From Bradyrhizobium elkanii USDA 76 (GTDB taxonomy: Bacteria; Pseudomonadota; Alphaproteobacteria; Rhizobiales; Xanthobacteraceae), in NCBI RefSeq assembly GCF_023278185.1, contig NZ_CP066356.1:1728001-1792000 (forward strand): a stretch of 64,000 nt of DNA. The letters are read 5' to 3'. Shown here piece after piece: positions 1 to 64,000 of the stretch. A model generated the notes under the pieces. The model worked only from the letters and a program-made list of their open reading frames with translations. It was not told the origin of the DNA and ran no database searches. The position numbers were made by a program, and so were the translations under genes. Numbering within the stretch: position 1 is the stretch's first letter; every line of letters begins with the position of its first letter.

Positions 1-182
1 GCATAAAGGGCCATATCACTCTCCAGTTGTCTAAGAATGTAAACGCAATAGGAGATTGAATAAGGCAACCTGCCGCAAGATTCAAGGGATGACAGCGCCG
101 AGGCCGGCGCGGCATGTTGGTCGTGGCGCTTTCCCGGCGGGCGCATTAAAAGCGCCCGAGATTTCGGAGACGTGACGGTTCG

Positions 183-338
183 ATGAAGCGTGTGGGAACC
201 TGGCTGTTCTATCTCGTCGGTGCGATCGCCGTCGCTTATCTCGCGCTCTATGCCTATGTGACGTTCACCGGTCGCGACATCACGCCGGGCGATCCGATCC
301 GGATCTTCCGCAAGCCCGACGCGCCCAGCTATTCGTGA
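183..338 (+). CDS. small single-pass membrane protein, unknown function
   Basis: A 51-residue ORF starting MKRVGTWLFYL and ending in SYS. Residues 7-27 form one hydrophobic helix (LFYLVGAIAVAYLALYAY), followed by a short polar tail with the motif TPGDPIR. It ends 40 bases before the convergent flbD gene. The compact membrane-helix-plus-tail layout and the clean codon use suggest a real gene, but I do not recognise a family and assign no function. It lies alone on the plus strand with about 180 bases upstream that hold no other gene. Confidence 0.55.
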   Translation: MKRVGTWLFYLVGAIAVAYLALYAYVTFTGRDITPGDPIRIFRKPDAPSYS

Positions 339-377
339 GACGAGGCCGGCGGCGGGACTTGCCGCCGCCTGGGTTTC

Positions 378-1763
378 TCAGCCGGCGTTCGCCATGCGCT
401 GATAATCGGGCGCGCCATTGCCGGCCGGGGTGATCGGGATGCCGCCGTCGGCATATTCGTTCAGCTTGTTGCGCAGCGTGCGGATCGAGATGCCGAGGAT
501 GTTGGCGGCATGGGTGCGGTTGCCGAGGCAGTGCTTCAGCGTTTCCAGGATCAGGTCGCGCTCGACATCGGCGACGGTGCGGCCGACCAGCGCGCGGGTG
601 ACCTGCTCGGCGGCAAGCGTCGCGTGCGCAACCGCGGGCGCGGTCTTGGCGAGGTCGAGGCGGTCGCCGTCGGGGGTCAGGATCGCGTCAGAACCGATCT
701 CGTCGCCCTGCGCCATCAGGACCGCGCGATGGATGGTGTTCTCGAGCTCGCGGACGTTGCCCTGCCAGCGGTTCGCGGTCAGGACGCGGCGGGCATCAGC
801 CGAGATCGGACGAACCGGCATGCCGTTGGCTTCGGCATATTTCCTGGCGAAATGCTGCGCCAGTTCGAGGATGTCGGCCGGGCGGTCGCGCAGCGGCGGA
901 ATCTTCAGGTTGACGACGTTGAGGCGGAACAGCAGGTCCTCGCGGAAGGTGCCTTCGCGCACCGCCTCCGAGAGGTTGCGGTTCGAGGTCGCGATGATGC
1001 GGATGTCGACCGGGACCGGCTTGGTGCCGCCGACGCGATCGATCACGCGCTCCTGGATCGCGCGCAGCAGCTTGGACTGCAGCCGAACGTCCATCTCGGA
1101 GATTTCGTCGAGCAGCAGCGTGCCGCCGGTCGCTTCCTCGAACTTGCCGATGCGGCGCGCCACCGCGCCGGTGAAGGCGCCCTTCTCATGGCCGAACAGC
1201 TCGGATTCCAAGAGGTGCTCGGGGATGGCGGCGCAGTTGATCGAGATGAATGGCCGCTTGGCGCGGGCCGAGCGGGAATGGACGTAGCGCGCCAGCACTT
1301 CCTTGCCCGTGCCGGACTCGCCGGTGATCATGACGGAGGCGTCCGAGCCTGCGATCTGCTGCGCCAGCTTGATCACCCGGCCCATCGCCTCGTCGCGCCA
1401 GATCAGGTCGCGCGCGTCGTTGGCGACCGCGGCCAGCACCGCTGCGATCAGCTCGGGATCCGGCGGCAACGGGATGTATTCCTTGGCGCCGGCATGGATC
1501 GCGGCGACCGCGGCGCGGGCGTCGTTGGAGATGCCGCAGGCGACGATCGGCACGTGGATGTGCTCGGCTTCGAGCCGCATCACGAGGTCGCGGATGTCGA
1601 GACCGACATCGACCAGCAGGAGGTCGGCGCCCTTGCCGCCGCGCAGCACGTTCATCGCCTGTTCGGCGGCCTCGGCGTGGGTCACGGAGGCGCCGTTGTC
1701 CATCGCGATCTTGGTCGCGGTCGTGAGCTGGCCCTTCAGGGTGCCAACGATGAGAAGCCGCAT
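378..1763 (-). CDS. flbD: FlbD-type sigma-54-dependent flagellar transcriptional activator
   Basis: 461 residues with the full NtrC-family layout: an N-terminal receiver-like domain (about 1-120, candidate phospho-acceptor D52 in LLLVDVG), a sigma-54 interaction AAA+ domain (Walker A GESGTGKE at 148-155, GAFTGA loop at 195-200 that contacts sigma-54, Walker B LLLDEIS near 216-222), and a C-terminal Fis-type HTH (about 400-440, with NRTHAANILGISIRTL). FlbD drives class III/IV flagellar promoters in alphaproteobacteria. The gene sits immediately downstream of fliF-fliG-fliH-fliN on the same strand, as in Caulobacter and Bradyrhizobium, which supports the flagellar assignment over a generic NtrC homologue. 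Confidence 0.9.
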   Translation of the reverse strand: MRLLIVGTLKGQLTTATKIAMDNGASVTHAEAAEQAMNVLRGGKGADLLLVDVGLDIRDLVMRLEAEHIHVPIVACGISNDARAAVAAIHAGAKEYIPLPPDPELIAAVLAAVANDARDLIWRDEAMGRVIKLAQQIAGSDASVMITGESGTGKEVLARYVHSRSARAKRPFISINCAAIPEHLLESELFGHEKGAFTGAVARRIGKFEEATGGTLLLDEISEMDVRLQSKLLRAIQERVIDRVGGTKPVPVDIRIIATSNRNLSEAVREGTFREDLLFRLNVVNLKIPPLRDRPADILELAQHFARKYAEANGMPVRPISADARRVLTANRWQGNVRELENTIHRAVLMAQGDEIGSDAILTPDGDRLDLAKTAPAVAHATLAAEQVTRALVGRTVADVERDLILETLKHCLGNRTHAANILGISIRTLRNKLNEYADGGIPITPAGNGAPDYQRMANAG

Positions 1764-1817
1764 GATGATCTCCTGTTCGTCTGGTCGCGCAGGTCCCGCG
1801 CGTGACCGCCTGAGTTG

Positions 1818-2168
1818 TTAAGAGCGTTCTGCCTTGATGATTTCGGTCATGGTCACGCCGAGCTTGTCTTCCACCAGCACCACTTCGCCACGCGCCACCA
1901 GGCGGTTGTTGACGTAGATGTCGATCGCCTCGCCGACGCGGCGGTCGAGTTCGAGCACGGTGCCCGGTCCGAGCTTCAAGAGGTCGCCGACGTCCATCTT
2001 GGAGCGCCCGAGCACGGCCGAGACCTGCACCGGCACGTCGAACACGGCCTCCAGATCGGCCGCGATGCGCGCGGCATGCTCATCCTCATTGTAGCCGATG
2101 TCGTCGATCCCGGGCGCCTCGGCGGAGTTGAGATCGGGAAGCGGGACTTGGGTGTCGGTGTCGCTCAT
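1818..2168 (-). CDS. fliN: flagellar motor switch protein FliN
   Basis: 116 residues. The C-terminal SpoA/FliN domain (about 40-112) carries the family core: FDVPVQVSAVLGRSKM, then LLKLGPGTVLELDR, then a conserved YVNNRLVARGEVVLVEDKLGV stretch. The first 35 residues are acidic and variable, as is usual. FliN forms the lower C-ring, binds FliH and the export ATPase, and takes part in switching. The gene follows fliH with a 20-base gap and precedes flbD by about 55 bases, so fliF-fliG-fliH-fliN-flbD is probably one transcript. Confidence 0.95.
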   Translation of the reverse strand: MSDTDTQVPLPDLNSAEAPGIDDIGYNEDEHAARIAADLEAVFDVPVQVSAVLGRSKMDVGDLLKLGPGTVLELDRRVGEAIDIYVNNRLVARGEVVLVEDKLGVTMTEIIKAERS

Positions 2169-2188
2169 GGTTCAGCCCTCAATCGCCT

Positions 2189-2812
2189 TCAGCCGGCCTG
2201 GCCGCGGGACGCCAGATAGCGCCCGACGAGTTCGTTGATCTTGCCTTCGATCGCAGCGCGTTCCAGCACGACGCCGCCATCGGCCCATTCGATCCGGCAG
2301 TCGCCGGTCGCAATCGTCGGCTCGGCCAGAATCACCAGCCGGCCCTGAAAGCCGGAATGCGCCGCCATCCGCTCGATATTGTCATGCGCCGCCTCGTAGA
2401 GCGCGTCATTGATGCGCACCACGAGATGCGGCGTCGCCACCAGATGCGAGAAGCAGTCGGAGACCAGCGCGGTGATCTCGCCGAGCGGCTCGCGCGCGAT
2501 CAGCTCGGAGCAAAGCTTGCGGGCGACCGCCACCGCGACGTCCACGGCCTCGGTCTCCATCCGCGTCTCGATGCCGGCGAAGCGCGCCGCGATGCCCTTG
2601 ATCGCGGTGCCGATCTCCTCCAGCGCCTGCGCGGCGCGGCGGTCGCTCTCGACCTTGGCCTCGCGCAGCGCGGCCTCGTAGCCGGCGCGATAGGCCCGGG
2701 CCTCGGCATCGGCGACCTTCTGCGCGACCTCGGCCGGCGTCGGCGCGCGTTCGCGCGCGCGGTCCGGCGCCGAGAAATCCGTGTCGAACAGGAATTTTGC
2801 GGGCGCGGCCAT
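2189..2812 (-). CDS. fliH: flagellar export regulator FliH
   Basis: 207 residues from an ATG that overlaps the fliG stop (TGATG arrangement at 2810-2814). A basic N-terminal motif ([13 protein letters not shown]) is followed by a long alanine/arginine-rich helical segment (about 25-90) and a C-terminal FliH/YscL-like domain ending in RYLASRG. FliH is the stator-like inhibitor of the export ATPase FliI and tethers it to FliN. Sequence divergence of FliH is normal, and the position between fliG and fliN makes the call firm. Confidence 0.88.
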   Translation of the reverse strand: MAAPAKFLFDTDFSAPDRARERAPTPAEVAQKVADAEARAYRAGYEAALREAKVESDRRAAQALEEIGTAIKGIAARFAGIETRMETEAVDVAVAVARKLCSELIAREPLGEITALVSDCFSHLVATPHLVVRINDALYEAAHDNIERMAAHSGFQGRLVILAEPTIATGDCRIEWADGGVVLERAAIEGKINELVGRYLASRGQAG

Positions 2813-3897
2813 CAATACACCAGCTCGTCGTCGGCGCGGTTCTTGGTCAGCGTGATCTCGCCGCGGGCGGCGAGGTCCTTGGCGAGGTTGACCAAGAGCG
2901 CCTGCGCCTCGTCGACATCGCGCAGCCGCACCGGGCCCATCGCGGCCATGTCGTCCATCAGCATCTTGCCGGCGCGCGAGGACATGTTGCCGAGGAAGAA
3001 GCTGCGCACCTCCTCGTTGGCGCTCTTCAGCGCGACGCCGAGCTTGTCCTTGTCGATGTTGCGCATCAGCGTCTGGGCCGAGGCGGTATCGAGCTTGATC
3101 AGATCGTCGAAGGTGAACATCAGCGCCTTGATGCGCTCGGCGGATTCGCGGTTTTCCTCTTCCAGCGAGGTGATGAAGCGGGTCTCGGTCTGGCGGTCGA
3201 AATTGTTGAAGATCTCGGCCATCACCTCATGGGCGTCGCGGCGGCGGGTCTGCGACAGGTTCGACATGAACTCGGTGCGAAGCGTCTGCTCGACGCGCTC
3301 GATGACTTCCTTCTGCACCGCCTCCATCCGCAGCATGCGGCCGACCACGTCGAGCGCAATGTCCTCTGGCAGGATCGCGAGCACGCGCGCGGCGTGCTCC
3401 GGCTTCAGCTTCGACAGCACCACGGCGATGGTCTGCGGGTATTCGTTCTTGAGGTAGTTGGCGAGCACCTCTTCCTGCACGTTGGAGAGCTTCTCCCACA
3501 TGTTGCGGCCGGCGGGGCCGCGGATCTCGTCCATGATGCCGGAGACGCGCTCGGCCGGCAGGTATTGCTGCAGCAGCCGCTCGGTGGCGTCGAAATTGCC
3601 CATCAGCGCGCCGGAGGCCGACATCCGCGAGACGAATTCCAGCATCAGGTCCTCGACCACGTCGGCCTCGACGGTGCCGAGGGTCGACATGTGGACCGAC
3701 AGCTCGCGGACTTCCTCGTCGTCGAGCATCGACCAGATCTTGCCGCCATACTGCTCGCCGAGCGCGAGCATCAGGATTGCCGCGCGCTTCGGGCCGGGCA
3801 GCGGCTTGCCCTTGGGCCGGGCGCTTTGCCGGTTTGCCAGCGTCGAGAGGACGGTGGCGATGTCGTTGGCGTTGGTGGTCTGGGGTACGGCGGCCAT
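2812..3897 (-). CDS. fliG: flagellar motor switch protein FliG
   Basis: 361 residues covering the whole FliG family. The N-terminal FliF-binding part begins near [21 protein letters not shown], the middle domain contains the [18 protein letters not shown] motif (EHPQ-like region), and the C-terminal torque domain contains [22 protein letters not shown] and the charged helix [20 protein letters not shown] used for MotA interaction. It links the MS ring to the C ring. It overlaps the fliH start and begins one base before the fliF stop region, so translation of the three genes is probably coupled. Confidence 0.96.
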
Positions 3898-3898
3898 G

Positions 3899-5527
3899 TC
3901 AGTTCTCTACCGGCTCGCTCAGCCATTGACGGACGATGGAGACGGTTTCGTTCGGATTGCGTTCGGCGAGCTCGCCGACCCGGTGCACGGCCTGGGCGTG
4001 GACCTGACCCTGGATCTGGGCGACGTCGATCAATTGCGCCGCGCCGCTGCCGCTCGGGATCAGCGCCTGGCCGGGCGTGCCGGTGCTCTCGGGGGCTTCG
4101 GCCAGCGCGGGCATGCCCGCGCCGGTCAGCGCCGGAATGACGTCGGCCGCCACGATGCGCTTGACCAGCGGACGGACCACCATGAACAGCACGACGAGGC
4201 CAAGCATCATCATGACGCCGAGCTCGATGACGTACATCACGTCATCCTTGGTGAACTGCAGCATGCCGAGCAGGCCGGTCGGCTCGGCGATCGGCTGCGC
4301 GGCGGGCGGCTCGGCGAAGCGCAGGTTGACGACCTCGACCTGGTCGCCGCGCTTCTGGTCGAAGCCGATCGCGGAGCGGACCAAGGCGGCGATGCGGTCG
4401 AGCTGCTCCTTGGTGCGGTCCTGGTAGACCAGCTCGCCTTTTTCGTTCTTGGAGTAGCTGCCGTCGACCAGCACCGCGACCGAGATGCGGTTGACGCGGC
4501 CGGCCTCGGTCACCTCGGTCTTGGTGGTGCGGGAAATCTCGTAATTGTTGGTCTCTTCGCTCTTCTTGCTCTGGTCGCGGGCGCGGGCGGCGTTGTCCTG
4601 GTTCTGGCTGCCCGGCAGCTCGTTGGCGACGGTCACCTGGCCGGAATTGTCGGCGGTGAGGCTCGATTCCTCGCGGGTCTGGGTCGAGCGCAGCACGCGA
4701 CCCTCGGGGTCGAACTTGTCCGAGGTCTGGGTGATCTTGTTGTAGTCGAAGTCGGCGGAGAGCTGGACGCGGGCGCGGCCCGCGCCGACCACCGAGGAGA
4801 CGATGTCCTCGACCTGCTTGCGCATCCGCTTCTCGAAGGCGGCGCGGCGCTCGTCGCCGACCGCGGCGTCGGCATCGGACTGGGCGCCGTCGGCGAGCAG
4901 CTGGCCCGCCTCGTCGACGATCGAGACCCGCTGCGGCTTCAGCCCGTTGACCGCGGAGGCGACGACGTGGCGGATCGCCCGGATCTGCTGCGGCTCCAGC
5001 GCGCCGCGCACCCTGAGCACGATCGAGGCGGAGGGCTCCGGCGTCTCGCGCGAGAACAGCGGCTTCTCCGGCAGCACGAGGTGGACGCGCGCGGCTTGGA
5101 CGCGGTCGATGGCGCGGATGGTGCGGGCGAGCTCGCCCTCCAGCGCCCGCAGATGATTGATGTTCTGGACGAAGCTCGTGGTGCCCAAGGCATCCGACTT
5201 GTCGAAGATCTCGTAGCCGACGCCGCCGCCCTTGGGCATGCCGCCTTCGGCGAGCTTCATCCTGAGCCGCGTCACCTTGTCCTTCGGCACCATGATCGCG
5301 GCGCCGTCATTGCGCAGCTCGAACGGGATCGCCTGGCGCTCCAGCTCCTTGATGATGGCAGAGGAATCCTCGGTCGAGAGGTCGGTGAAGAGGGTGGTCA
5401 TCTGTGGCGTCGTGACGCGCATGATGACGAAGGCGAAGAAGCCGATCAGGGCCGCGGTGACCGCAACCATGGCCGCGAGGCGGGCCGCACCAAGACCTCT
5501 CAGGAAAGCAACCAGACTTTGCACCAA
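3899..5527 (-). CDS. fliF: flagellar MS-ring protein FliF
   Basis: 542 residues from a GTG start ([17 protein letters not shown]). There is a first transmembrane helix at about 18-38 ([17 protein letters not shown]), then two ring-building periplasmic domains with [38 protein letters not shown] and [11 protein letters not shown], a low-complexity loop, a second transmembrane helix near 430-455 ([19 protein letters not shown]) and a C-terminal cytoplasmic tail ([10 protein letters not shown]) that binds FliG. Length and domain order are those of a complete FliF. It is the first gene of the fliFGHN-flbD run, and a CtrA-like site lies about 70-85 bases upstream. Confidence 0.96.
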
Positions 5528-5593
5528 CGGCCCCCAGGGATTCGGCCCGCGCGGGTCCGACTGGGCAAATATTGCCTAGGGTATGGTTTCCAT

Positions 5594-5611
5594 ATGGTTA
5601 ACGAAGGTTAA
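5594..5611 (-). promoter_or_regulatory. CtrA-like binding site upstream of fliF
   Basis: On the minus strand the sequence reads TTAACC-TTCG-TTAACCAT, two TTAACC half sites in tandem. The second equals the CtrA half site TTAACCAT; the CtrA consensus is TTAA-N7-TTAA, here the spacing is six. It lies 67-84 bases upstream of the fliF start, and the neighbouring gene encodes SciP, a CtrA antagonist, which makes a cell-cycle input to this flagellar operon plausible. This is a motif match only. Confidence 0.4.
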
Positions 5612-5641
5612 GGACCGCGGCAAAATCGCGGACATGAAAAA

Positions 5642-5670
5642 AACCGGCTTCGCAAAGCGAGGCCGGTTTT
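5642..5670 (-). terminator. bidirectional rho-independent terminator after sciP
   Basis: Arms 5642-5653 (AACCGGCTTCGC) and 5657-5668 (GCGAGGCCGGTT) pair over 12 positions with one G-T wobble around an AAA loop, flanked by a run of A on one side and TTTT on the other. On the minus strand the stem is followed by TTTTTTT, so it should end the sciP transcript before fliF; on the plus strand a weaker T tract follows. Confidence 0.8.
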
Positions 5671-5698
5671 CGTCAAATGCCACAGGATCGGCGCCGAA

Positions 5699-5974
5699 TT
5701 ACTGTCGATATTGCTGGATGCGGGTGGTGCGCAGCCCGGCCAGACCGTGCTGGTCGATCGAGAACTGCCAGGAAAGGAATTCATCGACGGTCAATGTGTA
5801 GCGGCTGCAGGCCTCCTCAAGGGAGAGCAGGCCGCCGCGAACCGCAGCAACGACTTCGGCCTTGCGGCGGATGACCCACCGTTTGGTACCGGGGGCCGGC
5901 AAATCCGCAATCGTTAACGGGCTGCCGTCAGGCCCGATGACGTATTTCACCCTCGGGCGATGGGGTTCTGTCAT
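5699..5974 (-). CDS. sciP: SciP-like CtrA inhibitor (DUF1153)
   Basis: 91 residues starting at the ATG for MTEPHRPRVKYV. It is a near-complete match to the DUF1153/SciP pattern I know: YVIGPDGSPLT, then RWVIRRKAEVVAAVRGGL, SLEEACSRY, EFLSWQ and HGLAGLRTTRIQQYR at the end. In Caulobacter SciP binds CtrA and its target promoters to prevent transcription in early G1. Being next to fliF fits a role in flagellar/cell-cycle regulation. The longer in-frame upstream extension (to 6010) has no conserved residues, so I use the internal ATG. Confidence 0.9.
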   Translation of the reverse strand: MTEPHRPRVKYVIGPDGSPLTIADLPAPGTKRWVIRRKAEVVAAVRGGLLSLEEACSRYTLTVDEFLSWQFSIDQHGLAGLRTTRIQQYRQ

Positions 5975-6149
5975 GGCGTACTCACAAACTCTCAACCACT
6001 GAACTCGCAAGGGGTAAGCTACGCCTCCCGGTTTAAAATTTGCCTAAGCCCAAGCGTTCAATACGAATCTCGTTGGAACGGCCGGGAACAGGGGGCTCTG
6101 CCCGCCGGCAGGCAGACCGGCGCGCAGCGCAATTCGCGGTTCGGCGCGC

Positions 6150-7010
6150 TCAAATCGTGGGGCGCAGGGGACCGCGCGCCAGCGTCAGCAAGGCATCGGC
6201 GAGTGCTTCCGCGGCCTTGTCCGGCCGTCTTTTCTCGTAGATGGCGAATTCCAGATCGGGAAGCGGCGGCAGGCCGTCGCCAATTCCGAGAATGCGCAGG
6301 CCCGTGGTGACGGCGCTGAGCGGCAGCGGGGTGACGGCAAGTCCCGCGACGGCGGCGGCGCGGACGCCGGTCAGGCTCGGGCTGGTATAGACGATCTCCC
6401 AGCCGAGCTCGCCGTCGCGCAGCGCGGAGAGCGCGGCGTCGCGCGACACCGATCGTTCGCGGTACAGCGCCAGCGGCAGCGGCGCGCCGGGAACGAGATC
6501 GAACGTGTCCGCCGCGGTCCACACCAGCGGCTCGCGCCACACCAGGCGGCCTTTCGACGTTCCGAGTGGCCGCTTGGCGAACACCAGATCGAGCCGGCCC
6601 GCATCGAGCTGCTCAATCAGTTCGGCGCTGACGCCGATCTGCACCTCGAGCTTGACCCCGCGATGCAGCGCGGCGAAGCGGCCGAGCGCCGACGGCAATG
6701 AGCCGCCGGCGACTTCCTCGACAACGCCGAGACGGACCGCGCCGGACAGCCGCGGCGCCACCAGCCGCTGCCGTGCCGCCTCCTCGAGCTGCAGCAGACG
6801 CCGAGCGTCCCCGAGCAGCATCTCGCCTTCGTCGGTCAATGCGACACTGCGCGTCGTGCGCCGGAACAGCGGCCGCCGGGTCTCGAGCTCGAGCCGCTTG
6901 ATCTGCTGGCTGATGGTCGACTGGGTCAGATGCAATTGCTCGGCGGCGCGGTGGAAGCCGCCGCAATCGGCGACCGCGACGAAGGCCCGCAAGAGTTCGA
7001 GGTCGAGCAT
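6150..7010 (-). CDS. LysR-family transcriptional regulator, probably of the adjacent malonate genes
   Basis: 286 residues. The N-terminal winged HTH (1-60) has the classic LysR pattern: LELLRAFVAVADCGGFHRAAEQLHLTQ, STISQQIKRLE and a RPLFRRTTRSVALT close. The remainder is a substrate-binding-like effector domain. It is transcribed divergently from mdcA with about 100 bases between, the usual arrangement for a LysR activator and its target; malonate operons often have such a regulator (MdcR/MdcY types). The effector is inferred from context only. Confidence 0.85.
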   Translation of the reverse strand: MLDLELLRAFVAVADCGGFHRAAEQLHLTQSTISQQIKRLELETRRPLFRRTTRSVALTDEGEMLLGDARRLLQLEEAARQRLVAPRLSGAVRLGVVEEVAGGSLPSALGRFAALHRGVKLEVQIGVSAELIEQLDAGRLDLVFAKRPLGTSKGRLVWREPLVWTAADTFDLVPGAPLPLALYRERSVSRDAALSALRDGELGWEIVYTSPSLTGVRAAAVAGLAVTPLPLSAVTTGLRILGIGDGLPPLPDLEFAIYEKRRPDKAAEALADALLTLARGPLRPTI

Positions 7011-7041
7011 CGATTAATCCATATTCGTAATCAATCATATT

Positions 7042-7059
7042 ATAGAATATCGTTTCTAT
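7042..7059. promoter_or_regulatory. candidate LysR operator between lysR and mdcA
   Basis: ATAGAA-TATCGT-TTCTAT is a perfect 6+6 inverted repeat in an unusually AT-rich stretch (about 7010-7065) between the divergent LysR and mdcA genes. Dyad symmetry, location and spacing to both starts fit a LysR-type recognition site. Confidence 0.45.
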
Positions 7060-7114
7060 TATCAATGTCGGCCGCGTACCTTCGCTTCAGATGATCAAGC
7101 AAGGAGAGGCCATC

Positions 7115-8746
7115 ATGTCGGAGACGACCCAACGAACCGATCGCACGGCGCGCCTGGCGCGCGCGCGAGCTGTCTGCGGCACGAACGGAAAGGTCTGTCC
7201 GCCCGACCGCGCGATCGAGCTGCTCGAGGCGGTCATCGCATCCGGCGACCGGGTGGCGCTCGAGGGCGACAACCAGAAGCAGGCGGACTTCCTGGCCGCG
7301 TGCCTCGCCGGGGTGAACCCGGCGCGGGTGCATGATCTGCACATGGTGCAGTCGGTGCTCGCGCTTCCCGATCATCTCGCGGTGTTCGAGCGCGGCATCG
7401 CCAACCGCCTGGACTTCGCCTTTGCCGGCCCGCAGAGCCGCCGCCTCGCCGAGCTCGTCGCCGCCAAGGCGCTGCGGATCGGCGCGATCCATACCTATCT
7501 CGAGCTTTACGCGCGGATGCTGGTGGACCTGACGCCGCAGGTTGCGCTCATCGTGGCCGACAAGGCCGATCGCGACGGCAATCTGTACACCGGCCCGAAC
7601 ACCGAGGACACGCCGACCATCGCCGAGGCCGCGGCGTTCCGCGGTGGCGTCGTCGTGGCGCAGGTCAACGAGATCGTCGATCACCTGCCGCGCGTCGACA
7701 TCCCCGGCGACTGGGTCGATGTCGTGGTGCCCGGTCCGAAGCCGTACGCGATCGATCCGCTGTTCACGCGCGATCCCGCCAAGGTCAGGGACGAGAACGT
7801 CCTGATGGCGATGATGGCGCTCGCGGCGGTGTACGAACCTTATCAGGTGACACGGCTCAATCACGGCATCGGCTATGCCACCGCGGCGATCGAGCTGATC
7901 CTGCCGACCTTTGCCGCCAGACGCGGGCTGAAGGGCAGGGTCGCGCGGAATTTCGTGCTCAATCCGCATCCGACGCTGATCCCCGCCATCGAGGCCGGCT
8001 TCGTCGACAACGTCTATTGCTTCGGCTCGGAGCTCGGCATGGAACGCTATGTCGCCAGCCGTCCCGATGTGTTTCCGGTCGGCGCCGACGGCAATCTGCG
8101 CTCCAACCGCGCGCTGGCGCAGGTCGCCGGACAATATGCCTGCGATCTGTTCGTCGGCGGCACCTTGCAGATCGACCCCGAGGGCAACAGCTCGACCGCC
8201 ACCAAGGACCGCATCACCGGCTTCGGCGGCGCGCCGAACATGGGCGCCGATCCGCGCGGCCGGCGCCACGACAGCGTTGCCTGGCTGCGCGCCGGCGAGG
8301 AAGCAGGCGAGCGCCTGCGCGGCCGCAAGCTCGTGGTGCAGATGGTGCAGACCCGGCAGCCGAACGGCGCGGCGAGCTTCGTCGAGCGCCTTGACGCGTT
8401 CGACCTCGCGGCCTCGGCCGGCTTCGCGCTGCCGCCCGTCATGATCCATGGCGACGACGTCAGCCACGTGATCACCGAGCGCGGCGTCTGCAACCTGCTG
8501 CGTTGCCGCTCGCCGCAGGAGCGCGAGGCCGCCTTGCGCGCGATCGCCGGCGACACCGAGTTCGGCCGGCGGCAGGACGCCGGGACGACCGACGGCCTGC
8601 GCCGCCGCGGCATCGTGATGCTGCCGTCCGATCTCGGACTCGACGTCGAGACGGCGACGCGCGACTGGCTCGCCGCGAAATCGATCGACGACCTCGTCGC
8701 CGCATCGGGCGGCCTCTACGCGCCGCCCGCCAAATTCCGCCGCTAG
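7115..8746 (+). CDS. mdcA: malonate CoA/ACP transferase, malonate decarboxylase alpha subunit MdcA
   Basis: 543 residues from the ATG preceded by AAGGAGAGG; an ATG 24 bases earlier lacks a good site. The protein has the MdcA hallmarks: ALEGDNQKQADFLA near the start, DLHMVQSVL, the FVGGTLQIDPEGNSSTATK region and the signature GFGGAPNMGADPRGRRHD. MdcA exchanges the acyl group on the decarboxylase ACP for malonate. Here the ACP (mdcC), decarboxylase (mdcDE) and assembly genes are absent; instead a malonyl-CoA decarboxylase gene follows 12 bases downstream. That suggests the enzyme acts as an acetyl-CoA:malonate CoA-transferase in a two-enzyme pathway (inference). Confidence 0.88.
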   Translation: MSETTQRTDRTARLARARAVCGTNGKVCPPDRAIELLEAVIASGDRVALEGDNQKQADFLAACLAGVNPARVHDLHMVQSVLALPDHLAVFERGIANRLDFAFAGPQSRRLAELVAAKALRIGAIHTYLELYARMLVDLTPQVALIVADKADRDGNLYTGPNTEDTPTIAEAAAFRGGVVVAQVNEIVDHLPRVDIPGDWVDVVVPGPKPYAIDPLFTRDPAKVRDENVLMAMMALAAVYEPYQVTRLNHGIGYATAAIELILPTFAARRGLKGRVARNFVLNPHPTLIPAIEAGFVDNVYCFGSELGMERYVASRPDVFPVGADGNLRSNRALAQVAGQYACDLFVGGTLQIDPEGNSSTATKDRITGFGGAPNMGADPRGRRHDSVAWLRAGEEAGERLRGRKLVVQMVQTRQPNGAASFVERLDAFDLAASAGFALPPVMIHGDDVSHVITERGVCNLLRCRSPQEREAALRAIAGDTEFGRRQDAGTTDGLRRRGIVMLPSDLGLDVETATRDWLAAKSIDDLVAASGGLYAPPAKFRR

Positions 8747-8758
8747 AAGGAGGCCCCC

Positions 8759-10017
8759 ATGACCCACGCCGAGCACATCCCAGGCAGCCCGCCGGCCTCG
8801 CTCGATCAAGCGAGGCAGCTCGCCGCGGCATTGTTGTCCGAGCGCGGCGAAGCGTCGGGCGCCCTGATCGCGCGCCAATTGCAGCAGACCATGCGCGTGC
8901 TCGATGCCGACGGCCGGCACGGCTTTCAACGCTATCTGGCGAGTGCGTTTCAGCCCGACGCGGCGGCGCTGCAGGATGCGGCGAAGCGTTATCTTGCCGA
9001 CGGCACCGCGGCGGCCGCGGCCGCTTTGGCCGACGCCGCCGATCCGCCGCGCCAGGAGGTGTTGCGGCGGATGAACATGGCGCCGGGCGGCACGGCGAGC
9101 CTGATCGCGATGCGCAGCGAGATCGCCGGCCGTCTCGGCTCCGAACCGGAGCTGAAGCTGCTCGATGCAGATCTCAAGCATCTGTTCGTCTCATGGTTCA
9201 ACCGCGGCTTCCTCGAGCTTCGCCGCATCGACTGGCAGTCGCCGGCCGCCGTGCTCGAGAAGCTGATCGCCTATGAGGCAGTGCACGAGATCAAGGGCTG
9301 GGACGATCTGCGCCGCCGCCTTGCGCCCGACCGCCGCTGCTTTGCCTTCTTCCATCCCGCGCTGCCCGGCGAGCCGCTGATCTTCGTCGAGGTCGCGCTG
9401 GTGCAGGGATTGGCCACCGCCGTGCCGCCGCTGCTGGTGCAGGATGCGGATCAAGACAGCGCAGGCCTCAGGGCCGCGCATGCCGACACCGCGATCTTCT
9501 ATTCGATCTCCAACTGCCAGGACGGATTGCGCGGCGTGTCGTTCGGCAATTTCCTGATCAAGCAGGTGGTCGAGGAGCTGCAAACGGAATTCCCGCAGCT
9601 GAAGCGCTTCTCCACGCTGTCGCCGATCCCGGGCTTCCGGCGCTGGCTCGGCCAGCAGCCGCAATCCGGCGGCAACGAGGTCGCGATGCTGCGCGAGCTG
9701 GACCGCGAAGGCTGGTGGCATGACGCCGCGCCCTGCGAGACCTGGCGTCCGGTCCTGATGAGGCTGTGCGCGCATATCTCACGCGCTCGCCGGCGTCCGG
9801 GAATCGCATCGATCCGGTGGCGCGCTTCCATCTCGGCAACGGTGCCCGATTGGAGCGGATCAACTGGCTCGGCAACACGGCCGATCGCGCGATGGCGGAA
9901 TCCTTCGGCATCATGGTCAACTATCTTTACGATCACGACAGCATCGAGCGTAACCACGAGGCCTTTGCGCGCGTAGGAGAGATTGTCCGTTCACCGCAGG
10001 TGGACGCGCTTCTCTGA
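8759..10017 (+). pseudogene. malonyl-CoA decarboxylase, frameshifted near its C-terminus
   Basis: Reading begins at ATG 8759 after an AAGGAGG site. The protein matches malonyl-CoA decarboxylase (MatA/MCD family): GLRGVSFGNFLIKQVVEEL, FPQLKRFSTLSPIPGFRRW. Near 9770-9775 the frame changes: the original frame runs into unrelated residues, while the other frame (from 9775, YLTRSPASGN) carries the conserved C-terminus, including DPVARFHLGNGARLERINWL and MVNYLYD. Loss of one base between GCG (9770-9772) and TAT (9775-9777) explains it, restoring a CA-x-YL motif. It either abolishes the enzyme or is a sequencing error. The partner mdcA lies directly upstream and shows no sign of decay, which favours checking the base call. 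Confidence 0.8.
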
Positions 10018-10052
10018 TTTTCAACTCACCATACAAGCAACGGAGCAGTGAC

Positions 10053-10832
10053 ATGATGATGAACAGACGCGCCTTCTCGACCGCCTTGCTCGCCGGAGCC
10101 GCGGCTTCACTGGTGTCCTCGCGCGGCATGGCCGCCACCACGCCGCCGGTCACGGCGCGCAACGTCGTGCTGGTGCACGGCCTGTTCGCCGACGGCTCGT
10201 GCTGGTCCGAGGTCATTCCGCGCCTGCAGGCCGCCGGGCTCAACGTCACGTCGGTGCAAAATCCGCTGACCACGCTGGCCGACGCGGTTGCCTCCGCGCT
10301 GCGGGTGCTCGATCGCCAGGACGGTCCGACCGTGCTGGTCGGCCATTCCTTCTCCGGTATGATCGTCACCGAGGCCGGCGTGCACCCGAATGTCTCGGCG
10401 CTGGTCTATGTCGCGGCGCGCGCACCCGATGCGGATGAGGATTACACCGCGCTGGCCAAGACCTATCCGACCCCGCCCGCGAGCGCCGGCATCGTGTTCG
10501 ACGGCGATGAGGGCCGGCTCAGCGAACAAGCGTTCCTGCGCGATTTCGCCGGCGACCTGCCGGAGGCGAAGGCGAAGGTGCTCTATGCCGTGCAGCAGCC
10601 GTTCCACAAGCAACTGCTGGCCGGCAAGACCAGCCATGCGGCCTGGCGCAGCAAGCCGAGCTACTACGCCGTCTCGACCGAAGACCGCACCATCAATCCG
10701 GATCTCGAGCGCTTCATGGCCAAGCGGATGGGCGCCACCACGATCGAGGTGAAGGCCAGCCATCTCGCGCTGATCTCGCAGCCGGACGCGATCGCGCGGC
10801 TGATCCTCGACGCCGCGCGGCAGCCGAGCTGA
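10053..10832 (+). CDS. exported alpha/beta hydrolase (Tat-type signal)
   Basis: 259 residues. The N-terminus MMMNRRAFSTALLAGAAASL has a twin-arginine-like signal (NRRAFS) with cleavage likely after SRGMAA. The hydrolase fold shows the oxyanion strand VVLVHGLFADGSCW and the nucleophile elbow VGHSFSG (serine), a late acidic residue region in STEDRT and the catalytic histidine in KASHLALIS. This resembles the EstC-like esterase group common in rhizobia. It follows the decarboxylase gene by 35 bases on the same strand, so may be co-transcribed, but no link to malonate use is evident. Confidence 0.8.
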   Translation: MMMNRRAFSTALLAGAAASLVSSRGMAATTPPVTARNVVLVHGLFADGSCWSEVIPRLQAAGLNVTSVQNPLTTLADAVASALRVLDRQDGPTVLVGHSFSGMIVTEAGVHPNVSALVYVAARAPDADEDYTALAKTYPTPPASAGIVFDGDEGRLSEQAFLRDFAGDLPEAKAKVLYAVQQPFHKQLLAGKTSHAAWRSKPSYYAVSTEDRTINPDLERFMAKRMGATTIEVKASHLALISQPDAIARLILDAARQPS

Positions 10833-10950
10833 GCGTCGGCGTTGACCGTGCGTGGGAGAGCATCCGCTTCTCCCGCGCACGATGACGAAATCGCCGTGGG
10901 GACGTATAGGCGCTGCCGGGGCCGCCTAGCGCCAGGCCGGTCGGCGCGCT

Positions 10951-12171
10951 CTAGAGGATATGCGCGCCATGACCGTCGAGAATGCCGCGATCGCCGGCGC
11001 GCGGCACAAGGTCATGTCCGGCGGCATCGACATCCGGCGGCCGGGCGCGCTTGGCGCCGAGCGTGTTCAGCAGCGCCGCGACCGCGGCCATCGCAACGAC
11101 ACCGGCAAGACTGAGCCCGATCTGCATCGAGAGCCGGTTCGAGATGTCGAACAGGTCGCATTGGCTGGCGAGCGCCAGCAGGACGCCGAGACAATAGATC
11201 GGCAGCGAATTCTCGCCACAACCCCTCGCGCTGCGCAGCATCGGCTTCGACAGTCCTCGCCAGCCCGCGGGGACGAGCCATGACGCCAGGATTGCAAGCG
11301 CCAGAAAATGCAGCAGCCGCAACGGACTCAGATTCGACTTGTCCATTGGAAGCAGCAGATCCGTCAGAGCCTGCGGCAGCAGCGGCGGCTTGATGCCGTG
11401 GCCGAGCGCAACGACCAGGCCGAACGCGAGATAGAGCGCGGACAGAACAAGCGCGGGGCGCGACGTCACCCATCCCTGGATGGTCTTTCCCTCGATGACG
11501 TACCATGCGCCCAGCACGACCGGAAGCTGCCAGGCCAGCGGGTTGAAGAACCAGACGCCGTCAGGCCAGGCAGGAATGTTCCAGCCGAAGACATGCACCA
11601 GCGCATAAAGCGACAGCGACAGGCCAAGCGCCAGGTTCGGCGCGCGCAGCAGCAGCCACAGCAGCGGTGCGAACAACACGTGGCAGATCACAAAGACCGG
11701 CAGGACGTCGGTATTGACAGGGTGGAATTGCAGGACCGCGGCGTGCGCAAGCGCTGCGCCCGGACGTTCGAACAGAACCCGCGTATTGCTGTCGTCGGCG
11801 AGACGATCGCTGCCCGCGAGGTAGACGAGGATCGCGCAGGCGAGCGTCAGCAGCAGAAAGGCGGCATAGATATCCCATCCCCGCCGCAGCGAGCGGCCGA
11901 TCATGCCGCGCCAGCCGTCGCGCTGACGCGCCCTGCCGTAGGCCAGTGCGCAGGTGACGCCCGAGATGAACATGAATATTTCGGCGGCATCGCAGAAGCC
12001 GTAGTTGCGCAGGGTCAGCCAGCTTCCGACGTTGTCTGGGATGTGATCGAGAAAGATCCACCACAACGCGATCCCGCGACAGACATCGATGCGCGGGTCG
12101 CGACCGGTCGATCTGAACTCCGGCGGAGTCTCGCCGAGCAATCGCTTCGAGCTGCGGGTTCGATCGTGCAT
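10951..12171 (-). CDS. opgC: OpgC-like membrane acyltransferase
   Basis: 406 residues. The N-terminal motif DPRIDVCRGIALWWIFLDHIPDN with the following WLTLRNYGFCDAAEIFMFISG is the signature of the OpgC C-type family, which adds succinyl groups to osmoregulated periplasmic glucans. About ten hydrophobic segments follow (for example LLTLACAILVYL, VFVICHVLFAPLLWLLL, LSLYALVHVFGW). It is transcribed alone and convergent with the hydrolase gene. Assignment to OpgC rather than another acyltransferase-3-like enzyme rests on the N-terminal motif. Confidence 0.82.
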   Translation of the reverse strand: MHDRTRSSKRLLGETPPEFRSTGRDPRIDVCRGIALWWIFLDHIPDNVGSWLTLRNYGFCDAAEIFMFISGVTCALAYGRARQRDGWRGMIGRSLRRGWDIYAAFLLLTLACAILVYLAGSDRLADDSNTRVLFERPGAALAHAAVLQFHPVNTDVLPVFVICHVLFAPLLWLLLRAPNLALGLSLSLYALVHVFGWNIPAWPDGVWFFNPLAWQLPVVLGAWYVIEGKTIQGWVTSRPALVLSALYLAFGLVVALGHGIKPPLLPQALTDLLLPMDKSNLSPLRLLHFLALAILASWLVPAGWRGLSKPMLRSARGCGENSLPIYCLGVLLALASQCDLFDISNRLSMQIGLSLAGVVAMAAVAALLNTLGAKRARPPDVDAAGHDLVPRAGDRGILDGHGAHIL

Positions 12172-12295
12172 CTATCGATCTGTCCGGCGTGCCCGCGCGG
12201 CCTCATCGGACATGGGTCGATGAGAGGCTCGGATGCTCCGAGGCGTGCGCGTGCCGGACTAGCCTCCGGCCAACCTGTATGATGGTGCGCTCCAG

Positions 12296-12478
12296 CTACC
12301 CGAGGGTTGGCGGCGCTTCCGCCGGCCAGCCGCAATCACGGGGGCCGGGTGGATCGCTATCCTCTGACGGCGCCGCCTGCGCGGCGTCGCCGATGGCCGG
12401 CAACAAATGCTGCTTTCGCATTTCGGCGAGGCGGGCACGACAGTACTCATGATAAAGCATGTCGAATATGGTGGACAT
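12296..12478 (-). CDS. YxxYCxARLxEMRK microprotein, long form
   Basis: 60 residues: MSTIFDMLYHEYCRARLAEM then RKQHLLPA and a proline-rich tail. A purine-rich AAGAAGG stands 8 bases before the ATG. The N-terminal 22 residues match a second microprotein at 40175-40258 (LYRDYCFARLQEMRK), which argues that both are real genes and that the aromatic/cysteine/arginine helix is the conserved part. No function is known to me. It lies downstream of the OpgC gene's divergent start region on the same strand, 124 bases upstream of opgC. Confidence 0.55.
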   Translation of the reverse strand: MSTIFDMLYHEYCRARLAEMRKQHLLPAIGDAAQAAPSEDSDPPGPRDCGWPAEAPPTLG

Positions 12479-12990
12479 GATCGAACGCCTTCTTGATCAC
12501 TAGGTTGACTTTCCCACGTGACAGATTTCGACCATTTCAACCGGCGGCGATAACCGAGAGTGCCGCAGGCAGTCCGACGCAACCAAAATCGATCAGTCGT
12601 TCTATTGAATGACCTGCGCATGGCGCCTTAGCCAGGAGACCGCGTACAGGGGCATGACACTGATTTGCGCTTGCACGCTGCCCGGAATGTCCGAAACGAA
12701 TCCGATGGCAGCAATTATAAATAGAGCGATCGCGACCGCGTCTTCTTAAAGGGGAAATTTCGCCGCGATTTTCACGAGCATTATACACGTAATATTCAAA
12801 TCACCAAGTGAACCAGTTCACATCACCATCAATCATAGGCGAATGACACTAGCAGACCGATAGCGTAGCTTCTTGGACTGATGCGCACCGGTCAGGCGAA
12901 GGCCGGTGCGTGAATCGCAAAATGCAGATACTGACTGTGGTGTGCCGCAGCATTTCATTCTGGTGTGTTTTGTGAAGGCTGGAGGTCCCC
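12479..12990. other. 512-base gap without a recognisable gene
   Basis: Between the microprotein and the AraC-type gene. The middle (about 12700-12840) is clearly AT-richer than its surroundings. I see no ORF with coding character, no tRNA and no strong terminator. It must hold the divergent promoters of the two flanking genes. Confidence 0.5.
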
Positions 12991-13968
12991 ATGCCGACGG
13001 ACGCAGCCAATTTTGCATCGTATCGATTTTCGACGCGCGACCTTCCGGAACGCATTCGTATTCCGTTATGGCGTGAGCACTTTGGCCGCTGCATCGTGCG
13101 CGCCGATATCGAGCCTCTATCGGAGTCTTCCTTCCAGGCCGATGCGTCGCTGCGAGCGGTTCAGGGCTTGCGCATGCTGGCGCTGAAAGGTACGTCGATG
13201 CGGTTCAAGCGTCTGCAAGCGAACCTTGCCGATGGCGATGACTCCATCGGGGTGATCTTCTGCTCTCCGGGCAAAAGTCAGCTATCGCAGCGCGGCCAAG
13301 AAGCCGACCTTTGCGCCGGCAATGCGATCGCAATTCTGCATTCCGAGCCCGCCAGCGTCACCTATATCGACGGGTCGCAATTCGGTCTGGCCGTGCCGCG
13401 CGAGGCGCTTGCGCAGCGCGTGGCCGACGTCGAAGGCCTGGTCATGCGGCCGATTCTGCAGCGGACAGAAGCATTCCGATTGTTCACCTCATATATGAAA
13501 TCGGTGCTTAGAACGAAAGCGCTGAGCACACCGAAGCTTCGCGAAACGGTCGTGACCCATATCCACGATCTCGTCGCGCTCGCAATCGACGATTGTCCTG
13601 CACTGGGCGAGAGCAGCGCGAGCGCCGTCGTCGCTGCGCGGCACCGTGCCGTGCTCGACTACATCGCCACTCACTTTCAGGAGCCCGGGCTCAGCGTTCA
13701 GGCGGTTGCACGTCGCCAGGGCATCTCGTCGCGCTATCTGCAGCGCCTGATGGCGTCATCGGGACCATCATTCACCGAGCGCATGAATGAATTGCGGCTC
13801 CAGCAGGCGCTCAAATTGCTCACGGAGCCCGATGCCGGCCGTCAGCGAATTTCCGATATCGCGCTCGAGGTCGGCTTCTCGGATGTTTCGTATTTCAACC
13901 GTCTGTTCCGAACCCGTTTCGGCGATTCGCCACGCGGTGTCCGGCTCGCACGAAAGGGCTCTCACTGA
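12991..13968 (+). CDS. AraC-family transcriptional regulator
   Basis: 325 residues. An N-terminal AraC-binding-like region (about 15-190, starting ASYRFSTRDLPERIRIPLWREHFG) is followed by a C-terminal AraC HTH (about 225-320): HFQEPGLSVQAVARRQGISSRYLQRL for the first helix-turn-helix and ISDIALEVGFSDVSYFNRLFRTRFGDSPR for the second. This N-terminal type (FeaR/NtdR-like) is common in rhizobial regulators. The ATG follows GGAGGTCCCC. There is no obvious operon partner, and the target and inducer are unknown. Confidence 0.88.
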   Translation: MPTDAANFASYRFSTRDLPERIRIPLWREHFGRCIVRADIEPLSESSFQADASLRAVQGLRMLALKGTSMRFKRLQANLADGDDSIGVIFCSPGKSQLSQRGQEADLCAGNAIAILHSEPASVTYIDGSQFGLAVPREALAQRVADVEGLVMRPILQRTEAFRLFTSYMKSVLRTKALSTPKLRETVVTHIHDLVALAIDDCPALGESSASAVVAARHRAVLDYIATHFQEPGLSVQAVARRQGISSRYLQRLMASSGPSFTERMNELRLQQALKLLTEPDAGRQRISDIALEVGFSDVSYFNRLFRTRFGDSPRGVRLARKGSH

Positions 13969-14086
13969 GCCGTGCCGCCCCGACCGGCATGTGCGCGAGA
14001 TGCTGCCTGGGCCACCGCTCCGGAGCAGAGGCGAATTGGGTTCAGGCCAGCGACTGTCGAGCGCCTCTCGGGGCTGTGCGCATTAG

Positions 14087-14120
14087 CTTATGTGAATCGA
14101 ACCATCTTATGTGAATCGAA
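14087..14120. repeat. 15-base direct repeat
   Basis: CTTATGTGAATCGAA occurs at 14087-14101 and again at 14106-14120, start-to-start distance 19 bases, in the short gap between the AraC gene and the convergent 66-residue gene. Two close copies could be a binding site or a small slippage duplication. Confidence 0.7.
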
Positions 14121-14123
14121 GCG

Positions 14124-14324
14124 CTACGGCGGCGGCTCTGCTCCCGGAGTGGCGAGCCATTGTTCGATCTGGACGGCGCGCTCGGCCTCACGGGCCTTCT
14201 TGAGAAGTCGTTCCCGCTCGGTGCCGGGAGGCAGGTGCGAGGCCCTTGCGCGGGCCGCCTCTTCCAGCTGAATGAGGCGGAATGCGAGCGTCGTGGTTTG
14301 CTTGAAGCGATTGCGGCGTTTCAT
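14124..14324 (-). CDS. small conserved hypothetical protein with LPPGxER motif
   Basis: 66 residues starting MKRRNRFKQTTTLAFRLIQL, with a helical charged core LPPGTERERLLKKAREAERA and a terminal WLATPG. The same plan (LPxG, KA, then xxWL) recurs in the gene at 58543-58746, and I remember many rhizobial genes of this type. The long upstream in-frame extension to 14714 overlaps another gene antisense and has no conserved content, so the ATG at 14324 is preferred. Function unknown. Confidence 0.65.
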   Translation of the reverse strand: MKRRNRFKQTTTLAFRLIQLEEAARARASHLPPGTERERLLKKAREAERAVQIEQWLATPGAEPPP

Positions 14325-14520
14325 TTGTGCAATTGGTGTTTCAAACCCTGGTGTAGGTCCGAACCACGCTCGTCGACGTTTGTTCCTATTGAACGGCGAG
14401 GCGTGTCCTGTCTCGGCCGCGTCCTTGAGAGCACCAAGCGGCGGGCCGGCGAAGGAGCGACGGGCGTCGGCCGGCGGCGTCGGTCTGCGGGAAGCGAGCC
14501 GAGCCGAGAACGACCGTCCG

Positions 14521-14742
14521 TCAGACGCTCGTCGAAGCCAAGGGGATCCGGAAGAGTTCGCGATCGCCCACATCGCGAACCGAGATGAAGTTGCCGTCGC
14601 GAACCATCTCCGGCTTTTCAGTCCCGATCCGGTGAGCGATGAAGCTGCCGTGATCCTTGGCGTCCTTGTCGTCGGCACAGTCGTGACCGAGGACGTCATG
14701 TGCAGGGATGTCACCGGCGAGATGGAAGAAGTATCTGGGCAT
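14521..14742 (-). CDS. DUF6894-type small protein
   Basis: 73 residues beginning MPRYFFHLAGD, the diagnostic start of a rhizobial family (DUF6894), followed by DVLGHDCADDKDAKDHG and a strand-rich end FISVRDVGDRELFRI. It begins directly after the stop of the CsbD-like gene, so the two are probably translated from one message. Family members are small beta proteins of unknown role, often in stress-response neighbourhoods. Confidence 0.75.
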   Translation of the reverse strand: MPRYFFHLAGDIPAHDVLGHDCADDKDAKDHGSFIAHRIGTEKPEMVRDGNFISVRDVGDRELFRIPLASTSV

Positions 14743-14901
14743 CTAGGTCAGCTTGTCCAAATTGCCGAACGGCTTCGCCGGCGGCGCGGTCTCGGCCTTC
14801 CTGATCTCCTGCGCGCCTTCCTCGGCAAGCCTGCCGTCGCTGATGATCTCGGCGATGAGCTGCTTGACCCGTCCGCCGATCCTGTCTGCAATGCTTGTCA
14901 T
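14743..14901 (-). CDS. very small CsbD-like protein
   Basis: 52 residues: MTSIADRIGGRVKQLIAEII, then SDGRLAEEGAQEIRKAE and a tail FGNLDKLT. The DRI-GRVKQ...GDGxLxEEG plan resembles the CsbD/YjbJ stress-protein repeat in shortened form. An AGGTGAGCC ribosome site stands just before the ATG. The stop codon is immediately followed by the DUF6894 start. Function unknown; a general-stress role is inference from the resemblance. Confidence 0.65.
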   Translation of the reverse strand: MTSIADRIGGRVKQLIAEIISDGRLAEEGAQEIRKAETAPPAKPFGNLDKLT

Positions 14902-15065
14902 GGCTCACCTTTGTTCATCCCTCACGACTGAAGTATCGCTCGCGGATAATGTTCCTCCGGGGGGTGACAGCCCACCCATCCGGAAAAGGAACAAAGAACT
15001 GTCCGGAAGATTGGATCGCCAGCAACGGCCGAAGCTCGGGCCGAGCGGCTGACGCGAGAAGTCCG

Positions 15066-15251
15066 GTGACGAAACGCCTGACCAGGAAAGAGCAGTTCGA
15101 TCGATCGAAGATCAACATGCACGATCTGCGTCAGGTGAGATGCTGGACGCATGCCCTCGGCGTGTCGCGCGAACAGCTGCGTAAAGCCGTCGAGAAGGTC
15201 GGTGACTCCGTCGTGACGGTTCGCAAGGAGCTCGGAATTCCCGAGGAATGA
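15066..15251 (+). CDS. DUF3606 small protein
   Basis: 61 residues from GTG (MTKRLTRKEQF). It contains the DUF3606 pattern: DRSKINMHDLRQVRCWTHAL, then GVSREQLRKAVEKVGDSVVTVRKELG. The in-frame region further upstream is not conserved, which sets the start at or near this GTG. It is followed by the DUF2934 gene one base after its stop, an arrangement that suggests a small stress operon. Confidence 0.75.
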   Translation: MTKRLTRKEQFDRSKINMHDLRQVRCWTHALGVSREQLRKAVEKVGDSVVTVRKELGIPEE

Positions 15252-15252
15252 C

Positions 15253-15384
15253 ATGGCCACCGAACAGCAGATCCGGGACTACGCGCGGCAGCTCTGGGAG
15301 AAGGCCGGAAAGCCCGACGGCAGGGACAGGGAATTCTGGCACGCGGCTGAGGTCGAGCTGAAATGCGGAGAGCGAAAGTCCTGA
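15253..15384 (+). CDS. DUF2934 small protein
   Basis: 43 residues: MATEQQIRDYARQLWEKAGK, then PDGRDREFWHAAEVELK. This is the DUF2934 pattern (QIRxxAxxLWExAGxPxGRDxEFWxxAExEL). Its ribosome site GAGGA lies inside the last codons of the DUF3606 gene, so the two are probably translationally coupled. Function unknown. Confidence 0.85.
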   Translation: MATEQQIRDYARQLWEKAGKPDGRDREFWHAAEVELKCGERKS

Positions 15385-15545
15385 CGCGCCAACACTGGAC
15401 CAGCCGAACAAGACGACCATTCCCGGATGAACGCCTTCGCGCGAGGGGCGTGCCGGCGACGCGATTGATCGGGATCCTCCGTTAGGAACATTGCCATTCT
15501 GTCGCGGTTCTCGAAAACGCCGCATGGAGCGGTGAGGAGGACGTT

Positions 15546-15890
15546 ATGAAAAAGCTGGTTCTGATTTCTGTTGCCGCCGTATTGGCGTCGACCGGCGCTT
15601 TTGCCCAGAGCACGATTGTCGGCACGACCGGTGCCGGACATGCCGCCACCGTGCAGATCGAGCCGCAATACCGTACACGAATCCACAGCTATGTGACCGA
15701 ACACAAGATCCGTCCCGTCGAGACGCGGGAGAGGATCGTCGTCGGCTCGCCTGTGCCGAGCGAGGTCGAGCTTGAAGCGGTGCCTGCCGATTGGGGCCCG
15801 TCGCTCACCAGATATCGCTATGTCTATACCGGCCAGCGCGTGATGCTGGTCGATCCGGACACCCGTACGGTGGTGCAGGAAGTCGAGTGA
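15546..15890 (+). CDS. exported DUF1236 protein
   Basis: 114 residues with a signal peptide (MKKLVLISVAAVLASTGAFA, cleavage after AFA). The mature part has the DUF1236 signature: RIHSYVTEHKIRPVETRERI, VVGSPVPSEVELEAVPADWG, SLTRYRYVYTGQRVMLVDP and a terminal TVVQEVE. The family is periplasmic and common in Bradyrhizobium; its role is unknown. A ribosome site GAGGACG precedes the ATG. A larger relative is encoded at 61022-61777. Confidence 0.88.
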   Translation: MKKLVLISVAAVLASTGAFAQSTIVGTTGAGHAATVQIEPQYRTRIHSYVTEHKIRPVETRERIVVGSPVPSEVELEAVPADWGPSLTRYRYVYTGQRVMLVDPDTRTVVQEVE

Positions 15891-15993
15891 GGCCGCTCTG
15901 ATGGCGGGCCGCCAGGAACGGCGGCGGCCCGCGCTCAGCAGGAATGTCTGATCCGCGGGGCACGCGGTCAGCGGCCATCGATCGCGTCGGCCG

Positions 15994-16212
15994 TCAGAGA
16001 CCGATGCTGGCCACGGCCGCTTCCGCGACGCCCTTCGCGTCGAGGGCGCCGGTCTTGCCGATCTCGATGACCTTGCGGGCCACGATCTCGCAAAGCGGAT
16101 CGTTGCGATCGACCAGACCCATCGAATGCAGCGCCAGGCTGAACGCCCTGTTGAAGAGCTCGATTTGCTCCGGCGTGTATTCGCCCGTCTTCAGCAAGCG
16201 ATTGATCGGCAT
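15994..16212 (-). CDS. conserved hypothetical protein
   Basis: 72 residues from the ATG at MPINRLLKTGEYTPEQIELF. It is mostly helical: FNRAFSLALHSMGLVDRNDPLCEIVARKVIEI. No signal peptide or membrane segment. The family plan EYTPEQIExLxxAF with a short acidic turn DRNDP looks like a conserved rhizobial protein but I know no function. A GTG/ATG six codons upstream is possible. Confidence 0.6.
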   Translation of the reverse strand: MPINRLLKTGEYTPEQIELFNRAFSLALHSMGLVDRNDPLCEIVARKVIEIGKTGALDAKGVAEAAVASIGL

Positions 16213-16392
16213 TGTCGAGCCCCACAGCAAGCAGCCAAGTGACGTGGCTATAGCACGGAACCGTCGCGATCGGCACCCGGCTTTCCCTGCGCCCTCTACA
16301 ACAGAGGCGGAACGAACAGCAGAGCTCGGGCAAAATCATGTCGCGAGAATGCGATCGTGTGACCCACAAGAAACCGCGCCACACACTCAGTG

Positions 16393-16511
16393 TCGTCCTG
16401 GCGAAAGCCAGGACCCATTACCCCAACTCTCAATTGTTGCGCGACGCTGGGGCCACGATCCCGTTCATCATCAAATGCGGTGGTTATGGGTCCTGGCTTT
16501 CGCCAGGACGA
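16393..16511. repeat. REP-like intergenic palindrome with 26-base perfect inverted arms
   Basis: The arms at 16393-16418 and 16486-16511 are exact reverse complements (26 of 26). Each arm is itself a hairpin, GTCCTGGC-GAAA-GCCAGGAC, with a GAAA tetraloop. The 67 bases between are AT/GC mixed and not coding. This composite structure is typical of repeated intergenic elements in Bradyrhizobium and Rhodopseudomonas (from memory). It lies between the hypothetical gene and the end of flgD. Confidence 0.85.
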
Positions 16512-16573
16512 CGATACAATGTAGTGTGCGCGGTCGCCCGCTCAACGCGCAGCTACGGATCGTGGCAATGTGC

Positions 16574-17287
16574 TCAGCTCGAGCCTGTCGCCCCGCGCAC
16601 CACGCGCTTGATCTTGTCGGTGGTGTAGGTCTGCCCGCCGATCGAGAGCAGCGGCGGGGAGGCGGTCAGGTCGACGGAATCGACGACGCCCTGCACCTCG
16701 GTCGAAATGGCGATCGGGTTGCCCTTGGAATCCTTGCCGGTGGCGGTCAGCGTGTAGGTGCCGGCCGGCCATTGCGTGCCGTCATTGCCCTTGCCGTCCC
16801 AGACGAAGCTGGCATTGCCCTGCTTCAGGCTGAAATTGCCGGAATAGGCGGTCTGGCCGGTCGCGCTGGTGATCGTGATGGTGGCGCTGGTGGCTTGCGG
16901 GGACACCAGATTCCAGGTCGCGGATTTGTCGAACTGCGTCTTGCTGCCGTCGACCGCGACCGTGTTGCCGACATAGACCAGCGCCTGGGTCGACTGCGCG
17001 CTCTTCTCGATCTCGATCAGCGACTTCAGCTGATCGTTGGATTTCAGCTGCTGCTCGACGCCCGCGAACTGCACCAGCTGCTGGGTGAACTGGTTGGTGT
17101 CGAGCGGGTCGAGCGGGTTCTGGTTCTGCAACTGCGTGGTCAGCAGCGTCAGGAAGGTCTGGAAATTGTCGGCGATGCCCTGCGAGGAGGTCGTCAGGCC
17201 GCTGCCGCTGCTGCTTCCAGAGTTCGTTCCGTTGCTGGTGCCCGGTGCTGAGACGACGGGCGTCGGCATGGTTGCATCGACTGCCAT
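16574..17287 (-). CDS. flgD: flagellar hook assembly protein FlgD
   Basis: 237 residues from the ATG (MAVDATMPTP) preceded by AAGGAG. The N-terminal FlgD domain has FQTFLTLLTTQLQNQNPLDP and TNQFTQQLVQFAGVEQQ; the C-terminal beta part has the FLIG-like VWDGKGNDGTQWPAGTYTLT. FlgD is the scaffold that caps the growing hook. It follows fliK by about 10 bases on the same strand, a common pairing since both act in hook building. Confidence 0.93.
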   Translation of the reverse strand: MAVDATMPTPVVSAPGTSNGTNSGSSSGSGLTTSSQGIADNFQTFLTLLTTQLQNQNPLDPLDTNQFTQQLVQFAGVEQQLKSNDQLKSLIEIEKSAQSTQALVYVGNTVAVDGSKTQFDKSATWNLVSPQATSATITITSATGQTAYSGNFSLKQGNASFVWDGKGNDGTQWPAGTYTLTATGKDSKGNPIAISTEVQGVVDSVDLTASPPLLSIGGQTYTTDKIKRVVRGATGSS

Positions 17288-17297
17288 GGTGAACTCC

Positions 17298-18887
17298 TTA
17301 CACTCTGATATCGACGCCGCCGAGGGCGCCGGTTGCACGGCCGTAGGAGCGGCCCGCCGCTGCGGCGGGAACGCTGTCCTCCTCGGTGACGATCAAACGA
17401 TGGGCGTTCGGATTGGGCTGGCCATTGTTGTTCTGGCCCGACTGCGACTGGTCGCGCAGGCTGAACTGCAATCCGCCATTGCCGGTCGAGAGGCCGGCAT
17501 TGTCGAGCGCGCGCTGCAGCTGGTTGGCGTCCTGGCGCAGCATCGACAGCGTTTCCGGCCGTTCGACGGTGAGATGCGAGGTGACCTGGCCGTTGCGATC
17601 GACATCGATGCGGACATCGATGCGGCCGAGCTCGGCGGGGTCGAGCCGGATCTCGAAGCGACTCTTGCCGCTCTTGGCGGAGGCGGCGATCTGCATCGCA
17701 AGCCCGCTGAGCGGCACAGCGGCGCTTTGCGCGGCGTTGGTCACGGTCAATTGTGCGGTCGCGGACGGCGTCGTCTGGGTGGTCGCGGGTTGCGGCTGCA
17801 GTGCGTTCGCCGCCTGCGCGCTGGGATCGGGGGTCGTGAGCTGGGCCTGCGCGGCGGCGTGGCCGCCGGCCGCCGGCGTCGGCGCGGCATTGCCGTCGCC
17901 GCTCGCGTCGGCCTTGATGGCATCGGCCGCACCGTCTGCGGCGGCCTTCGCCTTGCCGGCAACGGCGGCCGGCTGCACGGCGGCGGGAACGATGTTGGTC
18001 GGAGCAGCCTGCGCGGTGTTGGCGCTGCCCGCCGCGGCGCCGTCCTGGTCGGCCGGCATCGTTGCTGTCGCGTCCTTCGTGGTGACCTGTGTCTTGGCCT
18101 GCATTGTCGTCTTGGTGGCGGGCGTTCCGGCGGCAACCGTGGCGGCGAATGTCGCATCGCCGCTCGCTGTCGCAGCGCCCGAAGCCGTTGCCGCATCGCC
18201 GGGGGTGATGATTTGCGCGTCGGTCTTGACGCCGGCCGCCTTGGCGACCTTGTCGGCGTTCGCCGTGGTGGCCGCGGCCGCTGCGGTGTCGGCGCCGGCA
18301 GGCGCGCCGCTGCCGCCCGCCGCGCCGGTGCCGGCGATGGCCGAGCTTGCCGCAATGGCCGCTGCCGCGATCGCGAGCGGTGCGGCCGGCTGGTCGGACG
18401 GCGCGGTGGCCGCCGGTGTCGGGGCAGTCGCCGGTGTCGCGGCAACGGGAGCAATCACGGCATTCACGGTTGCCGCACCGGGATCCTGCTGCGCAGCGGG
18501 CTGCGTCGCGTCCGGCTGGTCACTGGTCGATTTGGCATCGGAGCTCGATTTCGAGTCGTCCGATTTCGACTTGGTCTTGGACGGCGCGTCGCTGTCGCTG
18601 TCGACCTTGTTGTCGTCCCGCGAACTGCCGGAATCCCGCGACGTCCTGTCGGGGCCCGCGCTGGTGTCGCGGGGGCGCGCGTCGGTCGTCGAGGGCGGAT
18701 CGTCGGACCGCCGCGAGGGCGCCGGCTGGGAGTCGTAGCGGCTGTCGTTTGCGGACGCAGTGTTGCTGTCGACCAGCGCGGCAAAGCCGTCGTTCCCCGC
18801 CTGCGAAGCGGGATCGGGCCGCGACGACCGCTGCGTCGCACCCTGAAAAGACCGGCCTGCCAATGCTTCCGACGTGACGCTGACCAC
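17298..18887 (-). CDS. fliK: flagellar hook-length control protein FliK
   Basis: 529 residues from a GTG (MVSVTSEALAGRSFQ) that has GAGGG six bases upstream. Most of the protein is alanine/threonine/proline-rich low complexity, as in FliK rulers. The C-terminal Flg_hook domain (about the last 130 residues) holds SRFEIRLDPAELGRIDVRID and LTVERPETLSMLRQDANQL followed by RALDNAGL. FliK measures hook length and switches export specificity. It is transcribed just ahead of flgD. The low-complexity body produces long open frames on the other strand, which I disregard. Confidence 0.88.
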   Translation of the reverse strand: MVSVTSEALAGRSFQGATQRSSRPDPASQAGNDGFAALVDSNTASANDSRYDSQPAPSRRSDDPPSTTDARPRDTSAGPDRTSRDSGSSRDDNKVDSDSDAPSKTKSKSDDSKSSSDAKSTSDQPDATQPAAQQDPGAATVNAVIAPVAATPATAPTPAATAPSDQPAAPLAIAAAAIAASSAIAGTGAAGGSGAPAGADTAAAAATTANADKVAKAAGVKTDAQIITPGDAATASGAATASGDATFAATVAAGTPATKTTMQAKTQVTTKDATATMPADQDGAAAGSANTAQAAPTNIVPAAVQPAAVAGKAKAAADGAADAIKADASGDGNAAPTPAAGGHAAAQAQLTTPDPSAQAANALQPQPATTQTTPSATAQLTVTNAAQSAAVPLSGLAMQIAASAKSGKSRFEIRLDPAELGRIDVRIDVDRNGQVTSHLTVERPETLSMLRQDANQLQRALDNAGLSTGNGGLQFSLRDQSQSGQNNNGQPNPNAHRLIVTEEDSVPAAAAGRSYGRATGALGGVDIRV

Positions 18888-19246
18888 TGCCAACCCTCGT
18901 AAATGAGACTTCCAGCGTTTTGTCAGCAAGGAGTGGGCCAACCAGGGATGGCAATAAATAATGAGTTATTTCATATGGTTACTGGCTATCTGGGCCGGCT
19001 GGAGCGGGTTCCCGGCGGGTCTCCTTTTTGCCCGGCGGCAAGATTTGCCGTCCACGCGCGGCGCGGCAGAGCTTCCGCCGGATTGCCTCACCGGAATACG
19101 GCCTATATTAAAGGTGGCCTCCAACGCGTCCGAACCGACCGAACCGGCCTTGGATGTGTTCTAAGGCTCTCTGGACAAAAGGCTTTTTCCAATATCGTCG
19201 CGGAGCGCGTAAGCTCGCCGCGACAGTGATCAATGACCGCTTAAAG

Positions 19247-20443
19247 ATGCTCAACAGTCTGGATCTCGAAGGCCGCCCTGAAGATACACGGATCGTCGTT
19301 GCCATGTCCGGCGGCGTCGACTCGTCGGTGACGGCTGCGCTGTTGAAGTCGCAGGGCTATGACGTGGTCGGGATCACGCTGCAGCTCTACGACCACGGCG
19401 CTGCAACCCATCGCAAGGGCGCCTGCTGCGCCGGCCGCGACATCCATGATGCGCGCAATGTCGCCGAACGGATCGGCATCCCGCATTACGTGCTCGATTA
19501 CGAAAGCCGCTTCAAGCAATCGGTGATCGACAATTTCGCCGACAGCTACGCGCTCGGCGAGACGCCGGTGCCGTGCATCGAGTGCAACCGTTCGGTCAAG
19601 TTTCGCGATCTGCTCGCGACCGCGCGCGAGCTCGGCGCGCAGGCGCTCGCCACTGGCCACTATGTCGTCTCGCGGCGGCTTGCCGACGGATCGCGCTCGC
19701 TCACTTGCGCCGCGGATGCCGATCGCGACCAGAGCTATTTCCTGTTCGCGACCACGCGCGAGCAGCTCGACTTCCTGCGCTTCCCGCTCGGCGACATGAC
19801 CAAGCCGCAGACCCGCGAGCTGGCGCGCCGCTTCGATCTCGAGGTCGCCGACAAGCAGGACAGCCAGGACATCTGTTTCGTGCCGACCGGCCGCTACACC
19901 GACATCATCGGACGGCTGAAGCCGAATGCGATCGCGCCGGGCGACATCGTCGATCTCGACGGTCATGTGATCGGCCAGCACCAGGGCATCGTCCATTTCA
20001 CCGTCGGCCAGCGCAAGGGGCTCGGCATTGCCTCCGGCAGCCCGCTCTATGTGGTCAAGCTCGATGCGGCGACGCGCCGTGTCGTGGTCGGGCCGCGCGA
20101 GGCGCTGCGGATGGATCGCATCGCGCTGCGCGACGTCAACTGGATCGGCGACGGCGCGCTGGATCGCGTGATCGGCGAGGGCATCGAGATCTATGTCCGC
20201 GTGCGTTCGACGCGCGCGCCGCAGCCGGCGTGGCTCCGCGCCGCCGATGGCGGCTATGAGGTCGAGCTCGTCGCCGGCGAGGAGGGCGTGTCGCCCGGCC
20301 AGGCCTGCGTGTTCTACGACGCAGCCTCCGGGCAGGCGCGTGTGCTCGGCGGCGGCTTCATCAGGAGTGCAAGCGCAAGCCGCGCAATACGCGCCGCGAC
20401 GCAGGACGCGTTGGCGCCGATTGCAGAAGCGGTTCGCGGATAG
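19247..20443 (+). CDS. mnmA: tRNA-specific 2-thiouridylase MnmA
   Basis: 398 residues. It shows the PP-loop SGGVDSS (21-27), the catalytic cysteine in PVPCIECN, the second reactive cysteine in SQDICFVP and the GHYV/QSYFLF motifs. It thiolates U34 of tRNA Lys, Glu and Gln using persulfide sulfur. I chose the ATG of MLNSLDLEG; upstream in-frame sequence has no family similarity. The methyltransferase gene starts 25 bases after its stop and may be in the same transcript. Confidence 0.95.
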
Positions 20444-20468
20444 ACAGAAGAAACTTCGGGGCAGGGGA

Positions 20469-21107
20469 ATGGCTGGGGACATCGACCGCGAAGGGGTCGA
20501 AAAAGCGTATGGCCGCTGGGCACCGATCTACGATCTGGTGTTCGGCAAGGTGTTCGATCAGGGCCGTCAGTCGACGATCGCGGAAGCCGATCGGATCGGC
20601 GGCCGCGTGCTCGATGTCGGCGTCGGCACCGGGCTCTCGCTGTCGGAATACAAGCGCACCACGAAACTATGCGGCGTCGATATTTCCGAGCCGATGCTGC
20701 GGCGGGCGCTCAAGCGCGTGCGCGCGCAGGGCCTCAGCAATGTCGAGGCGCTGGCGGTGATGGACGCCAAGAATCTCGCATTTCCGGATGCGTTCTTCGA
20801 CGCGGTGGTCGCGCAATATGTCATCACCGCGGTGCCGGATCCCGAGGCGACGCTCGACGATTTCATCCGCGTGCTGAAGCCCGGCGGCGAACTGATCCTA
20901 GTCAATCACATCGGCGCCGAGAGCGGCCCGCGCCGCGTCTTCGAGCTCGCCTTCGCGCCGCTGGCGCGGCGGCTCGGCTGGCGTCCGGAGTTTCCGTGGG
21001 AGCGGCTGACCAATTGGGCGGCGAAGCATGGCGGGGTCAGCCTTGCGGAGCGCCGCCCGATGCCGCCGATGGGGCATTTCTCGCTGATCCGCTTCCGCAA
21101 ATCGTGA
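20469..21107 (+). CDS. pmtA: SAM-dependent methyltransferase, PmtA-like phosphatidylethanolamine N-methyltransferase
   Basis: 212 residues from an ATG preceded by GCAGGGGA. Motif I is VLDVGVGTGLSLSEY, then CGVDISEPMLRRAL, and the post-motif region has FFDAVVAQYVITAVPDPEATL. The N-terminus YGRWAPIYDLVFGKVFDQGR is shared with Rhodobacter/Sinorhizobium-type PmtA enzymes that make phosphatidylcholine. The size is right for that class. The substrate is inferred; a quinone-type methyltransferase is the alternative. Confidence 0.72.
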   Translation: MAGDIDREGVEKAYGRWAPIYDLVFGKVFDQGRQSTIAEADRIGGRVLDVGVGTGLSLSEYKRTTKLCGVDISEPMLRRALKRVRAQGLSNVEALAVMDAKNLAFPDAFFDAVVAQYVITAVPDPEATLDDFIRVLKPGGELILVNHIGAESGPRRVFELAFAPLARRLGWRPEFPWERLTNWAAKHGGVSLAERRPMPPMGHFSLIRFRKS

Positions 21108-21160
21108 GGTTGCGGCGATTTTGACGGGGAACATCGGCGCGCCGTCATGGTTTTCTCGTC

Positions 21161-21526
21161 ATGAGGATCAATCGAGCACTCGCTTTATCCTGTGTGCTGA
21201 TAATGGCACCCGCTGTGGCCGTGGCGCAGGCGCCGCCGACATCAGCCACACCGCCGGCCCAGACCGCGCCACCGGCGCCGTCGCGCACCGCCGCAAATTG
21301 CGCGCCGCAGCAGCCTTCGCATCCTGGTGCCGTGGTTCCGGAAGGAACCACCACCGGGCAGAGCAGCCAGCCGCTGGGCGACAAGCTCGCCAAATCCGAC
21401 GGGGTGTTGTGCCCGCCGGCCGGGGTCGATCCCGAAATGCGCGCGCCGACCCCGCAAGGCGGCAACACGCCGGTGATTCCACCGCCCGGCAGCCCCGGCG
21501 GCGACCAATCGGTGAGGCCGAAATAG
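21161..21526 (+). CDS. proline-rich exported protein, unknown function
   Basis: 121 residues. The signal peptide MRINRALALSCVLIMAPAVAVAQ (cleavage after AVA) precedes a proline/threonine/alanine-rich region and a C-terminal part with LAKSDGVLCPPAGVDPEMRA and PPPGSPGGD. Two cysteines (NCAPQQP and VLCPP) may form a disulfide. Bradyrhizobium genomes often carry such a gene near this tRNA (from memory). No function can be assigned. Confidence 0.65.
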   Translation: MRINRALALSCVLIMAPAVAVAQAPPTSATPPAQTAPPAPSRTAANCAPQQPSHPGAVVPEGTTTGQSSQPLGDKLAKSDGVLCPPAGVDPEMRAPTPQGGNTPVIPPPGSPGGDQSVRPK

Positions 21527-21642
21527 CCTCTGTCTGCAATAAGTTGCTGCCACGTCCGGGTTTGCTTGACAGGCGCGCATGCCACTCTTTATATGCCGCG
21601 CGTTCGCACCCGCGGCTCACCGGCCGCCGATGGCGAGCCCAT

Positions 21643-21719
21643 GGCGGGGTAGCTCAGCTGGTTAGAGCACGGGAATCATAATCCTGGGGTCGGGGGTTCG
21701 AGTCCCTCCCCCGCTACCA
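21643..21719 (+). tRNA. tRNA-Met (anticodon CAT), elongator type
   Basis: 77 bases including encoded CCA. Acceptor GGCGGGG pairs with CCCCGCT (one G-T), the D arm is GCTC...GAGC, the anticodon arm CGGGA-ATCATAA-TCCTG presents CAT, and the T arm is GGGGG-TTCGAGT-CCCTC. The TCATAAT loop and GGGGTC variable arm resemble elongator tRNA-Met; tRNA-Ile2 with lysidine is the alternative for a CAT anticodon. A defence-rich island begins directly downstream. Confidence 0.92.
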
Positions 21720-22230
21720 GATCCAGCATAACCCCTTGATTTCCCAGACTTGGCCGATGGAAGTCGACGCGAGGGATGTCTCATTGATACATCCGAGGCG
21801 GCCGCTGATCAAATTCCACGGCCCAACCCACCGCACGACATAACGCCGCTCAAGATCAACGTGCCGCCCTAGCGGCGGCGGCTTATCGCCGCCATCCGTC
21901 CTTTAGTCATTGCAGCAGCTGCAGGTAGCGACAGGCATGGGCACCGTTTTTCAGGCGGGCAAATCGACGGCGTTGATCGTGCTATCGTGGGAGCTCACTC
22001 TCTTCTCCTACATCGGTTAGATGGGCGGGGATCTGAGCTCGTGAAGTTGGCGGAGGGCGCACTTGCTCCAAGCGAAGCGCACTGCATGCCGTTTTATGCC
22101 CAGGTCATCGTGCAGGAAGGTAAGAGTCGGAATTTCGATTCCTACAAATCGAGGACGTGGCACGCTAACGTTCCCGGGTGATGGTTACCGTGGGCGCGGT
22201 CGCGACCGCATGCTCTCTCTATCCTTGGGC
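21720..22230. other. about 500 bases without a convincing gene, left edge of the accessory island
   Basis: No ORF here has coding character; one 64-codon frame at 21987-22181 has no recognisable family. A perfect 14-base palindrome, GCGGTC-GCGACCGC at about 22197-22210, is the only structure seen before the hairpin at 22231. Because it directly follows the tRNA 3' end, it is where an integrated element would begin. Confidence 0.4.
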
Positions 22231-22256
22231 GGGAGGCATTAGTCACTAATGCTCCC
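22231..22256 (+). other. strong hairpin upstream of the reverse transcriptase gene
   Basis: GGGA-(G bulge)-GCATTAG-TCA-CTAATGC-TCCC: eleven base pairs with one bulged G and a three-base loop. It lies about 265 bases before the retron-type reverse transcriptase, in the place where a retron msr-msd RNA is usually encoded. It has no T tract, so it is not an obvious terminator. Confidence 0.55.
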
Positions 22257-22400
22257 TGTCACCTAAGACTGCTGCTGATCCCGAAGCCCGATTTGGCGGA
22301 AGCGTTGATCTGCGAGCGTCGGCGACCTAAGGCCAAATATCCATGTGAATTTCCCAAGGAGGACGTGGCGCCAGCGCGATGCGCTGCTATTGAAGATGCT

Positions 22401-22521
22401 ACGAGGTCTCCCCTCGCATGCGCGCTGTCGTAACTGCGGCGTAAGAGCGAAAGTCTAATCAAGGATCGTGCGCGCCACGTTGCTCGCTGAATGCCTGGCG
22501 TGATTGGAAGGGAGACCTCGT
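22401..22521 (+). ncRNA. candidate retron-type structured RNA bounded by 12-base inverted arms
   Basis: ACGAGGTCTCCC at 22401-22412 is exactly complementary to GGGAGACCTCGT at 22510-22521, enclosing 97 bases directly ahead of the reverse transcriptase; the second arm includes the ribosome site and part of the GTG start. Paired outer arms (a1/a2) around msr-msd upstream of the RT are the retron layout. The interior is short for a retron RNA, so the true RNA may start further upstream (a hairpin lies at 22231-22256), or this may be a translational control stem. Confidence 0.4.
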
Positions 22522-24118
22522 GCCCAGCCTTGCATCGTTCTTCGGCGCTCCTATCCGGGTCACCGTTCCAAACGAGCTCACGTGCGAAGCCGAGCTGCTG
22601 AAGTTTCTTGCTCTGTCGACAGCCGAACTCAAGAAGATTTGGTGGTTTCGGGGCCGGATGTATCAGAAGTTCGAGATTTCGAAAGGCGGACAAAAGAAGC
22701 GCGTCATAAGCGCACCGGACCGCCGATTGAAGATGCTGCAGACAAAGATCGCGTCCTCGCTCGCGTCGATATACAGACCGCGGAATCCCGTTCATGGCTT
22801 TGTGGACGGCCGCTCGGTCAAAACGAACGCTACGGCTCATCTCCGGAGCAAGTTCGTGTTGAACTTGGACATCGAAGGCTTCTTTATGGCCATCACGGAA
22901 GGACGCGTGTCCGGCCTAATGGGTGCGCTCGGCGTCGACGGTCGAGTCGCTGAAATCCTGGCGCGGATCTGCTGCAACGAGGGTGTCCTGCCCCAAGGCG
23001 CGCCTAGCAGTCCAGTAATTTCCAACATGATCTGCTTCCGGATGGACAAGGAATTGCAGACAATCGCGAAGGAAAGCCGCTGCATCTACACCAGGTATGC
23101 CGACGATATCACTTTCTCCAGCTACCAGCCGCTGACCTTGCTATTCGAAGGACCCCCGCCGCCGGCCGGGAATTTCCCGCCCGATTTGCTCAAGGATCGG
23201 CTTCGCGGAGCTTTCCGATCCAACGGCTTCGCGATCAATCCGCAGAAGATCCACTACGCCGACAAGCATTCGCGCCGAACAGTGACCGGCCTCAAGATCA
23301 ACGAGTTCGTCAACGTCGACCGAAAATACGTACGAAACACCCGCGCAGCCTTGTTCGTGACCGAAACACGAGGCGCTGCGGTCGCCCAGAAGATTCTCAA
23401 AGACAAGTATGGTCGCGAAGCGACGCTCGCGTCGCATCTTCGCGGACGGATATCCTGGGTGGGGCACATCAAGGGACCTTCGGACCCGATTTTCCGTGGT
23501 CTGGCCTCGCGCTACAACAAGCTCTTCCCTTCCGAGAAACTCGAAATTCTGCCAACGAATTTGGAGATCAGGGAGCGCGCGGTGTGGGTAGTCGAGCATT
23601 GGGCAGATGACGCAGCGGAAGGCAGCGCGCAGGGCACGGCTTTCTTCTTGAAGTCAGTGGGTCTCGTTACGGCCTGGCATTGCGTGGAGGGGGCGACAGA
23701 GATCGCGGTCTATCACCCCAGCAAGACTTCGAATAAATTCAAGGTGACGGTCGCCAAGAACGACGCGCATCGGGACTTGGCCGTGCTCGCACACGAAATA
23801 CCCGTCACCGAGTACTACGAGTTCGACATCTCGAAACGCACATTCAAGGTCGGCGACAATACGACGGCGATTGGATTTCCGAGCTTCGGCCCAGGCGACA
23901 AGATCAACGTCCGATCCGGGTCGATAACCTCGTTGCCCACGAAGAGCGCCGTCCCGATGATCGAGGTGACGCAAAAGCTCTCGCAAGGCATGTCCGGCGG
24001 TCCGTTGCTCGATGATGACGGCGCGGTCGCCGGTGTCAATCATAAAGGCGGACCAGGAGAGGCCAGAGATTTCGCCGTGCACGTGAACGCGCTGACCGAC
24101 TGGCTGAGCAAGTCGTAG
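22520..24118 (+). CDS. retron-type reverse transcriptase fused to a trypsin-like serine protease
   Basis: 532 residues from GTG (AAGGGA eight bases upstream). Residues 1-340 are a retron-class RT: RVISAPDRRLKMLQ (53-75 area), NPVHGF at 89-94 (retron region X position), LNLDIEGFF (115-122), LPQGAPSSPVISN (157-169), catalytic YADD at 193-196, and VTGLKIN with the retron VTG triplet at 255-257. Residues about 355-532 are a chymotrypsin-fold protease with the triad H387 (TAWHCVE), D419 (AHRDLAVL) and S492 (GMSGGPLL). Both halves look catalytically complete. Retrons with a protease effector joined to the RT are catalogued among anti-phage retrons; the model is that phage disturbs the RT-msDNA complex and releases the effector. 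The subtype number is not assigned here. It converges on the Argonaute operon with an 81-base gap. Confidence 0.9.
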   Translation: MPSLASFFGAPIRVTVPNELTCEAELLKFLALSTAELKKIWWFRGRMYQKFEISKGGQKKRVISAPDRRLKMLQTKIASSLASIYRPRNPVHGFVDGRSVKTNATAHLRSKFVLNLDIEGFFMAITEGRVSGLMGALGVDGRVAEILARICCNEGVLPQGAPSSPVISNMICFRMDKELQTIAKESRCIYTRYADDITFSSYQPLTLLFEGPPPPAGNFPPDLLKDRLRGAFRSNGFAINPQKIHYADKHSRRTVTGLKINEFVNVDRKYVRNTRAALFVTETRGAAVAQKILKDKYGREATLASHLRGRISWVGHIKGPSDPIFRGLASRYNKLFPSEKLEILPTNLEIRERAVWVVEHWADDAAEGSAQGTAFFLKSVGLVTAWHCVEGATEIAVYHPSKTSNKFKVTVAKNDAHRDLAVLAHEIPVTEYYEFDISKRTFKVGDNTTAIGFPSFGPGDKINVRSGSITSLPTKSAVPMIEVTQKLSQGMSGGPLLDDDGAVAGVNHKGGPGEARDFAVHVNALTDWLSKS

Positions 24119-24199
24119 AGATGTCCGGACCATGGCTTCAAGGCGCCCTTGGGCGGACTCAGGCGCCTGGCGATACCCACAACGACTTAGGCGATTTCG

Positions 24200-25621
24200 C
24201 TACATGAAGAAGCGAAACTGATACGGTGTCGAACCCAGGCCGTCCATGCGCTTGACGACGCGCGCGAGCACTTTCGCGTAAGCCATCGTCACCGGCAGCA
24301 TGTCGTACAGCGCGTCGTTGTTCCAATCCATCTTCGCGAGAGCGAGAGCCGAACGCGCCGTGTCGTCCCAACTACCATGGCCCGCGTGGCGCACCAGACG
24401 GATCGGGCGCGGCGTGCTACGACCTCCTTGATAATATGAGCGTTCGGCAACGCCCTTCACGTCGCCGTGCATCCAAAGCAGGCACTCCCGATCCCCGAGC
24501 GGGATCAGCGTGCCGCGTTCAACTGGATAGCCGAAAGGCTTTCCTTTAGCGCCGCCTTGCCGGTCGCGTTCGATCCTGACGCCGCGCCAGCCCACGTCCT
24601 CAACGACCTGCACCAAGTCGACCGCCTCGCAGAGATGCAACGCCTCCATGCAGCCGTCGATCTCCTCCTTCTTGAACTCTGTAGTCTTGTGCACCGTGAC
24701 CCTGCGAGGCGTGCGGCCCGAGTGCCTTCTGCGATAGAGGTCCAACGATCTGCTCATGACACGGAACATCTCGGTCCGGGACATGAAAGGGTTTTCTCGC
24801 TGAACGTCGATTTCGTGGGCGTCGTAGGCGACAAACTCGAGACCGGCACCTTCGGCGTCGAAGACCTGACTGCAGCATGTTACGAAGCGCGGCCGGTCCG
24901 ATTCGGTCGGACGCACCGCGTAGGAGAGACCGATATAGGCGGCCTCAGGGTCCGTGTCAGCGAGCTTCCAGGGGACGCCTCCCGCCTTCGCGTAAATCGC
25001 AAGTCCGATGCGCCACATGACGCTTGCGCGGTCCGGATAGGCGAGCGCGCGGTCTTCGCGTACCAATTGGATCGGAATGCGTCGCGCGGCGGTCGCCGCC
25101 TTGAGGTGGTCGCGGAGGTCGAAATCGTCGCCGGCGGACCCCACGAAGCCCGCGGCCCAGCTTTGCGGGATGTAGATGAAGACAATGTCGAACGCATCCC
25201 GACGCGCCTCGAGAGATTGGATGGCGCGAATCAGCCGATCCGCCAACACGACGTGGGGCCTAGCCGAGTCCTTCATTTCGAACTCCAGCCGATCGTCCAA
25301 CTCGAAGTGGCAATCCTTAACGGCGCCTCGCATATCGAGATTGAACGCCTTGCGGAAGCCGGGCCAGGCCGGGAGGTAGTCCTTGCGTTCGGTCGCCTTG
25401 AACTCGGCCGCGAGTTCTTTCATGAAGCCGTAGAGTCGCGCCCCCTGCCGGGCCGGTGCGATCGTCGCGATCCGAATGGGGTTGGGGACTAGGCCTGACG
25501 AATAGGGACCAAACCGCAACAGCCCGCGCAGGGGGTGCAGGTCGACGTCGGATGTTCGCTCGGGATGGAATGCGAGCTCGGCTTCCGGGATGAAAAGGTG
25601 AGGCGATATCTCGCTCGTCAT
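24200..25621 (-). CDS. short prokaryotic Argonaute (MID-PIWI), SPARSA subunit
   Basis: 473 residues from the ATG overlapping the SIR2-APAZ stop (ATGA, 25618-25621). Length and order fit short pAgos: an N-terminal segment (LHPLRGLLRFGPYSSGL), a MID domain with VFIYIPQSWAAGF and DHLKAATAARRIPIQLV (guide 5'-phosphate pocket region), then PIWI with AAYIGLSYAVRP and RVTVHKTTEFKKEEIDG. In nucleolytic Argonautes the position after IG is an aspartate; here it is Leu-Ser, so the PIWI is inactive for cleavage, as expected for short pAgos. With its SIR2-APAZ partner it should form a guide-dependent sensor that triggers NAD+ depletion. In-frame sequence upstream of this ATG is the antisense/overlap of the SIR2 gene and is not part of the protein. 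Confidence 0.92.
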   Translation of the reverse strand: MTSEISPHLFIPEAELAFHPERTSDVDLHPLRGLLRFGPYSSGLVPNPIRIATIAPARQGARLYGFMKELAAEFKATERKDYLPAWPGFRKAFNLDMRGAVKDCHFELDDRLEFEMKDSARPHVVLADRLIRAIQSLEARRDAFDIVFIYIPQSWAAGFVGSAGDDFDLRDHLKAATAARRIPIQLVREDRALAYPDRASVMWRIGLAIYAKAGGVPWKLADTDPEAAYIGLSYAVRPTESDRPRFVTCCSQVFDAEGAGLEFVAYDAHEIDVQRENPFMSRTEMFRVMSRSLDLYRRRHSGRTPRRVTVHKTTEFKKEEIDGCMEALHLCEAVDLVQVVEDVGWRGVRIERDRQGGAKGKPFGYPVERGTLIPLGDRECLLWMHGDVKGVAERSYYQGGRSTPRPIRLVRHAGHGSWDDTARSALALAKMDWNNDALYDMLPVTMAYAKVLARVVKRMDGLGSTPYQFRFFM

Positions 25622-27360
25622 GGGCGGCCTCTTCCTGAGTAAGCTGTCGTATCGTCGAGCCTGAAGGCCGCATCCACGCGCGCGCTGATGCCGAGGGCCA
25701 AGATATCGCGCTCCGGGCACGCGAACAGCGTCGACCAGAACGAGAGAAGGGCATTGAGCGCCGGATTGTAGCGCCTCACTGTGCGCTCGCGGGCAAAATC
25801 GGTCGCCGTGGTTCTGTTCCCCTGCGTGATGCCTTCGAACACGGTGCGCGGCTCGAGCAGAAGCCAGAGCCGCTCGTCCGCCCAATCCAGCCGGATGCCC
25901 AGGCCCTCCCGCCAACTCAGTTCGGGATGCTTCGGTACCGTTCCACCGAGGCTGCCGGTCAGTTTCTTGAGCGGCCCCCACTTCGCGTCGTCGATCGAGG
26001 CCGGGGTCAAGAGATCGCTGCTTCGGCGACGATCTGCAGTCATCGCATGCGTTCGGGTCAGCGCGCGGGTCAACGCCTCACGGAGAAGCCCACGCTCTTG
26101 GCTTTCGTAGCGCAATCGGCGGACTTCGATCGCGTGCAGGTCGAAGCTTTCAATGTCGTAGGCCGAAAGCACGGCTCGCACGTTGGCGTCGGAGCCGAAA
26201 GCGAGTACTCCGGCTCGTGACCGGGTCGCGAGCACCGGCAGGGCTGCGGCTTCGATCGCCGACCTGACCTCCGCCACGCCGCCGATGCCGCATCCGACGC
26301 GGCGACAAACGGTCGGCGTTTCGATCAATTCGAGTGCATTGAGCCGGACCACTGGAAAACCGCGCTTGCCGGTTGGTCGCGGTGCGGGCGACCAGATTCG
26401 TCGCTCCGAAGCGAGTTCGTCCAAGGCCTTAGTGTCCAGATCCTCCGCCAGGCGAACGAGGTCGCGCAAGACCTCGTCGAAATTCTCGATCGGCACCAGC
26501 CCGCCGTCGACGCCTTTGCGGGCGGCGGCCGCCAAGAGCCGTTTGACGCGCGGCAACGGCGGGTCCTCGCCGCGATGGAGCCAGAAGATACCGGCAGGAA
26601 AAGGGGTGTCGCGCTCGAGAGCCGTTTCCAGGGTGTCCATGATGGAGTCGTCGCGGCCGCTGTAGCCAGCTACGATCAGGCCCCACCGGCCGCAACTGTC
26701 GATCAACAGCGACCTGAGTTTCGCATCCTGTTCGCGCAGTTCGTCTCCGGTGTTCTTCAGTCTGCGCGATCGAAAGTCGCCGTGCATTTTGACTTCGACG
26801 GGCCAACGCCCCTCGTCGATGACTTGGCGCCCAAGACTTCTGGTCTCGATCGCCACCGTCGTCAACTGACCAGTTCCGCCGTAGACCTTCGCGCAGCCGT
26901 CAGCGATCAACGGATCGAAGTTGGTCGTCCAGACGAGACGAGCACGTCCGGCCCGCATCATTGTCGCAAGAGCGACGTGTCCGTAAGACGGCTTGGCGCC
27001 GCTCACCTTCGACGCGATGTAGGTTCGACGGTCCGCCTCGCTCGGATAGACGGCTTCGAAGAGAGCCGCATACTCGTCGGGAGCGCCGGGCGGCGGCAAA
27101 TTCCCGATGCCATCGACGAATGACTGCAGTTCGCGCCGGACGGCTGGGTTGGCAAGGTCGGCGACCATTTTCGGGGAGACGCGCCGCTGACTTATGTAGA
27201 GCTGTTGCTTGAACTCCCAGATCATGTCCCACGCCGTCGGGATGCCGGCGGCCGCCGATCCACCGGCTCCGAGCAACCACATCAGATTTCCGCCCCGTTG
27301 CGAGAAGCGGCGCGCAAAATCATCCGCAGCGACGGCTGGATAGGTCGAATCGGCTGACAT
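25618..27360 (-). CDS. SIR2-APAZ NADase effector of a short Argonaute (SPARSA) system
   Basis: 580 residues. The SIR2 domain (about 15-305) has the NAD-binding LLGAGGSAAAGIP (29-41), VWTTNFDPLIADG (143-155), KMHGDFRS with catalytic H193, and GYSGRDDSIMDTL (232-244). The remainder (about 310-580) is the APAZ region that replaces the missing N-PAZ half of Argonaute (for example KHPELSWREGLGIRLDWAD and TTATDFARERTVRRYNPALN). It overlaps the Argonaute gene by four bases, so the two are made in equal amounts. The known mechanism (Geobacter, Caballeronia and Paraburkholderia systems) is RNA-guided recognition of invader DNA followed by NAD+ hydrolysis and cell death. All SIR2 active-site motifs are intact. 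Confidence 0.93.
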   Translation of the reverse strand: MSADSTYPAVAADDFARRFSQRGGNLMWLLGAGGSAAAGIPTAWDMIWEFKQQLYISQRRVSPKMVADLANPAVRRELQSFVDGIGNLPPPGAPDEYAALFEAVYPSEADRRTYIASKVSGAKPSYGHVALATMMRAGRARLVWTTNFDPLIADGCAKVYGGTGQLTTVAIETRSLGRQVIDEGRWPVEVKMHGDFRSRRLKNTGDELREQDAKLRSLLIDSCGRWGLIVAGYSGRDDSIMDTLETALERDTPFPAGIFWLHRGEDPPLPRVKRLLAAAARKGVDGGLVPIENFDEVLRDLVRLAEDLDTKALDELASERRIWSPAPRPTGKRGFPVVRLNALELIETPTVCRRVGCGIGGVAEVRSAIEAAALPVLATRSRAGVLAFGSDANVRAVLSAYDIESFDLHAIEVRRLRYESQERGLLREALTRALTRTHAMTADRRRSSDLLTPASIDDAKWGPLKKLTGSLGGTVPKHPELSWREGLGIRLDWADERLWLLLEPRTVFEGITQGNRTTATDFARERTVRRYNPALNALLSFWSTLFACPERDILALGISARVDAAFRLDDTTAYSGRGRP

Positions 27361-27448
27361 GCGAGTATTCTAGTTGTAGGACTTGCCTTGTACGGCTTAG
27401 GATTGGCCTTCTGTCATCCTGCCCACCGGAATCTTTTGGTCGCTCCCG

Positions 27449-27715
27449 TCACCTCGACTTCGCGCGACGTACGCCTTCGCCCGTCTTGTCACTCGCGAAG
27501 GTGAACTCGATATCGCATTCGACTTCGAGATATTGCCGCAGCGTCTGCAGCACGGCCTTGCGGCGCGGATCGGTTCGATCGGATGGCTTGGCCGTCTCGA
27601 ACGTTGCGATGGCCTTCCGCGACACGCCAGCCTTCTGCCCAAGTTCGGTTTGACTCCATCCGAGCAGGGCGCGCGCTGCTCGAAGCAGGGAGGGGGTGAG
27701 CAGGTGGTCGTCCAT
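27449..27715 (-). CDS. XRE-family HTH regulator upstream of SPARSA
   Basis: 88 residues. HTH core at about 8-65: LLRAARALLGWSQTELGQKA, then GVSRKAIATFETAK, and a short C-terminal tail with LRQYLEVECDIEFTF. It is 88 bases upstream of the SIR2-APAZ gene on the same strand and faces the HNH operon across a gap with two clear palindromes. A role as repressor of both divergent operons is likely from position. It could alternatively belong to the mobile element rather than to the defence system. Confidence 0.85.
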   Translation of the reverse strand: MDDHLLTPSLLRAARALLGWSQTELGQKAGVSRKAIATFETAKPSDRTDPRRKAVLQTLRQYLEVECDIEFTFASDKTGEGVRRAKSR

Positions 27716-27791
27716 CGGAATCTATCAGTTCTCCGGCCGGGCCTCCGAACGGGGCGAGCTACTAATCAATGGTTACATTTTTACCTTTCCT

Positions 27792-27851
27792 GTTAACCGA
27801 CGGTTAAGGTTAACGAGAATTTCCGGGTTTTTGGGGACAATTTGTCCCCAA
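27792..27851. promoter_or_regulatory. candidate operators between xre and the HNH operon
   Basis: Two dyads stand in the 190-base divergent gap. The first is GTTAACC (27792-27798) with GGTTAAC (27808-27814), containing a nested TAACCG-A-CGGTTA. The second has arms TTGGGGACA (27831-27839) and TGTCCCCAA (27843-27851) around ATT. Position between a divergent XRE gene and an operon start makes them likely repressor sites. Confidence 0.6.
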
Positions 27852-27906
27852 ACCAGAAGAACTGTGCTACACCGCCCCTCAGGAAACTGACCGGGGACGA
27901 TGACCG

Positions 27907-28218
27907 ATGGTGGATTACGAGAAACATCTGCGTAGCGCCGCTTGGCGGCAGATTCGCCAGCGTGCGATCGCGGCCGCCGGCCATCGCTGCGTGCTCTGCG
28001 CGGCGACCGAGCAGCTCGAGGCGCACCATCGCACCTACGACAACCTCGGAGATGAGCGCGATGGCGACCTCACGGTGCTGTGCCACGAGTGCCACGAGGT
28101 GGTGACCAGCATGCTGCGCGCCCGTCGTTACGCGGCCAAGCCGGCCTCGTATGCCAACATCGTCCGCAGCATCGCCGAGACGGCACCGCTCTTCGATCCC
28201 ACCGAGGGGGAGATCTGA
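27907..28218 (+). CDS. HNH nuclease-like zinc protein
   Basis: 103 residues. The region 9-66 has the HNH plan: RSAAWRQIRQRAIAAAGHRC, then CVLCAATEQLEAHHRTYDN and LTVLCHECHEVV. Two CxxC pairs for zinc and the HH pair of the beta-beta-alpha metal site are present. Such small HNH proteins are frequent in phage and mobile elements. It is the first gene of a tight plus-strand operon; the next gene starts two bases after its stop. The target is unknown. Confidence 0.78.
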   Translation: MVDYEKHLRSAAWRQIRQRAIAAAGHRCVLCAATEQLEAHHRTYDNLGDERDGDLTVLCHECHEVVTSMLRARRYAAKPASYANIVRSIAETAPLFDPTEGEI

Positions 28219-28220
28219 TC

Positions 28221-28796
28221 ATGGCGGTGGAGATGATCACCCTCCGTCTGGTCGGCGTCGGCCCCATGCTGATGCACTCCAGCAGGCTCGCCGACCCGTT
28301 CGACCCCACCGCGAAGGCGCTCAAAAAGCTCACGGGGAAGCAGCACAAAACCGACGCTGACCATCACCGGATCGCGGAGCTCGAGTGGCACGGATCGCTG
28401 TGGCTTCACGAAGGCCGGCCGTGTCTGCCGCCGTCCGCGATCAAGGGTGCGCTCGTCAACGGCGCCAAGACGGTCCGCAAGGGCAAGGCGACCAAGGCGG
28501 CCTTCGTCGCCGAGGGTCCCGCGATGCTCGAGTACGATGGCCCGAAGACGGTCGAAGAGCTCTGGCAGGACCCGCGCTTCCGCCACCGCGAGATCGTGCG
28601 CGTCGACGACTCGCGGGTGGCGCGCACGCGTCCGTGCTTCGACGGCTGGAGCGCGACCGTACGCGGCTCGTTCATCACCACCATTATTAACCGGGAGGAC
28701 GTCGTGAGCTACTTCCGCATGGCGGGTCCCTTCGGCATCGGCGACCACCGTCCCGACTTCGGTCGCTTCCTGATCGAGGAGTCGCAGCTCGAATAG
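28221..28796 (+). CDS. phage-type hypothetical protein with RAMP-like motifs
   Basis: 191 residues from the ATG two bases after the HNH stop. The sequence LRLVGVGPMLMHSSRLADPF, HRIAELEWHGSLWLHEGRP, LPPSAIKGALVNGAK, a run ARTRPCFDGWSATV and a C-terminal GPFGIGDHRPDFGRFLIEE match a protein family I recall from many phage genomes (LMHxxRLADP..., W, GxGDxRPxFGRF). PxSxxKGAL and hGxGxxRPxxGRF resemble the RAMP fold motifs of Cas5/6/7 and Cmr proteins, suggesting a single-strand nucleic-acid binding role. Function is inference; no CRISPR array or other Cas gene is nearby. Confidence 0.6.
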   Translation: MAVEMITLRLVGVGPMLMHSSRLADPFDPTAKALKKLTGKQHKTDADHHRIAELEWHGSLWLHEGRPCLPPSAIKGALVNGAKTVRKGKATKAAFVAEGPAMLEYDGPKTVEELWQDPRFRHREIVRVDDSRVARTRPCFDGWSATVRGSFITTIINREDVVSYFRMAGPFGIGDHRPDFGRFLIEESQLE

Positions 28797-28865
28797 TCTT
28801 GGCATGGCTCGACACCGCGAGGCTAGGCGTGGTCCGGCACGGCGTGACGTGACGGGGCGTGTCCC

Positions 28866-28905
28866 GGCGAGGCAGGGCAGGGTCCGCCAAGGACCCTCCC
28901 TCGCC
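28866..28905 (+). other. long GC-rich hairpin between operon genes
   Basis: An inner stem AGGGTCC-GCCAA-GGACCCT is extended by an outer GGCGAGG / CCTCGCC pairing, with an asymmetric internal bulge. It sits in the 177-base gap between the RAMP-like gene and the next ORF. Only a weak T stretch (CCTTTTC) follows, so it may be an attenuator or processing site rather than a full terminator. Confidence 0.5.
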
Positions 28906-28973
28906 TAACCTTTTCAAATTCCGCATCTCAACATCACGCGCGGCCTGCCGCGCGAATGACGGAGCTTTGCCCG

Positions 28974-29417
28974 ATGAAAGAAGGCGAATTCCCGGACGGC
29001 GAGGCGCTGCCTCCGGTGCTCTTCTACTGGCGCACAAAAACGGCTGAATCCTTCGACGAACGCGCTCGCTCCGAGGTCGCCAGCTTCGTCGCCGGCATCT
29101 CCGCCACGATGCCCGAGTGGCGTGCGGTGATCCGCGGCGACGCTGCCGCCGCCATCGGCATCGTCATCGGACGTCGAATCCCCGAGCGCATCGGCCTGCG
29201 CGTCGATCTCAGCATGACAGTGTTGCTGGCCTGCGCCTTGTTTGATCCCGCCGCGGCGATGGTGCTGTCGCACACGCTCGCCCGCATGCCGATCGAGACG
29301 CGCGAGCGCACGCGCCTCTCGGCATCCTGGTCGATGCACGAGATCTGGCTCGGCAGCCGCCGTGCCGGCGCCCGTGTTCCCAAGACGCCGCCCCGGCTGA
29401 CGGGAGGTGGGTCGTGA
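28974..29417 (+). CDS. hypothetical protein of the AAA-protease operon
   Basis: 147 residues from ATG 28974, which has GGAG eight bases upstream; a second ATG at 28956 lies right after a perfect 7-base-pair hairpin (28937-28954). It begins MKEGEFPDGEALPPVLFYWR and has a helical middle SEVASFVAGISATMPEWRAV and AAAIGIVIGRRIPERIG, suggestive of a small soluble helical protein. The stop overlaps the next start (TGATG). I do not recognise the family; co-conservation with the downstream protease would be the best clue to its role. Confidence 0.6.
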   Translation: MKEGEFPDGEALPPVLFYWRTKTAESFDERARSEVASFVAGISATMPEWRAVIRGDAAAAIGIVIGRRIPERIGLRVDLSMTVLLACALFDPAAAMVLSHTLARMPIETRERTRLSASWSMHEIWLGSRRAGARVPKTPPRLTGGGS

Positions 29418-29566
29418 TGGTGCAGCCGACGAGCGACCTGCATGCCGATTTTTCCGCCTTGAACGCGTCCTTGATCGTCGTCGCCAGCGACAACGAGCAG
29501 GACTTCGCCGCGGCGCTTGGCTACCCGAACGAGCGCCTCGGGTCCGATCCTCTCATCGAGATCTAG
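29417..29566 (+). CDS. 49-residue protein between hypothetical and AAA-protease genes
   Basis: MVQPTSDLHADFSALNASLI then VVASDNEQDFAAALGYPNER and a tail LGSDPLIEI. The ATG overlaps the previous stop and has GGGAGGTGG upstream; the next gene begins two bases after its stop. The coupling on both sides makes it credible. No family is recognised; it is too short for catalysis and could be an adaptor or antitoxin-like partner of its neighbours. Confidence 0.5.
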   Translation: MVQPTSDLHADFSALNASLIVVASDNEQDFAAALGYPNERLGSDPLIEI

Positions 29567-29568
29567 AC

Positions 29569-31839
29569 ATGAACGAGACCACGAGCATGTCGAGTGTCTT
29601 TGGGCCCCGTAACGGCGGTACGCACCGCCCGGAGTCCTTCGCCGGCACCGGCATTGGACCCATCGAGCGGCGGGCTTACGGGCAGGCTTGGCGCGATGCC
29701 TTGCGCTTCCGGTGGAACCTCGCCGTGGGCGACGATCGGCCGCCTATCGCCCGGTCGGGCGGCTTCGCCAGTCTGACGCGCTTGGCGGATGTCGATGGCG
29801 ACACTGGCTTCGAGGAGAATGCAAGCCGCGAGGGATGCCCCCCGAGCCCGGCGCGAATTGCCGCGGCTCTGCTGCTCGCCCGCGCTTTCGACGCCGCGCC
29901 GGACGCTGCGCGGGACTTGATCTGCGGCGGCGCTCCCGTTGTCGTCGACATCGCCGACGGCGCGATGCTCGACGCGCTTAAAGGCGGGTGGCGCGGGATG
30001 TTTTTCGACGACGCGCTGCGTATGATCGACCTGGTCAAGACCGCTCCCGGCCGTCGCGACGGTCTCGACGGCGCCTATATCGTGCTGAGGGAGCCGCTCA
30101 AAGGCGCTGCCAAACAGCGGCTGGAGCGCGTCGCTGCCGACATGTGCGCCTACGCGCTGCCCTTCGTGGCGTTCTCGTCCAACGGCCGCGCCTGCCTTCC
30201 GAAAGTGCTGAACGAAGCGGCCCGGTACCGGATCGAGTTGCCCATGCTCGATCCCGCGACGGTGTCGCGCACCATCCGCGCCGTCACCGGCATCAGGACG
30301 GCGGTCGATGTGCCGGCGGAGACGATGCGCGATGTTGGTGTAGGTGACCTCGCAGCGGCGATTCGGTTCGACCGCACGCCGGAAGAATGCGTCGACGAGC
30401 TGCACCGTCTCGCCGCCTCGAAGAGGGCCGAACGGCCGTCGCGGGGGCTGGCGCTCTCCGAGATCCATGGCATGGCTGGTGCGCGCGCCTGGGCTGACGA
30501 TGCGATCGCTGATCTCGCCGCCTGGCGACACGGCGAGATCCCCTGGGATGCGGTCTCGAGCGCCGTGATGCTCGCTGGGCCACCCGGCGTCGGCAAGACG
30601 CTGTTCGCAGAGGCGTTCGCGCGTAGCGCGTCAGGCGAGGATTCGAAATCAGGCATCCCGCTGATCGTCTGCTCGTATTATTCCTGGCAGGCAGAGGGGC
30701 ACTTAGGCGATTTCCTGGCGGCGATGCGCCGAGACTTCGCCTCCGCCCGGGCTCAGGCGCCCTGCGTGATGCTGCTCGAGGAATGCGATAGTTTCGTCGA
30801 CCGTCGCGCCGTCAAGCACTCGCACTCAGACTACGTCAGGAATTGCATCAACGCGCTGCTTGAGGAGGTTGATGGTGTGCGCCGGCGGGAGGGCGTCTTC
30901 CTGATCGGCTGCACCAACGAGGTCGAGGCTTGCGATCCCGCGCTGCTGCGGGCGGGCCGCTTCGAGAACGTGGTGCGCATCAGTCCGCCCGATCAGGACG
31001 AGCTCAAGAAGATCTTCCGGGTTCGGTTGAAGGGCGATCTGGTCGGCGTGGACATCTCCACCGTCGTGATGTCGGCAGCTGGCATGACCGGCGCCGACGC
31101 GGAGCGCGCGGTGAAGGACGCACGCCGTGTGGCGCGGCGGGAGAACCGCGAACTCAGGCTCGACGACCTCCGTCTTGCTCTCGTCGGCGACCACGACGTT
31201 TCCGGCAAGCTGCGCTGGAGGACGTCGATCCACGAAGCGGGCCACGCGGTGGTCGATGTGCTCCGCTTCGGCCCCGACGGCGTCGTCGCCAACACGACGC
31301 GCACGGACCGGCGGCTCGGGATGTCGATGCGTACCACCCGCCAGGTCTTCGAAGGCACGGCGAGCGATTATAGGTCACGTATCGAAGTCTTGCTCGCCGG
31401 CCGTGCCGCCGAGGAAGTCCTGCTCGGTGAGGCGTCCCACGGCGCCCAACAGGATCTGGCGGAGGCCACCAGGCTGAGCTGCGCGATGTTAGGCGGCCTG
31501 GGTTTGGCGGGACCGTCGCCCCTGACGCACCTCGGCGACCCGCGCCATGCGGAGGAATTTCTCCGCCACGTCGATATTCGCGCCGCGGTCGGCATCGAGC
31601 TTGCCGAGGCTGACCGTGCCTGCCATGACCTGCTCGAGGGCAACCGGACGGCGTTGATCGCGGTGGCGCGCCGGCTGTTCGAGCGGGGTAGCGTCGACGG
31701 CGCCGAAATCGCCGCGCTGCTCGAGGCCGAGCGCTCGGCGGCAGCAGACGCGGAGGGCGCCCGGGGAGAGGACGATGCTCCATTTTCGGGCGAGCAGGGC
31801 GGCACTGTGATCGCTTTTCCGGAACTCAGTCGCGATTGA
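29569..31839 (+). CDS. soluble AAA+ zinc metalloprotease, FtsH-like, in a mobile-element operon
   Basis: 756 residues from the ATG (MNETTSMSSVF). The N-terminal 320 residues are unlike FtsH and have no membrane segments. The AAA+ module carries Walker A GPPGVGKT, Walker B CVMLLEECDS and the second region of homology with DPALLRAGRFENV. It is followed by the M41 peptidase motif HEAGHAVV (zinc-binding HExxH) and the conserved GRAAEEVLLGEASHGAQQDL region with the third ligand aspartate. It should unfold and degrade protein in the cytoplasm. FtsH normally has two N-terminal transmembrane helices; their loss and the phage-like neighbours suggest a specialised role in this element, for example activation or destruction of a partner. 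It is the last gene of the operon. Confidence 0.88.
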   Translation: MNETTSMSSVFGPRNGGTHRPESFAGTGIGPIERRAYGQAWRDALRFRWNLAVGDDRPPIARSGGFASLTRLADVDGDTGFEENASREGCPPSPARIAAALLLARAFDAAPDAARDLICGGAPVVVDIADGAMLDALKGGWRGMFFDDALRMIDLVKTAPGRRDGLDGAYIVLREPLKGAAKQRLERVAADMCAYALPFVAFSSNGRACLPKVLNEAARYRIELPMLDPATVSRTIRAVTGIRTAVDVPAETMRDVGVGDLAAAIRFDRTPEECVDELHRLAASKRAERPSRGLALSEIHGMAGARAWADDAIADLAAWRHGEIPWDAVSSAVMLAGPPGVGKTLFAEAFARSASGEDSKSGIPLIVCSYYSWQAEGHLGDFLAAMRRDFASARAQAPCVMLLEECDSFVDRRAVKHSHSDYVRNCINALLEEVDGVRRREGVFLIGCTNEVEACDPALLRAGRFENVVRISPPDQDELKKIFRVRLKGDLVGVDISTVVMSAAGMTGADAERAVKDARRVARRENRELRLDDLRLALVGDHDVSGKLRWRTSIHEAGHAVVDVLRFGPDGVVANTTRTDRRLGMSMRTTRQVFEGTASDYRSRIEVLLAGRAAEEVLLGEASHGAQQDLAEATRLSCAMLGGLGLAGPSPLTHLGDPRHAEEFLRHVDIRAAVGIELAEADRACHDLLEGNRTALIAVARRLFERGSVDGAEIAALLEAERSAAADAEGARGEDDAPFSGEQGGTVIAFPELSRD

Positions 31840-32009
31840 GTTCGCGGTTGTTTGAGCCGGTCTGAAGCCCATCTTGGACTGACTGACGGCTGCCCTGCCT
31901 TGAGCGTCGTCGTTTATCGGCTGACCGCCGGGAACGCATGGACGCGACCATGACTTCCCAGCACGATCGCGTACGGTCATGCGTCCCCCCGCTGGGCGTG
32001 CGCTGGAGC

Positions 32010-32759
32010 TTAGCCATCGTCCTGATCAGCTCGGCATGCGTTCAGGACTTCGGCTTCGAAATACTTCCAAGAAGCAATCTTGCTGGCGCCATTGCCAACT
32101 CGTCGGGCAACCTTGATCAGGCAGGACTTCACTTCGCGCTCATCAAAGTGCATCAGCCACGTCGCGACAGGCGCCAAGTTGTTGATACCTGGGGCAGACC
32201 AGTCAATTGCGGGTCCTAGCTCCACCGCAATCCCTTCGATGGTTCGAACGGCGTAGATGATGGCGTCTACGTCGAGGCGCCCGGGCTCGGGAAACGGCTC
32301 GATGAAGCTGGGTAGGGGCTGGTTCTGTCTGGGTGTTTCATCATGGTAGATTACGCTGAAATTCGTTCCGGTAGGCACCTGAACGACGTTCTGGTTATCA
32401 CCAGAAACAGCTTCATTCTTCAGTGTGGGGTGGGAAGGAGTATCCGCAGGAGGCGGGCCGACCGGCGGAGCTGCGGTCGGCGGCGGTTCGAGAGGACGGA
32501 TCAGGAGAGTGATCCAGTCGGACGTACGCTTGCGATTGACGTTCCTCGATTTACGGTGGATGAGTTTAAGCGCTTCAAGTTTGGCCAATACGGTGCAGAC
32601 CGTGCGCTCAGTGAGGCGGGTCCGATTTGCGATGGTTTTTTGTTTGGGCCAACACACATTGGCGTCGTTCGCGCGATCGCAGAGGTCGAGGAGAACGATT
32701 TTCTCTGTGGACGTGATGTTGAGCTGCTTCCATCCCCATATCGTCGCCTGAAGGCTCAT
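32010..32759 (-). CDS. helix-turn-helix replication-type protein
   Basis: 249 residues. The winged HTH at about 12-75 (KIVLLDLCDRANDANVCWPK, QKTIANRTRLTERTVCTVLAKL, EALKLIHRKS) resembles plasmid/phage replication initiators of the helix-turn-helix 36 type. A proline-rich linker (about 90-115) leads to a C-terminal part with LDVDAIIYAVRTIEGIAVEL. Its start overlaps the ParB stop by four bases (ATGA), so the pair is co-translated. A replication or partition role for an integrative element is inferred from the pairing. Confidence 0.65.
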   Translation of the reverse strand: MSLQATIWGWKQLNITSTEKIVLLDLCDRANDANVCWPKQKTIANRTRLTERTVCTVLAKLEALKLIHRKSRNVNRKRTSDWITLLIRPLEPPPTAAPPVGPPPADTPSHPTLKNEAVSGDNQNVVQVPTGTNFSVIYHDETPRQNQPLPSFIEPFPEPGRLDVDAIIYAVRTIEGIAVELGPAIDWSAPGINNLAPVATWLMHFDEREVKSCLIKVARRVGNGASKIASWKYFEAEVLNACRADQDDG

Positions 32760-34000
32760 TTGCCGTCCTCGGATTGGAAGGCTTCAAACGATTGGGATTC
32801 CAGGGTCGTGGCCGCAGCGTTGGTTTCGTCGATCCAGGCAAGAAATGCCTCGCGAGCGGGAACGGAGGCTTCATGCCAGGCTGCTTGCAGGGCGGCGAGT
32901 CCCCGGACGCCTTCATCGCACTTAACTGGTTGGTCGCCGGGCTGGGCCGAGATCAGACCGCCGCGCGACTGCCTATACGACATGGGACTGTCGCCTGATC
33001 CCCATTGGTCCACCGCCGAGACATCTTGACCGGCGGCCGCCTCCTTGATGAGGGCCTCGCGCGTGTCCAGCGGCAACATGGGCAGTGTGTCAAGTTCGTT
33101 GCCCCGGTCCAACGATGTGCCGACAACACGCTCGAGATCGTTGCGCCCGTTCCGAGAGGCACGCTGAACAATCCGCTGAACGGACCGCGCAGACTTGCCG
33201 ATCCGCCTCGCGGTGGTCTCGACAAAGGAGGGCGACGCATCCGCCACACTGGCGGATGCGTGTGCCCGACCCATGGCACGATTGGCTGCGGCCGCTCCTC
33301 TGGCCTTCGGTTTGCCGTGCAACTGCTCGTGGAGCTCCCGACAGCGATCAATGGCAAGCGCTTCTTGCGCCGGCGTGAACGGGCTTCGAACGAGGTTTTC
33401 TTCGATTTCCCAAAGTTCTGCTTCCTCATCGGTGAGTCCGACGACGCGGCAAAGAATCTGGTCCTCGCCACTGGTACGTGCGGCATTGAGCCTCTGTAGG
33501 CCAGCAACGAGCAGGAATTTGCCCGGGTTCATGGGATCCGGTCGGACAACCACCGGCTGGATGACGTCATTGGTGGACAGGGAGCCAACCATGACTGGGA
33601 TGAATTCGTCGATGATGCCACGGAGCCGATGACCGACCGAGATGTCGACCAGACGCACGAGCCTAAGAGCATCCACTCGGACGTCGGCATTAGTCACGAG
33701 CGGATCATCGAAGGGATTGGGCAACGATGGGGTTTCCCTCAACGTCGCGTTCGGAGCTTCGATCGCGTGCAGTGATGTGCCAGCGTCGTTGGCATCTTGC
33801 GCGAGGTCCGAGGCGGGAGTGGTGGAATGGCCTTTCGGCGAATGCGAATCGTTGTTCGCGACTTTGAGGATGTGAGACCGCCTGAGTTTAGGAAAGGCGT
33901 AGGGCCGGCAGGGCGCCGCTTTGTGCTGAGATGCCTCGACCGAGCGGGAATCCTCAGAGCTCTCCAAGAGTTCATCAATGCCGATTTTGGGCCGTTCCAC
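32756..34000 (-). CDS. ParB/RepB-type partition protein
   Basis: 414 residues from a GTG with AGGAG upstream (MERPKIGIDELLES); longer in-frame starts upstream lack a ribosome site. The ParB N-terminal domain is about 150-280: DVIQPVVVRPDPMNPGKFLL, VAGLQRLNAARTSGEDQILCRVV, EENLVRSPFTPAQEALAIDRC. The HTH follows (RIGKSARSVQRIVQRA). The first 140 residues are charged and variable. It likely binds the GGACTAGTC-type repeats found upstream. No ParA partner is in the window. With the HTH gene it marks a plasmid-like or ICE-like element. Confidence 0.82.
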   Translation of the reverse strand: MERPKIGIDELLESSEDSRSVEASQHKAAPCRPYAFPKLRRSHILKVANNDSHSPKGHSTTPASDLAQDANDAGTSLHAIEAPNATLRETPSLPNPFDDPLVTNADVRVDALRLVRLVDISVGHRLRGIIDEFIPVMVGSLSTNDVIQPVVVRPDPMNPGKFLLVAGLQRLNAARTSGEDQILCRVVGLTDEEAELWEIEENLVRSPFTPAQEALAIDRCRELHEQLHGKPKARGAAAANRAMGRAHASASVADASPSFVETTARRIGKSARSVQRIVQRASRNGRNDLERVVGTSLDRGNELDTLPMLPLDTREALIKEAAAGQDVSAVDQWGSGDSPMSYRQSRGGLISAQPGDQPVKCDEGVRGLAALQAAWHEASVPAREAFLAWIDETNAAATTLESQSFEAFQSEDGK

Positions 34001-34795
34001 TCTTCGCTCCTGTCTGCCCAGCTCGGATGCGCTGCGCAGTAGATTATGCCAGCTGCTTTGTTGCCTGCGCAAATTGCGTTGCGTGCGCAAAAGCTTGCAA
34101 AATTTGTGGACACTCTCTGAGAAGATCAGGCGAGAATCGGTGGCGACGAAAAAATTCCGTCCCAAATTATTTTTGTTGCTGCGTTGCCGGAGAGGCGAGG
34201 GCCGCCTTGTAAGCGGTACTTAGCACCTTGCGCCGCTTAATTGATTGTTGAACGCCGGACTAGTCTTCGGACTAGTCCTTGTGGCTGAGGTGGGAAAGCT
34301 CGCGACTTCCGCTCGAATGCTTTGGAAGCGGCTGCCTTCGCGAGGCGATGCTGTTCGCAGCGATGAGTGTCCCGTTCGGGGCTCTAGAGAGGCCGTGCCG
34401 ACTCGGCGCGGAGAGCCCCGGCATTAACTCATCTTAACTATACTGCTCTCGAGAGTTTGGCGTGCTAGAGGGGCCGCCCTATATAACATGTGTCCACCGC
34501 TCCCGAGGGCGGTCGTGCGGGCCATGGAGAGGCTCGCCGGAAGTTTCCGATCCGGCGTCACTTAGTGACGGAAGGCGGTGAAGGCTTCTCCAGATATCAG
34601 GCCTTCATCCCGGCAAACGGCCTCGCGCACCCCTGAAAACATTGAAACGAGCCTCCGGCACGTCGCTCGACGCGCGGCATTCTGCGCGCGCGATGCGATT
34701 GGCGTTTCGCAGGCCAGGCATAGGGAGACTGGTCTCGGGACTAGTCGTGCAAATGACCACAAAGACCTGCGGTGAAAGGAGCTCTGGAAACTGCC
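34001..34795. other. about 800-base regulatory gap between parB and the next gene
   Basis: No ORF with coding character. It contains the GGACTAGTC copies, an inverted repeat CGTCAC-TTA-GTGACG at about 34555-34569, and the divergent promoters of the parB operon and the plus-strand gene at 34796. The combination resembles a partition or replication control region. Confidence 0.5.
34257..34278. repeat. GGACTAGTC repeats upstream of parB
   Basis: GGACTAGTC at 34257-34265 and the palindrome GGACTAGTCC at 34269-34278; a third copy (GGACTAGTC, 34738-34746) lies 470 bases on. Repeats of a palindromic 10-mer beside a parB-type gene are candidates for parS-like or operator sites. Confidence 0.5.
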
Positions 34796-35463
34796 ATGAG
34801 ACTCTCGAAGAAGGCTCGGGAGCAGACTTCTGCAACGAGTCTCAGTTTGACGAGAAGGTCGCGGAATTCGGCCTGGAACCGATAAAAGCATATGCCCGCG
34901 TCGCTCGCGTTAAGAAGAAGGTTTCAGAGGCGGCCGAAGCCAAGCGCAAGTACCGAGCGCAGCGAAAGGCGGAAGGATTTGGGCAGTATGTTGTCGAGGT
35001 GCCCGTGGACGAGGATGCCAAGCGTACCGTGTACGCCGTGGCACAGGCGATCGTCGACGACAAGACGAACAGCAGAAATATGCGCTCGATCATCCTCTCG
35101 GTTGTTTCGAGTCCGGCGCTGCTTAAGCTCCACGAGGTTCTTTCGACGTCGTCGGTAAATGTCTCGTCGATTGTCGAGCTGATTGAGCGGGGAGAATTGG
35201 ACAAGATCGTCGAGATCTATGCGCTGCGTCCTGCGCTGCTCCCCGACTTGTTGCGCTTAGCGAAGTCCGACACCGACTTCCTGTCGGTGCTCGAGTGCCT
35301 CGTTCGTCATGAGAAGGGCATCTCGGAGGGGTCTGCCAAGGGTCTGCTGGAAGCGGCGGTTATCGCAAATGATTGTCCCGAGGTTCTCAGGTTCCTCGAA
35401 GTTCGCCAGCGGGGAGGTCTTCGTGGCCGACTGCTTGGTTGGGCGCTGGGAAACATCCAGTAG
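34796..35463 (+). pseudogene. hypothetical protein of mobile elements, probably frameshifted early
   Basis: The best ribosome site (AAAGGAG) precedes ATG 34796, which reads MRLSKKAREQTSATSLS and then loses frame at TTT 34846-34848. The other frame continues FDEKVAEFGLEPIKAYARVA and on to a full-length protein of about 220 residues with a helical, charged body ending RFLEVRQRGGLRGRLLGW. One lost T explains the break. Alternatively translation starts in the second frame at ATG 34753, without a good site. Function unknown; genes of this type sit next to partition genes in rhizobial islands (from memory). Confidence 0.5.
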
Positions 35464-35510
35464 CTGCCGCGGGCGGAGGCTGGCCAGTATAGATTCGTAT
35501 CGGGGACGAG

Positions 35511-35529
35511 AATCCCTCCCTCTCCGCCA
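35511..35529. other. tRNA-3'-end-like sequence, possible attachment-site relic
   Basis: AATCCCTCCCTCTCCGCCA looks like the T-arm plus acceptor 3' half and CCA end of an alphaproteobacterial tRNA-Ser, but the rest of a tRNA is absent. Such fragments arise when an element integrates at a tRNA. It lies just past the last island gene. It is not identical to the tRNA-Met at 21643, so that tRNA is not its obvious partner. Confidence 0.4.
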
Positions 35530-35676
35530 TAATTTCGAGAAAGCCCCGTAAAATCAGGCTTTTCTGCACACCGAGGACTGCCGGTGTAGCCCCTAGGTAA
35601 TCCCAACCTGACACGGGACGCAGAAAACTTCAATCGATCGCGGGTCGCCAGGTGAACGCCGACCCGCGTGTCGCCG

Positions 35677-35859
35677 CTAATCCTTGTGGTCGTTCTGCTC
35701 GGCTTCACGCTTGCGAGCTTCTGGGCCTTCATCACCTGCGTGTTCGGCATCGACGATCTGGAGCTGAACCTTGAGGGCGTGGCGAACGGCGAAATCGCGG
35801 AATGCACTGGGCCCCGCCGACGCTGCGCCCGTGTGACGGTTGAGGCGACGCTCATCCAT
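35677..35859 (-). CDS. small hydrophilic hypothetical protein
   Basis: 60 residues beginning MDERRLNRHTGAASAGPSAF with a middle RHALKVQLQIVDAEHAGDEG and an acidic/basic tail KREAEQNDHKD. The opposite strand also has an open frame with a hydrophobic start, so orientation is not certain. The minus-strand reading has better codon use and a family-like GPSAFRDFAVRH motif. Function unknown. Confidence 0.4.
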   Translation of the reverse strand: MDERRLNRHTGAASAGPSAFRDFAVRHALKVQLQIVDAEHAGDEGPEARKREAEQNDHKD

Positions 35860-36129
35860 TGTCGCCGGCGTCATCGACCGAAGTCAGCGCGGAACGCGCA
35901 GTTCCTAAGTCCGACGCCAGCAAGCTTCCGACGCCGCGGCTGTCGCGATGACGGCGTGAGCCCACTGAACGTTCCCGCTCCTCCGAACCGGCGACTACCG
36001 AGGGCAAGGACTCGAACGCCCGATCCCGCAAGTGTTTTGCTCGTCTATTCGTCGAGCTGACGTCCCGCGCAAATCGCGGTTGGCTTCGAGTCGGGAAGTG
36101 CGGGAATCCCCCTGTCATTCGGCGTGTTG

Positions 36130-36246
36130 TTTGACCCCCGATCGGCGCCGAAGGATGACCCCGGCCCACGTCGCCCAATTCCTTGAAACATCACCGGAAT
36201 GGTCGTCACGCGTGGGGTCAACGTTGAAAGCCGATGGGGGTCAAAG
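36130..36246. mobile_element. MITE-like remnant with IS21-type terminal repeats
   Basis: The left end (36130-36162) reads TTTGACCCCCGATCGGC... ending TGACCCC; the right end (36214-36246) is its imperfect reverse complement, GGGGTCAAC...CCGATGGGGGTCAAAG. Each end holds two GACCCC boxes about 20 bases apart, the multi-box arrangement of IS21-family termini. Only about 50 bases lie between, with no istA/istB. This is a non-autonomous derivative or solo remnant. Confidence 0.6.
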
Positions 36247-36526
36247 TTTCGGCGCTTATTTACAGTCCGCGCACCCGAAATACTCGAAACCGCGCTGGCG
36301 CGTGGCTTTGGCCATGGTCTCCAGGGTCTCGGTCCCGCCCGAGGGGGCGCTGTGGCAGTGAAGGATCCGGCTCTCTCTGCTCGCTAGGTAGGCCGAGGAT
36401 CGAAAGGTGCGTCCCCGGAACGCAGGCTGTCCTGATGTGGTTTGATCGGCAGGGCCCTATCTTCAAGCGCCGTCGAACTCGATGGGCCCGCTGGTTTCGC
36501 GAGGGGAGCGAAAAATGTGATCGATC

Positions 36527-36898
36527 TCAGGCGATCCCCGTCATGTCCCGCAGCGTCGCGATGAGTTCGGCCCCACGGTACGGTTTAGGCAGAAAAACGC
36601 TGCCCTTTGGTAAATCATCGCCCGCGGCCCGGACATGACCCGATGTCGCAACTATTTTGATCGGCGGCCAACGGTCCCGCACGAACTGGGCAAGCTTCAA
36701 CCCGTCCATTGAACCGGGCATCTGGATATCGGTGAAGACAAGGTGGATATCGGCCCGGGTCGACAGGATTGCGATGGCTTCGTCGGCATTTGCAGCCGGG
36801 ATGACGTCGAACCCCGCATCCTCCAAAATCTCGACGGAATCCATGCGCAGCAGGAACTCGTCTTCGACGATCAGGATGACCGGCTTCACCTTCGACAT
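36527..36898 (-). CDS. single-domain (CheY-like) response regulator
   Basis: 123 residues from MSKVKPVILIVEDEF. Receiver motifs are complete: VEDEFLLR acidic pocket, phospho-acceptor Asp in HLVFTDIQMPGSMDG, T/S at IKIVATSGHV and Lys in FLPKPY. No output domain. It lies just downstream of a decayed histidine kinase on the same strand, its probable former partner. Confidence 0.88.
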   Translation of the reverse strand: MSKVKPVILIVEDEFLLRMDSVEILEDAGFDVIPAANADEAIAILSTRADIHLVFTDIQMPGSMDGLKLAQFVRDRWPPIKIVATSGHVRAAGDDLPKGSVFLPKPYRGAELIATLRDMTGIA

Positions 36899-36972
36899 TT
36901 CAGCATGACCTTTGCATGCCAAGCAAAGCGGGGAGGATTGGTTCCGAAGGAAAGGGCGTCGGGAACGCGCGA

Positions 36973-37822
36973 TCATTTGGCCCGATCGTTCCGGACGAGC
37001 GGCATCGAGATCACGAACTGGGATTCTTCCGGCGTCGAGGTCACGTCGATCCTTCCGCCGTGCGCTTGCGCAATCTGCGAAGCGATATGCAGTCCCAGAC
37101 CGAGTCCGTTTCGGCTGTTGCGCACCTCTCCGCGGAAGAACGGCTCAAACAGTCTCTGCATGGCGGCTTCCTGGAATGGGTTCGCCGCAATTAGCCACCC
37201 AGAGCCTGAATGTCCCGCCCTCCGTTCTGGCCCCCATCCGCACCGGCTGGTCCGGCGCTCCATGAGTAAGGGCATTACCAATCAAATTGGAGGCCAACTG
37301 TCCGATACGCGCGCGATCGCAGTCGACGGGCTCGTTTATCTCGAAGTCGGTCTGGATCAGGCGTTGAGGAGACGCCGTTCGTAATTCGTCGACGACCTGC
37401 TCGAGCACAGGCTCGATCGGCTTGGCGTCTCGGTGCAAGGTGATGCCCCCTCCCAGTCGTCCGCGCGCGAAATCCAGAATGTCGTCAATCAGATCGGACA
37501 TGCGGGTGACGGTCGAGTTGATCATGTCGAGAATACGAAGCTCTTTTGGTTCCTGCAGCGCTCCCGACCGCTGCAGGATCCGCGCGCCGGCGCTGATGGC
37601 CGCAAGCGGATTTCGAAGATCGTGGCCGAGGACGGCAATGAATTGTTCGCGCAGCTGTGCGGTTCCAGCTGAGTGGCCAGACCCTCCTGAAGCTTCGACT
37701 TCGACTCCACTAGTTCGCGTTCGTAGCGTCGAACCGAACCCGCACGGTATCGCGAGCCGCGACCGGACCACGTCCAGCACCCCGGATTTGAAAGAAGGGT
37801 CCGTTTCTGCCGACGAGAGCAC
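36973..37822 (-). pseudogene. decayed sensor histidine kinase
   Basis: Compared with the intact paralogue at 54336-55457, this copy keeps the phosphorylation box (FIAVLGHDLRNPLAAISAGA), the HATPase N box and the G boxes (FEPFFRG, GLGLGLHIASQIAQAHGG) but spread over three frames. The joint at 37169-37172 has one extra G (EPIP then EAAMQRL); a second break near 37650-37700 moves RRYERELVESKSKLQEG into a different frame from TAQLREQF; a third is likely upstream. The N-terminal PAS region is absent. The response regulator next to it is intact. Confidence 0.8.
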
Positions 37823-37888
37823 CCGTCGTTTGAGACGCGCCCGGAACGACTGAGGAGGGCACAGGCGTCCAGAAAATGGTGCGTCAGG

Positions 37889-38212
37889 CTAGGCGGCTTC
37901 CTTCAGAGAACCGAGACGCCTGCGGAGAAATGCCAGCACCACGATCTCGTCGGAGGTAAGCTTGGCGTACTGGCGCTTGAACTTCTGCGCTATCTTGGCT
38001 TCAATCATCTTCACGAGGTTCCCGGACATGTAGGCGTTCAGGACTTCCGGGTGCACGTAGCACTTGCGGTAGATGGCCGGCGTGTTGCCGAGCCGCTTTG
38101 AGACGCTCTCGATCGCGGCGACGACGTTGCGCTTTGCGTCGGCCTGGCTGTCGTATTTCTTGAACTTGGCCAGCGCCAACGCCGCCAGAACCGTTCCGGC
38201 CCAGGCCTGCCT
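37889..38212 (-). pseudogene. C-terminal stump of a DNA topoisomerase IB
   Basis: Only the last third remains: WAGTVLAALALAKFKKYDSQ, AIESVSKRLGNTPAIYRKCYVHPEVL (containing the active-site tyrosine region of bacterial topoisomerase IB) and VLAFLRRRLGSL at the end. A start codon exists at 38179 but the domain needed for DNA binding is missing and similarity begins abruptly at about 38210, next to a GC-rich hairpin. This is probably a deletion remnant. Confidence 0.72.
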
Positions 38213-38238
38213 ACCCCGGAGGATCTACCGAGGATAAA

Positions 38239-38277
38239 GGCCCCAGCTCTGGGGGCTAGGGGGTGTGAGCTGGGGCC
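38239..38277. repeat. GC-rich inverted repeat GGCCCCAGCTC
   Basis: Arms 38239-38249 and 38267-38277 match perfectly over 11 bases around a G-rich loop. The core GGCCCCAG...CTGGGGCC recurs at 58836-58869. It borders the topoisomerase stump and may mark a recombination or terminator element. Confidence 0.6.
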
Positions 38278-38409
38278 AGTACGGGGTTCGCCCCTGGGCA
38301 GGGGCATTGGGAAAACTTAGCACTGACGCCTTCGTTCCTGCGCAGGAAAGTTTGATCTGCGCGCATCGCCCCTGCTGAATCGGTGAAAGCACGGCAGCCG
38401 GTAAGACAG

Positions 38410-38805
38410 CTAAGCCGAAGGCGTCCCCTTCGTCTGGCCGAGCTCCTCTACTATTCGAACTATCTCTTCCGGCCGAAAGGGTTTCTGAACAATGCGGCTG
38501 CCGGGGACGGGACGTGGCAGGACGGGTGAGAAGCCAGTCGCATAGATGACCGGCAAATTGGGAGACTGCTTCCGATAGCGTTCCGCGATCTGCCATCCAT
38601 CGACTTGCTCGGGCAACCTGACGTCAGTCACCAGGACATCCGCGACGCGGCGGTTGCACCATGCCAGCGCCTCGTCGCCGGTGCTCGCGTGGATCACGTG
38701 ATAGCCCGCCTCGCGAAGCGCCTCGACGACGAACTCGCGGATCAGAGGGTCGTCCTCTACAAGGAGTATGCTCACTGCCGGTGACGAAACGTATGGGTCT
38801 CGCAT
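38410..38805 (-). CDS. single-domain response regulator
   Basis: 131 residues. Receiver signature: SILLVEDDPLIREFV, phospho-acceptor in VLVTDVRLPEQVDGWQI, LPVIYATGFSP and QKPFRPEEIVR. It is a paralogue of the regulator at 56849-57217 (both have ADVLVTD and VDGWQIAER). A GTG ten codons downstream of the ATG is an alternative start. No output domain; it probably relays signals from an HWE-type kinase. Confidence 0.85.
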   Translation of the reverse strand: MRDPYVSSPAVSILLVEDDPLIREFVVEALREAGYHVIHASTGDEALAWCNRRVADVLVTDVRLPEQVDGWQIAERYRKQSPNLPVIYATGFSPVLPRPVPGSRIVQKPFRPEEIVRIVEELGQTKGTPSA

Positions 38806-38919
38806 CGAACGGCGCAGCGCTCGGTCGTTCCCCGCGTCAATGGCTCTTGCGGACGAGCACGGCCTTGTGGAATTGGATCCCGCCAGGAACAGCTGTCCGC
38901 GGCACGTAGTTTTCAATCC

Positions 38920-39870
38920 ATGAACAGGCTCTCCCCGCTCGTACTCAAGCACCGGCTTCCGACTCCCGTCCGGTACGGCATCTCCGCGAGCATCATGCTG
39001 GGCTGCGCCATACTGCAGATGGCGCTGCAGATGCAGACCGGCTCGCCGGGGTACCTGCTGCTGCCGGGCGTGTTTCTCTCGGGCCTGATCTTCGACCGGA
39101 GGTCCGGAATATTCGCGGCGATCATCGCCGTCGCCGTCGGCGCCTATGTCAGCTATGCCGGCAGCCTGGGTATCGACTATTTCGCGACGAATGCGCTCTT
39201 TGCGATCACCGCCGCCGGGACGGCCGCCGTCGCCGAATTCCAGCGTGCCGAACTGCGCCGGGTCGTCATGGCAGACAAGACGAAGGCCTTGCTGCTGCAA
39301 GAGATGGCTCACCGGACCAAGAACAATCTGACGATCCTCGGCGGCATGATCAGGCTGGAGGCGCGGCATGGAGGTCCGGAGGTCGCGGCTGCGCTCGAGG
39401 CTACCGCGCGCCGGCTGCAGGTGATGGCGGAGGTCTAGGACCATCTATCGCCGAAGCGGGACTAACATGCGCTATTTCCTGAACGACTTGGTCGAGAAGG
39501 TCTTTCAGTCCTTAGCGCCTTCCGGACCGATCGCGTGTCAGGGGGTCTGCGAGGACATCGACCTCGCCAGCAACCATGCACTCGCAATCGGCATGATCAC
39601 GAACGAACTGGTGACGAACTCGCTGAATACGCATTTCCTAGCGACAGGCCGGGCCACATCGCGGTCGCGTTTTCGAGCGCAAGCGGTATCGATCTCTCGG
39701 TGTCCGACAATGGCGTGGGTCTCAGTGAGGGGGCGGCGCCGGAGGGATTGGAGTCGCGGATAGTTCAGCTGCTGGCGCAAACAGCTCGAAGGCGAAACTT
39801 CCTACGAACGGCTGGAGCCTGGCCTCAGGGTCCGGGTGCGGGCGCACCCGCGATAGCTGCGGTTCGCCAG
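38920..39870 (+). pseudogene. broken HWE/HisKA_2-type membrane histidine kinase
   Basis: Reading from ATG 38920 gives a DUF4118-like membrane sensor (three hydrophobic stretches, such as YLLLPGVFLSGLIF) and the dimerisation box LLLQEMAHRTKNNLTILGGM, then ARRLQVMAEV followed by TAG at 39436-39438 where family members have Y-DHL. After the stop the frame continues DHLSPKRD and further breaks occur (GMITNELVTNSLN in one frame, GHIAVAFSSASGIDLSVSDNGVG in another). At least one nonsense and one frameshift mutation are needed to explain this. Confidence 0.75.
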
Positions 39871-40030
39871 TTGGTCGTTCTTGACTGTCGGCGGTCCCTG
39901 ATAAATTGCTTCAGCCAGCCGAGAAGATCGGCGGTGCGACGATGCTGGGCGTCGTAAAGGACTCGATCCAGATCCTGAAATTGGTTGGTTGGTGCTGCAT
40001 TGCTCTCTCTCTCGTTCGGAGGGAAGCGTC

Positions 40031-40171
40031 TCAGGGATTCAGTACAAGACGACAGACGGGCTTTTTTGGATGGCCTTGGGGCGGTTGCCCCATGATGACC
40101 GAGATCGCGATGCCGATCGCCAAGGCCGACAACAGGGTCGACACGATCGGGTAGCTCCTCTCGTTGCTCAT
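40031..40171 (-). CDS. 46-residue membrane microprotein
   Basis: MSNERSYPIVSTLLSALAIG then IAISVIMGQPPQGHPKKP and a short tail: one transmembrane helix (about 9-28) and a basic end. It starts three bases after the stop of the 27-residue YCxARL microprotein with TGAGG as ribosome site, so the two form a tiny operon. Function unknown. Confidence 0.5.
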   Translation of the reverse strand: MSNERSYPIVSTLLSALAIGIAISVIMGQPPQGHPKKPVCRLVLNP

Positions 40172-40174
40172 GCC

Positions 40175-40258
40175 TCAGTGCGAGGATTCGAGCTTCCGCA
40201 TCTCTTGCAGGCGGGCAAAACAATAGTCGCGATAAAGGGTTTCGATGAATGTCCACAT
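40175..40258 (-). CDS. YxxYCxARLxEMRK microprotein, short form
   Basis: 27 residues: MWTFIETLYRDYCFARLQEM then RKLESSH. GGGGA lies eight bases before the ATG (another ATG is two codons upstream). It shares the LYxxYCxARLxEMRK core with the 60-residue protein at 12296-12478. Two unlinked copies with the same core and different tails support both being genuine. Confidence 0.5.
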   Translation of the reverse strand: MWTFIETLYRDYCFARLQEMRKLESSH

Positions 40259-40302
40259 GACCATATCCCCATAGGTCTAATGACCGGAGCCTGATGCGTC
40301 GT

Positions 40303-40388
40303 TGGAGCTCCAATGCCAAGCACGCTGTTCAAAGATATGTCCTTGAATTCAAAGCTGCGCAGAAGCAAAAGAGGCTTTCTTGGCGATC
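40303..40388. repeat. diverged copy of the 62.7-62.8 kb sequence
   Basis: This 86-base stretch (starting TGGAGCTCCAATGCCAAG) is similar, in inverted orientation, to 62701-62785, the last codons of a membrane-protein gene. The translated match is AVQRYVLEFKAAQKQKRLSW against AVQRHVLEFKAAQKRKRLSW. Here no membrane-protein body precedes it, so it is probably a relic of a related gene. Confidence 0.6.
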
Positions 40389-40605
40389 GCGCGCCCAGGG
40401 GAGTCCGCGAGCTAATTCGAGCCCTGGCACCAACCGCTGGCGGGCTTTTCACGGGGGCACCGTGGCGCGCGCGATCTACTGCGCGTCATGGGTGCGGAAA
40501 AGCAGAAGCGCGGGTCGCACAGAATGGGCGACTGCCAGCAGCTGGCTGCTCACGCAAGGCGGCGAAAGGCGCACCTGAACAGGAAGACCCGCTAACTGAT
40601 CAGCT

Positions 40606-40833
40606 TTATCTGGATCGTCCCGTCTTAGGCGCCGGGCGCTGGTTCGCTTTGGAGATTTGCGTTCGAGTCTCTCGTGCTTCCTTGGCCAATCTCAGTTCCT
40701 TGAGGCGCGCCATGTTTTCGCGAATATCAACGGCATTTTTTGCCTCTTCTTGCAAGACCACCTCGCGATGCGCGACCGCAAGGCGCTCTCGGTTCGCTTT
40801 GGCAGCGCGATGAAGTTCCCGATCGTCACTCAT
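40606..40833 (-). CDS. small charged helical protein
   Basis: 75 residues from MSDDRELHRAAKANRERLAV: one long charged helix (HREVVLQEEAKNAVDIRENM, ARLKELRLAKEARETRT) with a basic C-terminus (PAPKTGRSR). Probably coiled-coil forming. A family of this shape occurs in Bradyrhizobium (from memory). It follows the 67-residue ORF by 38 bases. Confidence 0.6.
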   Translation of the reverse strand: MSDDRELHRAAKANRERLAVAHREVVLQEEAKNAVDIRENMARLKELRLAKEARETRTQISKANQRPAPKTGRSR

Positions 40834-40870
40834 CTTATGGTCTCCGGCCTCGACATGCGTCTTGGAACGG

Positions 40871-41074
40871 TTAGCTGACCTCATTAGGCGCTCGGTTGAG
40901 GGCAGGAAGGCGACCGCTTAGGGCTCTGCAAACCCGTCCGATGGTTTCACGGGCGTATCTCAATGTCGCGCCCATTGGTGCCTCGGTCCCAGCAGTCGTC
41001 GGGTCGAGCGTCTGGGCTGTGGTGGCGACCCTGCAACGATAAGCGCCACGAACAATCTCTTCATCCCTGCTCAT
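40871..41074 (-). CDS. hypothetical protein
   Basis: 67 residues starting MSRDEEIVRGAYRCRVATTA, with a threonine/alanine-rich centre and an end SGRLPALNRAPNEVS. No known motif. It is the first of two minus-strand small ORFs; the orientation and the clean ATG support it moderately. Confidence 0.4.
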   Translation of the reverse strand: MSRDEEIVRGAYRCRVATTAQTLDPTTAGTEAPMGATLRYARETIGRVCRALSGRLPALNRAPNEVS

Positions 41075-41217
41075 AGCACGTGCCGGCTGAGAAGTCTGAC
41101 TTTGTTTCGTCGCCGCCTCAGGGGAGTAAATGATTCAATTCAACTCTGCGGGTGCGGCGAGGGCGACGACCGCCAACGGAGGCAGCCTCAATGCTGCGGG
41201 GTCCCTATTTCGATAGA

Positions 41218-41472
41218 TCAGGGAGGCGCAGAACAGTTGCTTGGTTGTGGAGCGAACCTCAATCGCCATTCGGGACGTTCGTGGAAGCTGCTCCGGACTT
41301 CGAATTCGAGCCAACGACTCGCATCACTCGATGACCTCGTCGCTTGTGCAAGAAGCATCGCCCGGCACTCCGAGGCGGAGAGCCCTGCAAATTCGATCTC
41401 GCTGCTGTTCCTCGACGTTTTAGCGCTCGCTATTCCCAGGACGTAAGCGTAGAGTTGCTCATCACCGCCCAT
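41218..41472 (-). CDS. possible hypothetical protein
   Basis: 84 residues from ATG in an otherwise ORF-poor stretch (41075-41651). It begins MGGDEQLYAYVLGIASAKTS and has a plausible helical part SASECRAMLLAQATRSSSD, but no ribosome site stands out and overlapping frames on the plus strand are also open. Weak call. Confidence 0.2.
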   Translation of the reverse strand: MGGDEQLYAYVLGIASAKTSRNSSEIEFAGLSASECRAMLLAQATRSSSDASRWLEFEVRSSFHERPEWRLRFAPQPSNCSAPP

Positions 41473-41651
41473 CCTGCGGCTTTCACCGGTGACTGAGGGT
41501 AACGAACGCTCCCGCCGAAAGAAAGGAAGAGGAGCGTGCATGTCTCGATCTCGTTTGGCAGTCGACTGGATCGTGTCGCCGGTGATCTTCCTGCTGTCTC
41601 CTGTGCGCCTGGTATTTGCAGCGGTTGTCCTTCGTGGATAGCGCAACACGA

Positions 41652-41831
41652 ATGCAATACCTGGTTGGCGGCCAAAATGGAGCCGGCCGCGTCAATCTAA
41701 GCCGCGACACGGCGGCTGCCGCCTTGAAGAAGGCGCGGGAACTCTTGCAGGAAGGCTTTATGGACGTGCGGATCTGCACGCCGCGAGGCCAGATCCTGCT
41801 GCCTGACGAGTTCGATAAGCTCGAAGCCTGA
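41652..41831 (+). CDS. small conserved hypothetical protein
   Basis: 59 residues: MQYLVGGQNGAGRVNLSRDT, then AAAALKKARELLQEGFMDVR and a C-terminal ICTPRGQILLPDEFDKLEA. The compact alpha-beta plan with a CTPRGQ turn is a recurrent rhizobial family (from memory), function unknown. The ATG is chosen over an upstream TTG because the upstream residues are not conserved-looking. Confidence 0.6.
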   Translation: MQYLVGGQNGAGRVNLSRDTAAAALKKARELLQEGFMDVRICTPRGQILLPDEFDKLEA

Positions 41832-42099
41832 GGGAACGGCTGTGCTGCCGCGCCAGAGCAAACGGGGGCAGATGGTTTTCGCCTCGGCAGAAAGAAAACG
41901 TTGCGGGTTGATCGGCGTGAATGTTGTGCGGAAAGGCAGCTGGACAAAGAGACGGCGACCTTAGTCGAGGAGCGCGCTGTCGACGCGTCGCTGCCGCTTT
42001 GCAACAGCAGCCCGGATTTTGCGGCAACGCCGCCGTGTCTGTTCTGGTCGACTATCGAGTTTGATCGTAATGGATGGCTGCGCCTATGAAAGGCCGGAC

Positions 42100-42504
42100 A
42101 TGTTCAAGTCTAAACAATATCGTGCAGAAGCGGCCAAATACGGCGAACGGGTCAAGGGTTCGACCGATCTGGATGAAGGCCGCAAACTTCAGGAACTGCA
42201 GGACCGCCTCGTCTCGCTTGCTGATAACGAGCAGAGACTGGCGGACGACTACCACGACGCAGTTCATGTCATAGGCCCGGACCAATCTCGCGGCGCGGCC
42301 CTTGCAAGCGAAGAGGAACGCGTTCTGCGGTGTCTTGGCGCGGCTGTCATCATGCAATGGAACGCTCTGCCGACGACGTTGCAGCGGGAGATCTTCGACA
42401 CCGCTGGATCGGTCGGCGAGTTGCTAGAGACGGCGGAGCTTCGTGGGCAGATCGCCCGATTTCTGCACAAGCACAAGAATGACGCGAACGGCAACGAACA
42501 TTGA
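42100..42504 (+). CDS. hypothetical protein, paralogue of the 57.7 kb gene
   Basis: 134 residues beginning MFKSKQYRAEAAKYGERVKG. The C-terminal 70 residues (RVLRCLGAA, QWNALPTTLQ, IFDTAGSVGELL, QIARFLHKH) match the protein at 57727-58128 closely. The N-terminal 45 residues are a charged helix and similar only at MF+S. Cytoplasmic, helical, function unknown. Duplicate copies suggest a stress-related paralogous family. Confidence 0.65.
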   Translation: MFKSKQYRAEAAKYGERVKGSTDLDEGRKLQELQDRLVSLADNEQRLADDYHDAVHVIGPDQSRGAALASEEERVLRCLGAAVIMQWNALPTTLQREIFDTAGSVGELLETAELRGQIARFLHKHKNDANGNEH

Positions 42505-42700
42505 TGAAGGCACGCCCGTCTTTATGAACGCGCAAAGGTTGTTATCGGATGCCGGAGTAGCCACCTGATGGAGGACACGATCGGATCGCGGTGACAGCGC
42601 GCGTCGCGAGCGCGACGTTTTTTTAGCCACGCCAGATCTTACCGACCGCACCGACCAACAGCAGTCGCTTCGAGATGCGCGTCAAGGGTAAGGACAATCC

Positions 42701-43639
42701 ATGACCATCGAACATGCCTCGGTGCAGGTTGCGCGCAAACCATGGGGGGTCGTAGACATCCGACCATGGAGCTGCATCGACGTTTCGGGCGATCCCGTCG
42801 GGGAATTGTGGTTTGATCGCGTCGATAAAGCTGCACCAGGCTCCGCCCTGCTGTTCAAGCTCCTGTTTACCAGCCAACCTCTGTCGATCCAGGTCCATCC
42901 CGACGATGAATTCGCGCACGCCATCGATTTGCCGAACGGGAAGGCCGAGGCATGGTACATCCTGTCGGCAGCGCCGGGCGCGCAGGTTGCGCTGGGACTG
43001 AAGCGGCGCCTCACGCCGCAGGCGTTGCGCGCAGCGATCAGGGAGGGCTCGATCGCCGGTCTCGTGCAATGGCGCTCTGTTGCGAAGGGCGACTTCATCT
43101 GCGTCCCCGGCGGCACAATCCACGCCATCGGCGCCGGTATCGTGCTCGCCGAGATTCAGCAACGCAGCGATACGACATTCCGCCTGTTCGACTTTGGCAG
43201 GCACCGCGAGCTGCACGAAGACGATGCGGTGGCGGCCTCCGATGCCGGGCCATCCCAGGCTCAATCCGCTCCGCGGCGTCTCACCGACGCACGAAGAGTT
43301 CTCGTCGCGCGCCCACAATTCGTGCTCGAGCGGGTCGACTTCCACGCCAATTCGCAGTGGGCGCTCGATACCGATCGGGAAACCTGGATCCTCGTGATCG
43401 AGGGGAAGGGGCGCATCGGGCGAACGAATGCGACCGTCGGTGACGCGATCTTCATTGAGGCCGACAGCGCCGGCATCGCGATTGGCCCGGACGGAATGAG
43501 CGGCCTGGTCGCCTATCCGGGACCGGATCCCATGGTTTCGCTGCTGCAGGACTGCACCGGACGAGCGACCAAGTCTCCCGATGCATCCACCGGCACGGGC
43601 TCCAGGAAATCGGGCAAGATCATCGAGGCACAGACATGA
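42701..43639 (+). CDS. class I mannose-6-phosphate isomerase
   Basis: 312 residues. Zinc-site and family motifs are LSIQVHPDDEFAHAI (His and later Glu ligands), GKAEAWYIL, FICVPGGTIHAIGAGIVLAEIQQRSDTTFRLFD. It interconverts fructose-6-P and mannose-6-P, feeding GDP-mannose. The gene overlaps the glycosyltransferase gene by four bases (ATGA), so mannose supply and transfer are coupled. The C-terminal cupin is shorter than in some ManA proteins. Confidence 0.88.
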   Translation: MTIEHASVQVARKPWGVVDIRPWSCIDVSGDPVGELWFDRVDKAAPGSALLFKLLFTSQPLSIQVHPDDEFAHAIDLPNGKAEAWYILSAAPGAQVALGLKRRLTPQALRAAIREGSIAGLVQWRSVAKGDFICVPGGTIHAIGAGIVLAEIQQRSDTTFRLFDFGRHRELHEDDAVAASDAGPSQAQSAPRRLTDARRVLVARPQFVLERVDFHANSQWALDTDRETWILVIEGKGRIGRTNATVGDAIFIEADSAGIAIGPDGMSGLVAYPGPDPMVSLLQDCTGRATKSPDASTGTGSRKSGKIIEAQT

Positions 43640-45921
43640 CGTCGCTCCGCCGCATCGCCCTTATCGGCAACTCGCTGCCTCGCCGTTGCGGAATCGCAAC
43701 CTTCACGACGGACCTGCAGAGAGCGATATCGGCGTCACGCCCTGATCTGGAAACCTGCATCGTGGCGATGACCGATCGCGGCCAGGCCTACGACTATCCG
43801 CCGGCGGTCGCTTTCCAGATCAAGGACGACAATGTCGAAGACTACCTGCGTGCAGCGGATTTCCTGAATGCCGGCCGGTTCGATACCGTGTGCCTGCAGC
43901 ACGAATTCGGCATTTTCGGCGGCGAAGCCGGCGCCCATATCCTCCCGCTGCTGGCGCGCCTGACCATGCCGGTCGTAACGACGCTTCATACCGTATTGGC
44001 CAACCCGTCAGCCAAGCAACGCGCGGTCATGGAGCGCATCGTCGATGCGTCGTCGAAGGTGGTGGTGATGGCCAACAAGGCTCGCGAGCTACTGCGCAGC
44101 GTCTACCTCGTGCCGGACGACAAGATCGAGGTGATCGCCCACGGCATTCCCGATGTCGCCTTTGCCGGGCCCGATGTGGCGAAGGTCAGGCTCGGATTTG
44201 GCGGCAAGTCGGTCATTCTGACGTTCGGGCTGCTGTCCCCCAACAAGGGCATCGAAGTCATGATCGACGCAATGCCCTCGATTCTGAAACACCGCGCGAA
44301 TGCGGTATATGTCGTGCTCGGCGCAACGCACCCCAATCTGGTTCGAGACCAGGGCGAAGCCTATCGTGAAAGTCTGATGGTGCGGGTCCGCGCGCTGGGC
44401 GTCGAGGACCACGTGGTATTCCTGGACCGGTTCGTAGATCAGGCCACGCTGCTCGAATTCATCTCGATGTGCGACGTCTATGTCACGCCCTATCTCAACG
44501 AGGCCCAGATGACCTCTGGAACCTTGGCTTACAGTTTTGGGCTCGGGAAGGCGGTGGTGTCGACGCCCTACTGGCACGCACGCGAGCTGCTTACTGACGG
44601 ATGCGGAGTTCTGGTACCATTCGGCGATGCGTCGGCGATCGGCGGTGAGATTGCCAAACTGCTCACCGACGACCCGCGCCGGCAAGAGATGGGCCAACGC
44701 GCATACGCCATGAGCCGGATGATGACGTGGGAACGCACGGCCGAGCGTTACATGTCCGCCTTCGAGGCCGCGCGGCAGGGTCATCGGCTCAAGGTCTTTG
44801 CGCGTCCCGATTCCGGCGCGCCGGAACCACGCGGCCCCGCTGCGCCCGACATGCAGATCGGCCATTTCATGACGATGTGCGACGACATCGGCTTGTTCCA
44901 GCACGCGGTTCAGTCGGTGCCGGATCGCTCGCACGGCTATTGCGTCGATGACAATGCCCGGGCGTTGCTCTTGGCCTGCGCCCTCAACAATCCCGGCGAA
45001 CAGGCGTTGCCGGAAATCCTGACGACCCGCTTTGCGGCGTTCGTGCAGCATGCGTGGAATCCCGACATCAGGCGATTTCGCAACTTCATGGGCTTCAACC
45101 GAACCTGGCTCGAGGACAGAGGCTCGGAAGACAGTCACGGGCGGACGCTATGGGCACTGGGCGAGGCGGCGCGCGGAGACGCAAGCCCGTCGCGGCGCAG
45201 GTGGGCCACCGATTTGTTCGCCCAGGCTTTGTCGACGGCCGAGAGCTTCAGCTCGCCCCGCGCGTGGGCGTTCATGCTGCTAGGTCTGGACGCTTATTGC
45301 ACTGTTGCTCCGGATGATCTCCACGCGAGGGAAGTCCGGCATGCGCTTGCTGACAGGTTGATGTCCTGTCTGGCGTCGGTAGAGACGCCGGACTGGGTGT
45401 GGTTCGAGGAAGGGCTCGCTTACGACAACGCGCGATTGCCGCAAGCCTTGATGCTGACAGGGATGACGACTCAAACGCCGCAATACCGCGATGCGGGATT
45501 GCGCTCATTGCGCTGGCTGATGACGCAGCAGACGAGCGTGGCAGGTCATTTCCGGCCGGTGGGCACCGGCAGCTTCGGCGAACAGCGGCAACATCCCCGC
45601 GCCTTCGATCAGCAACCCGTGGAAGCCACGGCAACGATCGCTGCCTGCCTGACGGCGTGGCGTGCGGACGGCGATGCCGAGTGGAAAACCATGGCCATGC
45701 GCGCCTTCGGCTGGTTTCTAGGCAGCAATGATCTGTCCGTGGCACTGGTCGATCCGCACACCGGGAGCTGCCGCGATGGATTGCATCCCGATCGCGCCAA
45801 CGAAAACCGTGGAGGCGAGTCGGTCGTCTGCTATTTGCTTGGACTTGCGGAGATTCGTCAGCTCGCGCGCGTCAACACCAGCCTGAACAAGCCCACGGCC
45901 TTACGCGCCGTGGGCGCTTGA
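43636..45921 (+). CDS. GT4 glycosyltransferase with large C-terminal helical domain
   Basis: 761 residues. The first 390 are a GT-B glycosyltransferase of family 4: IALIGNSLPRRCGIATFTTD, QHEFGIFGGEAGAH, TLHTVLANPS, VIAHGIPDV, LLSPNKGIEV and the donor-site motif SGTLAYSFGLGKAVVSTPYW. The last 350 residues (from about MQIGHFMTMCDDIGLFQHAV) form an alpha/alpha-toroid-like region with HGYCVDDNARALL and repeated tryptophan helices. Such a second half is frequent beside GH130 enzymes. It lies between phosphomannose isomerase and GH130, so a mannose-containing polymer is the likely product; this substrate is inferred. Confidence 0.85.
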   Translation: MTSLRRIALIGNSLPRRCGIATFTTDLQRAISASRPDLETCIVAMTDRGQAYDYPPAVAFQIKDDNVEDYLRAADFLNAGRFDTVCLQHEFGIFGGEAGAHILPLLARLTMPVVTTLHTVLANPSAKQRAVMERIVDASSKVVVMANKARELLRSVYLVPDDKIEVIAHGIPDVAFAGPDVAKVRLGFGGKSVILTFGLLSPNKGIEVMIDAMPSILKHRANAVYVVLGATHPNLVRDQGEAYRESLMVRVRALGVEDHVVFLDRFVDQATLLEFISMCDVYVTPYLNEAQMTSGTLAYSFGLGKAVVSTPYWHARELLTDGCGVLVPFGDASAIGGEIAKLLTDDPRRQEMGQRAYAMSRMMTWERTAERYMSAFEAARQGHRLKVFARPDSGAPEPRGPAAPDMQIGHFMTMCDDIGLFQHAVQSVPDRSHGYCVDDNARALLLACALNNPGEQALPEILTTRFAAFVQHAWNPDIRRFRNFMGFNRTWLEDRGSEDSHGRTLWALGEAARGDASPSRRRWATDLFAQALSTAESFSSPRAWAFMLLGLDAYCTVAPDDLHAREVRHALADRLMSCLASVETPDWVWFEEGLAYDNARLPQALMLTGMTTQTPQYRDAGLRSLRWLMTQQTSVAGHFRPVGTGSFGEQRQHPRAFDQQPVEATATIAACLTAWRADGDAEWKTMAMRAFGWFLGSNDLSVALVDPHTGSCRDGLHPDRANENRGGESVVCYLLGLAEIRQLARVNTSLNKPTALRAVGA

Positions 45922-45952
45922 ATTCCCTTTCATCCAGCGACCTGAGGATACC

Positions 45953-47251
45953 GTGTCACAAGCTACCTTCCTGAACCGGCAGGCGCTTCATCTGCGTCCC
46001 GATCCCGCGCGAGTTATCGTGCGGCCATTCAAGCCGGCGACTGAACCTCGCGATCTCAACCCCACCGACAAGATGCGCGCAAATCATATCGTCGAGCGAG
46101 TTCTCGCACTCGATCAGGAAGCGGTTGCCGCTCAGCTCGCGGACGTCCTGGACAATTTCAAGGGTCGGCATCGCAACCTGTTGGAGAGGTTCGAGGCCCG
46201 CGCGGACGAAATGGAGGATGCTTTCGCGACGCATGGCGTCTTCTCAAAGACGCAGCGCCAGCTGGTCGGCGCCTATTTCCTCAATGAGTATTCATTCGAA
46301 GCCTCTGCCTTGTTCAATCCCAGCATCGTGGCGCACCCCGATCAATCAGGAGCGCCGAAGGGCGGTGTGCGCTTCATCCTCAGTCTCCGTGCCATAGGCG
46401 AAGGGCATGTATCGTCACTGACGTTTCGAACCGGGACCATCGCGGCTGACGGCAGTCTGGCTGTTGATCCGACGGCTCGGCTCGCGTCGATTCCGAGGAT
46501 TTGCCATCGCATATCGGGGCCGGACGGCGAGCGTGTCGAGCTGGTTTTCAAGCCCGAAGAAGACCTGACCGAGCGCGTCATTTTTCCCGTCACAGAATCC
46601 CAATCGAACGGCATAGAGGACGCGCGCTTTGTCGAATTCAGCGACGGCGATCGAAAGACGTATTACGCGACCTATACCGCTTACAGCGGTCGAGCCATCC
46701 GCTCCGAACTGATCGAGACCAGTGATTTTACGTCGTTTCGACTGGCGCCCCTGCGAGGGGCTGCGGCTCGGAACAAGGGCATGGCACTGTTCCCGCGCAA
46801 GATCGGCGGCCAGTATGCCATGATCGCGAGGCAGGACAATGAGAACCTGTATCTAATCTATTCAGACGACCTCCACACGTGGGATGGCGGTCAAGCCATT
46901 TTGAAACCGCAGTTTCCCTGGGAGTTCGTCCAGATTGGCAATTGCGGGTCGCCGATCGAACTCGATGAGGGTTGGCTGCTGCTGACGCACGGTGTCGGCC
47001 CGGTCCGCAAATACTCGATCGGTGCGGCGCTGCTCGACAAGCGCGACCCATCCAAGGTGCTGGCGCGTTCGCGCGAGCCGCTATTGCGGCCTGAACCATC
47101 CGAGCGTGAAGGATACGTCCCTAACGTCGTTTATACGTGCGGCGGGATGCGGCACAATAACCAGATCATCCTGCCATATGCCGTGTCCGACACATTCTCA
47201 AATTTCGCAACGATCGAGATTTCCGAGCTCATGAACTCGATGAAATGCTAG
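45953..47251 (+). CDS. GH130 glycosidase/phosphorylase (beta-mannoside type)
   Basis: 432 residues from a GTG. The GH130 five-bladed propeller motifs are present: FNPSIVAHPDQS, GIEDARFVEFSDGD (catalytic aspartate region), TAYSGRAIRSEL, RNKGMALFPRKIGGQYAMIARQD, GNCGSPIELDEGWLLLTHGVG, and NVVYTCGGM with PYAVSD at the end. GH130 enzymes act on beta-mannosides, either by phosphorolysis or hydrolysis. With the isomerase and GT4 genes it forms a three-gene mannan cassette. Confidence 0.88.
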   Translation: MSQATFLNRQALHLRPDPARVIVRPFKPATEPRDLNPTDKMRANHIVERVLALDQEAVAAQLADVLDNFKGRHRNLLERFEARADEMEDAFATHGVFSKTQRQLVGAYFLNEYSFEASALFNPSIVAHPDQSGAPKGGVRFILSLRAIGEGHVSSLTFRTGTIAADGSLAVDPTARLASIPRICHRISGPDGERVELVFKPEEDLTERVIFPVTESQSNGIEDARFVEFSDGDRKTYYATYTAYSGRAIRSELIETSDFTSFRLAPLRGAAARNKGMALFPRKIGGQYAMIARQDNENLYLIYSDDLHTWDGGQAILKPQFPWEFVQIGNCGSPIELDEGWLLLTHGVGPVRKYSIGAALLDKRDPSKVLARSREPLLRPEPSEREGYVPNVVYTCGGMRHNNQIILPYAVSDTFSNFATIEISELMNSMKC

Positions 47252-47311
47252 GGCGCGGCCAGCTGATCTCAGGAGCATACATCCAGTTCAATAGCTGCTT
47301 TTGTTCCCGAG

Positions 47312-47605
47312 CTACTCCTGCGCCTTGACGCCAGGCCGCACGCTTATCCTTGCGAGCTCGCGACGCTCGTCCTCTGTCAGCTGCCAATCCTCGCACTGGC
47401 TGCAAAGCTGCGCGAAAACGTCGTGTAATTGGCTTCGGGCTACCCTGACGATCTCGGTATCGTCGAATTCGCAAGACTTCAGGAAAATTGGCAAGGTAAA
47501 ACTGGTCTGACGGCTTTCGAACTGAAAAGTCAGGCGAATGTCCTCGCCACGTGCATTCGGCAGAATCACCTCGATGCGTGCGATCGTAATCTCGAACATA
47601 TTCAT
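47312..47605 (-). CDS. hypothetical protein
   Basis: 97 residues from MNMFEITIARIEVILPNARG; the end LARISVRPGVKAQE is unremarkable. The middle FQFESRQTSFTLPIFLKSCE and a helix VRVARSQLHDVFAQLC suggest a small alpha-beta protein. A broken copy of this gene lies at 49500-49670. Alternative ATGs are at 47599 and 47611. Function unknown. Confidence 0.6.
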   Translation of the reverse strand: MNMFEITIARIEVILPNARGEDIRLTFQFESRQTSFTLPIFLKSCEFDDTEIVRVARSQLHDVFAQLCSQCEDWQLTEDERRELARISVRPGVKAQE

Positions 47606-47936
47606 GCGCATCTCTTGCTTGGTCGACCTTGAATTGAGCTTTTCAGCGGGCGCGCGGATTCCAACGAGGTTGCTCGGATGCACCGATATGAAGTCGCCCG
47701 TCCTTGAAGTTGTCAAAGGGAAGCGGCATGTCCGCAGCGTCACGGGCTCAGGCCTTTCGGGCATATTGCCGGGTTAGGCGCAGGCGCTGGCCGCAGACGT
47801 CGAGCCGATGGGCATTGTGCGAGGCCCCCTCATGCAGTCTCCCGGAAGGGCCGGCCACTCTGGAACGCGGACCTGATCTCCGTCTTCAAGGCTCCGCGTT
47901 GCGCCGGCCGCTACTATACGAAGATCTCAAGGTTCC

Positions 47937-48953
47937 TCACCTTGCCAGGCGATCTTTGCTCATGATCAGCGTAACGACCAGTCCCTCTTCCGACCAGTCG
48001 AATGCGATGGAGCCACCGAGTTGGGCCGCCATGCTCCGCTGCACCAATTTGCTTCCAAAGCCATTGAGCATTGCGGGAGCCTTAAGAGGCGGGCCGCCCC
48101 GCTCGGTCCAGGTCACGACGACTTCGTCGCCATGGGCATTGCACGACACGTCCAAGGTGCCGCTTGCCAGCGATAGCGAACCGTATTTCGCCGAGTTCGT
48201 TGCCAGTTCGTGCAGCACAAGAGCGAGCGTTGTGCTCGACATTTCGCCGACTTTCATCTTGGGCACCGAAACGCGAATGCGGACGCTCGCCTCTCTTTCG
48301 TCGTAAGGCGCGAGCAAGATGGAGACCAGGTCACCAAGAAGCGCTCCTTCGCTCTTCTTTCCCGGTATGGGGCGAATGAGATCCTGTGCACGCCCCAAGG
48401 CCATCAGCCGATTTGTTAGCTCGTGGGCCATGTCTTCTTTGGTTGCGGCCGAACGCGATGTAAATTGAGTAAGCGCGGTCGCGATAGTCAGAAGGTTCTT
48501 CACGCGATGGCTCATCTCACCGGCCAGCAACTCGTTTGCTTCTTCGGCTTGCTTGCGTTGGGTAACATCGAGGAAGATGCCAAACATGGTTCGATCGGCA
48601 ATGTCCGCATCGTCGCCTTGCCCGCGCGCGGAGATCCAACGGATGTCGCCGTCGAACAAGATGCGAAAGTCAATCTCGTAAGCGCCTACTATTGCGCGAG
48701 TAGCGGCAAACGCAGACCTGACCCGTTCCAGATCGGCAGGATGGATGTTCCTGGACAGGATCTCGAATGTGATGTGTTTTTCGCTCTTCGCAACGTCCCA
48801 CAGGTCGTAGGCGCGTTCGTCCATCGTAATGGCGTCCGTATCCACGTTCCAGGCCCACAAGGCCACGCCGGCGGCGTCGGTCGCAGCACGCAAGTGCTTT
48901 TCATTCCAAACCGGCATCGATATCTTATCGGACGACATCCGCTTTGCTTCCAT
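47937..48953 (-). CDS. HWE-type PAS sensor histidine kinase
   Basis: 338 residues from MEAKRMSSDKISM (an internal ATG at 48938 is possible). An N-terminal PAS domain (about 20-140: ATDAAGVALWAWNVDTDAIT, DFRILFDGDIRWISARGQG, GIFLDVTQRKQAEE) is followed by the HWE/HisKA_2 dimerisation box MSHRVKNLLTIATALTQ and the ATPase region LALVLHELATNSAKYGSLS with WTERGGPPLK. Cytoplasmic, no membrane helix. This class frequently feeds the general stress response in alphaproteobacteria; the partner here is unknown. Confidence 0.88.
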   Translation of the reverse strand: MEAKRMSSDKISMPVWNEKHLRAATDAAGVALWAWNVDTDAITMDERAYDLWDVAKSEKHITFEILSRNIHPADLERVRSAFAATRAIVGAYEIDFRILFDGDIRWISARGQGDDADIADRTMFGIFLDVTQRKQAEEANELLAGEMSHRVKNLLTIATALTQFTSRSAATKEDMAHELTNRLMALGRAQDLIRPIPGKKSEGALLGDLVSILLAPYDEREASVRIRVSVPKMKVGEMSSTTLALVLHELATNSAKYGSLSLASGTLDVSCNAHGDEVVVTWTERGGPPLKAPAMLNGFGSKLVQRSMAAQLGGSIAFDWSEEGLVVTLIMSKDRLAR

Positions 48954-49111
48954 CTTGTACACCGATAACGGCTGAGGGGCGCGGTGGTGCCAGGCAGCGC
49001 ATGTGAGCGGAAGAACGAGGCTTGGCGGAATCAATTTCCGTGATCGGCCCGCGCCGGCCGGCCTGCGCACTCCGACATACGCGCCGCGAGCGGATAGGAA
49101 TGAGCCTTGCC

Positions 49112-49261
49112 TTAGTCGGCGTCCGTGATCCTGCCCTTGCCTTTGCATGACTGGCATTTCGCTGGGTAGATCTTTCGGCCCGGTTCCACCGGCTGCATCG
49201 TCGGAGCGAAGCCCGTTCCGCTGCATCCAGGGCAGGTATGCTCTTTGATCTTTAGCGTCAT
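49112..49261 (-). CDS. small zinc-ribbon protein with CxxCxGxG motifs
   Basis: 49 residues: MTLKIKEHTCPGCSGTGFAP, then a linker, then CQSCKGKGRITDAD. Two CxxCxGxG units of the DnaJ zinc-finger type face each other around a proline-rich loop, enough for one zinc site. Similar miniature proteins are common in Bradyrhizobium (from memory). Possibly a chaperone-like or nucleic-acid-binding accessory; unknown. Confidence 0.7.
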   Translation of the reverse strand: MTLKIKEHTCPGCSGTGFAPTMQPVEPGRKIYPAKCQSCKGKGRITDAD

Positions 49262-49499
49262 ATCGACCTTTCAGGTTCCGCGGATCTGCGGCCACCAATT
49301 TCATTACAGATCGCGCGCTTCCATGATCGATCACGCTTCAGCGGTCCGTCCTGCTTCTCGCGCTCCTGCGCCAAGCCAAACAAGAGCGGCCCGAGTTCGG
49401 CACTGGTCGAGATCTCGGGCCGCCCGAACGGCGCGGGGGCGGCCCGCGACGCCCGGCGTCATCCGATCACATCCAGCTCGCGGTCGCTGTGCAATTTTG

Positions 49500-49670
49500 C
49501 TCACTCTTCGACGCGCCACTTGTTGGTCCCCACCTGCTCACGCGCCCTGATGCCGGGCACGCGAGGTAAGACCGGTCTGAGGTGCCTTCGAATTGAAACG
49601 TCGGCCGACCGTCCTCGCCGTGTTCGTTCGGCGGAATCGTCTCGATGCGTGATCTGTATGCTGAATGCAT
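49500..49670 (-). pseudogene. broken paralogue of the 47.3 kb hypothetical gene
   Basis: One frame keeps RIETIPPNEHGEDGRPTFQF, which matches RIEVILPNARGEDIRLTFQF at 47312-47605; the continuation (VPGIRAREQVGTNKWRVEE) is in a different frame. Frameshifts around 49560-49590 separate them. Non-functional by appearance. Confidence 0.5.
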
Positions 49671-49915
49671 TCAGCGCATCACCTTGCTTGATCGACCTTG
49701 AAGCGACTTCCCTCGGCTTGATCTCGATCTCGATCGCGCTCGGCAGCGATGCTGCCGCGATCATACCAAATGACAACCATACTGGATCGCGATCAGCATC
49801 GCAGCGATCCAGCGAGAGGGCGAATGCTAAAGACCGGCGAGGGGGCCGACGTGCCCGACCTCCAAATGGCGATGCCACGCATCTGCAGTCGATCAATCGA
49901 CCGATCGCGCGCCGG

Positions 49916-50593
49916 TCAGTCCTTCCGGCCCAGCTCCGACTTCTCAATCAGAACGGCGTTCAGGAGCGAGCTATGGACCTCGATTTTTCCATTGTAGCTG
50001 ATGAAGCCAAGCCTGCGGAATTTATTCATGAAGAAACTAACCCGCGATCGGGTCGCGCCGATCATTTCGGCAAGTGTTTCTTGACTGATCTTGACCCCAA
50101 TAGGCTGCGGGCTGCTTTCCTTGCCGAAATTCGCGAGCAGAAGCAACAGCCGCGCCAGACGTTTTTCGCTGGAGTTGAATAGTTGGTCGATCAGATCTTC
50201 TTCGATTCGGCTATTGCGCGTGAGCAGATACGCCATGAACAATTGGGAGAACTTGGGCCTGCCTTCGAGCGCTGAAATCATTGCCAGTTTCGATATTCTA
50301 GTGATGATGCTGTCTTCCATTGCCGTAGTCGTCGCGATACGCAATGGCTGGCCGTTGAGACAACCTTCACCAAAGAATTGTCCCGGCTCCAACATCCCGA
50401 CGACGGCTTCCTTGCCCTGGTCGGAGACGACCGTGAGCTTGATTTTTCCTTTTTGAATGTAGAAAACCGCGTCCGCGACATCTCCCTGCACGAACACGTT
50501 CTGACCCTTGCCAAGCTTCGAGATCGATTTTCCTTCCCCAACCTTGGCGAGGAAGGTCTTGGGATCAAACTTGTCCTTCGCAGGCTTGGCCAA
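49916..50593 (-). CDS. Crp/Fnr-family transcriptional regulator
   Basis: 225 residues. The cyclic-nucleotide-like beta-roll (about 25-120) has VFVQGDVADAVFYIQKGKIK and GQFFGEGCLNGQPLR; the HTH (about 165-215) has ISQETLAEMIGATRSRVSFFMNKF. No cysteine ligand set for an FeS cluster is seen, so it is not an oxygen-sensing Fnr. The target and ligand are unknown. It stands alone on the minus strand. Confidence 0.88.
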   Translation of the reverse strand: MAKPAKDKFDPKTFLAKVGEGKSISKLGKGQNVFVQGDVADAVFYIQKGKIKLTVVSDQGKEAVVGMLEPGQFFGEGCLNGQPLRIATTTAMEDSIITRISKLAMISALEGRPKFSQLFMAYLLTRNSRIEEDLIDQLFNSSEKRLARLLLLLANFGKESSPQPIGVKISQETLAEMIGATRSRVSFFMNKFRRLGFISYNGKIEVHSSLLNAVLIEKSELGRKD

Positions 50594-50771
50594 ATGGACG
50601 CTCTCATTCCCTAGGTGTAATGCCCCGTAATATTAGCAGAATGTCCGCTTCGTGGAAGGCGCAGCGCGCGAGATCGGGAACGGAAATCACATCAGGGAAT
50701 TCCGGCCCGCAAGGGGGCCAGGTATGGACACCCCGAAAAACTGCGCAGATCGCCCTGCGCAGGTTCGCCGG

Positions 50772-51155
50772 CTATCCGCGTTGCTCCACCGCTTTTTCGC
50801 GGCCGAGCGATTCGGCACAAGCCCTTGCAACGGCCGAATTTGGCTCGGTGCTTCCCGGCATCGTGGCCCAACCTCCCTTTTCAACGAACTTGCCCTGGTC
50901 CGATACATAGGTCGTCTTCTTCATTTCGGTCAGGTTCGCCGAGGCATCAGCAGCCTGTCGAAACTTTTCAACGCAGATGGGTGTGAGAGCTGCGACGACG
51001 GCCGTCGCAGCGCGGCTTGCAGCGAGGGTCTCTGCGGACCCACCGGTCACCCAGCCGCCCCAGCTGAAGCCAACGATCGCCAGGGCCATCGCCCCAGCCA
51101 CAGCACCCCACAGAACGGAGCGCGCGGTCGCCTTTGTCTCCCGGGAGATGTCCAT
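50772..51155 (-). CDS. small membrane-anchored hypothetical protein
   Basis: 127 residues from MDISRETKATARSVLWGAVA with one N-terminal transmembrane helix (about 12-34: VLWGAVAGAMALAIVGFSWGGW) and a soluble C-terminal part containing LTPICVEKFRQAADASANLT and KFVEKGGWATMPG. Genes of this type are frequent in Bradyrhizobium. Single cysteine C59 region could be structural. Function unknown. Confidence 0.65.
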   Translation of the reverse strand: MDISRETKATARSVLWGAVAGAMALAIVGFSWGGWVTGGSAETLAASRAATAVVAALTPICVEKFRQAADASANLTEMKKTTYVSDQGKFVEKGGWATMPGSTEPNSAVARACAESLGREKAVEQRG

Positions 51156-51492
51156 GGTGTCGCCTTTGACTTGGAGGATCGAGATAGCCGAGGAAGCCAA
51201 GCATGTCGATCGATAGACGGCTGTACCAAATTGCTCACTCAGCCTGCGGCGAGACCATTCGGACAATTTGGATGGACACATTGCCGCACGACGTCACCCT
51301 AGACGAAGCCTTAACAAATCGGCTGGATCGGATGCCCTGCGATGCTCAGACCTGTACGACCCTAGCTACATTCCCACGCAGTTGGGCGGCGAGTGCCAGC
51401 GGTCTACGCATTCTGTTCCTTTTTGAACAGCCAGCGCTGTCTACCCGTGCTCTGTTCTTTGATTGCCTGACTTGGACTCATACTTCCGATCG

Positions 51493-51517
51493 GCCCGGCC
51501 CTCGTGGCCGGGCTTTT
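51493..51517 (+). terminator. rho-independent terminator with no obvious gene upstream
   Basis: GCCCGGCC-CTCGT-GGCCGGGC followed by TTTTCGTT: an 8-base-pair GC stem, five-base loop and T tract. It points along the plus strand, but the 300 bases upstream contain no convincing plus-strand gene, so a small RNA may end here. Confidence 0.65.
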
Positions 51518-51620
51518 CGTTCCGGTCCATGGATGTCTCTGTTAGCTTAGAACGGTCATCAGTCTGAGTCTGAGCAGAATCACAGCGGCCGTGCCCTTCA
51601 CCGGCCGCCGCGAGAGAAGC

Positions 51621-51642
51621 GAGGCCGCCAATTGGCGGCCTC
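51621..51642. repeat. perfect 22-base palindrome downstream of the 51.7 kb gene
   Basis: The arms GAGGCCGCC and GGCGGCCTC surround AATT, so the sequence is fully self-complementary. It lies 12 bases beyond the stop of the minus-strand gene at 51654; without a T tract, it is a possible transcript-stabilising or termination structure. Confidence 0.6.
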
Positions 51643-51653
51643 ATCGACAAGTT

Positions 51654-51818
51654 CTAACCGCCGGGCTCTTCCTTGTGATCATGCGGGGTGCCGCGATTTT
51701 TGTCGGTCTGCTCCGCATCCCCCGGCGTTTTCCCTGCCATATTTCCAGGGTTGAAATGGTACTTGCCATCGGGGTTCTCGCCAGGCTGCTTCTCATTCGG
51801 GTTCTTCTTGTTAGTCAT
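51654..51818 (-). CDS. 54-residue hydrophilic protein
   Basis: MTNKKNPNEKQPGENPDGKY, HFNPGNMAGKTPGDAEQTDK, then NRGTPHDHKEEPGG: strongly polar, rich in Asn, Pro, Gly and Lys, with no hydrophobic core, so probably disordered. AAGGAGTG precedes the ATG. It resembles hydrophilin-like stress proteins by composition only. Confidence 0.6.
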   Translation of the reverse strand: MTNKKNPNEKQPGENPDGKYHFNPGNMAGKTPGDAEQTDKNRGTPHDHKEEPGG

Positions 51819-51990
51819 TGGACCAGTCACTCCTTGGGAAGAGTAACAATGTTGAACGGGACCGAGGTCTCTATGTTCCCAAAGCTGCGATTGACCGCGT
51901 GGAACGAAAGCTCGCTCGTCCCCGTTGAGCATCACCTGCAACATTTCTCATTGGCGTGAGGCGTCGTGCAGACCACTTGAGGTGTTGCAC

Positions 51991-52995
51991 ATGGCTTTCT
52001 CGCAAACACGTTCTTCCGCATTCCTGTCCGACTGTCTGGTCGCCTTCAGGCGATATCCGGCCATCGTCGCCTTTGCTGGGGCAGCTACCCTCGTGGCGGC
52101 GACGGCGATCGCGAACCGGCATCTTGCCGATAAAGCGCAGCGTGATAACCCGCCACGGGGTCGGTTCATCGACGTCGACGGGGTTCGGCTGCACTATGTG
52201 GAGCGCGGCAATGGCCGGCCGCTGGTTCTCTTCCACGGCAATGGCAGCATGATCCAGGATTTCGAGTCGAGCGGCCTGATCGATCTGGCAGCCGAGAATT
52301 ACAGGGTCATCGTCTTCGACCGACCGGGATTCGGGCATAGCCTGCGGCCGCGAAACGTGGTTTGGACGCCGGAGGCACAGGCGGACCTGTTCAGGAAGGC
52401 ATTTGATGGGCTGGGCGTTCAGCGAGCCATCGTACTCGGGCATTCGTGGGGGGCGTCGGTCGCGGTTGCGCTGGCGATAAGGCATCCTTCCTTCGTCGAA
52501 GCACTGGTGCTGGCATCGGGATACTATTTTCCGACCGCGCGAGCAGACGCAGTGGCCTCATCTCTACCCGCCACACCCGCGCTTGGCGATATCATCAGCT
52601 ACACCGTCTCACCGATCCTGGGGCGATTGATGTGGCCGGCAATGTTGCGCAAGGTGTTTGGCCCGCAACCTGTCCCCGGCAAATTCGCCGGCTTTCCGAA
52701 GGAAATGGCCGTCCGGCCATCACAGCTCCGCGCCAGTGCCGCGGAATCGACGTTGATGGTTCCCGCTGCATTTGCTTCTTCGAAGACCTACGGCGAACTC
52801 GACATGCCGACGATCATACTCGCGGGCGAGGATGATCGTTTGATCGATATCGATGAGCAATCGGCCAGGCTGCATGACGAGGTCAAGCAGAGCAAGCTGC
52901 ACCGCATTGCCGGAGCCGGACATATGATCCAGCAATCTGCCACGCGAGATCTAATGGCGGCTATCGACGAAGCCGCTGCCGAGACCCTGCACTAG
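51991..52995 (+). CDS. alpha/beta hydrolase with N-terminal membrane anchor
   Basis: 334 residues from MAFSQTRSSAFLSDCLVAFR. An N-terminal hydrophobic stretch (about 22-42) probably anchors it. The hydrolase fold has PLVLFHGNGSMIQDFESSGL, VIVFDRPGFGHS, the nucleophile elbow LGHSWGAS (Ser), an acidic residue in AGEDDRLIDIDEQ and the catalytic His in IAGAGHMIQQSATRD. All three triad members are visible. Substrate unknown; a cofactor-free peroxidase/esterase-like activity is possible. Confidence 0.85.
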   Translation: MAFSQTRSSAFLSDCLVAFRRYPAIVAFAGAATLVAATAIANRHLADKAQRDNPPRGRFIDVDGVRLHYVERGNGRPLVLFHGNGSMIQDFESSGLIDLAAENYRVIVFDRPGFGHSLRPRNVVWTPEAQADLFRKAFDGLGVQRAIVLGHSWGASVAVALAIRHPSFVEALVLASGYYFPTARADAVASSLPATPALGDIISYTVSPILGRLMWPAMLRKVFGPQPVPGKFAGFPKEMAVRPSQLRASAAESTLMVPAAFASSKTYGELDMPTIILAGEDDRLIDIDEQSARLHDEVKQSKLHRIAGAGHMIQQSATRDLMAAIDEAAAETLH

Positions 52996-53088
52996 TCCAT
53001 CGGATGCGGCGATGCGCTGGCGCGTACCGCTCGCCATGACCGCGCAGGGCTACCTGGCTGGGTCCGGGCTCCGGCAGGACAGATTTGC

Positions 53089-54267
53089 GTGGAGGATGGA
53101 GGAAACGCCTTGGTTTCGCTTTCGATGTTGCCGCAGGAGTCCCCATCGTCGCCAGGGCAGGACGCCGGCGCGTCGGAATCGGAGGCCCTGCCAACGCAGG
53201 CGGTCGACAATGTCGAGATGCCGCTGCCGTCCAGTCCGCAGACGTTCTTTCTCGGTAGCCTGTTGACACTGGCCGTCCTGGCGGCCGTGTACGTGGCAAG
53301 CTCGATCATATTGCCCGTGGTGCTCGCCTTCGTGTTGCAACTCATTCTGCAACCTGCCGTGGATCTTCTCGAGCGTATCGGCCTACCCCGTACCGTCGGC
53401 GCGCTCTTGGCGATCCTGCTGGTCGTGGGAGCGCTCGTCGGCTTTGTGGCAGCCTTGTCAGTACCCGCCGCGTCGTGGGCGGAGAAGTTGCCGGACGGCT
53501 TACCGCGCCTGGAAACTCATCTGGTCGTCCTGAAGCGCCCGATCGAAGCGCTGCAAAAGGTTGTCCAGCAGGCGGAGCACGTCGCGGACTCTCCCGGGAA
53601 AAAGGAGCCCACCGTTTCGGTTCGCCGCGATCTCGGTCTGACCGGCGTGCTCTTTGCCGGAACGCGAGCCGTGCTCGACGGCCTGTTCACGACGGTTCTG
53701 GTGCTCTATTTCCTTTTGGTCGCAGGCGACATTTTTCTGCGACGCATCGTCGAGGTGCTGCCGAATTTTGCCGACAAGAGGCAGGCCGTGGACATCTTCC
53801 AGCAGATCGAAGCGGACATATCCGCCTATCTGCTCACGATCACGGCCATGAATGGTGCGGTGGGAATAGCGACGGCGGCTGCGATGTACCTCTGCGGGCT
53901 TGGAGATCCCTTGTTGTGGGGAGCCGCTGCCTTCCTGCTCAACTACGTTCCAATTCTGGGGCCGTTGTTGGGAACCGTTATCTTCCTGCTGGCCGGAATG
54001 TTGAGTTTCGACAGCTTGTGGTGGGCCTTGCTGCCGGCGGTTCTTTACTTCTGCATCCACCTCGCCGAGGGCGAGACCCTGACTCCCATGCTGCTTGCGC
54101 GACGCTTCACCCTGAATCCCGTGCTGATCATCCTGTCGCTGGTGTTCTGGTTCTGGATGTGGGGGGTGCCCGGCGCGATCCTGGCCGTTCCAATGCTGGC
54201 CATCCTGAAGATCGTCAGCGATCGCGTCCGTCCGCTAAAGGCTTTGGGGCACGTCCTCGAAGGATAA
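53089..54267 (+). CDS. AI-2E family membrane transporter (TqsA/PerM type)
   Basis: 392 residues. Eight hydrophobic segments in the family pattern: an N-terminal pair (LLTLAVLAAVYVASSIILPVV and AFVLQLILQPAVDLLERIG), the middle GALLAILLVVGALVGFVAAL, a loop with VRRDLGLTGVLFAGT, then LFTTVLVLYFLLVAGDIFLR and the signature LNYVPILGPLLGTVIF. The C-terminal EGETLTPMLLARRFTLNPV and GVPGAILAVPMLAILKI are diagnostic. The first 40 residues are not conserved, so a GTG start near residue 9 is also possible. Confidence 0.88.
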   Translation: MEDGGNALVSLSMLPQESPSSPGQDAGASESEALPTQAVDNVEMPLPSSPQTFFLGSLLTLAVLAAVYVASSIILPVVLAFVLQLILQPAVDLLERIGLPRTVGALLAILLVVGALVGFVAALSVPAASWAEKLPDGLPRLETHLVVLKRPIEALQKVVQQAEHVADSPGKKEPTVSVRRDLGLTGVLFAGTRAVLDGLFTTVLVLYFLLVAGDIFLRRIVEVLPNFADKRQAVDIFQQIEADISAYLLTITAMNGAVGIATAAAMYLCGLGDPLLWGAAAFLLNYVPILGPLLGTVIFLLAGMLSFDSLWWALLPAVLYFCIHLAEGETLTPMLLARRFTLNPVLIILSLVFWFWMWGVPGAILAVPMLAILKIVSDRVRPLKALGHVLEG

Positions 54268-54335
54268 TCGCAGTATCGCGTCTCGGTGATGGATTGAGGA
54301 CGTGCCGCCGGCGAGGCAAGGCCAGTGCTGGCAGG

Positions 54336-55457
54336 CTACGAAAGAGGCATAGAGAAGGTGAAGCGGGTCCCAGCGGAGTTCGATGCAACGGTCAAAGCGC
54401 CCCCATGGGCCTTTGCGATCTGAGAGGCGATGTAGAGCCCCAATCCAAGCCCCTGCTTGCTCGCACGAGCTTTGCCGCGGAAGAACGGTTCGAACAACTT
54501 CTCCATCACCGTTTCCGGAATCGCCTCACCCGCATTGGCGACCCAGAGTTCAAACGATCCCTTTCGCGTCTCGGCGTGAACGACGATGGGTTTGTCGGTT
54601 GCTCCGTGCGTCACCGCGTTGCCGAGAAGGTTGGAGAGGAGCTGGCCGATGCGGATGCGATCGCAGTTCACCGGCTCGTGGATGACAAATTCGGTCTCGA
54701 TGACCCGGCCGGGTGAGGCCAGTCTCAGTTCGTCGACCACCTGGGCAAGGGCAGGTTCGAGCGGCGCTCTTGCATCGCGTTCCAGGGTAATACCGCCGCC
54801 CAGCCGACCGCGCGCGAAGTCGAGGACGTTGTCGATCATCGAGGCCATTCGCATGACCGTGGTCTGCATCATGGCGATGATCTGGTGTTCCTTTTCGCTA
54901 TGGACGGTTCGGTCGAGAATTCTCGCGCCGGCGCTAATGGAGGCGAGAGGATTGCGAAGATCGTGACCGAGCACGGCGATGAACTGTTCGCGCAACTCGG
55001 AGGTTTCGTGCTCGAGCCGCAGCAGTTCTTGCGTCGCCTTCTCCGCGCCAATCGCCAATTCTCGGGCGGCCAGAAGCTCGTGCTCGTAGCGCCGCCGATC
55101 CGTCGCCTTGATCAGGGCTAGACGGATGAGCAGCAGCCTTCCTTCCGGATCGCGGCGCTCGTTCGCGTTGGCGATCATCTGCAGCGGCGTACCGGCGGCG
55201 GTCAACACGTCGATGGCGAATTCGTCGAAGGATCCCTGCATTCGGAGCAGCGGCGCGATATGGGTTTCGTAATAGATGCGGCCCGGCATGGTCAGGAAAT
55301 CGCTGAAGCGCTTCCCGATCATCTGTGGCGCCGTAAGTCCGCTCCATTCCAGGAAGGTGAGGTTGACGTACTCGATCCGGCCGTTCGGCTGCAGGGTGAC
55401 GTAACCGCAGGGCGCGTTGTCGATCATGTCCTTGAACTGGGGATCGGAGGCGCGCAC
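54336..55457 (-). CDS. PAS sensor histidine kinase coupled to an RsbQ-like hydrolase
   Basis: 373 residues from a GTG immediately after the hydrolase stop (TAAGTG). PAS domain at about 1-115 (MIDNAPCGYVTLQPNGRIEY, TFLEWSGLTAPQMIGKRFSD, MQGSFDEFAIDVLTAAGTPL), coiled linker, HisKA box FIAVLGHDLRNPLASISAGA with the phosphorylated His in GHDLRNP, and HATPase motifs (IGQLLSNLLGNAVTHGA, ELWVANAGEAIP, GLGLGLYIASQI). Being cytoplasmic and abutting an RsbQ-type hydrolase, it may sense a product of that enzyme through its PAS domain, as RsbP does in Bacillus (inference). Confidence 0.88.
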   Translation of the reverse strand: MRASDPQFKDMIDNAPCGYVTLQPNGRIEYVNLTFLEWSGLTAPQMIGKRFSDFLTMPGRIYYETHIAPLLRMQGSFDEFAIDVLTAAGTPLQMIANANERRDPEGRLLLIRLALIKATDRRRYEHELLAARELAIGAEKATQELLRLEHETSELREQFIAVLGHDLRNPLASISAGARILDRTVHSEKEHQIIAMMQTTVMRMASMIDNVLDFARGRLGGGITLERDARAPLEPALAQVVDELRLASPGRVIETEFVIHEPVNCDRIRIGQLLSNLLGNAVTHGATDKPIVVHAETRKGSFELWVANAGEAIPETVMEKLFEPFFRGKARASKQGLGLGLYIASQIAKAHGGALTVASNSAGTRFTFSMPLS

Positions 55458-56249
55458 TTAGACAAAAGGTCGCATCGCCGCGATGACCTCTTCCGGCGCG
55501 CTCAGATTTGGGCAATGCCCGGTCGCGTCCAGGACGATCATCTGGCTGTTGGGAATATTGCGGGCGACAAACTCGCCGACCTCCGGAGGGGCGATAATAT
55601 CCTCGCTGCACTGGAGAACGAGGGTCGGAAGGAAGACCTCCGCGAGGTCTTCGCGGTTGTCGGAGGTGAAGGTCACCCGGGCGAACGCTTTGGCGATTTC
55701 GGGATCCGTGCTGCAGAAGCTATTGGTTAGCTCCTGACCCAATTCCGGTCGGTCGGGATTGCCCATGATCATCGGCGCCATCTGCATCGACCAACCCATG
55801 TGGTTCGAGTCGAGAAACCTGAGCAATTCCTCGATCTGCTGAGCGCTGAACCCACCAACGTATCCATCGTCGTCGATGTAACGGGGTGACGGGCCGATGA
55901 GTACGAGCTTGCCGAACATCCCGGGGGCTTGTCGGGCGGCCAGCACGCCGATCATGCTGCTGACGGAATGTCCTACGAAGACGGAATCCTTCAATCCGAG
56001 CTCCGTGCCGATTTCGACCACGTCTTTGGCGTAGCCGGACAGGGTCGAATATTTGGCGCTGTCGTAGGCCGAGAGGTCGGAGCCGCCGGCGCCGACGTGG
56101 TCGAACACAACGGTCATGAAATCCTTTTCGAACGCGGGAGCCACAAAGCGCCACATGTTCTGGTCGCACCCGAAGCCGTGTGCGAAGATCATCGTCCGGT
56201 GGCCGGCGCCGCGAACGCGAACGTTATTTCGTTTGATTGTGCCTGCCAT
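55458..56249 (-). CDS. RsbQ-like alpha/beta hydrolase
   Basis: 263 residues. Family motifs: FAHGFGCDQNMWRFVAPAFE, VVFDHVGAGGSDLSAYD, the nucleophile elbow FVGHSVSSMIGVLAA (Ser), EDIIAPPEVGEFVA (Asp region) and the catalytic His in DATGHCPNLSAPEEV. This GHSVSSMI type is shared by RsbQ and plant KAI2/D14 receptors. In Bacillus RsbQ activates the PAS phosphatase RsbP. Here the partner gene encodes a PAS histidine kinase. Confidence 0.9.
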   Translation of the reverse strand: MAGTIKRNNVRVRGAGHRTMIFAHGFGCDQNMWRFVAPAFEKDFMTVVFDHVGAGGSDLSAYDSAKYSTLSGYAKDVVEIGTELGLKDSVFVGHSVSSMIGVLAARQAPGMFGKLVLIGPSPRYIDDDGYVGGFSAQQIEELLRFLDSNHMGWSMQMAPMIMGNPDRPELGQELTNSFCSTDPEIAKAFARVTFTSDNREDLAEVFLPTLVLQCSEDIIAPPEVGEFVARNIPNSQMIVLDATGHCPNLSAPEEVIAAMRPFV

Positions 56250-56363
56250 CAGGACTCCCTGAATCGCCCTTTATCGTGCAGTTCCTCTAACGTCGCCGGG
56301 CCGCGGTCCGGTTTGCGAGGCCTGAATGCAGTGGAGATGCCCGGTCCAGCGAGCCGATCCGGA

Positions 56364-56762
56364 TCAGCCGGCGCGCTCGAGCATCTCGACTTTCGCTTGC
56401 TTGATTTCTTCATCCGACGCCTCCTCGATGCCCGCAATGCGGTTGCTTGCGGCCTTGGTCGCCAGGATCAATTCGTCGAGTTTCAACTGCAAGGCCAGCG
56501 TGTCGCGGTTCTGCGTTGACTGGATCAGAAAGACCATCAGGAACGTCACGATTGTCGTGCCCGTGTTGATGACGAGCTGCCAGGTATCGCTGAAGCCGAA
56601 TAAGGGACCTGTGATCGCCCACACGAGTACGACGGCAACTGCCAGCAGAAAGGTCGTCGGTCGGCCGGAAATGCGCGAGGTCGCAACTGCCAGCCGGGCG
56701 AACCAATTGCCGCTTGGTTGAGCATTCGCGGACGTAGAGCCTATGGGCAGATTTGCGCGCAT
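56364..56762 (-). CDS. low-affinity iron permease family protein
   Basis: 132 residues from MRANLPIGSTSANAQPSGNW. Two hydrophobic helices (about 33-52, PTTFLLAVAVVLVWAITGPL, and 65-82, NTGTTIVTFLMVFLIQ) and the conserved FLIQSTQNRDTLALQLKLDE that defines the family, followed by ELILATKAASNRIAGIEE. The iron role is a family label; in bacteria the function is not established. A longer in-frame start (56810) is not favoured. Confidence 0.82.
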   Translation of the reverse strand: MRANLPIGSTSANAQPSGNWFARLAVATSRISGRPTTFLLAVAVVLVWAITGPLFGFSDTWQLVINTGTTIVTFLMVFLIQSTQNRDTLALQLKLDELILATKAASNRIAGIEEASDEEIKQAKVEMLERAG

Positions 56763-56848
56763 TGAATGATTTCCTTGGCGAAGCGGAAGCCACACCGCAG
56801 ATGTCCGCAAGTCAGCTATTGGCGATCGACGGACCGCAAGGAGCGCCG

Positions 56849-57217
56849 TCAGCTGATGGAAGGAGGCCGTCTTTCTTTTCCCATTTGTCTGACCGCTTCG
56901 ACGATGCGGTCGGGTTGGTAGGGCTTGTGCAAGGTGAGACTGCCAAGCACCGGACGGGCCTCGACGGGCGAGAAGCCGGTCGCGTAGATCACCTGCAGCT
57001 GGGGATCATGCTCCCGACAACGTTCGGCGATCTGCCACCCGTCAACTCCGCCGGGCAGCCTGATGTCGGTGACCAGAACGTCCGCGATCTGCCTCTTGCA
57101 CAATGCCAGCGCTTGCTCACCATTGGAGGCGTGAAAGACCTCGTAGCCTTCCTCGCGCAGAGCGTCGACCACCAATTCGCGGACAAGTGGATCGTCCTCG
57201 ACCATAAGTATTCGCAC
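56849..57217 (-). CDS. single-domain response regulator
   Basis: 122 residues from a GTG with GAGGAG upstream (MRILMVEDDPLVRELVVDAL). Receiver features: ADVLVTDIRLPGGVDGWQIA (phospho-acceptor Asp), LQVIYATGFSPVEARPV and LHKPYQPDRIVE (Lys). Paralogue of 38410-38805. No output domain. Two genes away is the PAS kinase at 54336, a possible partner. Confidence 0.87.
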   Translation of the reverse strand: MRILMVEDDPLVRELVVDALREEGYEVFHASNGEQALALCKRQIADVLVTDIRLPGGVDGWQIAERCREHDPQLQVIYATGFSPVEARPVLGSLTLHKPYQPDRIVEAVRQMGKERRPPSIS

Positions 57218-57327
57218 TGGTGGCTCCTCAATACTCTTGACAACCGTTGCGAGTCTGGAACGGCCCAGCCTTGATAGGGTTCCGCGGCGACGCTGCCAAC
57301 GTCGCAGCATTCTCGGAGTTCTGAGAC

Positions 57328-57699
57328 TCAGGCCATCCTGTGAAATGCCGGTGGCAACGTCTTTCGAACCAGTTCACTCAGATCCAGCGCCTCGCCGCTG
57401 TCCGCAATGTCGGAGAATAGAACCTCGACGAAGGGATGCTGTCGGTTGAATGCCGCGCCTCTCCGGTATTTCGCGCTCACGATCCGCTGAAGTGCGGGAA
57501 GGTTCAGTCTGCCAAGCGCATTGTATTGATCGCGAAACAGGCTTTGTCGCCCTCCACGATGCTCGATGGAGTCCGCCCAGACGTCCATCACCTTCCGCCC
57601 AATAAACGCTTCTACGCCATCATTTCCATCCTGAGCAAGAAGCCTTAGTCCATCCATGACGTGTGGTCCGTCATCGACCCGAAACTGTGTAAGCGACAT
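57328..57699 (-). CDS. hypothetical protein
   Basis: 123 residues from MSLTQFRVDDGPHVMDGLRL with AGGAGG eight bases upstream. The middle (EAFIGRKVMDVWADSIEHRG, RQSLFRDQYNALGRLNLPAL) is a helical protein with a conserved QRIVSAKYRRGAA stretch and FVEVLFSDIADSGE. No known domain recognised. It follows the paralogous gene at 57727 by about 27 bases. Confidence 0.6.
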   Translation of the reverse strand: MSLTQFRVDDGPHVMDGLRLLAQDGNDGVEAFIGRKVMDVWADSIEHRGGRQSLFRDQYNALGRLNLPALQRIVSAKYRRGAAFNRQHPFVEVLFSDIADSGEALDLSELVRKTLPPAFHRMA

Positions 57700-57726
57700 G
57701 GGAGTCCTCCTGTTATCAGCGTCCAT

Positions 57727-58128
57727 CTACATCGGCGGGCAGTCGTGGACTGCTCCTCCCTCGTTGTCCCATCGCGACAGCGCCAGGGCACTTGATCTTG
57801 CATCGGCAGGCGAGTCTTCTGTCACCGGTAATTTGCCACGACCGGCATCATCCTTGTGGTTGTGAAGAAACCGGGCGATTTGGCTGCGGAGCGCCGATGT
57901 CGCCAGTAACTTGCCGACCGACCCCGCAGTGTCGAAGATTTGCCGTTGCAGCGTCGTCGGCAGGGCGTTCCATCGTATGATGATGGCCGCGCCCAGACAC
58001 CGCAAAACACGTTCTTCTTGGGCCGCAAGGGCTGCACCGTACGAACGGTTCTCATCCGGATCGGGCGGGTGCTTGGTCAGTTCGCCGTGCTTGGCTTCTC
58101 TCGCCCGAGATTGCTGAGATCTAAACAT
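57727..58128 (-). CDS. hypothetical protein, paralogue of the 42.1 kb gene
   Basis: 133 residues from MFRSQQSRAREAKHGELTKH; AAAGGGG precedes the ATG. Shares RVLRCLGAAIIIRWNALPTT, IFDTAGSVGKLL and QIARFLHNHKDDAG with the 42100-42504 protein. The C-terminal 30 residues (SRWDNEGGAVHDCPPM) differ. Function unknown. Confidence 0.65.
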   Translation of the reverse strand: MFRSQQSRAREAKHGELTKHPPDPDENRSYGAALAAQEERVLRCLGAAIIIRWNALPTTLQRQIFDTAGSVGKLLATSALRSQIARFLHNHKDDAGRGKLPVTEDSPADARSSALALSRWDNEGGAVHDCPPM

Positions 58129-58542
58129 GCCGGGCCCCTTTCGTTGAAAGTCGCGGCCCTTTCCGAACAACCCCGATGGGGTGATCAGACACAACTAGAT
58201 ATGGGGATCAAGGGTCCGGACAACGAGCCCAGGGTGCAAATAAACTTGCACGATAGTTGGCATCGTTTGGCGTCCAGTTGCGTCGTGCAAAGAGCATTGC
58301 CGGGACAGCGGACTGCGGTGATCCCGCCAAACTCCCGGTCGTGAGCAATATTGACCAGCGGGCAGCGCTGCCGGGTCCATACTGCTGCGATCACCGTGGA
58401 CACCGATCGGTGAGAGTTCGATAGTGCCGCTGCCCTTATTCCGCAGGGGGCGAGCGTGCTCGGGTCACAAGCCAGGGCCCCTAACGCCTCGCGCGACGTG
58501 GCGACCAGTGCTGGCTTTGGAGTGCAAAGTGAGGACGATGAA
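58129..58542. other. 414-base gap without a recognisable gene
   Basis: Between the paralogous hypothetical gene and the small LPxG gene. One long minus-strand frame (to 58562) has poor family character and is not called. No tRNA or strong terminator seen. Confidence 0.4.
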
Positions 58543-58746
58543 ATGACAACGCTGCCGCGCAACGATCTGGATCGTCACGATTGGGCTACCCGGGCATCCG
58601 AGGCTCTGGCGCAAGCAAAGCAGTTGCCGGCCGGAGCGATGCGATTCGAAGCCATCAGAAAAGCGGAGCAACTTGGCTTTGCCGCTGAGATGAGGAAATG
58701 GCTGATACCGAAGAAGCCCAACGGCGCCCCGAAAGTGACTGGCTGA
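58543..58746 (+). CDS. small conserved hypothetical protein with LPAGxxR motif
   Basis: 67 residues from an ATG with GAGGA seven bases upstream: MTTLPRNDLDRHDWATRASE, LAQAKQLPAGAMRFEAIRKA, then EQLGFAAEMRKWL. It has the same plan as the protein at 14124-14324 (LPxG, R..(A)..KA, W-L). Helical and cytoplasmic; function unknown. Confidence 0.65.
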   Translation: MTTLPRNDLDRHDWATRASEALAQAKQLPAGAMRFEAIRKAEQLGFAAEMRKWLIPKKPNGAPKVTG

Positions 58747-58835
58747 CGGCGATCTCGGTTTCGAAGCGGTGAAGTGCTGATTTGGGCGAGAAGCCCCGGC
58801 CCAGAGAGCAAGACCAGAAGGGCTCTCCTAAAGGA

Positions 58836-58869
58836 ACGGCCCCAGGGCGTGGGGGCGCGCTGGGGCCGT
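58836..58869. repeat. inverted repeat ACGGCCCCAG / CTGGGGCCGT
   Basis: Arms at 58836-58845 and 58860-58869 match over 10 bases around a G-rich loop, between the small gene and the transglutaminase-like gene. Its core is shared with the repeat at 38239-38277. A terminator role is possible but no T tract follows. Confidence 0.55.
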
Positions 58870-58964
58870 CATTTCATCGGATGCGTGGGGGGCACTTGCA
58901 TCCGGTCGCCCGTTACCAAGCAACGCCGCGGACATTCGTTCCAGGAAATCCGCAAGTCGCGTTG

Positions 58965-59774
58965 CTAGGAAGTGATCTCGTCGGTCCACACCTTAAAGCT
59001 CACCAGGGTGTTGGGCCCGAACGTCTGCGTAATCGGGACGTCAGCAGCGTCACGTCCCTGGGCAATCAGGATGCGTCCAATCCGTGGCACGTTGTTGCGC
59101 GGATCGAACGTGTACCAACGTCCGCCAATGTAGGCCTCGAACCATCCGGCGAAGTCTCCTGGGGCATAGGGGGGCGGCATGGCGATGTCGCCCAAATAGC
59201 CGGTGCAGTACCTTGCCGGAATGTTCATGCAGCGGCAGAACGTAATGGCCAGATGCGCAAAGTCGCGACAAACGCCCTTGCCCTCGTGGTACACTTCCCG
59301 AGAGGTCTTGGTGGCGCGCGCGTGCTCGTAGCCGAATTGAATGTGATTGTGGACGAAATCGCAGATCGCCTGAACGCGCGCCCATCCGGGCGGCTGCTTC
59401 TCGAAGAGTTTCCACGCGGTGTCGGATAGCTGGTCGGTTTCGCAATAGCGACTGCCGAGAAGATACACGATCGTCTCTGCCGGCAAGTCCTCGACCGCGT
59501 GTTGGGAAGCCGAGGCCACGGTGGCGTCCGGCAAGCCCGTGTCGCGAATGATGCCATCAGCCGCCAGCCGCAGTCGACCGGCTGGAGCAACGATACGGCT
59601 GCACCAGTTACCGAAGCTATCGCGGTATGGGTTGATCGCCACCGGAGGATCAGTGGTCAGATAGTCAGGCACGATAACGTCGGAAGCCCGGGTAAAATGA
59701 ACGCCCAGGACCATGATCATGGGTGTGGGCTGCGGAAACTCGTAGATCATCTCATAGCCGACCCGGATCTTCAC
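58965..59774 (-). CDS. transglutaminase-like protein with altered catalytic histidine
   Basis: 269 residues. Bacterial transglutaminase-like N domain (about 1-110) and a core with the catalytic-cysteine motif GKGVCRDFAHLAITFCRCMN and an aspartate in WYTFDPRNN. The usual (T/S)HAW motif reads DFAGWFEAYIGGRW, so the catalytic histidine position is not histidine. It either belongs to a group with a different mechanism or has a non-catalytic role. It is transcribed downstream of a second transglutaminase gene whose triad is intact. Confidence 0.85.
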   Translation of the reverse strand: MKIRVGYEMIYEFPQPTPMIMVLGVHFTRASDVIVPDYLTTDPPVAINPYRDSFGNWCSRIVAPAGRLRLAADGIIRDTGLPDATVASASQHAVEDLPAETIVYLLGSRYCETDQLSDTAWKLFEKQPPGWARVQAICDFVHNHIQFGYEHARATKTSREVYHEGKGVCRDFAHLAITFCRCMNIPARYCTGYLGDIAMPPPYAPGDFAGWFEAYIGGRWYTFDPRNNVPRIGRILIAQGRDAADVPITQTFGPNTLVSFKVWTDEITS

Positions 59775-59909
59775 TCGGCGTCCTCCAAAGTCGAGAAGGC
59801 TGCTCGACTGCTTCGATCTTGTGTGTGCTCACCCTACACTCGCGACACAGCGCGGCGCGAACCCCAACGCCCTGGTGGTACTTGTGTTCCAGCCACTTCA
59901 TCACAGCAG

Positions 59910-60794
59910 CTACAATAGAGCCGACGCCGTTTTGACGTTGACCTCCACATTCATCCCAAGCTCGTCCTCGCGACTTCCCCAATAGGTGCCGAACAGGGGA
60001 ATGGCCTGGCTCGGGATTCTGGCCACCGCGACGCGAATTAAGTCCCGGTTTCCGACGATGCCGTTGGTCGGATCGAACTCGACCCAGCCCGAACCGGGGA
60101 CGTAAATCTGGCACCAGGCATGAGTGGCTCCCCCACCCAGCCAGGTAGGTCCATCGCGATCCGGTACGTAGATGTAGCCCGTGATAAAGCGCGCGGCGAA
60201 GCCCAGACTGCGTGCGGCTTCAATCATCAAAACGGCAAAGTCCCTGCAGGTGCCTTTCCTCAGTTCAAGTGTGGTGGAGGGAATTTGAGTTCCTGGCGCC
60301 GTGCGGCGGTCATATGCGAAGCCATCCGAGATTGCTTCATTGAGGGTCATCAGGAGCTGGCCCGTCGGACGTTTCGTCCCCCGCGTGAGAAAGGTGTCCA
60401 GCCACCGGCCAACATGATCTTCCGGGTCGGAGAACCATCTCTGAACATAAGGTGCCAGGTCAGGCGCCTCTTCGTCATGATACGTGAATGGATGGTCCTT
60501 CGCGTAGTCCTCAATCCTAAAGTCCGGGGCGTTCTCCGGAGTGTGGTCAACCTTGATTTCACAGTCGAATCGCAAGTAATCGCTCGCGCGGTCAAATTCG
60601 ATGTGCGCGACGCAATTCCCAAAGACATCATGAAGCCATCTCACCTCTGAGGGCTTCGGCGTCACATCGAGCGAGAAGTCAATCAGTCGTTGATCGAAGC
60701 TGTCCCGCGGACGTGCCATTAGCTGATGCCGGCCGAGCCTTACCTCGCGCTCGTACTGGTACGTTGTACTATGCCGGACGATGAAGATCGCCAT
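59910..60794 (-). CDS. transglutaminase-like protein with intact Cys-His-Asp motifs
   Basis: 294 residues. N-terminal domain (TTYQYEREVRLGRHQLMARP), core with LRKGTCRDFAVLMIEAARSL (Cys), GGGATHAWCQIYVPGSGWVE (His) and EFDPTNGIVGN (Asp). All three catalytic positions are present. Probably a cytoplasmic peptidase or amidase; the name transglutaminase is a fold label. A 135-base gap separates it from the variant gene downstream, so the pair may act together. Confidence 0.88.
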   Translation of the reverse strand: MAIFIVRHSTTYQYEREVRLGRHQLMARPRDSFDQRLIDFSLDVTPKPSEVRWLHDVFGNCVAHIEFDRASDYLRFDCEIKVDHTPENAPDFRIEDYAKDHPFTYHDEEAPDLAPYVQRWFSDPEDHVGRWLDTFLTRGTKRPTGQLLMTLNEAISDGFAYDRRTAPGTQIPSTTLELRKGTCRDFAVLMIEAARSLGFAARFITGYIYVPDRDGPTWLGGGATHAWCQIYVPGSGWVEFDPTNGIVGNRDLIRVAVARIPSQAIPLFGTYWGSREDELGMNVEVNVKTASALL

Positions 60795-60966
60795 GATGTC
60801 GCCGGTCGACGAGGGTTAAGGGCTCACGATTCGCTCGGTTGATGGCGACGATCGCATTCCGACGGGAAATGTATCTGAATTTGCCGACAACTGACGAGAT
60901 CTTCGGAAGGGCGTGGCGCAAGTGATGCCAGGGCAGGTTCGCATGTCTGGTTGACCCATACAACAA

Positions 60967-60986
60967 GGGCGGCTCTCGAGCCGCCC
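60967..60986 (-). terminator. candidate terminator for the DUF1236 gene
   Basis: GGGCGGCTC and GAGCCGCCC form a 9-base stem with a two-base apex (tighter in reality with a four-base loop). On the minus strand it follows the end of the DUF1236 gene by about 35 bases and is followed by TTGTTGT, a weak T-rich tract. Confidence 0.45.
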
Positions 60987-61021
60987 TCGTAACTGCCTGT
61001 TCATACGCCTGGCGTGGTCGC

Positions 61022-61777
61022 CTAGCCTTCGATGATGTAGACGATCTCGTGGGTGCGCGGGCGAAGAACAATGTACCTTCCGTGCACGAGGATGAAATCG
61101 TATCCACGCCATTCCGGATAGATCTCGACGATACGTGCCGGCATCGGGTAGTAGCGGACGCCCGCCGGGACGGCCGTTCCGATCGAGAGGTTGAAGTTCA
61201 CGTTTGCAACTTCCTCGACCTTCTCTTGCTTCATCGCCGAACTGATCTGGGTGCGCTTCTCGGCGGGAGGCGTCGCTGTCGCTGCGGTTGCGGCGTTGCC
61301 GGTCGTCTTGTTGTCCGAGGTCGAGGGCTTGGTCTCGGCAGTCGGAGTCTTCAAGTCCTTCGAGGTCACGGCCGAATCAGACGATTTCGTCTTGCTGTCG
61401 GCTTTCATCTCGCTCGCCGCCTTGCCGCCCGAAGGCGACGTCGTTTCGGCGGTCGGATTCTTCACGTCCTTCGTGGCGGCCGGCGTCGTTGACTCCGATG
61501 CCTTCGACTTGCCATCGGCCTTCATGTCACCGGTCGTTTTCGCATCCGGCTTGCCCTGCGCATGTTGGGGCGCCATCTCCTTTGACCCAGCACCTGGGGT
61601 AGCCTTCTCGACTCCCTTTGCCGTCGGTGCATTCATCGGCGCCGCATTATCACCTTTCGGCGAAGCGGCCGTCGGAGAGTCCTTCGCCGCTCCTTGATTG
61701 GCGCCTTGAGCTGTCGCAAACCCGGTCGTGGCCAATAGGGCCGCAACGGCCGCAGAAACCATTAATGACTTTCTCAT
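61022..61777 (-). CDS. exported DUF1236 protein with Ala/Thr/Lys-rich linker
   Basis: 251 residues from MRKSLMVSAAVAALLATTGF, a signal peptide with cleavage after FATA. A long low-complexity region (about 25-175) carries imperfect repeats with SKASESTTPAATKDVKNPTA and SDSAVTSKDLKTPTAETKPS. The C-terminal DUF1236 domain starts QEKVEEVANVNFNLSIGTAV and ends YDFILVHGRYIVLRPRTHE. Relative of the 15546-15890 protein but much longer. Periplasmic, function unknown. Confidence 0.8.
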   Translation of the reverse strand: MRKSLMVSAAVAALLATTGFATAQGANQGAAKDSPTAASPKGDNAAPMNAPTAKGVEKATPGAGSKEMAPQHAQGKPDAKTTGDMKADGKSKASESTTPAATKDVKNPTAETTSPSGGKAASEMKADSKTKSSDSAVTSKDLKTPTAETKPSTSDNKTTGNAATAATATPPAEKRTQISSAMKQEKVEEVANVNFNLSIGTAVPAGVRYYPMPARIVEIYPEWRGYDFILVHGRYIVLRPRTHEIVYIIEG

Positions 61778-61895
61778 CTGATTTTCCAATTCAAATTGAA
61801 TCTATGCCGACGGACGCCGGCCATAGGTGCAACGGCTCCGACCTCCTAGAGTTCCGCTTTCTCCGATTGAGCCATCACGCGAGTTGCGCAAGCCG

Positions 61896-62144
61896 TCATC
61901 GGCGGCGGGCGATGGCAACTCCCAACAGGAAGGCGACCAGCAGAGAGCTAAGAGGGGCTTCGCGCGCGATATTGCTCAGGACGCTCAGCGGCATTCCTGG
62001 CTTTCGTCCAGCCTCTATCGCGCCCGCAACCCGATTGGCGGTCCCCTTCACGGCGTCGGAGACTTCCGCGATAGGAGATTTCGGCTCTGAAGCAGGATCC
62101 AGGCTTTCGTGCGGGAAGGGGGCGAGCGGGATGTCGTCACTCAT
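61896..62144 (-). CDS. small membrane-anchored hypothetical protein
   Basis: 82 residues: MSDDIPLAPFPHESLDPASE, a helical middle AEVSDAVKGTANRVAGAIEA and a C-terminal transmembrane helix (LSSLLVAFLLGVAIARRR) with a positive end. Tail-anchored proteins of this shape sit next to CsbD/ElaB-like genes in many rhizobia. Function unknown. Confidence 0.6.
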   Translation of the reverse strand: MSDDIPLAPFPHESLDPASEPKSPIAEVSDAVKGTANRVAGAIEAGRKPGMPLSVLSNIAREAPLSSLLVAFLLGVAIARRR

Positions 62145-62192
62145 GATTCAATCTCCAATCCAGCAATTGCTCGGCTGTACCCGTCCCAAACG

Positions 62193-62546
62193 CTATCGCG
62201 CGCGCCGCGGCGGGCGCGCCAGCCATTGCGCCAACACAAATCCGATCGCGCCGGCGATCAGCATCGAACCGAGCGGATTATCCTGCACCTTCCTGGCGAT
62301 CGCTTGTGTGCCGTCGCGGAAGGTCTCGCCGCTGTTCTCATAGGCGTCCTTGGCGTAGTCGGCGGCGGCATCCGTAACGTCGCGCGCTGCGTCCTTGGCT
62401 TGGCCGTACAGGTTCTGCGCGGTGCCTTTCGCCTCGCGGAGACGGCCCGCTGCCTGGCTCTTTGCATCTCCGGCGATATCGCCGACGGTGCCCTCGAGTT
62501 TACCGGCGAACTCCTTCGCCGAACCGGCAATGCGATCGCTCTCCAT
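62193..62546 (-). CDS. CsbD/ElaB-like stress protein
   Basis: 117 residues: MESDRIAGSAKEFAGKLEGT then VGDIAGDAKSQAAGRLREAK, an amphipathic repeat of the CsbD type, then a helical stretch DAARDVTDAAADYAKDAYEN, and a C-terminal membrane helix SMLIAGAIGFVLAQWLARP like ElaB/YgaM (DUF883). Probably a stress-induced inner-membrane-bound protein. ATG with a strong GGAGTA ribosome site. Confidence 0.8.
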   Translation of the reverse strand: MESDRIAGSAKEFAGKLEGTVGDIAGDAKSQAAGRLREAKGTAQNLYGQAKDAARDVTDAAADYAKDAYENSGETFRDGTQAIARKVQDNPLGSMLIAGAIGFVLAQWLARPPRRAR

Positions 62547-62696
62547 AGCAGATACTCCTTGGGGTGAAAGTCTCGGCGAGCTAACTGGCAGGATCCCGCG
62601 ACGTTCCTGCGCGCAGAGAGCGCGGCCTGCAAATGTGGTTGCGATCTGAGCTCCCAGCAGTCCATGCCTGCCGCTCGACCGCCCCGAAGAGACGGA

Positions 62697-63245
62697 TCAA
62701 GATCGCCAGGAAAGCCGCTTTCGCTTCTGCGCAGCCTTGAATTCCAGGACATGTCGTTGAACAGCAAGCTTGGCATTGAAGCTCCAGCCGCGCACGAGTT
62801 GCCATGCTGACAGGGACGCGACCCAGTCCTGGCCTTGGCAAAGCCTACCGTGGCACCAGGCGAAAGCAGGAATTGACATCAGCTTGTCGCGGTTGACGCA
62901 GAAGAGCCGCTCGATGAGCAGGAGTTTGAGAAGCTCGCCGACGATGAGGAGCGCAAACCCGCGACCGATGTGCCCGGTCGCCGTCAGGTAGGCCGCAAGA
63001 GGCTTGACCGGTTCAAGCACGATGACCGGCACGAGGAACAGTGCCAGAGCCGGATACGGGCGAAGCGACTCGATCCACGCTCGCACGCGCTCGAAAACCC
63101 AGCAGTTCGCCAACCGGCGAAAGACAGGTTTGAAGAGAGTGAAAAAGACCGCGTCCACCAGGAAGTAGATGGCTGCGATCAGAAACACAAAGGGTTTGAA
63201 CATGCGGCTCAAGCGGGCTCTCCAATGAACCAAGCGCGAACCCAT
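62697..63245 (-). CDS. small multi-pass membrane protein
   Basis: 182 residues from MGSRLVHWRARLSRMFKPFV (alternative ATG at 63203). Hydrophobic segments FVFLIAAIYFLVDAVFFTLF, PALALFLVPVIVLEPVKPLA and GFALLIVGELLKLLLIE, with conserved-looking ends in AVQRHVLEFKAAQKRKRLSW. The last 85 bases are duplicated in diverged form at 40303-40388. Function unknown; an in-frame region upstream of 63245 is not coding-like. Confidence 0.6.
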   Translation of the reverse strand: MGSRLVHWRARLSRMFKPFVFLIAAIYFLVDAVFFTLFKPVFRRLANCWVFERVRAWIESLRPYPALALFLVPVIVLEPVKPLAAYLTATGHIGRGFALLIVGELLKLLLIERLFCVNRDKLMSIPAFAWCHGRLCQGQDWVASLSAWQLVRGWSFNAKLAVQRHVLEFKAAQKRKRLSWRS

Positions 63246-63253
63246 CGTTAAGT

Positions 63254-64000
63254 TCACGAATTCAAGCGGCGAATTCCAGGACCCGCAACGGAACCATTGC
63301 TCTGCGTCCGCGTATGGCGCGCGACCAGACCTATTTTGGCGTCTCGGAACGAAATGAGCCGTCGCTCCTTCTCGTCCCACAAGGCCTTCGGCACACATCG
63401 CAAGCTCTGGACGAGGGTGATTCGGCCCACATTTGCGAGTTCCGGATGATCCCGGAGCACGTCCGGCAGCCGATAGCAGGGAATTCGACTGCATAGATGA
63501 TGGACGTGGTGGACGCCGATGTTTGCGGTGAACCAGCGCAAGATCCACGGCAAGTGATAGTGCGAACTGCCATAGAGCGCAGCTTCGTGAAAGCTCCAGT
63601 CTTCATCGCGTGACCATGAGGTGTTCTCGAACTGGTGTTGAACATAGAACAGCCAGACGCCGATCGACGCAGCCAGAATCATGACCGGCAGATGCACCAG
63701 CAGGAATGGCCCAAGGCCTACCAGTCGGATCATGCCGGCGGCCAGAACCGCGATGGCGACGTTCGTGCCCATTGTGCTCAGCCAGGGCTGCCAGCCGTTA
63801 CGCATCATCCCAATCGGCAATCGATGCCGCAAGATGAACAGATATGTCGGGCCCACGCCAAACATGACGATCGGATGCCGGTACAGGCGATAGAGGATCT
63901 GGCGCCATCGAGACCGTGCGGCAAACTCACTCACGGTCAATGTATCGATGTCGCCCGAGCCTCTATGATCGAGATTGCCTGAACTCGCGTGATGCCGCGC
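63254..64000 (-). CDS. fatty acid desaturase, N-terminus cut by the window edge
   Basis: 248 visible residues, continuing beyond the window. The three histidine clusters are visible: HHASSGNLD (right at the edge, second or first box), FYVQHQFENTSW and IGVHHVHHLC. Hydrophobic pairs YLFILRHRLPIG and VAIAVLAAGMIRLVGLGPFL are membrane segments. It belongs to the membrane acyl-lipid or acyl-CoA desaturase family that introduces double bonds. The first methionine is outside the window. Confidence 0.88.
   Translation of the reverse strand, partial: ARHHASSGNLDHRGSGDIDTLTVSEFAARSRWRQILYRLYRHPIVMFGVGPTYLFILRHRLPIGMMRNGWQPWLSTMGTNVAIAVLAAGMIRLVGLGPFLLVHLPVMILAASIGVWLFYVQHQFENTSWSRDEDWSFHEAALYGSSHYHLPWILRWFTANIGVHHVHHLCSRIPCYRLPDVLRDHPELANVGRITLVQSLRCVPKALWDEKERRLISFRDAKIGLVARHTRTQSNGSVAGPGIRRLNS

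What the first reader, a model, noticed from the sequence alone, without database searches (positions are those of the whole stretch)
22520..24118. Retron-type reverse transcriptase fused to a complete trypsin-like protease
One ORF joins an RT with YADD and the retron VTG triplet to a protease with an intact H-D-S triad. Retrons with protease effectors have been listed but are little characterised. Both active sites look functional, and the gene ends 81 bases from the SPARSA operon, so two different cell-suicide type systems share one short locus.
Basis: partly seen in the sequence, partly recalled or inferred. Interest (0 to 1): 0.85.

Follow-up and report, generated by a model that had tools for sequence, protein, structure and literature searches.

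The report
Retron reverse transcriptase fused to protease
A Bradyrhizobium chromosome carries an intact one-gene retron, a probable phage-defence unit in which an RNA-to-DNA copying enzyme is fused to a protein-cutting enzyme; the class is already catalogued, but its RNA partner can be drawn in detail here, and it repeatedly sits beside short-Argonaute defence systems.

Summary
Window 22520-24118 (+) encodes one 532-residue protein: a retron-clade reverse transcriptase (NAxxH, YADD, VTG) followed by an HtrA/Deg-fold trypsin-like protease with its H-D-S triad. It matches PADLOC's RT-Protease_XI nearly end to end (E 1.6e-183), so it is a type XI retron: a catalogued class, not a new kind. I mapped its likely RNA partner, about 124 nt (22399-22522) directly upstream, alignable in 22 loci, with covarying a1/a2 arms and an msd hairpin. 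A model of it hit 10 places in 265 genomes of the genus, all before a type XI RT gene (one truncated); two type XI copies there gave no hit. The a2 arm holds the Shine-Dalgarno sequence and GTG start codon. Both domains are under purifying selection. Retron plus SPARSA form a 5.2-kb block seen in another genome with different flanks. Short-pAgo systems of three kinds lie beside 7 of 32 type XI loci, against 0 of 20 other retron-like RT loci, from about three independent events. Likely mechanism (inferred from Retron-Eco2): msDNA keeps the fused protease off until phage disturbs it. msDNA, protease activity, substrate and defence are untested.

The parts
22399..22522 (+). predicted msr-msd ncRNA of the type XI retron
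   Evidence: Alignable in 22 loci, covariation above all 500 shuffles; model R1, built with this sequence included, scores 130.6 bits here; no Rfam match
22400..22415 (+). a1 arm (pairs with a2)
   Evidence: Inverted repeat I1 at 22401-22415 / 22507-22521; 15-pair helix, 99.3% of cells paired, 6 pairs with changes on both sides
22416..22416 (+). candidate branching G, first base after a1
   Evidence: Invariant in 22 sequences; role inferred from known retrons (recalled)
22422..22442 (+). msr hairpin
   Evidence: 7-pair helix, 100% of cells paired, 6 of 7 pairs never vary, so covariation does not test it
22471..22502 (+). msd hairpin, predicted template of msDNA
   Evidence: 7-pair helix, 94.3% of cells paired, 2 pairs with changes on both sides
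22507..22522 (+). a2 arm, overlapping the Shine-Dalgarno sequence (22510-22515) and the GTG start codon (22520-22522)
   Evidence: 20 of 22 rows end the arm in GTG
22520..24118 (+). RT-protease fusion gene, type XI retron
   Evidence: PADLOC RT-Protease_XI E 1.6e-183, residues 17-530
22520..23539 (+). retron RT domain, residues 1-340 (YADD at residues 193-196, VTG at 255-257)
23555..24115 (+). HtrA/Deg-fold protease domain without PDZ, residues 346-532
24200..25981 (-). short prokaryotic Argonaute of the neighbouring SPARSA; the true start is probably about 87 codons inside this ORF
   Evidence: PADLOC pAgo_I E 1.8e-198, match from residue 122; the homologous ORF in L089 is 506 aa, match from residue 35
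25618..27360 (-). SIR2-APAZ effector of SPARSA
   Evidence: PADLOC Aga_SIR2-PNTD1-PNTD2 E 2.9e-193

Best explanation
This is an intact single-gene type XI retron. A transcript starting upstream carries the ncRNA and the RT-protease. The RT primes at the branching G (22416) and copies the msd hairpin (about 22454-22506) into a short msDNA that stays joined to the msr RNA. As in Retron-Eco2, the closest solved relative, whose effector is also fused C-terminally, the RNA-DNA hybrid binds the RT and holds the fused effector inactive. When a phage product degrades, modifies or displaces the msDNA, the protease is released and cleaves cytosolic proteins, stopping growth before phage is made. Because a2 pairs over the Shine-Dalgarno sequence and start codon, folding of the ncRNA should also limit translation of the fusion. 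Shown by sequence: both domains, selection on both, the conserved RNA and its outer and msd helices, the overlap. Inferred: msDNA synthesis, inhibition, trigger, substrate, abortive outcome, translational gating.
Against: No msDNA, protease or phage assay exists here. The inhibition step is borrowed from other retrons; my searches listed no protease retron shown to work this way. The AF2 model has pTM 0.49, so the arrangement of the two domains is unknown. The msr hairpin hardly varies, so its pairing is not tested. The lone-strand minimum-energy fold of the window RNA keeps the a1/a2 stem but pairs the middle differently. 5 of 10 distant type XI loci, and 2 of the 11 type XI copies in the genus (in G797 and G822), gave no RNA hit. 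Type XI proteins as one clade have only 62/18 support.
Confidence: 0.6

Rival explanations
1. The protease is not itself the killer: it is a specific processing enzyme that activates a pro-toxin or pro-nuclease encoded elsewhere, as in the nuclease-protease pairs of other defence systems.
For: Trypsin-like proteases fused to proteins of Avs, Lamassu, Hachiman and DRT systems occur with a nuclease that is a proenzyme activated by site-specific cleavage (PMC12799240, abstract and passages).
Against: There the nuclease is a neighbouring, typically upstream gene; here clustering of neighbours in 18 loci found no gene shared by all but the retron itself, and the next largest cluster, APAZ proteins, spans 6 loci. 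Not every neighbour was profiled.
Confidence: 0.2
2. The protease is a self-processing or shut-off domain: on activation it cuts itself from the RT or cleaves the retron complex, limiting the response.
For: The protease lies in cis after a linker of variable length. No result bears on it directly.
Against: Nothing here excludes it; triad and selection fit it as well as the main reading. No conserved cut site was sought.
Confidence: 0.1
3. The RT works without retron-type msDNA, in the manner of a DRT, and the conserved upstream RNA is only a translation regulator.
For: a2 overlaps the ribosome-binding site and start codon, ending in GTG in 20 of 22 rows, as a riboregulator would.
Against: Retron motifs, retron tree position, and an msr-msd layout whose msd hairpin shows changes on both sides and is not needed for occluding a start.
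Confidence: 0.07

Closest known systems
Retron type XI (RT-Protease_XI of PADLOC; class of Mestre et al. 2020, recalled)
   Same: Retron RT fused to a C-terminal trypsin-like protease, single gene; near full-length profile match
   Different: Nothing found that places it outside. The original paper is not held, so I cannot say whether this RNA or the a2/start-codon overlap was described there; PADLOC has msr-msd models (PMC9252829, passages) whose contents I did not see.
Retron-Eco2 / Ec67 (type I-C, RT-Toprim)
   Different: The effector is a Toprim RNase there (PMC12405507), an HtrA-fold protease here; 532 residues against 596
HtrA/Deg serine proteases (DegS, DegP, Deg2)
   Different: No PDZ domain; fused to an RT; GMSGGP instead of the GNSGG usual in HtrA (the latter recalled)
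Nuclease-protease pairs of Avs, Lamassu, Hachiman, DRT
   Same: Trypsin-like protease fused to a defence protein (PMC12799240)
   Different: No neighbour gene conserved across the loci here

Membership tests
Retron type XI | Retron-clade RT with NAxxH, YADD and VTG | tested here: met
   26 of 26 aligned proteins; tree; PADLOC and NCBIfam scans
Retron type XI | C-terminal trypsin-like protease fused to the RT | tested here: met
   Pfam Trypsin_2, triad, HtrA fold
Retron type XI | Upstream msr-msd RNA bounded by a1/a2 inverted repeats | tested here: met
   By sequence and covariation only
Retron type XI | Production of branched msDNA | not testable with these tools
   Needs isolation of msDNA
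Retron type XI | Anti-phage activity | not testable with these tools
   Needs phage challenge
Group II intron RT | RT groups with group II intron maturases | tested here: not met
   Four group II RTs fall outside at 100/100; TIGR04416 42 bits against a cut-off of 300
DRT/Abi RT | Best profile match is a DRT or Abi model | tested here: not met
   PADLOC: 57 families at E up to 0.001, only the best 25 shown; these 25 are retron-type RT models plus RT_other and RT_outgroup. No DRT model at E up to 1e-10 in NCBIfam for this protein. No DRT was put in the tree.
HtrA/Deg protease | Trypsin-like HtrA-fold protease domain | tested here: met
HtrA/Deg protease | PDZ domain after the protease | tested here: not met
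   The protein ends with the protease; no PDZ among Pfam matches
Nuclease-protease pair | Nuclease encoded by a neighbouring gene | tested here: inconclusive
   No gene shared by all 18 loci except the retron; only some neighbours were profiled

The most novel reading that the evidence does not exclude
Type XI retrons and short-Argonaute systems are functionally coupled, not just neighbours: for example the retron protease licenses or removes the APAZ effector, or the retron supplies a nucleic acid that the pAgo uses, so that one locus senses infection by two nucleic-acid routes. The recurrence with three pAgo kinds (SIR2, long SIR2, REase), the retron plus SPARSA block shared by two genomes with different flanks, and adjacency in 7 of the 8 genomes in which I found both are compatible with this, but also with ordinary defence-island clustering.
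Probability: 0.08. Interest if true: 0.8.

Novelty: new member of a known kind. Interest (0 to 1): 0.45.

Why it matters
The retron effectors that I recall as shown to kill are nucleases, NAD-consuming enzymes and membrane proteins; my searches listed no mechanism for a protease effector in a retron. The mapped RNA, with its a1/a2 arms, branching-G candidate and msd hairpin, makes the msDNA test direct. The start codon inside a2 suggests a simple switch that couples translation of the effector to folding of its RNA. The recurring short-pAgo neighbours give a testable lead on cooperation between two defence systems.

Tried and rejected
Phage carriage: one scan of viral contigs confirmed no relative. 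Phage records gave 8 at E up to 1e-20, none with one place over 80% of the query; the best, a 6.1-kb unannotated fecal phage record, matches 78% of the query at 34.5%, reaching into the protease (residues 61-505), so distant RT-protease relatives in phage-labelled contigs are not excluded. Plasmids: 3 records at E up to 1e-60.

Rfam: no family matched the RNA at gathering or at E up to 1.

att sites: no exact repeat of 14 nt or more of 21643-21780 (tRNA-Met and 61 bases after it) elsewhere in the window, so an integration site was not shown.

Promoter and terminator scan of 22000-24400: not above shuffles.

Co-occurrence alone: type XI and pAgo in the genus do not co-occur significantly (4 of 10 type XI genomes have pAgo against 52 of 255 others, Fisher p 0.23).

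Weak antisense matches: the RNA model also matches the opposite strand of 10 of its own places, at E 1.2e-4 to 0.38, as expected of long complementary arms; not taken as RNAs.

Profile at E up to 1e-60: RT-Protease_XI then also takes other retron types and rings in a control genome; at 1e-100 it rings in none of 14.

Rows dropped: of the 30 loci put into, L063-L066 were left out of the upstream set of 26 (L063 and L066 partial; L064 and L065 are type I-C), and L059-L062 were left out of the 22-row RNA alignments as too diverged. Duplicates L090-L092 were dropped from the 32-locus count, judged by equal contig lengths. The output was cut in the middle.

Full report
OBSERVATION. The ORF at 22520-24118 (+), 532 aa, is real. 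It carries RVT_1 at residues 53-259 and Trypsin_2 at 372-506. The spacing to the neighbouring SPARSA is 81 bases, as stated, but the two units converge, so they are separate transcription units by layout. The window lies in a 9.5-Mb two-contig genome whose closest named copies are Bradyrhizobium.

THE RNA. Pairwise comparison of the 500 bases before the gene showed, in the part of the output that was not cut, that diverged loci share about the last 120-145 bases before the gene, while close relatives share more. Twenty-two of 26 upstream regions were aligned (120-124 nt each). The named structure (a1/a2 helix of 15 pairs, msr hairpin of 7, msd hairpin of 7) forms standard pairs in 98.3% of cells; 8 pairs and 18 cells show changes on both sides; 0 of 500 shuffles reach any of the five measures; versions slid by 1-3 columns are 32-52% paired. 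The structure was drawn from the consensus of these sequences, which favours it over slid versions. A covariance model found the RNA in front of the RT in 5 distant type XI loci not used to build it (L061/L087, L062/L088, L094, L095, L096), not in 5 others (L059/L085, L060/L086, L063, L093, L097), and in none of 5 loci with other retron-like RTs (L064, L065, L067, L068, L070). In two of the misses, L059 and L060, inverted arms with matching differences can be seen by eye. In 265 genomes of the genus the model hit 10 places in 9 genomes. Nine lie just before type XI genes found separately; the tenth, in G893, precedes an RT fragment matching residues 1-165. Two of the 11 type XI copies, in G797 and G822, had no hit. 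No Rfam family matches. The window RNA folds with z -3.7 against shuffles; its lone minimum-energy fold keeps the a1/a2 stem but pairs the middle otherwise. In 20 of 22 rows the a2 arm ends in the GTG start codon (GTA in L057, ATG in L017), and the Shine-Dalgarno-like GGGAGA (22510-22515) lies in the same arm. That the branching base is G22416 is inferred from known retrons (recalled).

SURROUNDINGS. The genome holds a second copy at C1:7255843-7257429, 89% identical, with its own RNA. Homology of the window to five other copies (L001-L004, L081) starts at 22334-22381 and ends at or within 10 bases of the stop codon, so RNA plus gene is the unit. With G877 (L089) the shared block is 22189-27435, retron plus SPARSA, 89.6% identical. 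The 5.7 kb upstream of it in L089 has its best matches in this genome at 8.86 Mb, with a weaker one at 1.87 Mb, and none at the window's 1.75 Mb; the downstream flank was not tested that way. So the pair has moved, or been kept, as one block. G+C is 0.578 over the retron (22000-23999), 0.60-0.64 over SPARSA and 0.63-0.69 over 15000-21999. To the right lie an HNH-like protein, a phage-type replication initiator and a ParB-like protein.

SHORT-ARGONAUTE NEIGHBOURS. Over 32 distinct type XI loci, 7 have a short-pAgo system within about 2 kb: window and L089 (SIR2-APAZ), L004 (long SIR2-APAZ), L011 and L016 (REase-APAZ), L012 (the same kind by homology, its pAgo cut by the contig end), and L013 (REase-APAZ with a pAgo remnant). 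None of 20 other retron-like RT loci of the same class has one within 6 kb where the contig allows; 13 of these 20 RTs were profiled as retron RTs, 3 more fall among retron RTs in the tree, and 4 were not classified. Fisher p is 0.035, but the 7 loci are related and amount to about three independent events, the search profile was built from four of these pAgos, and flanks differ in length. In the genus, pAgo (PDLC02377) occurs in 56 of 265 genomes and type XI in 10; both in 4, adjacent in 3. Of 15 genomes reached through loci (L002's was not held), 4 have pAgo (PDLC02376) and all 4 have one, in G927 only a remnant, beside the retron; two of them have another elsewhere. So 7 of the 8 genomes in which I found both have them adjacent; the genomes of seven further type XI loci were not searched for pAgo. 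Other neighbours differ: Gabija beside L007, with homologous genes beside L008 and L015, and a type IIG restriction enzyme beside L006. Apart from the retron, no gene is shared by all 18 loci clustered.

HOW IT MOST LIKELY WORKS. [quoted passage not shown] its authors propose that the msdDNA occludes the Toprim site and that phage DenB relieves this (PMC12405507, abstract and passages). The type XI protein has the same plan, with a protease in place of Toprim. HtrA-family proteases work as trimers (recalled; a DegP trimer is among the matches), so a trimeric complex is an attractive but untested idea. The trigger is probably loss or change of msDNA, and the output proteolysis of cytosolic proteins. 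The a2/start-codon overlap should restrain translation while the RNA is folded. Rivals are a protease that activates a distant partner, a self-processing protease, and an RT without msDNA.

KNOWN OR NEW. The class is known: PADLOC names it, and Mestre et al. 2020 (not held; recalled) is its source. Searches of the held library for protease-fused, type XI or RT-protease retrons (listings only) showed no paper on a characterised protease retron; the library lacks many subscription papers. PADLOC has msr-msd models (PMC9252829, passages) that may already include this RNA, so I claim no first description. A find for 'protease' and 'type XI' gave no occurrence in PMC12548924; in PMC13405049 'type XI' does not occur and 'protease' only as an inhibitor reagent.

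VERDICT. A sound finding, correctly read: a new member of a known, little-studied kind, with a well-supported RNA and a suggestive pAgo association.

Noticed in passing
L004:6001-7599: In the B. rifense copy the protease domain has dS about 0.9-1.0 against the other five Bradyrhizobium copies, while its RT has 0.26-0.45; the protease half looks exchanged by recombination.
   Followed up: partly
L017:5935-7599: The Kaistia copy is broken: the RT reading frame ends after 371 residues, before the protease, and a separate downstream ORF matches the family.
   Followed up: no
L103 (G893:C1:1560086-1560206): A well-conserved ncRNA (111.6 bits) stands before a stretch matching only the first 165 residues of a type XI RT; probably a decayed retron.
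   Followed up: partly
L013:4375-5688: A REase-APAZ gene beside a type XI retron with only a 76-position pAgo match holding one stop.
   Followed up: partly
window 27449-27715 (-): Small HTH_3 protein upstream of the SPARSA genes, same strand; possible regulator.
   Followed up: no
window 27907-34165: HNH-like protein, phrog_4652 protein, AAA/peptidase M41 protein, phage-type replication initiator and ParB-like protein: a phage- or plasmid-like module next to the defence genes.
   Followed up: partly
L007:7678-11896, also L008 and L015: Gabija (GajA, GajB) directly downstream of the type XI retron in L007, with homologous genes in L008 and L015.
   Followed up: no
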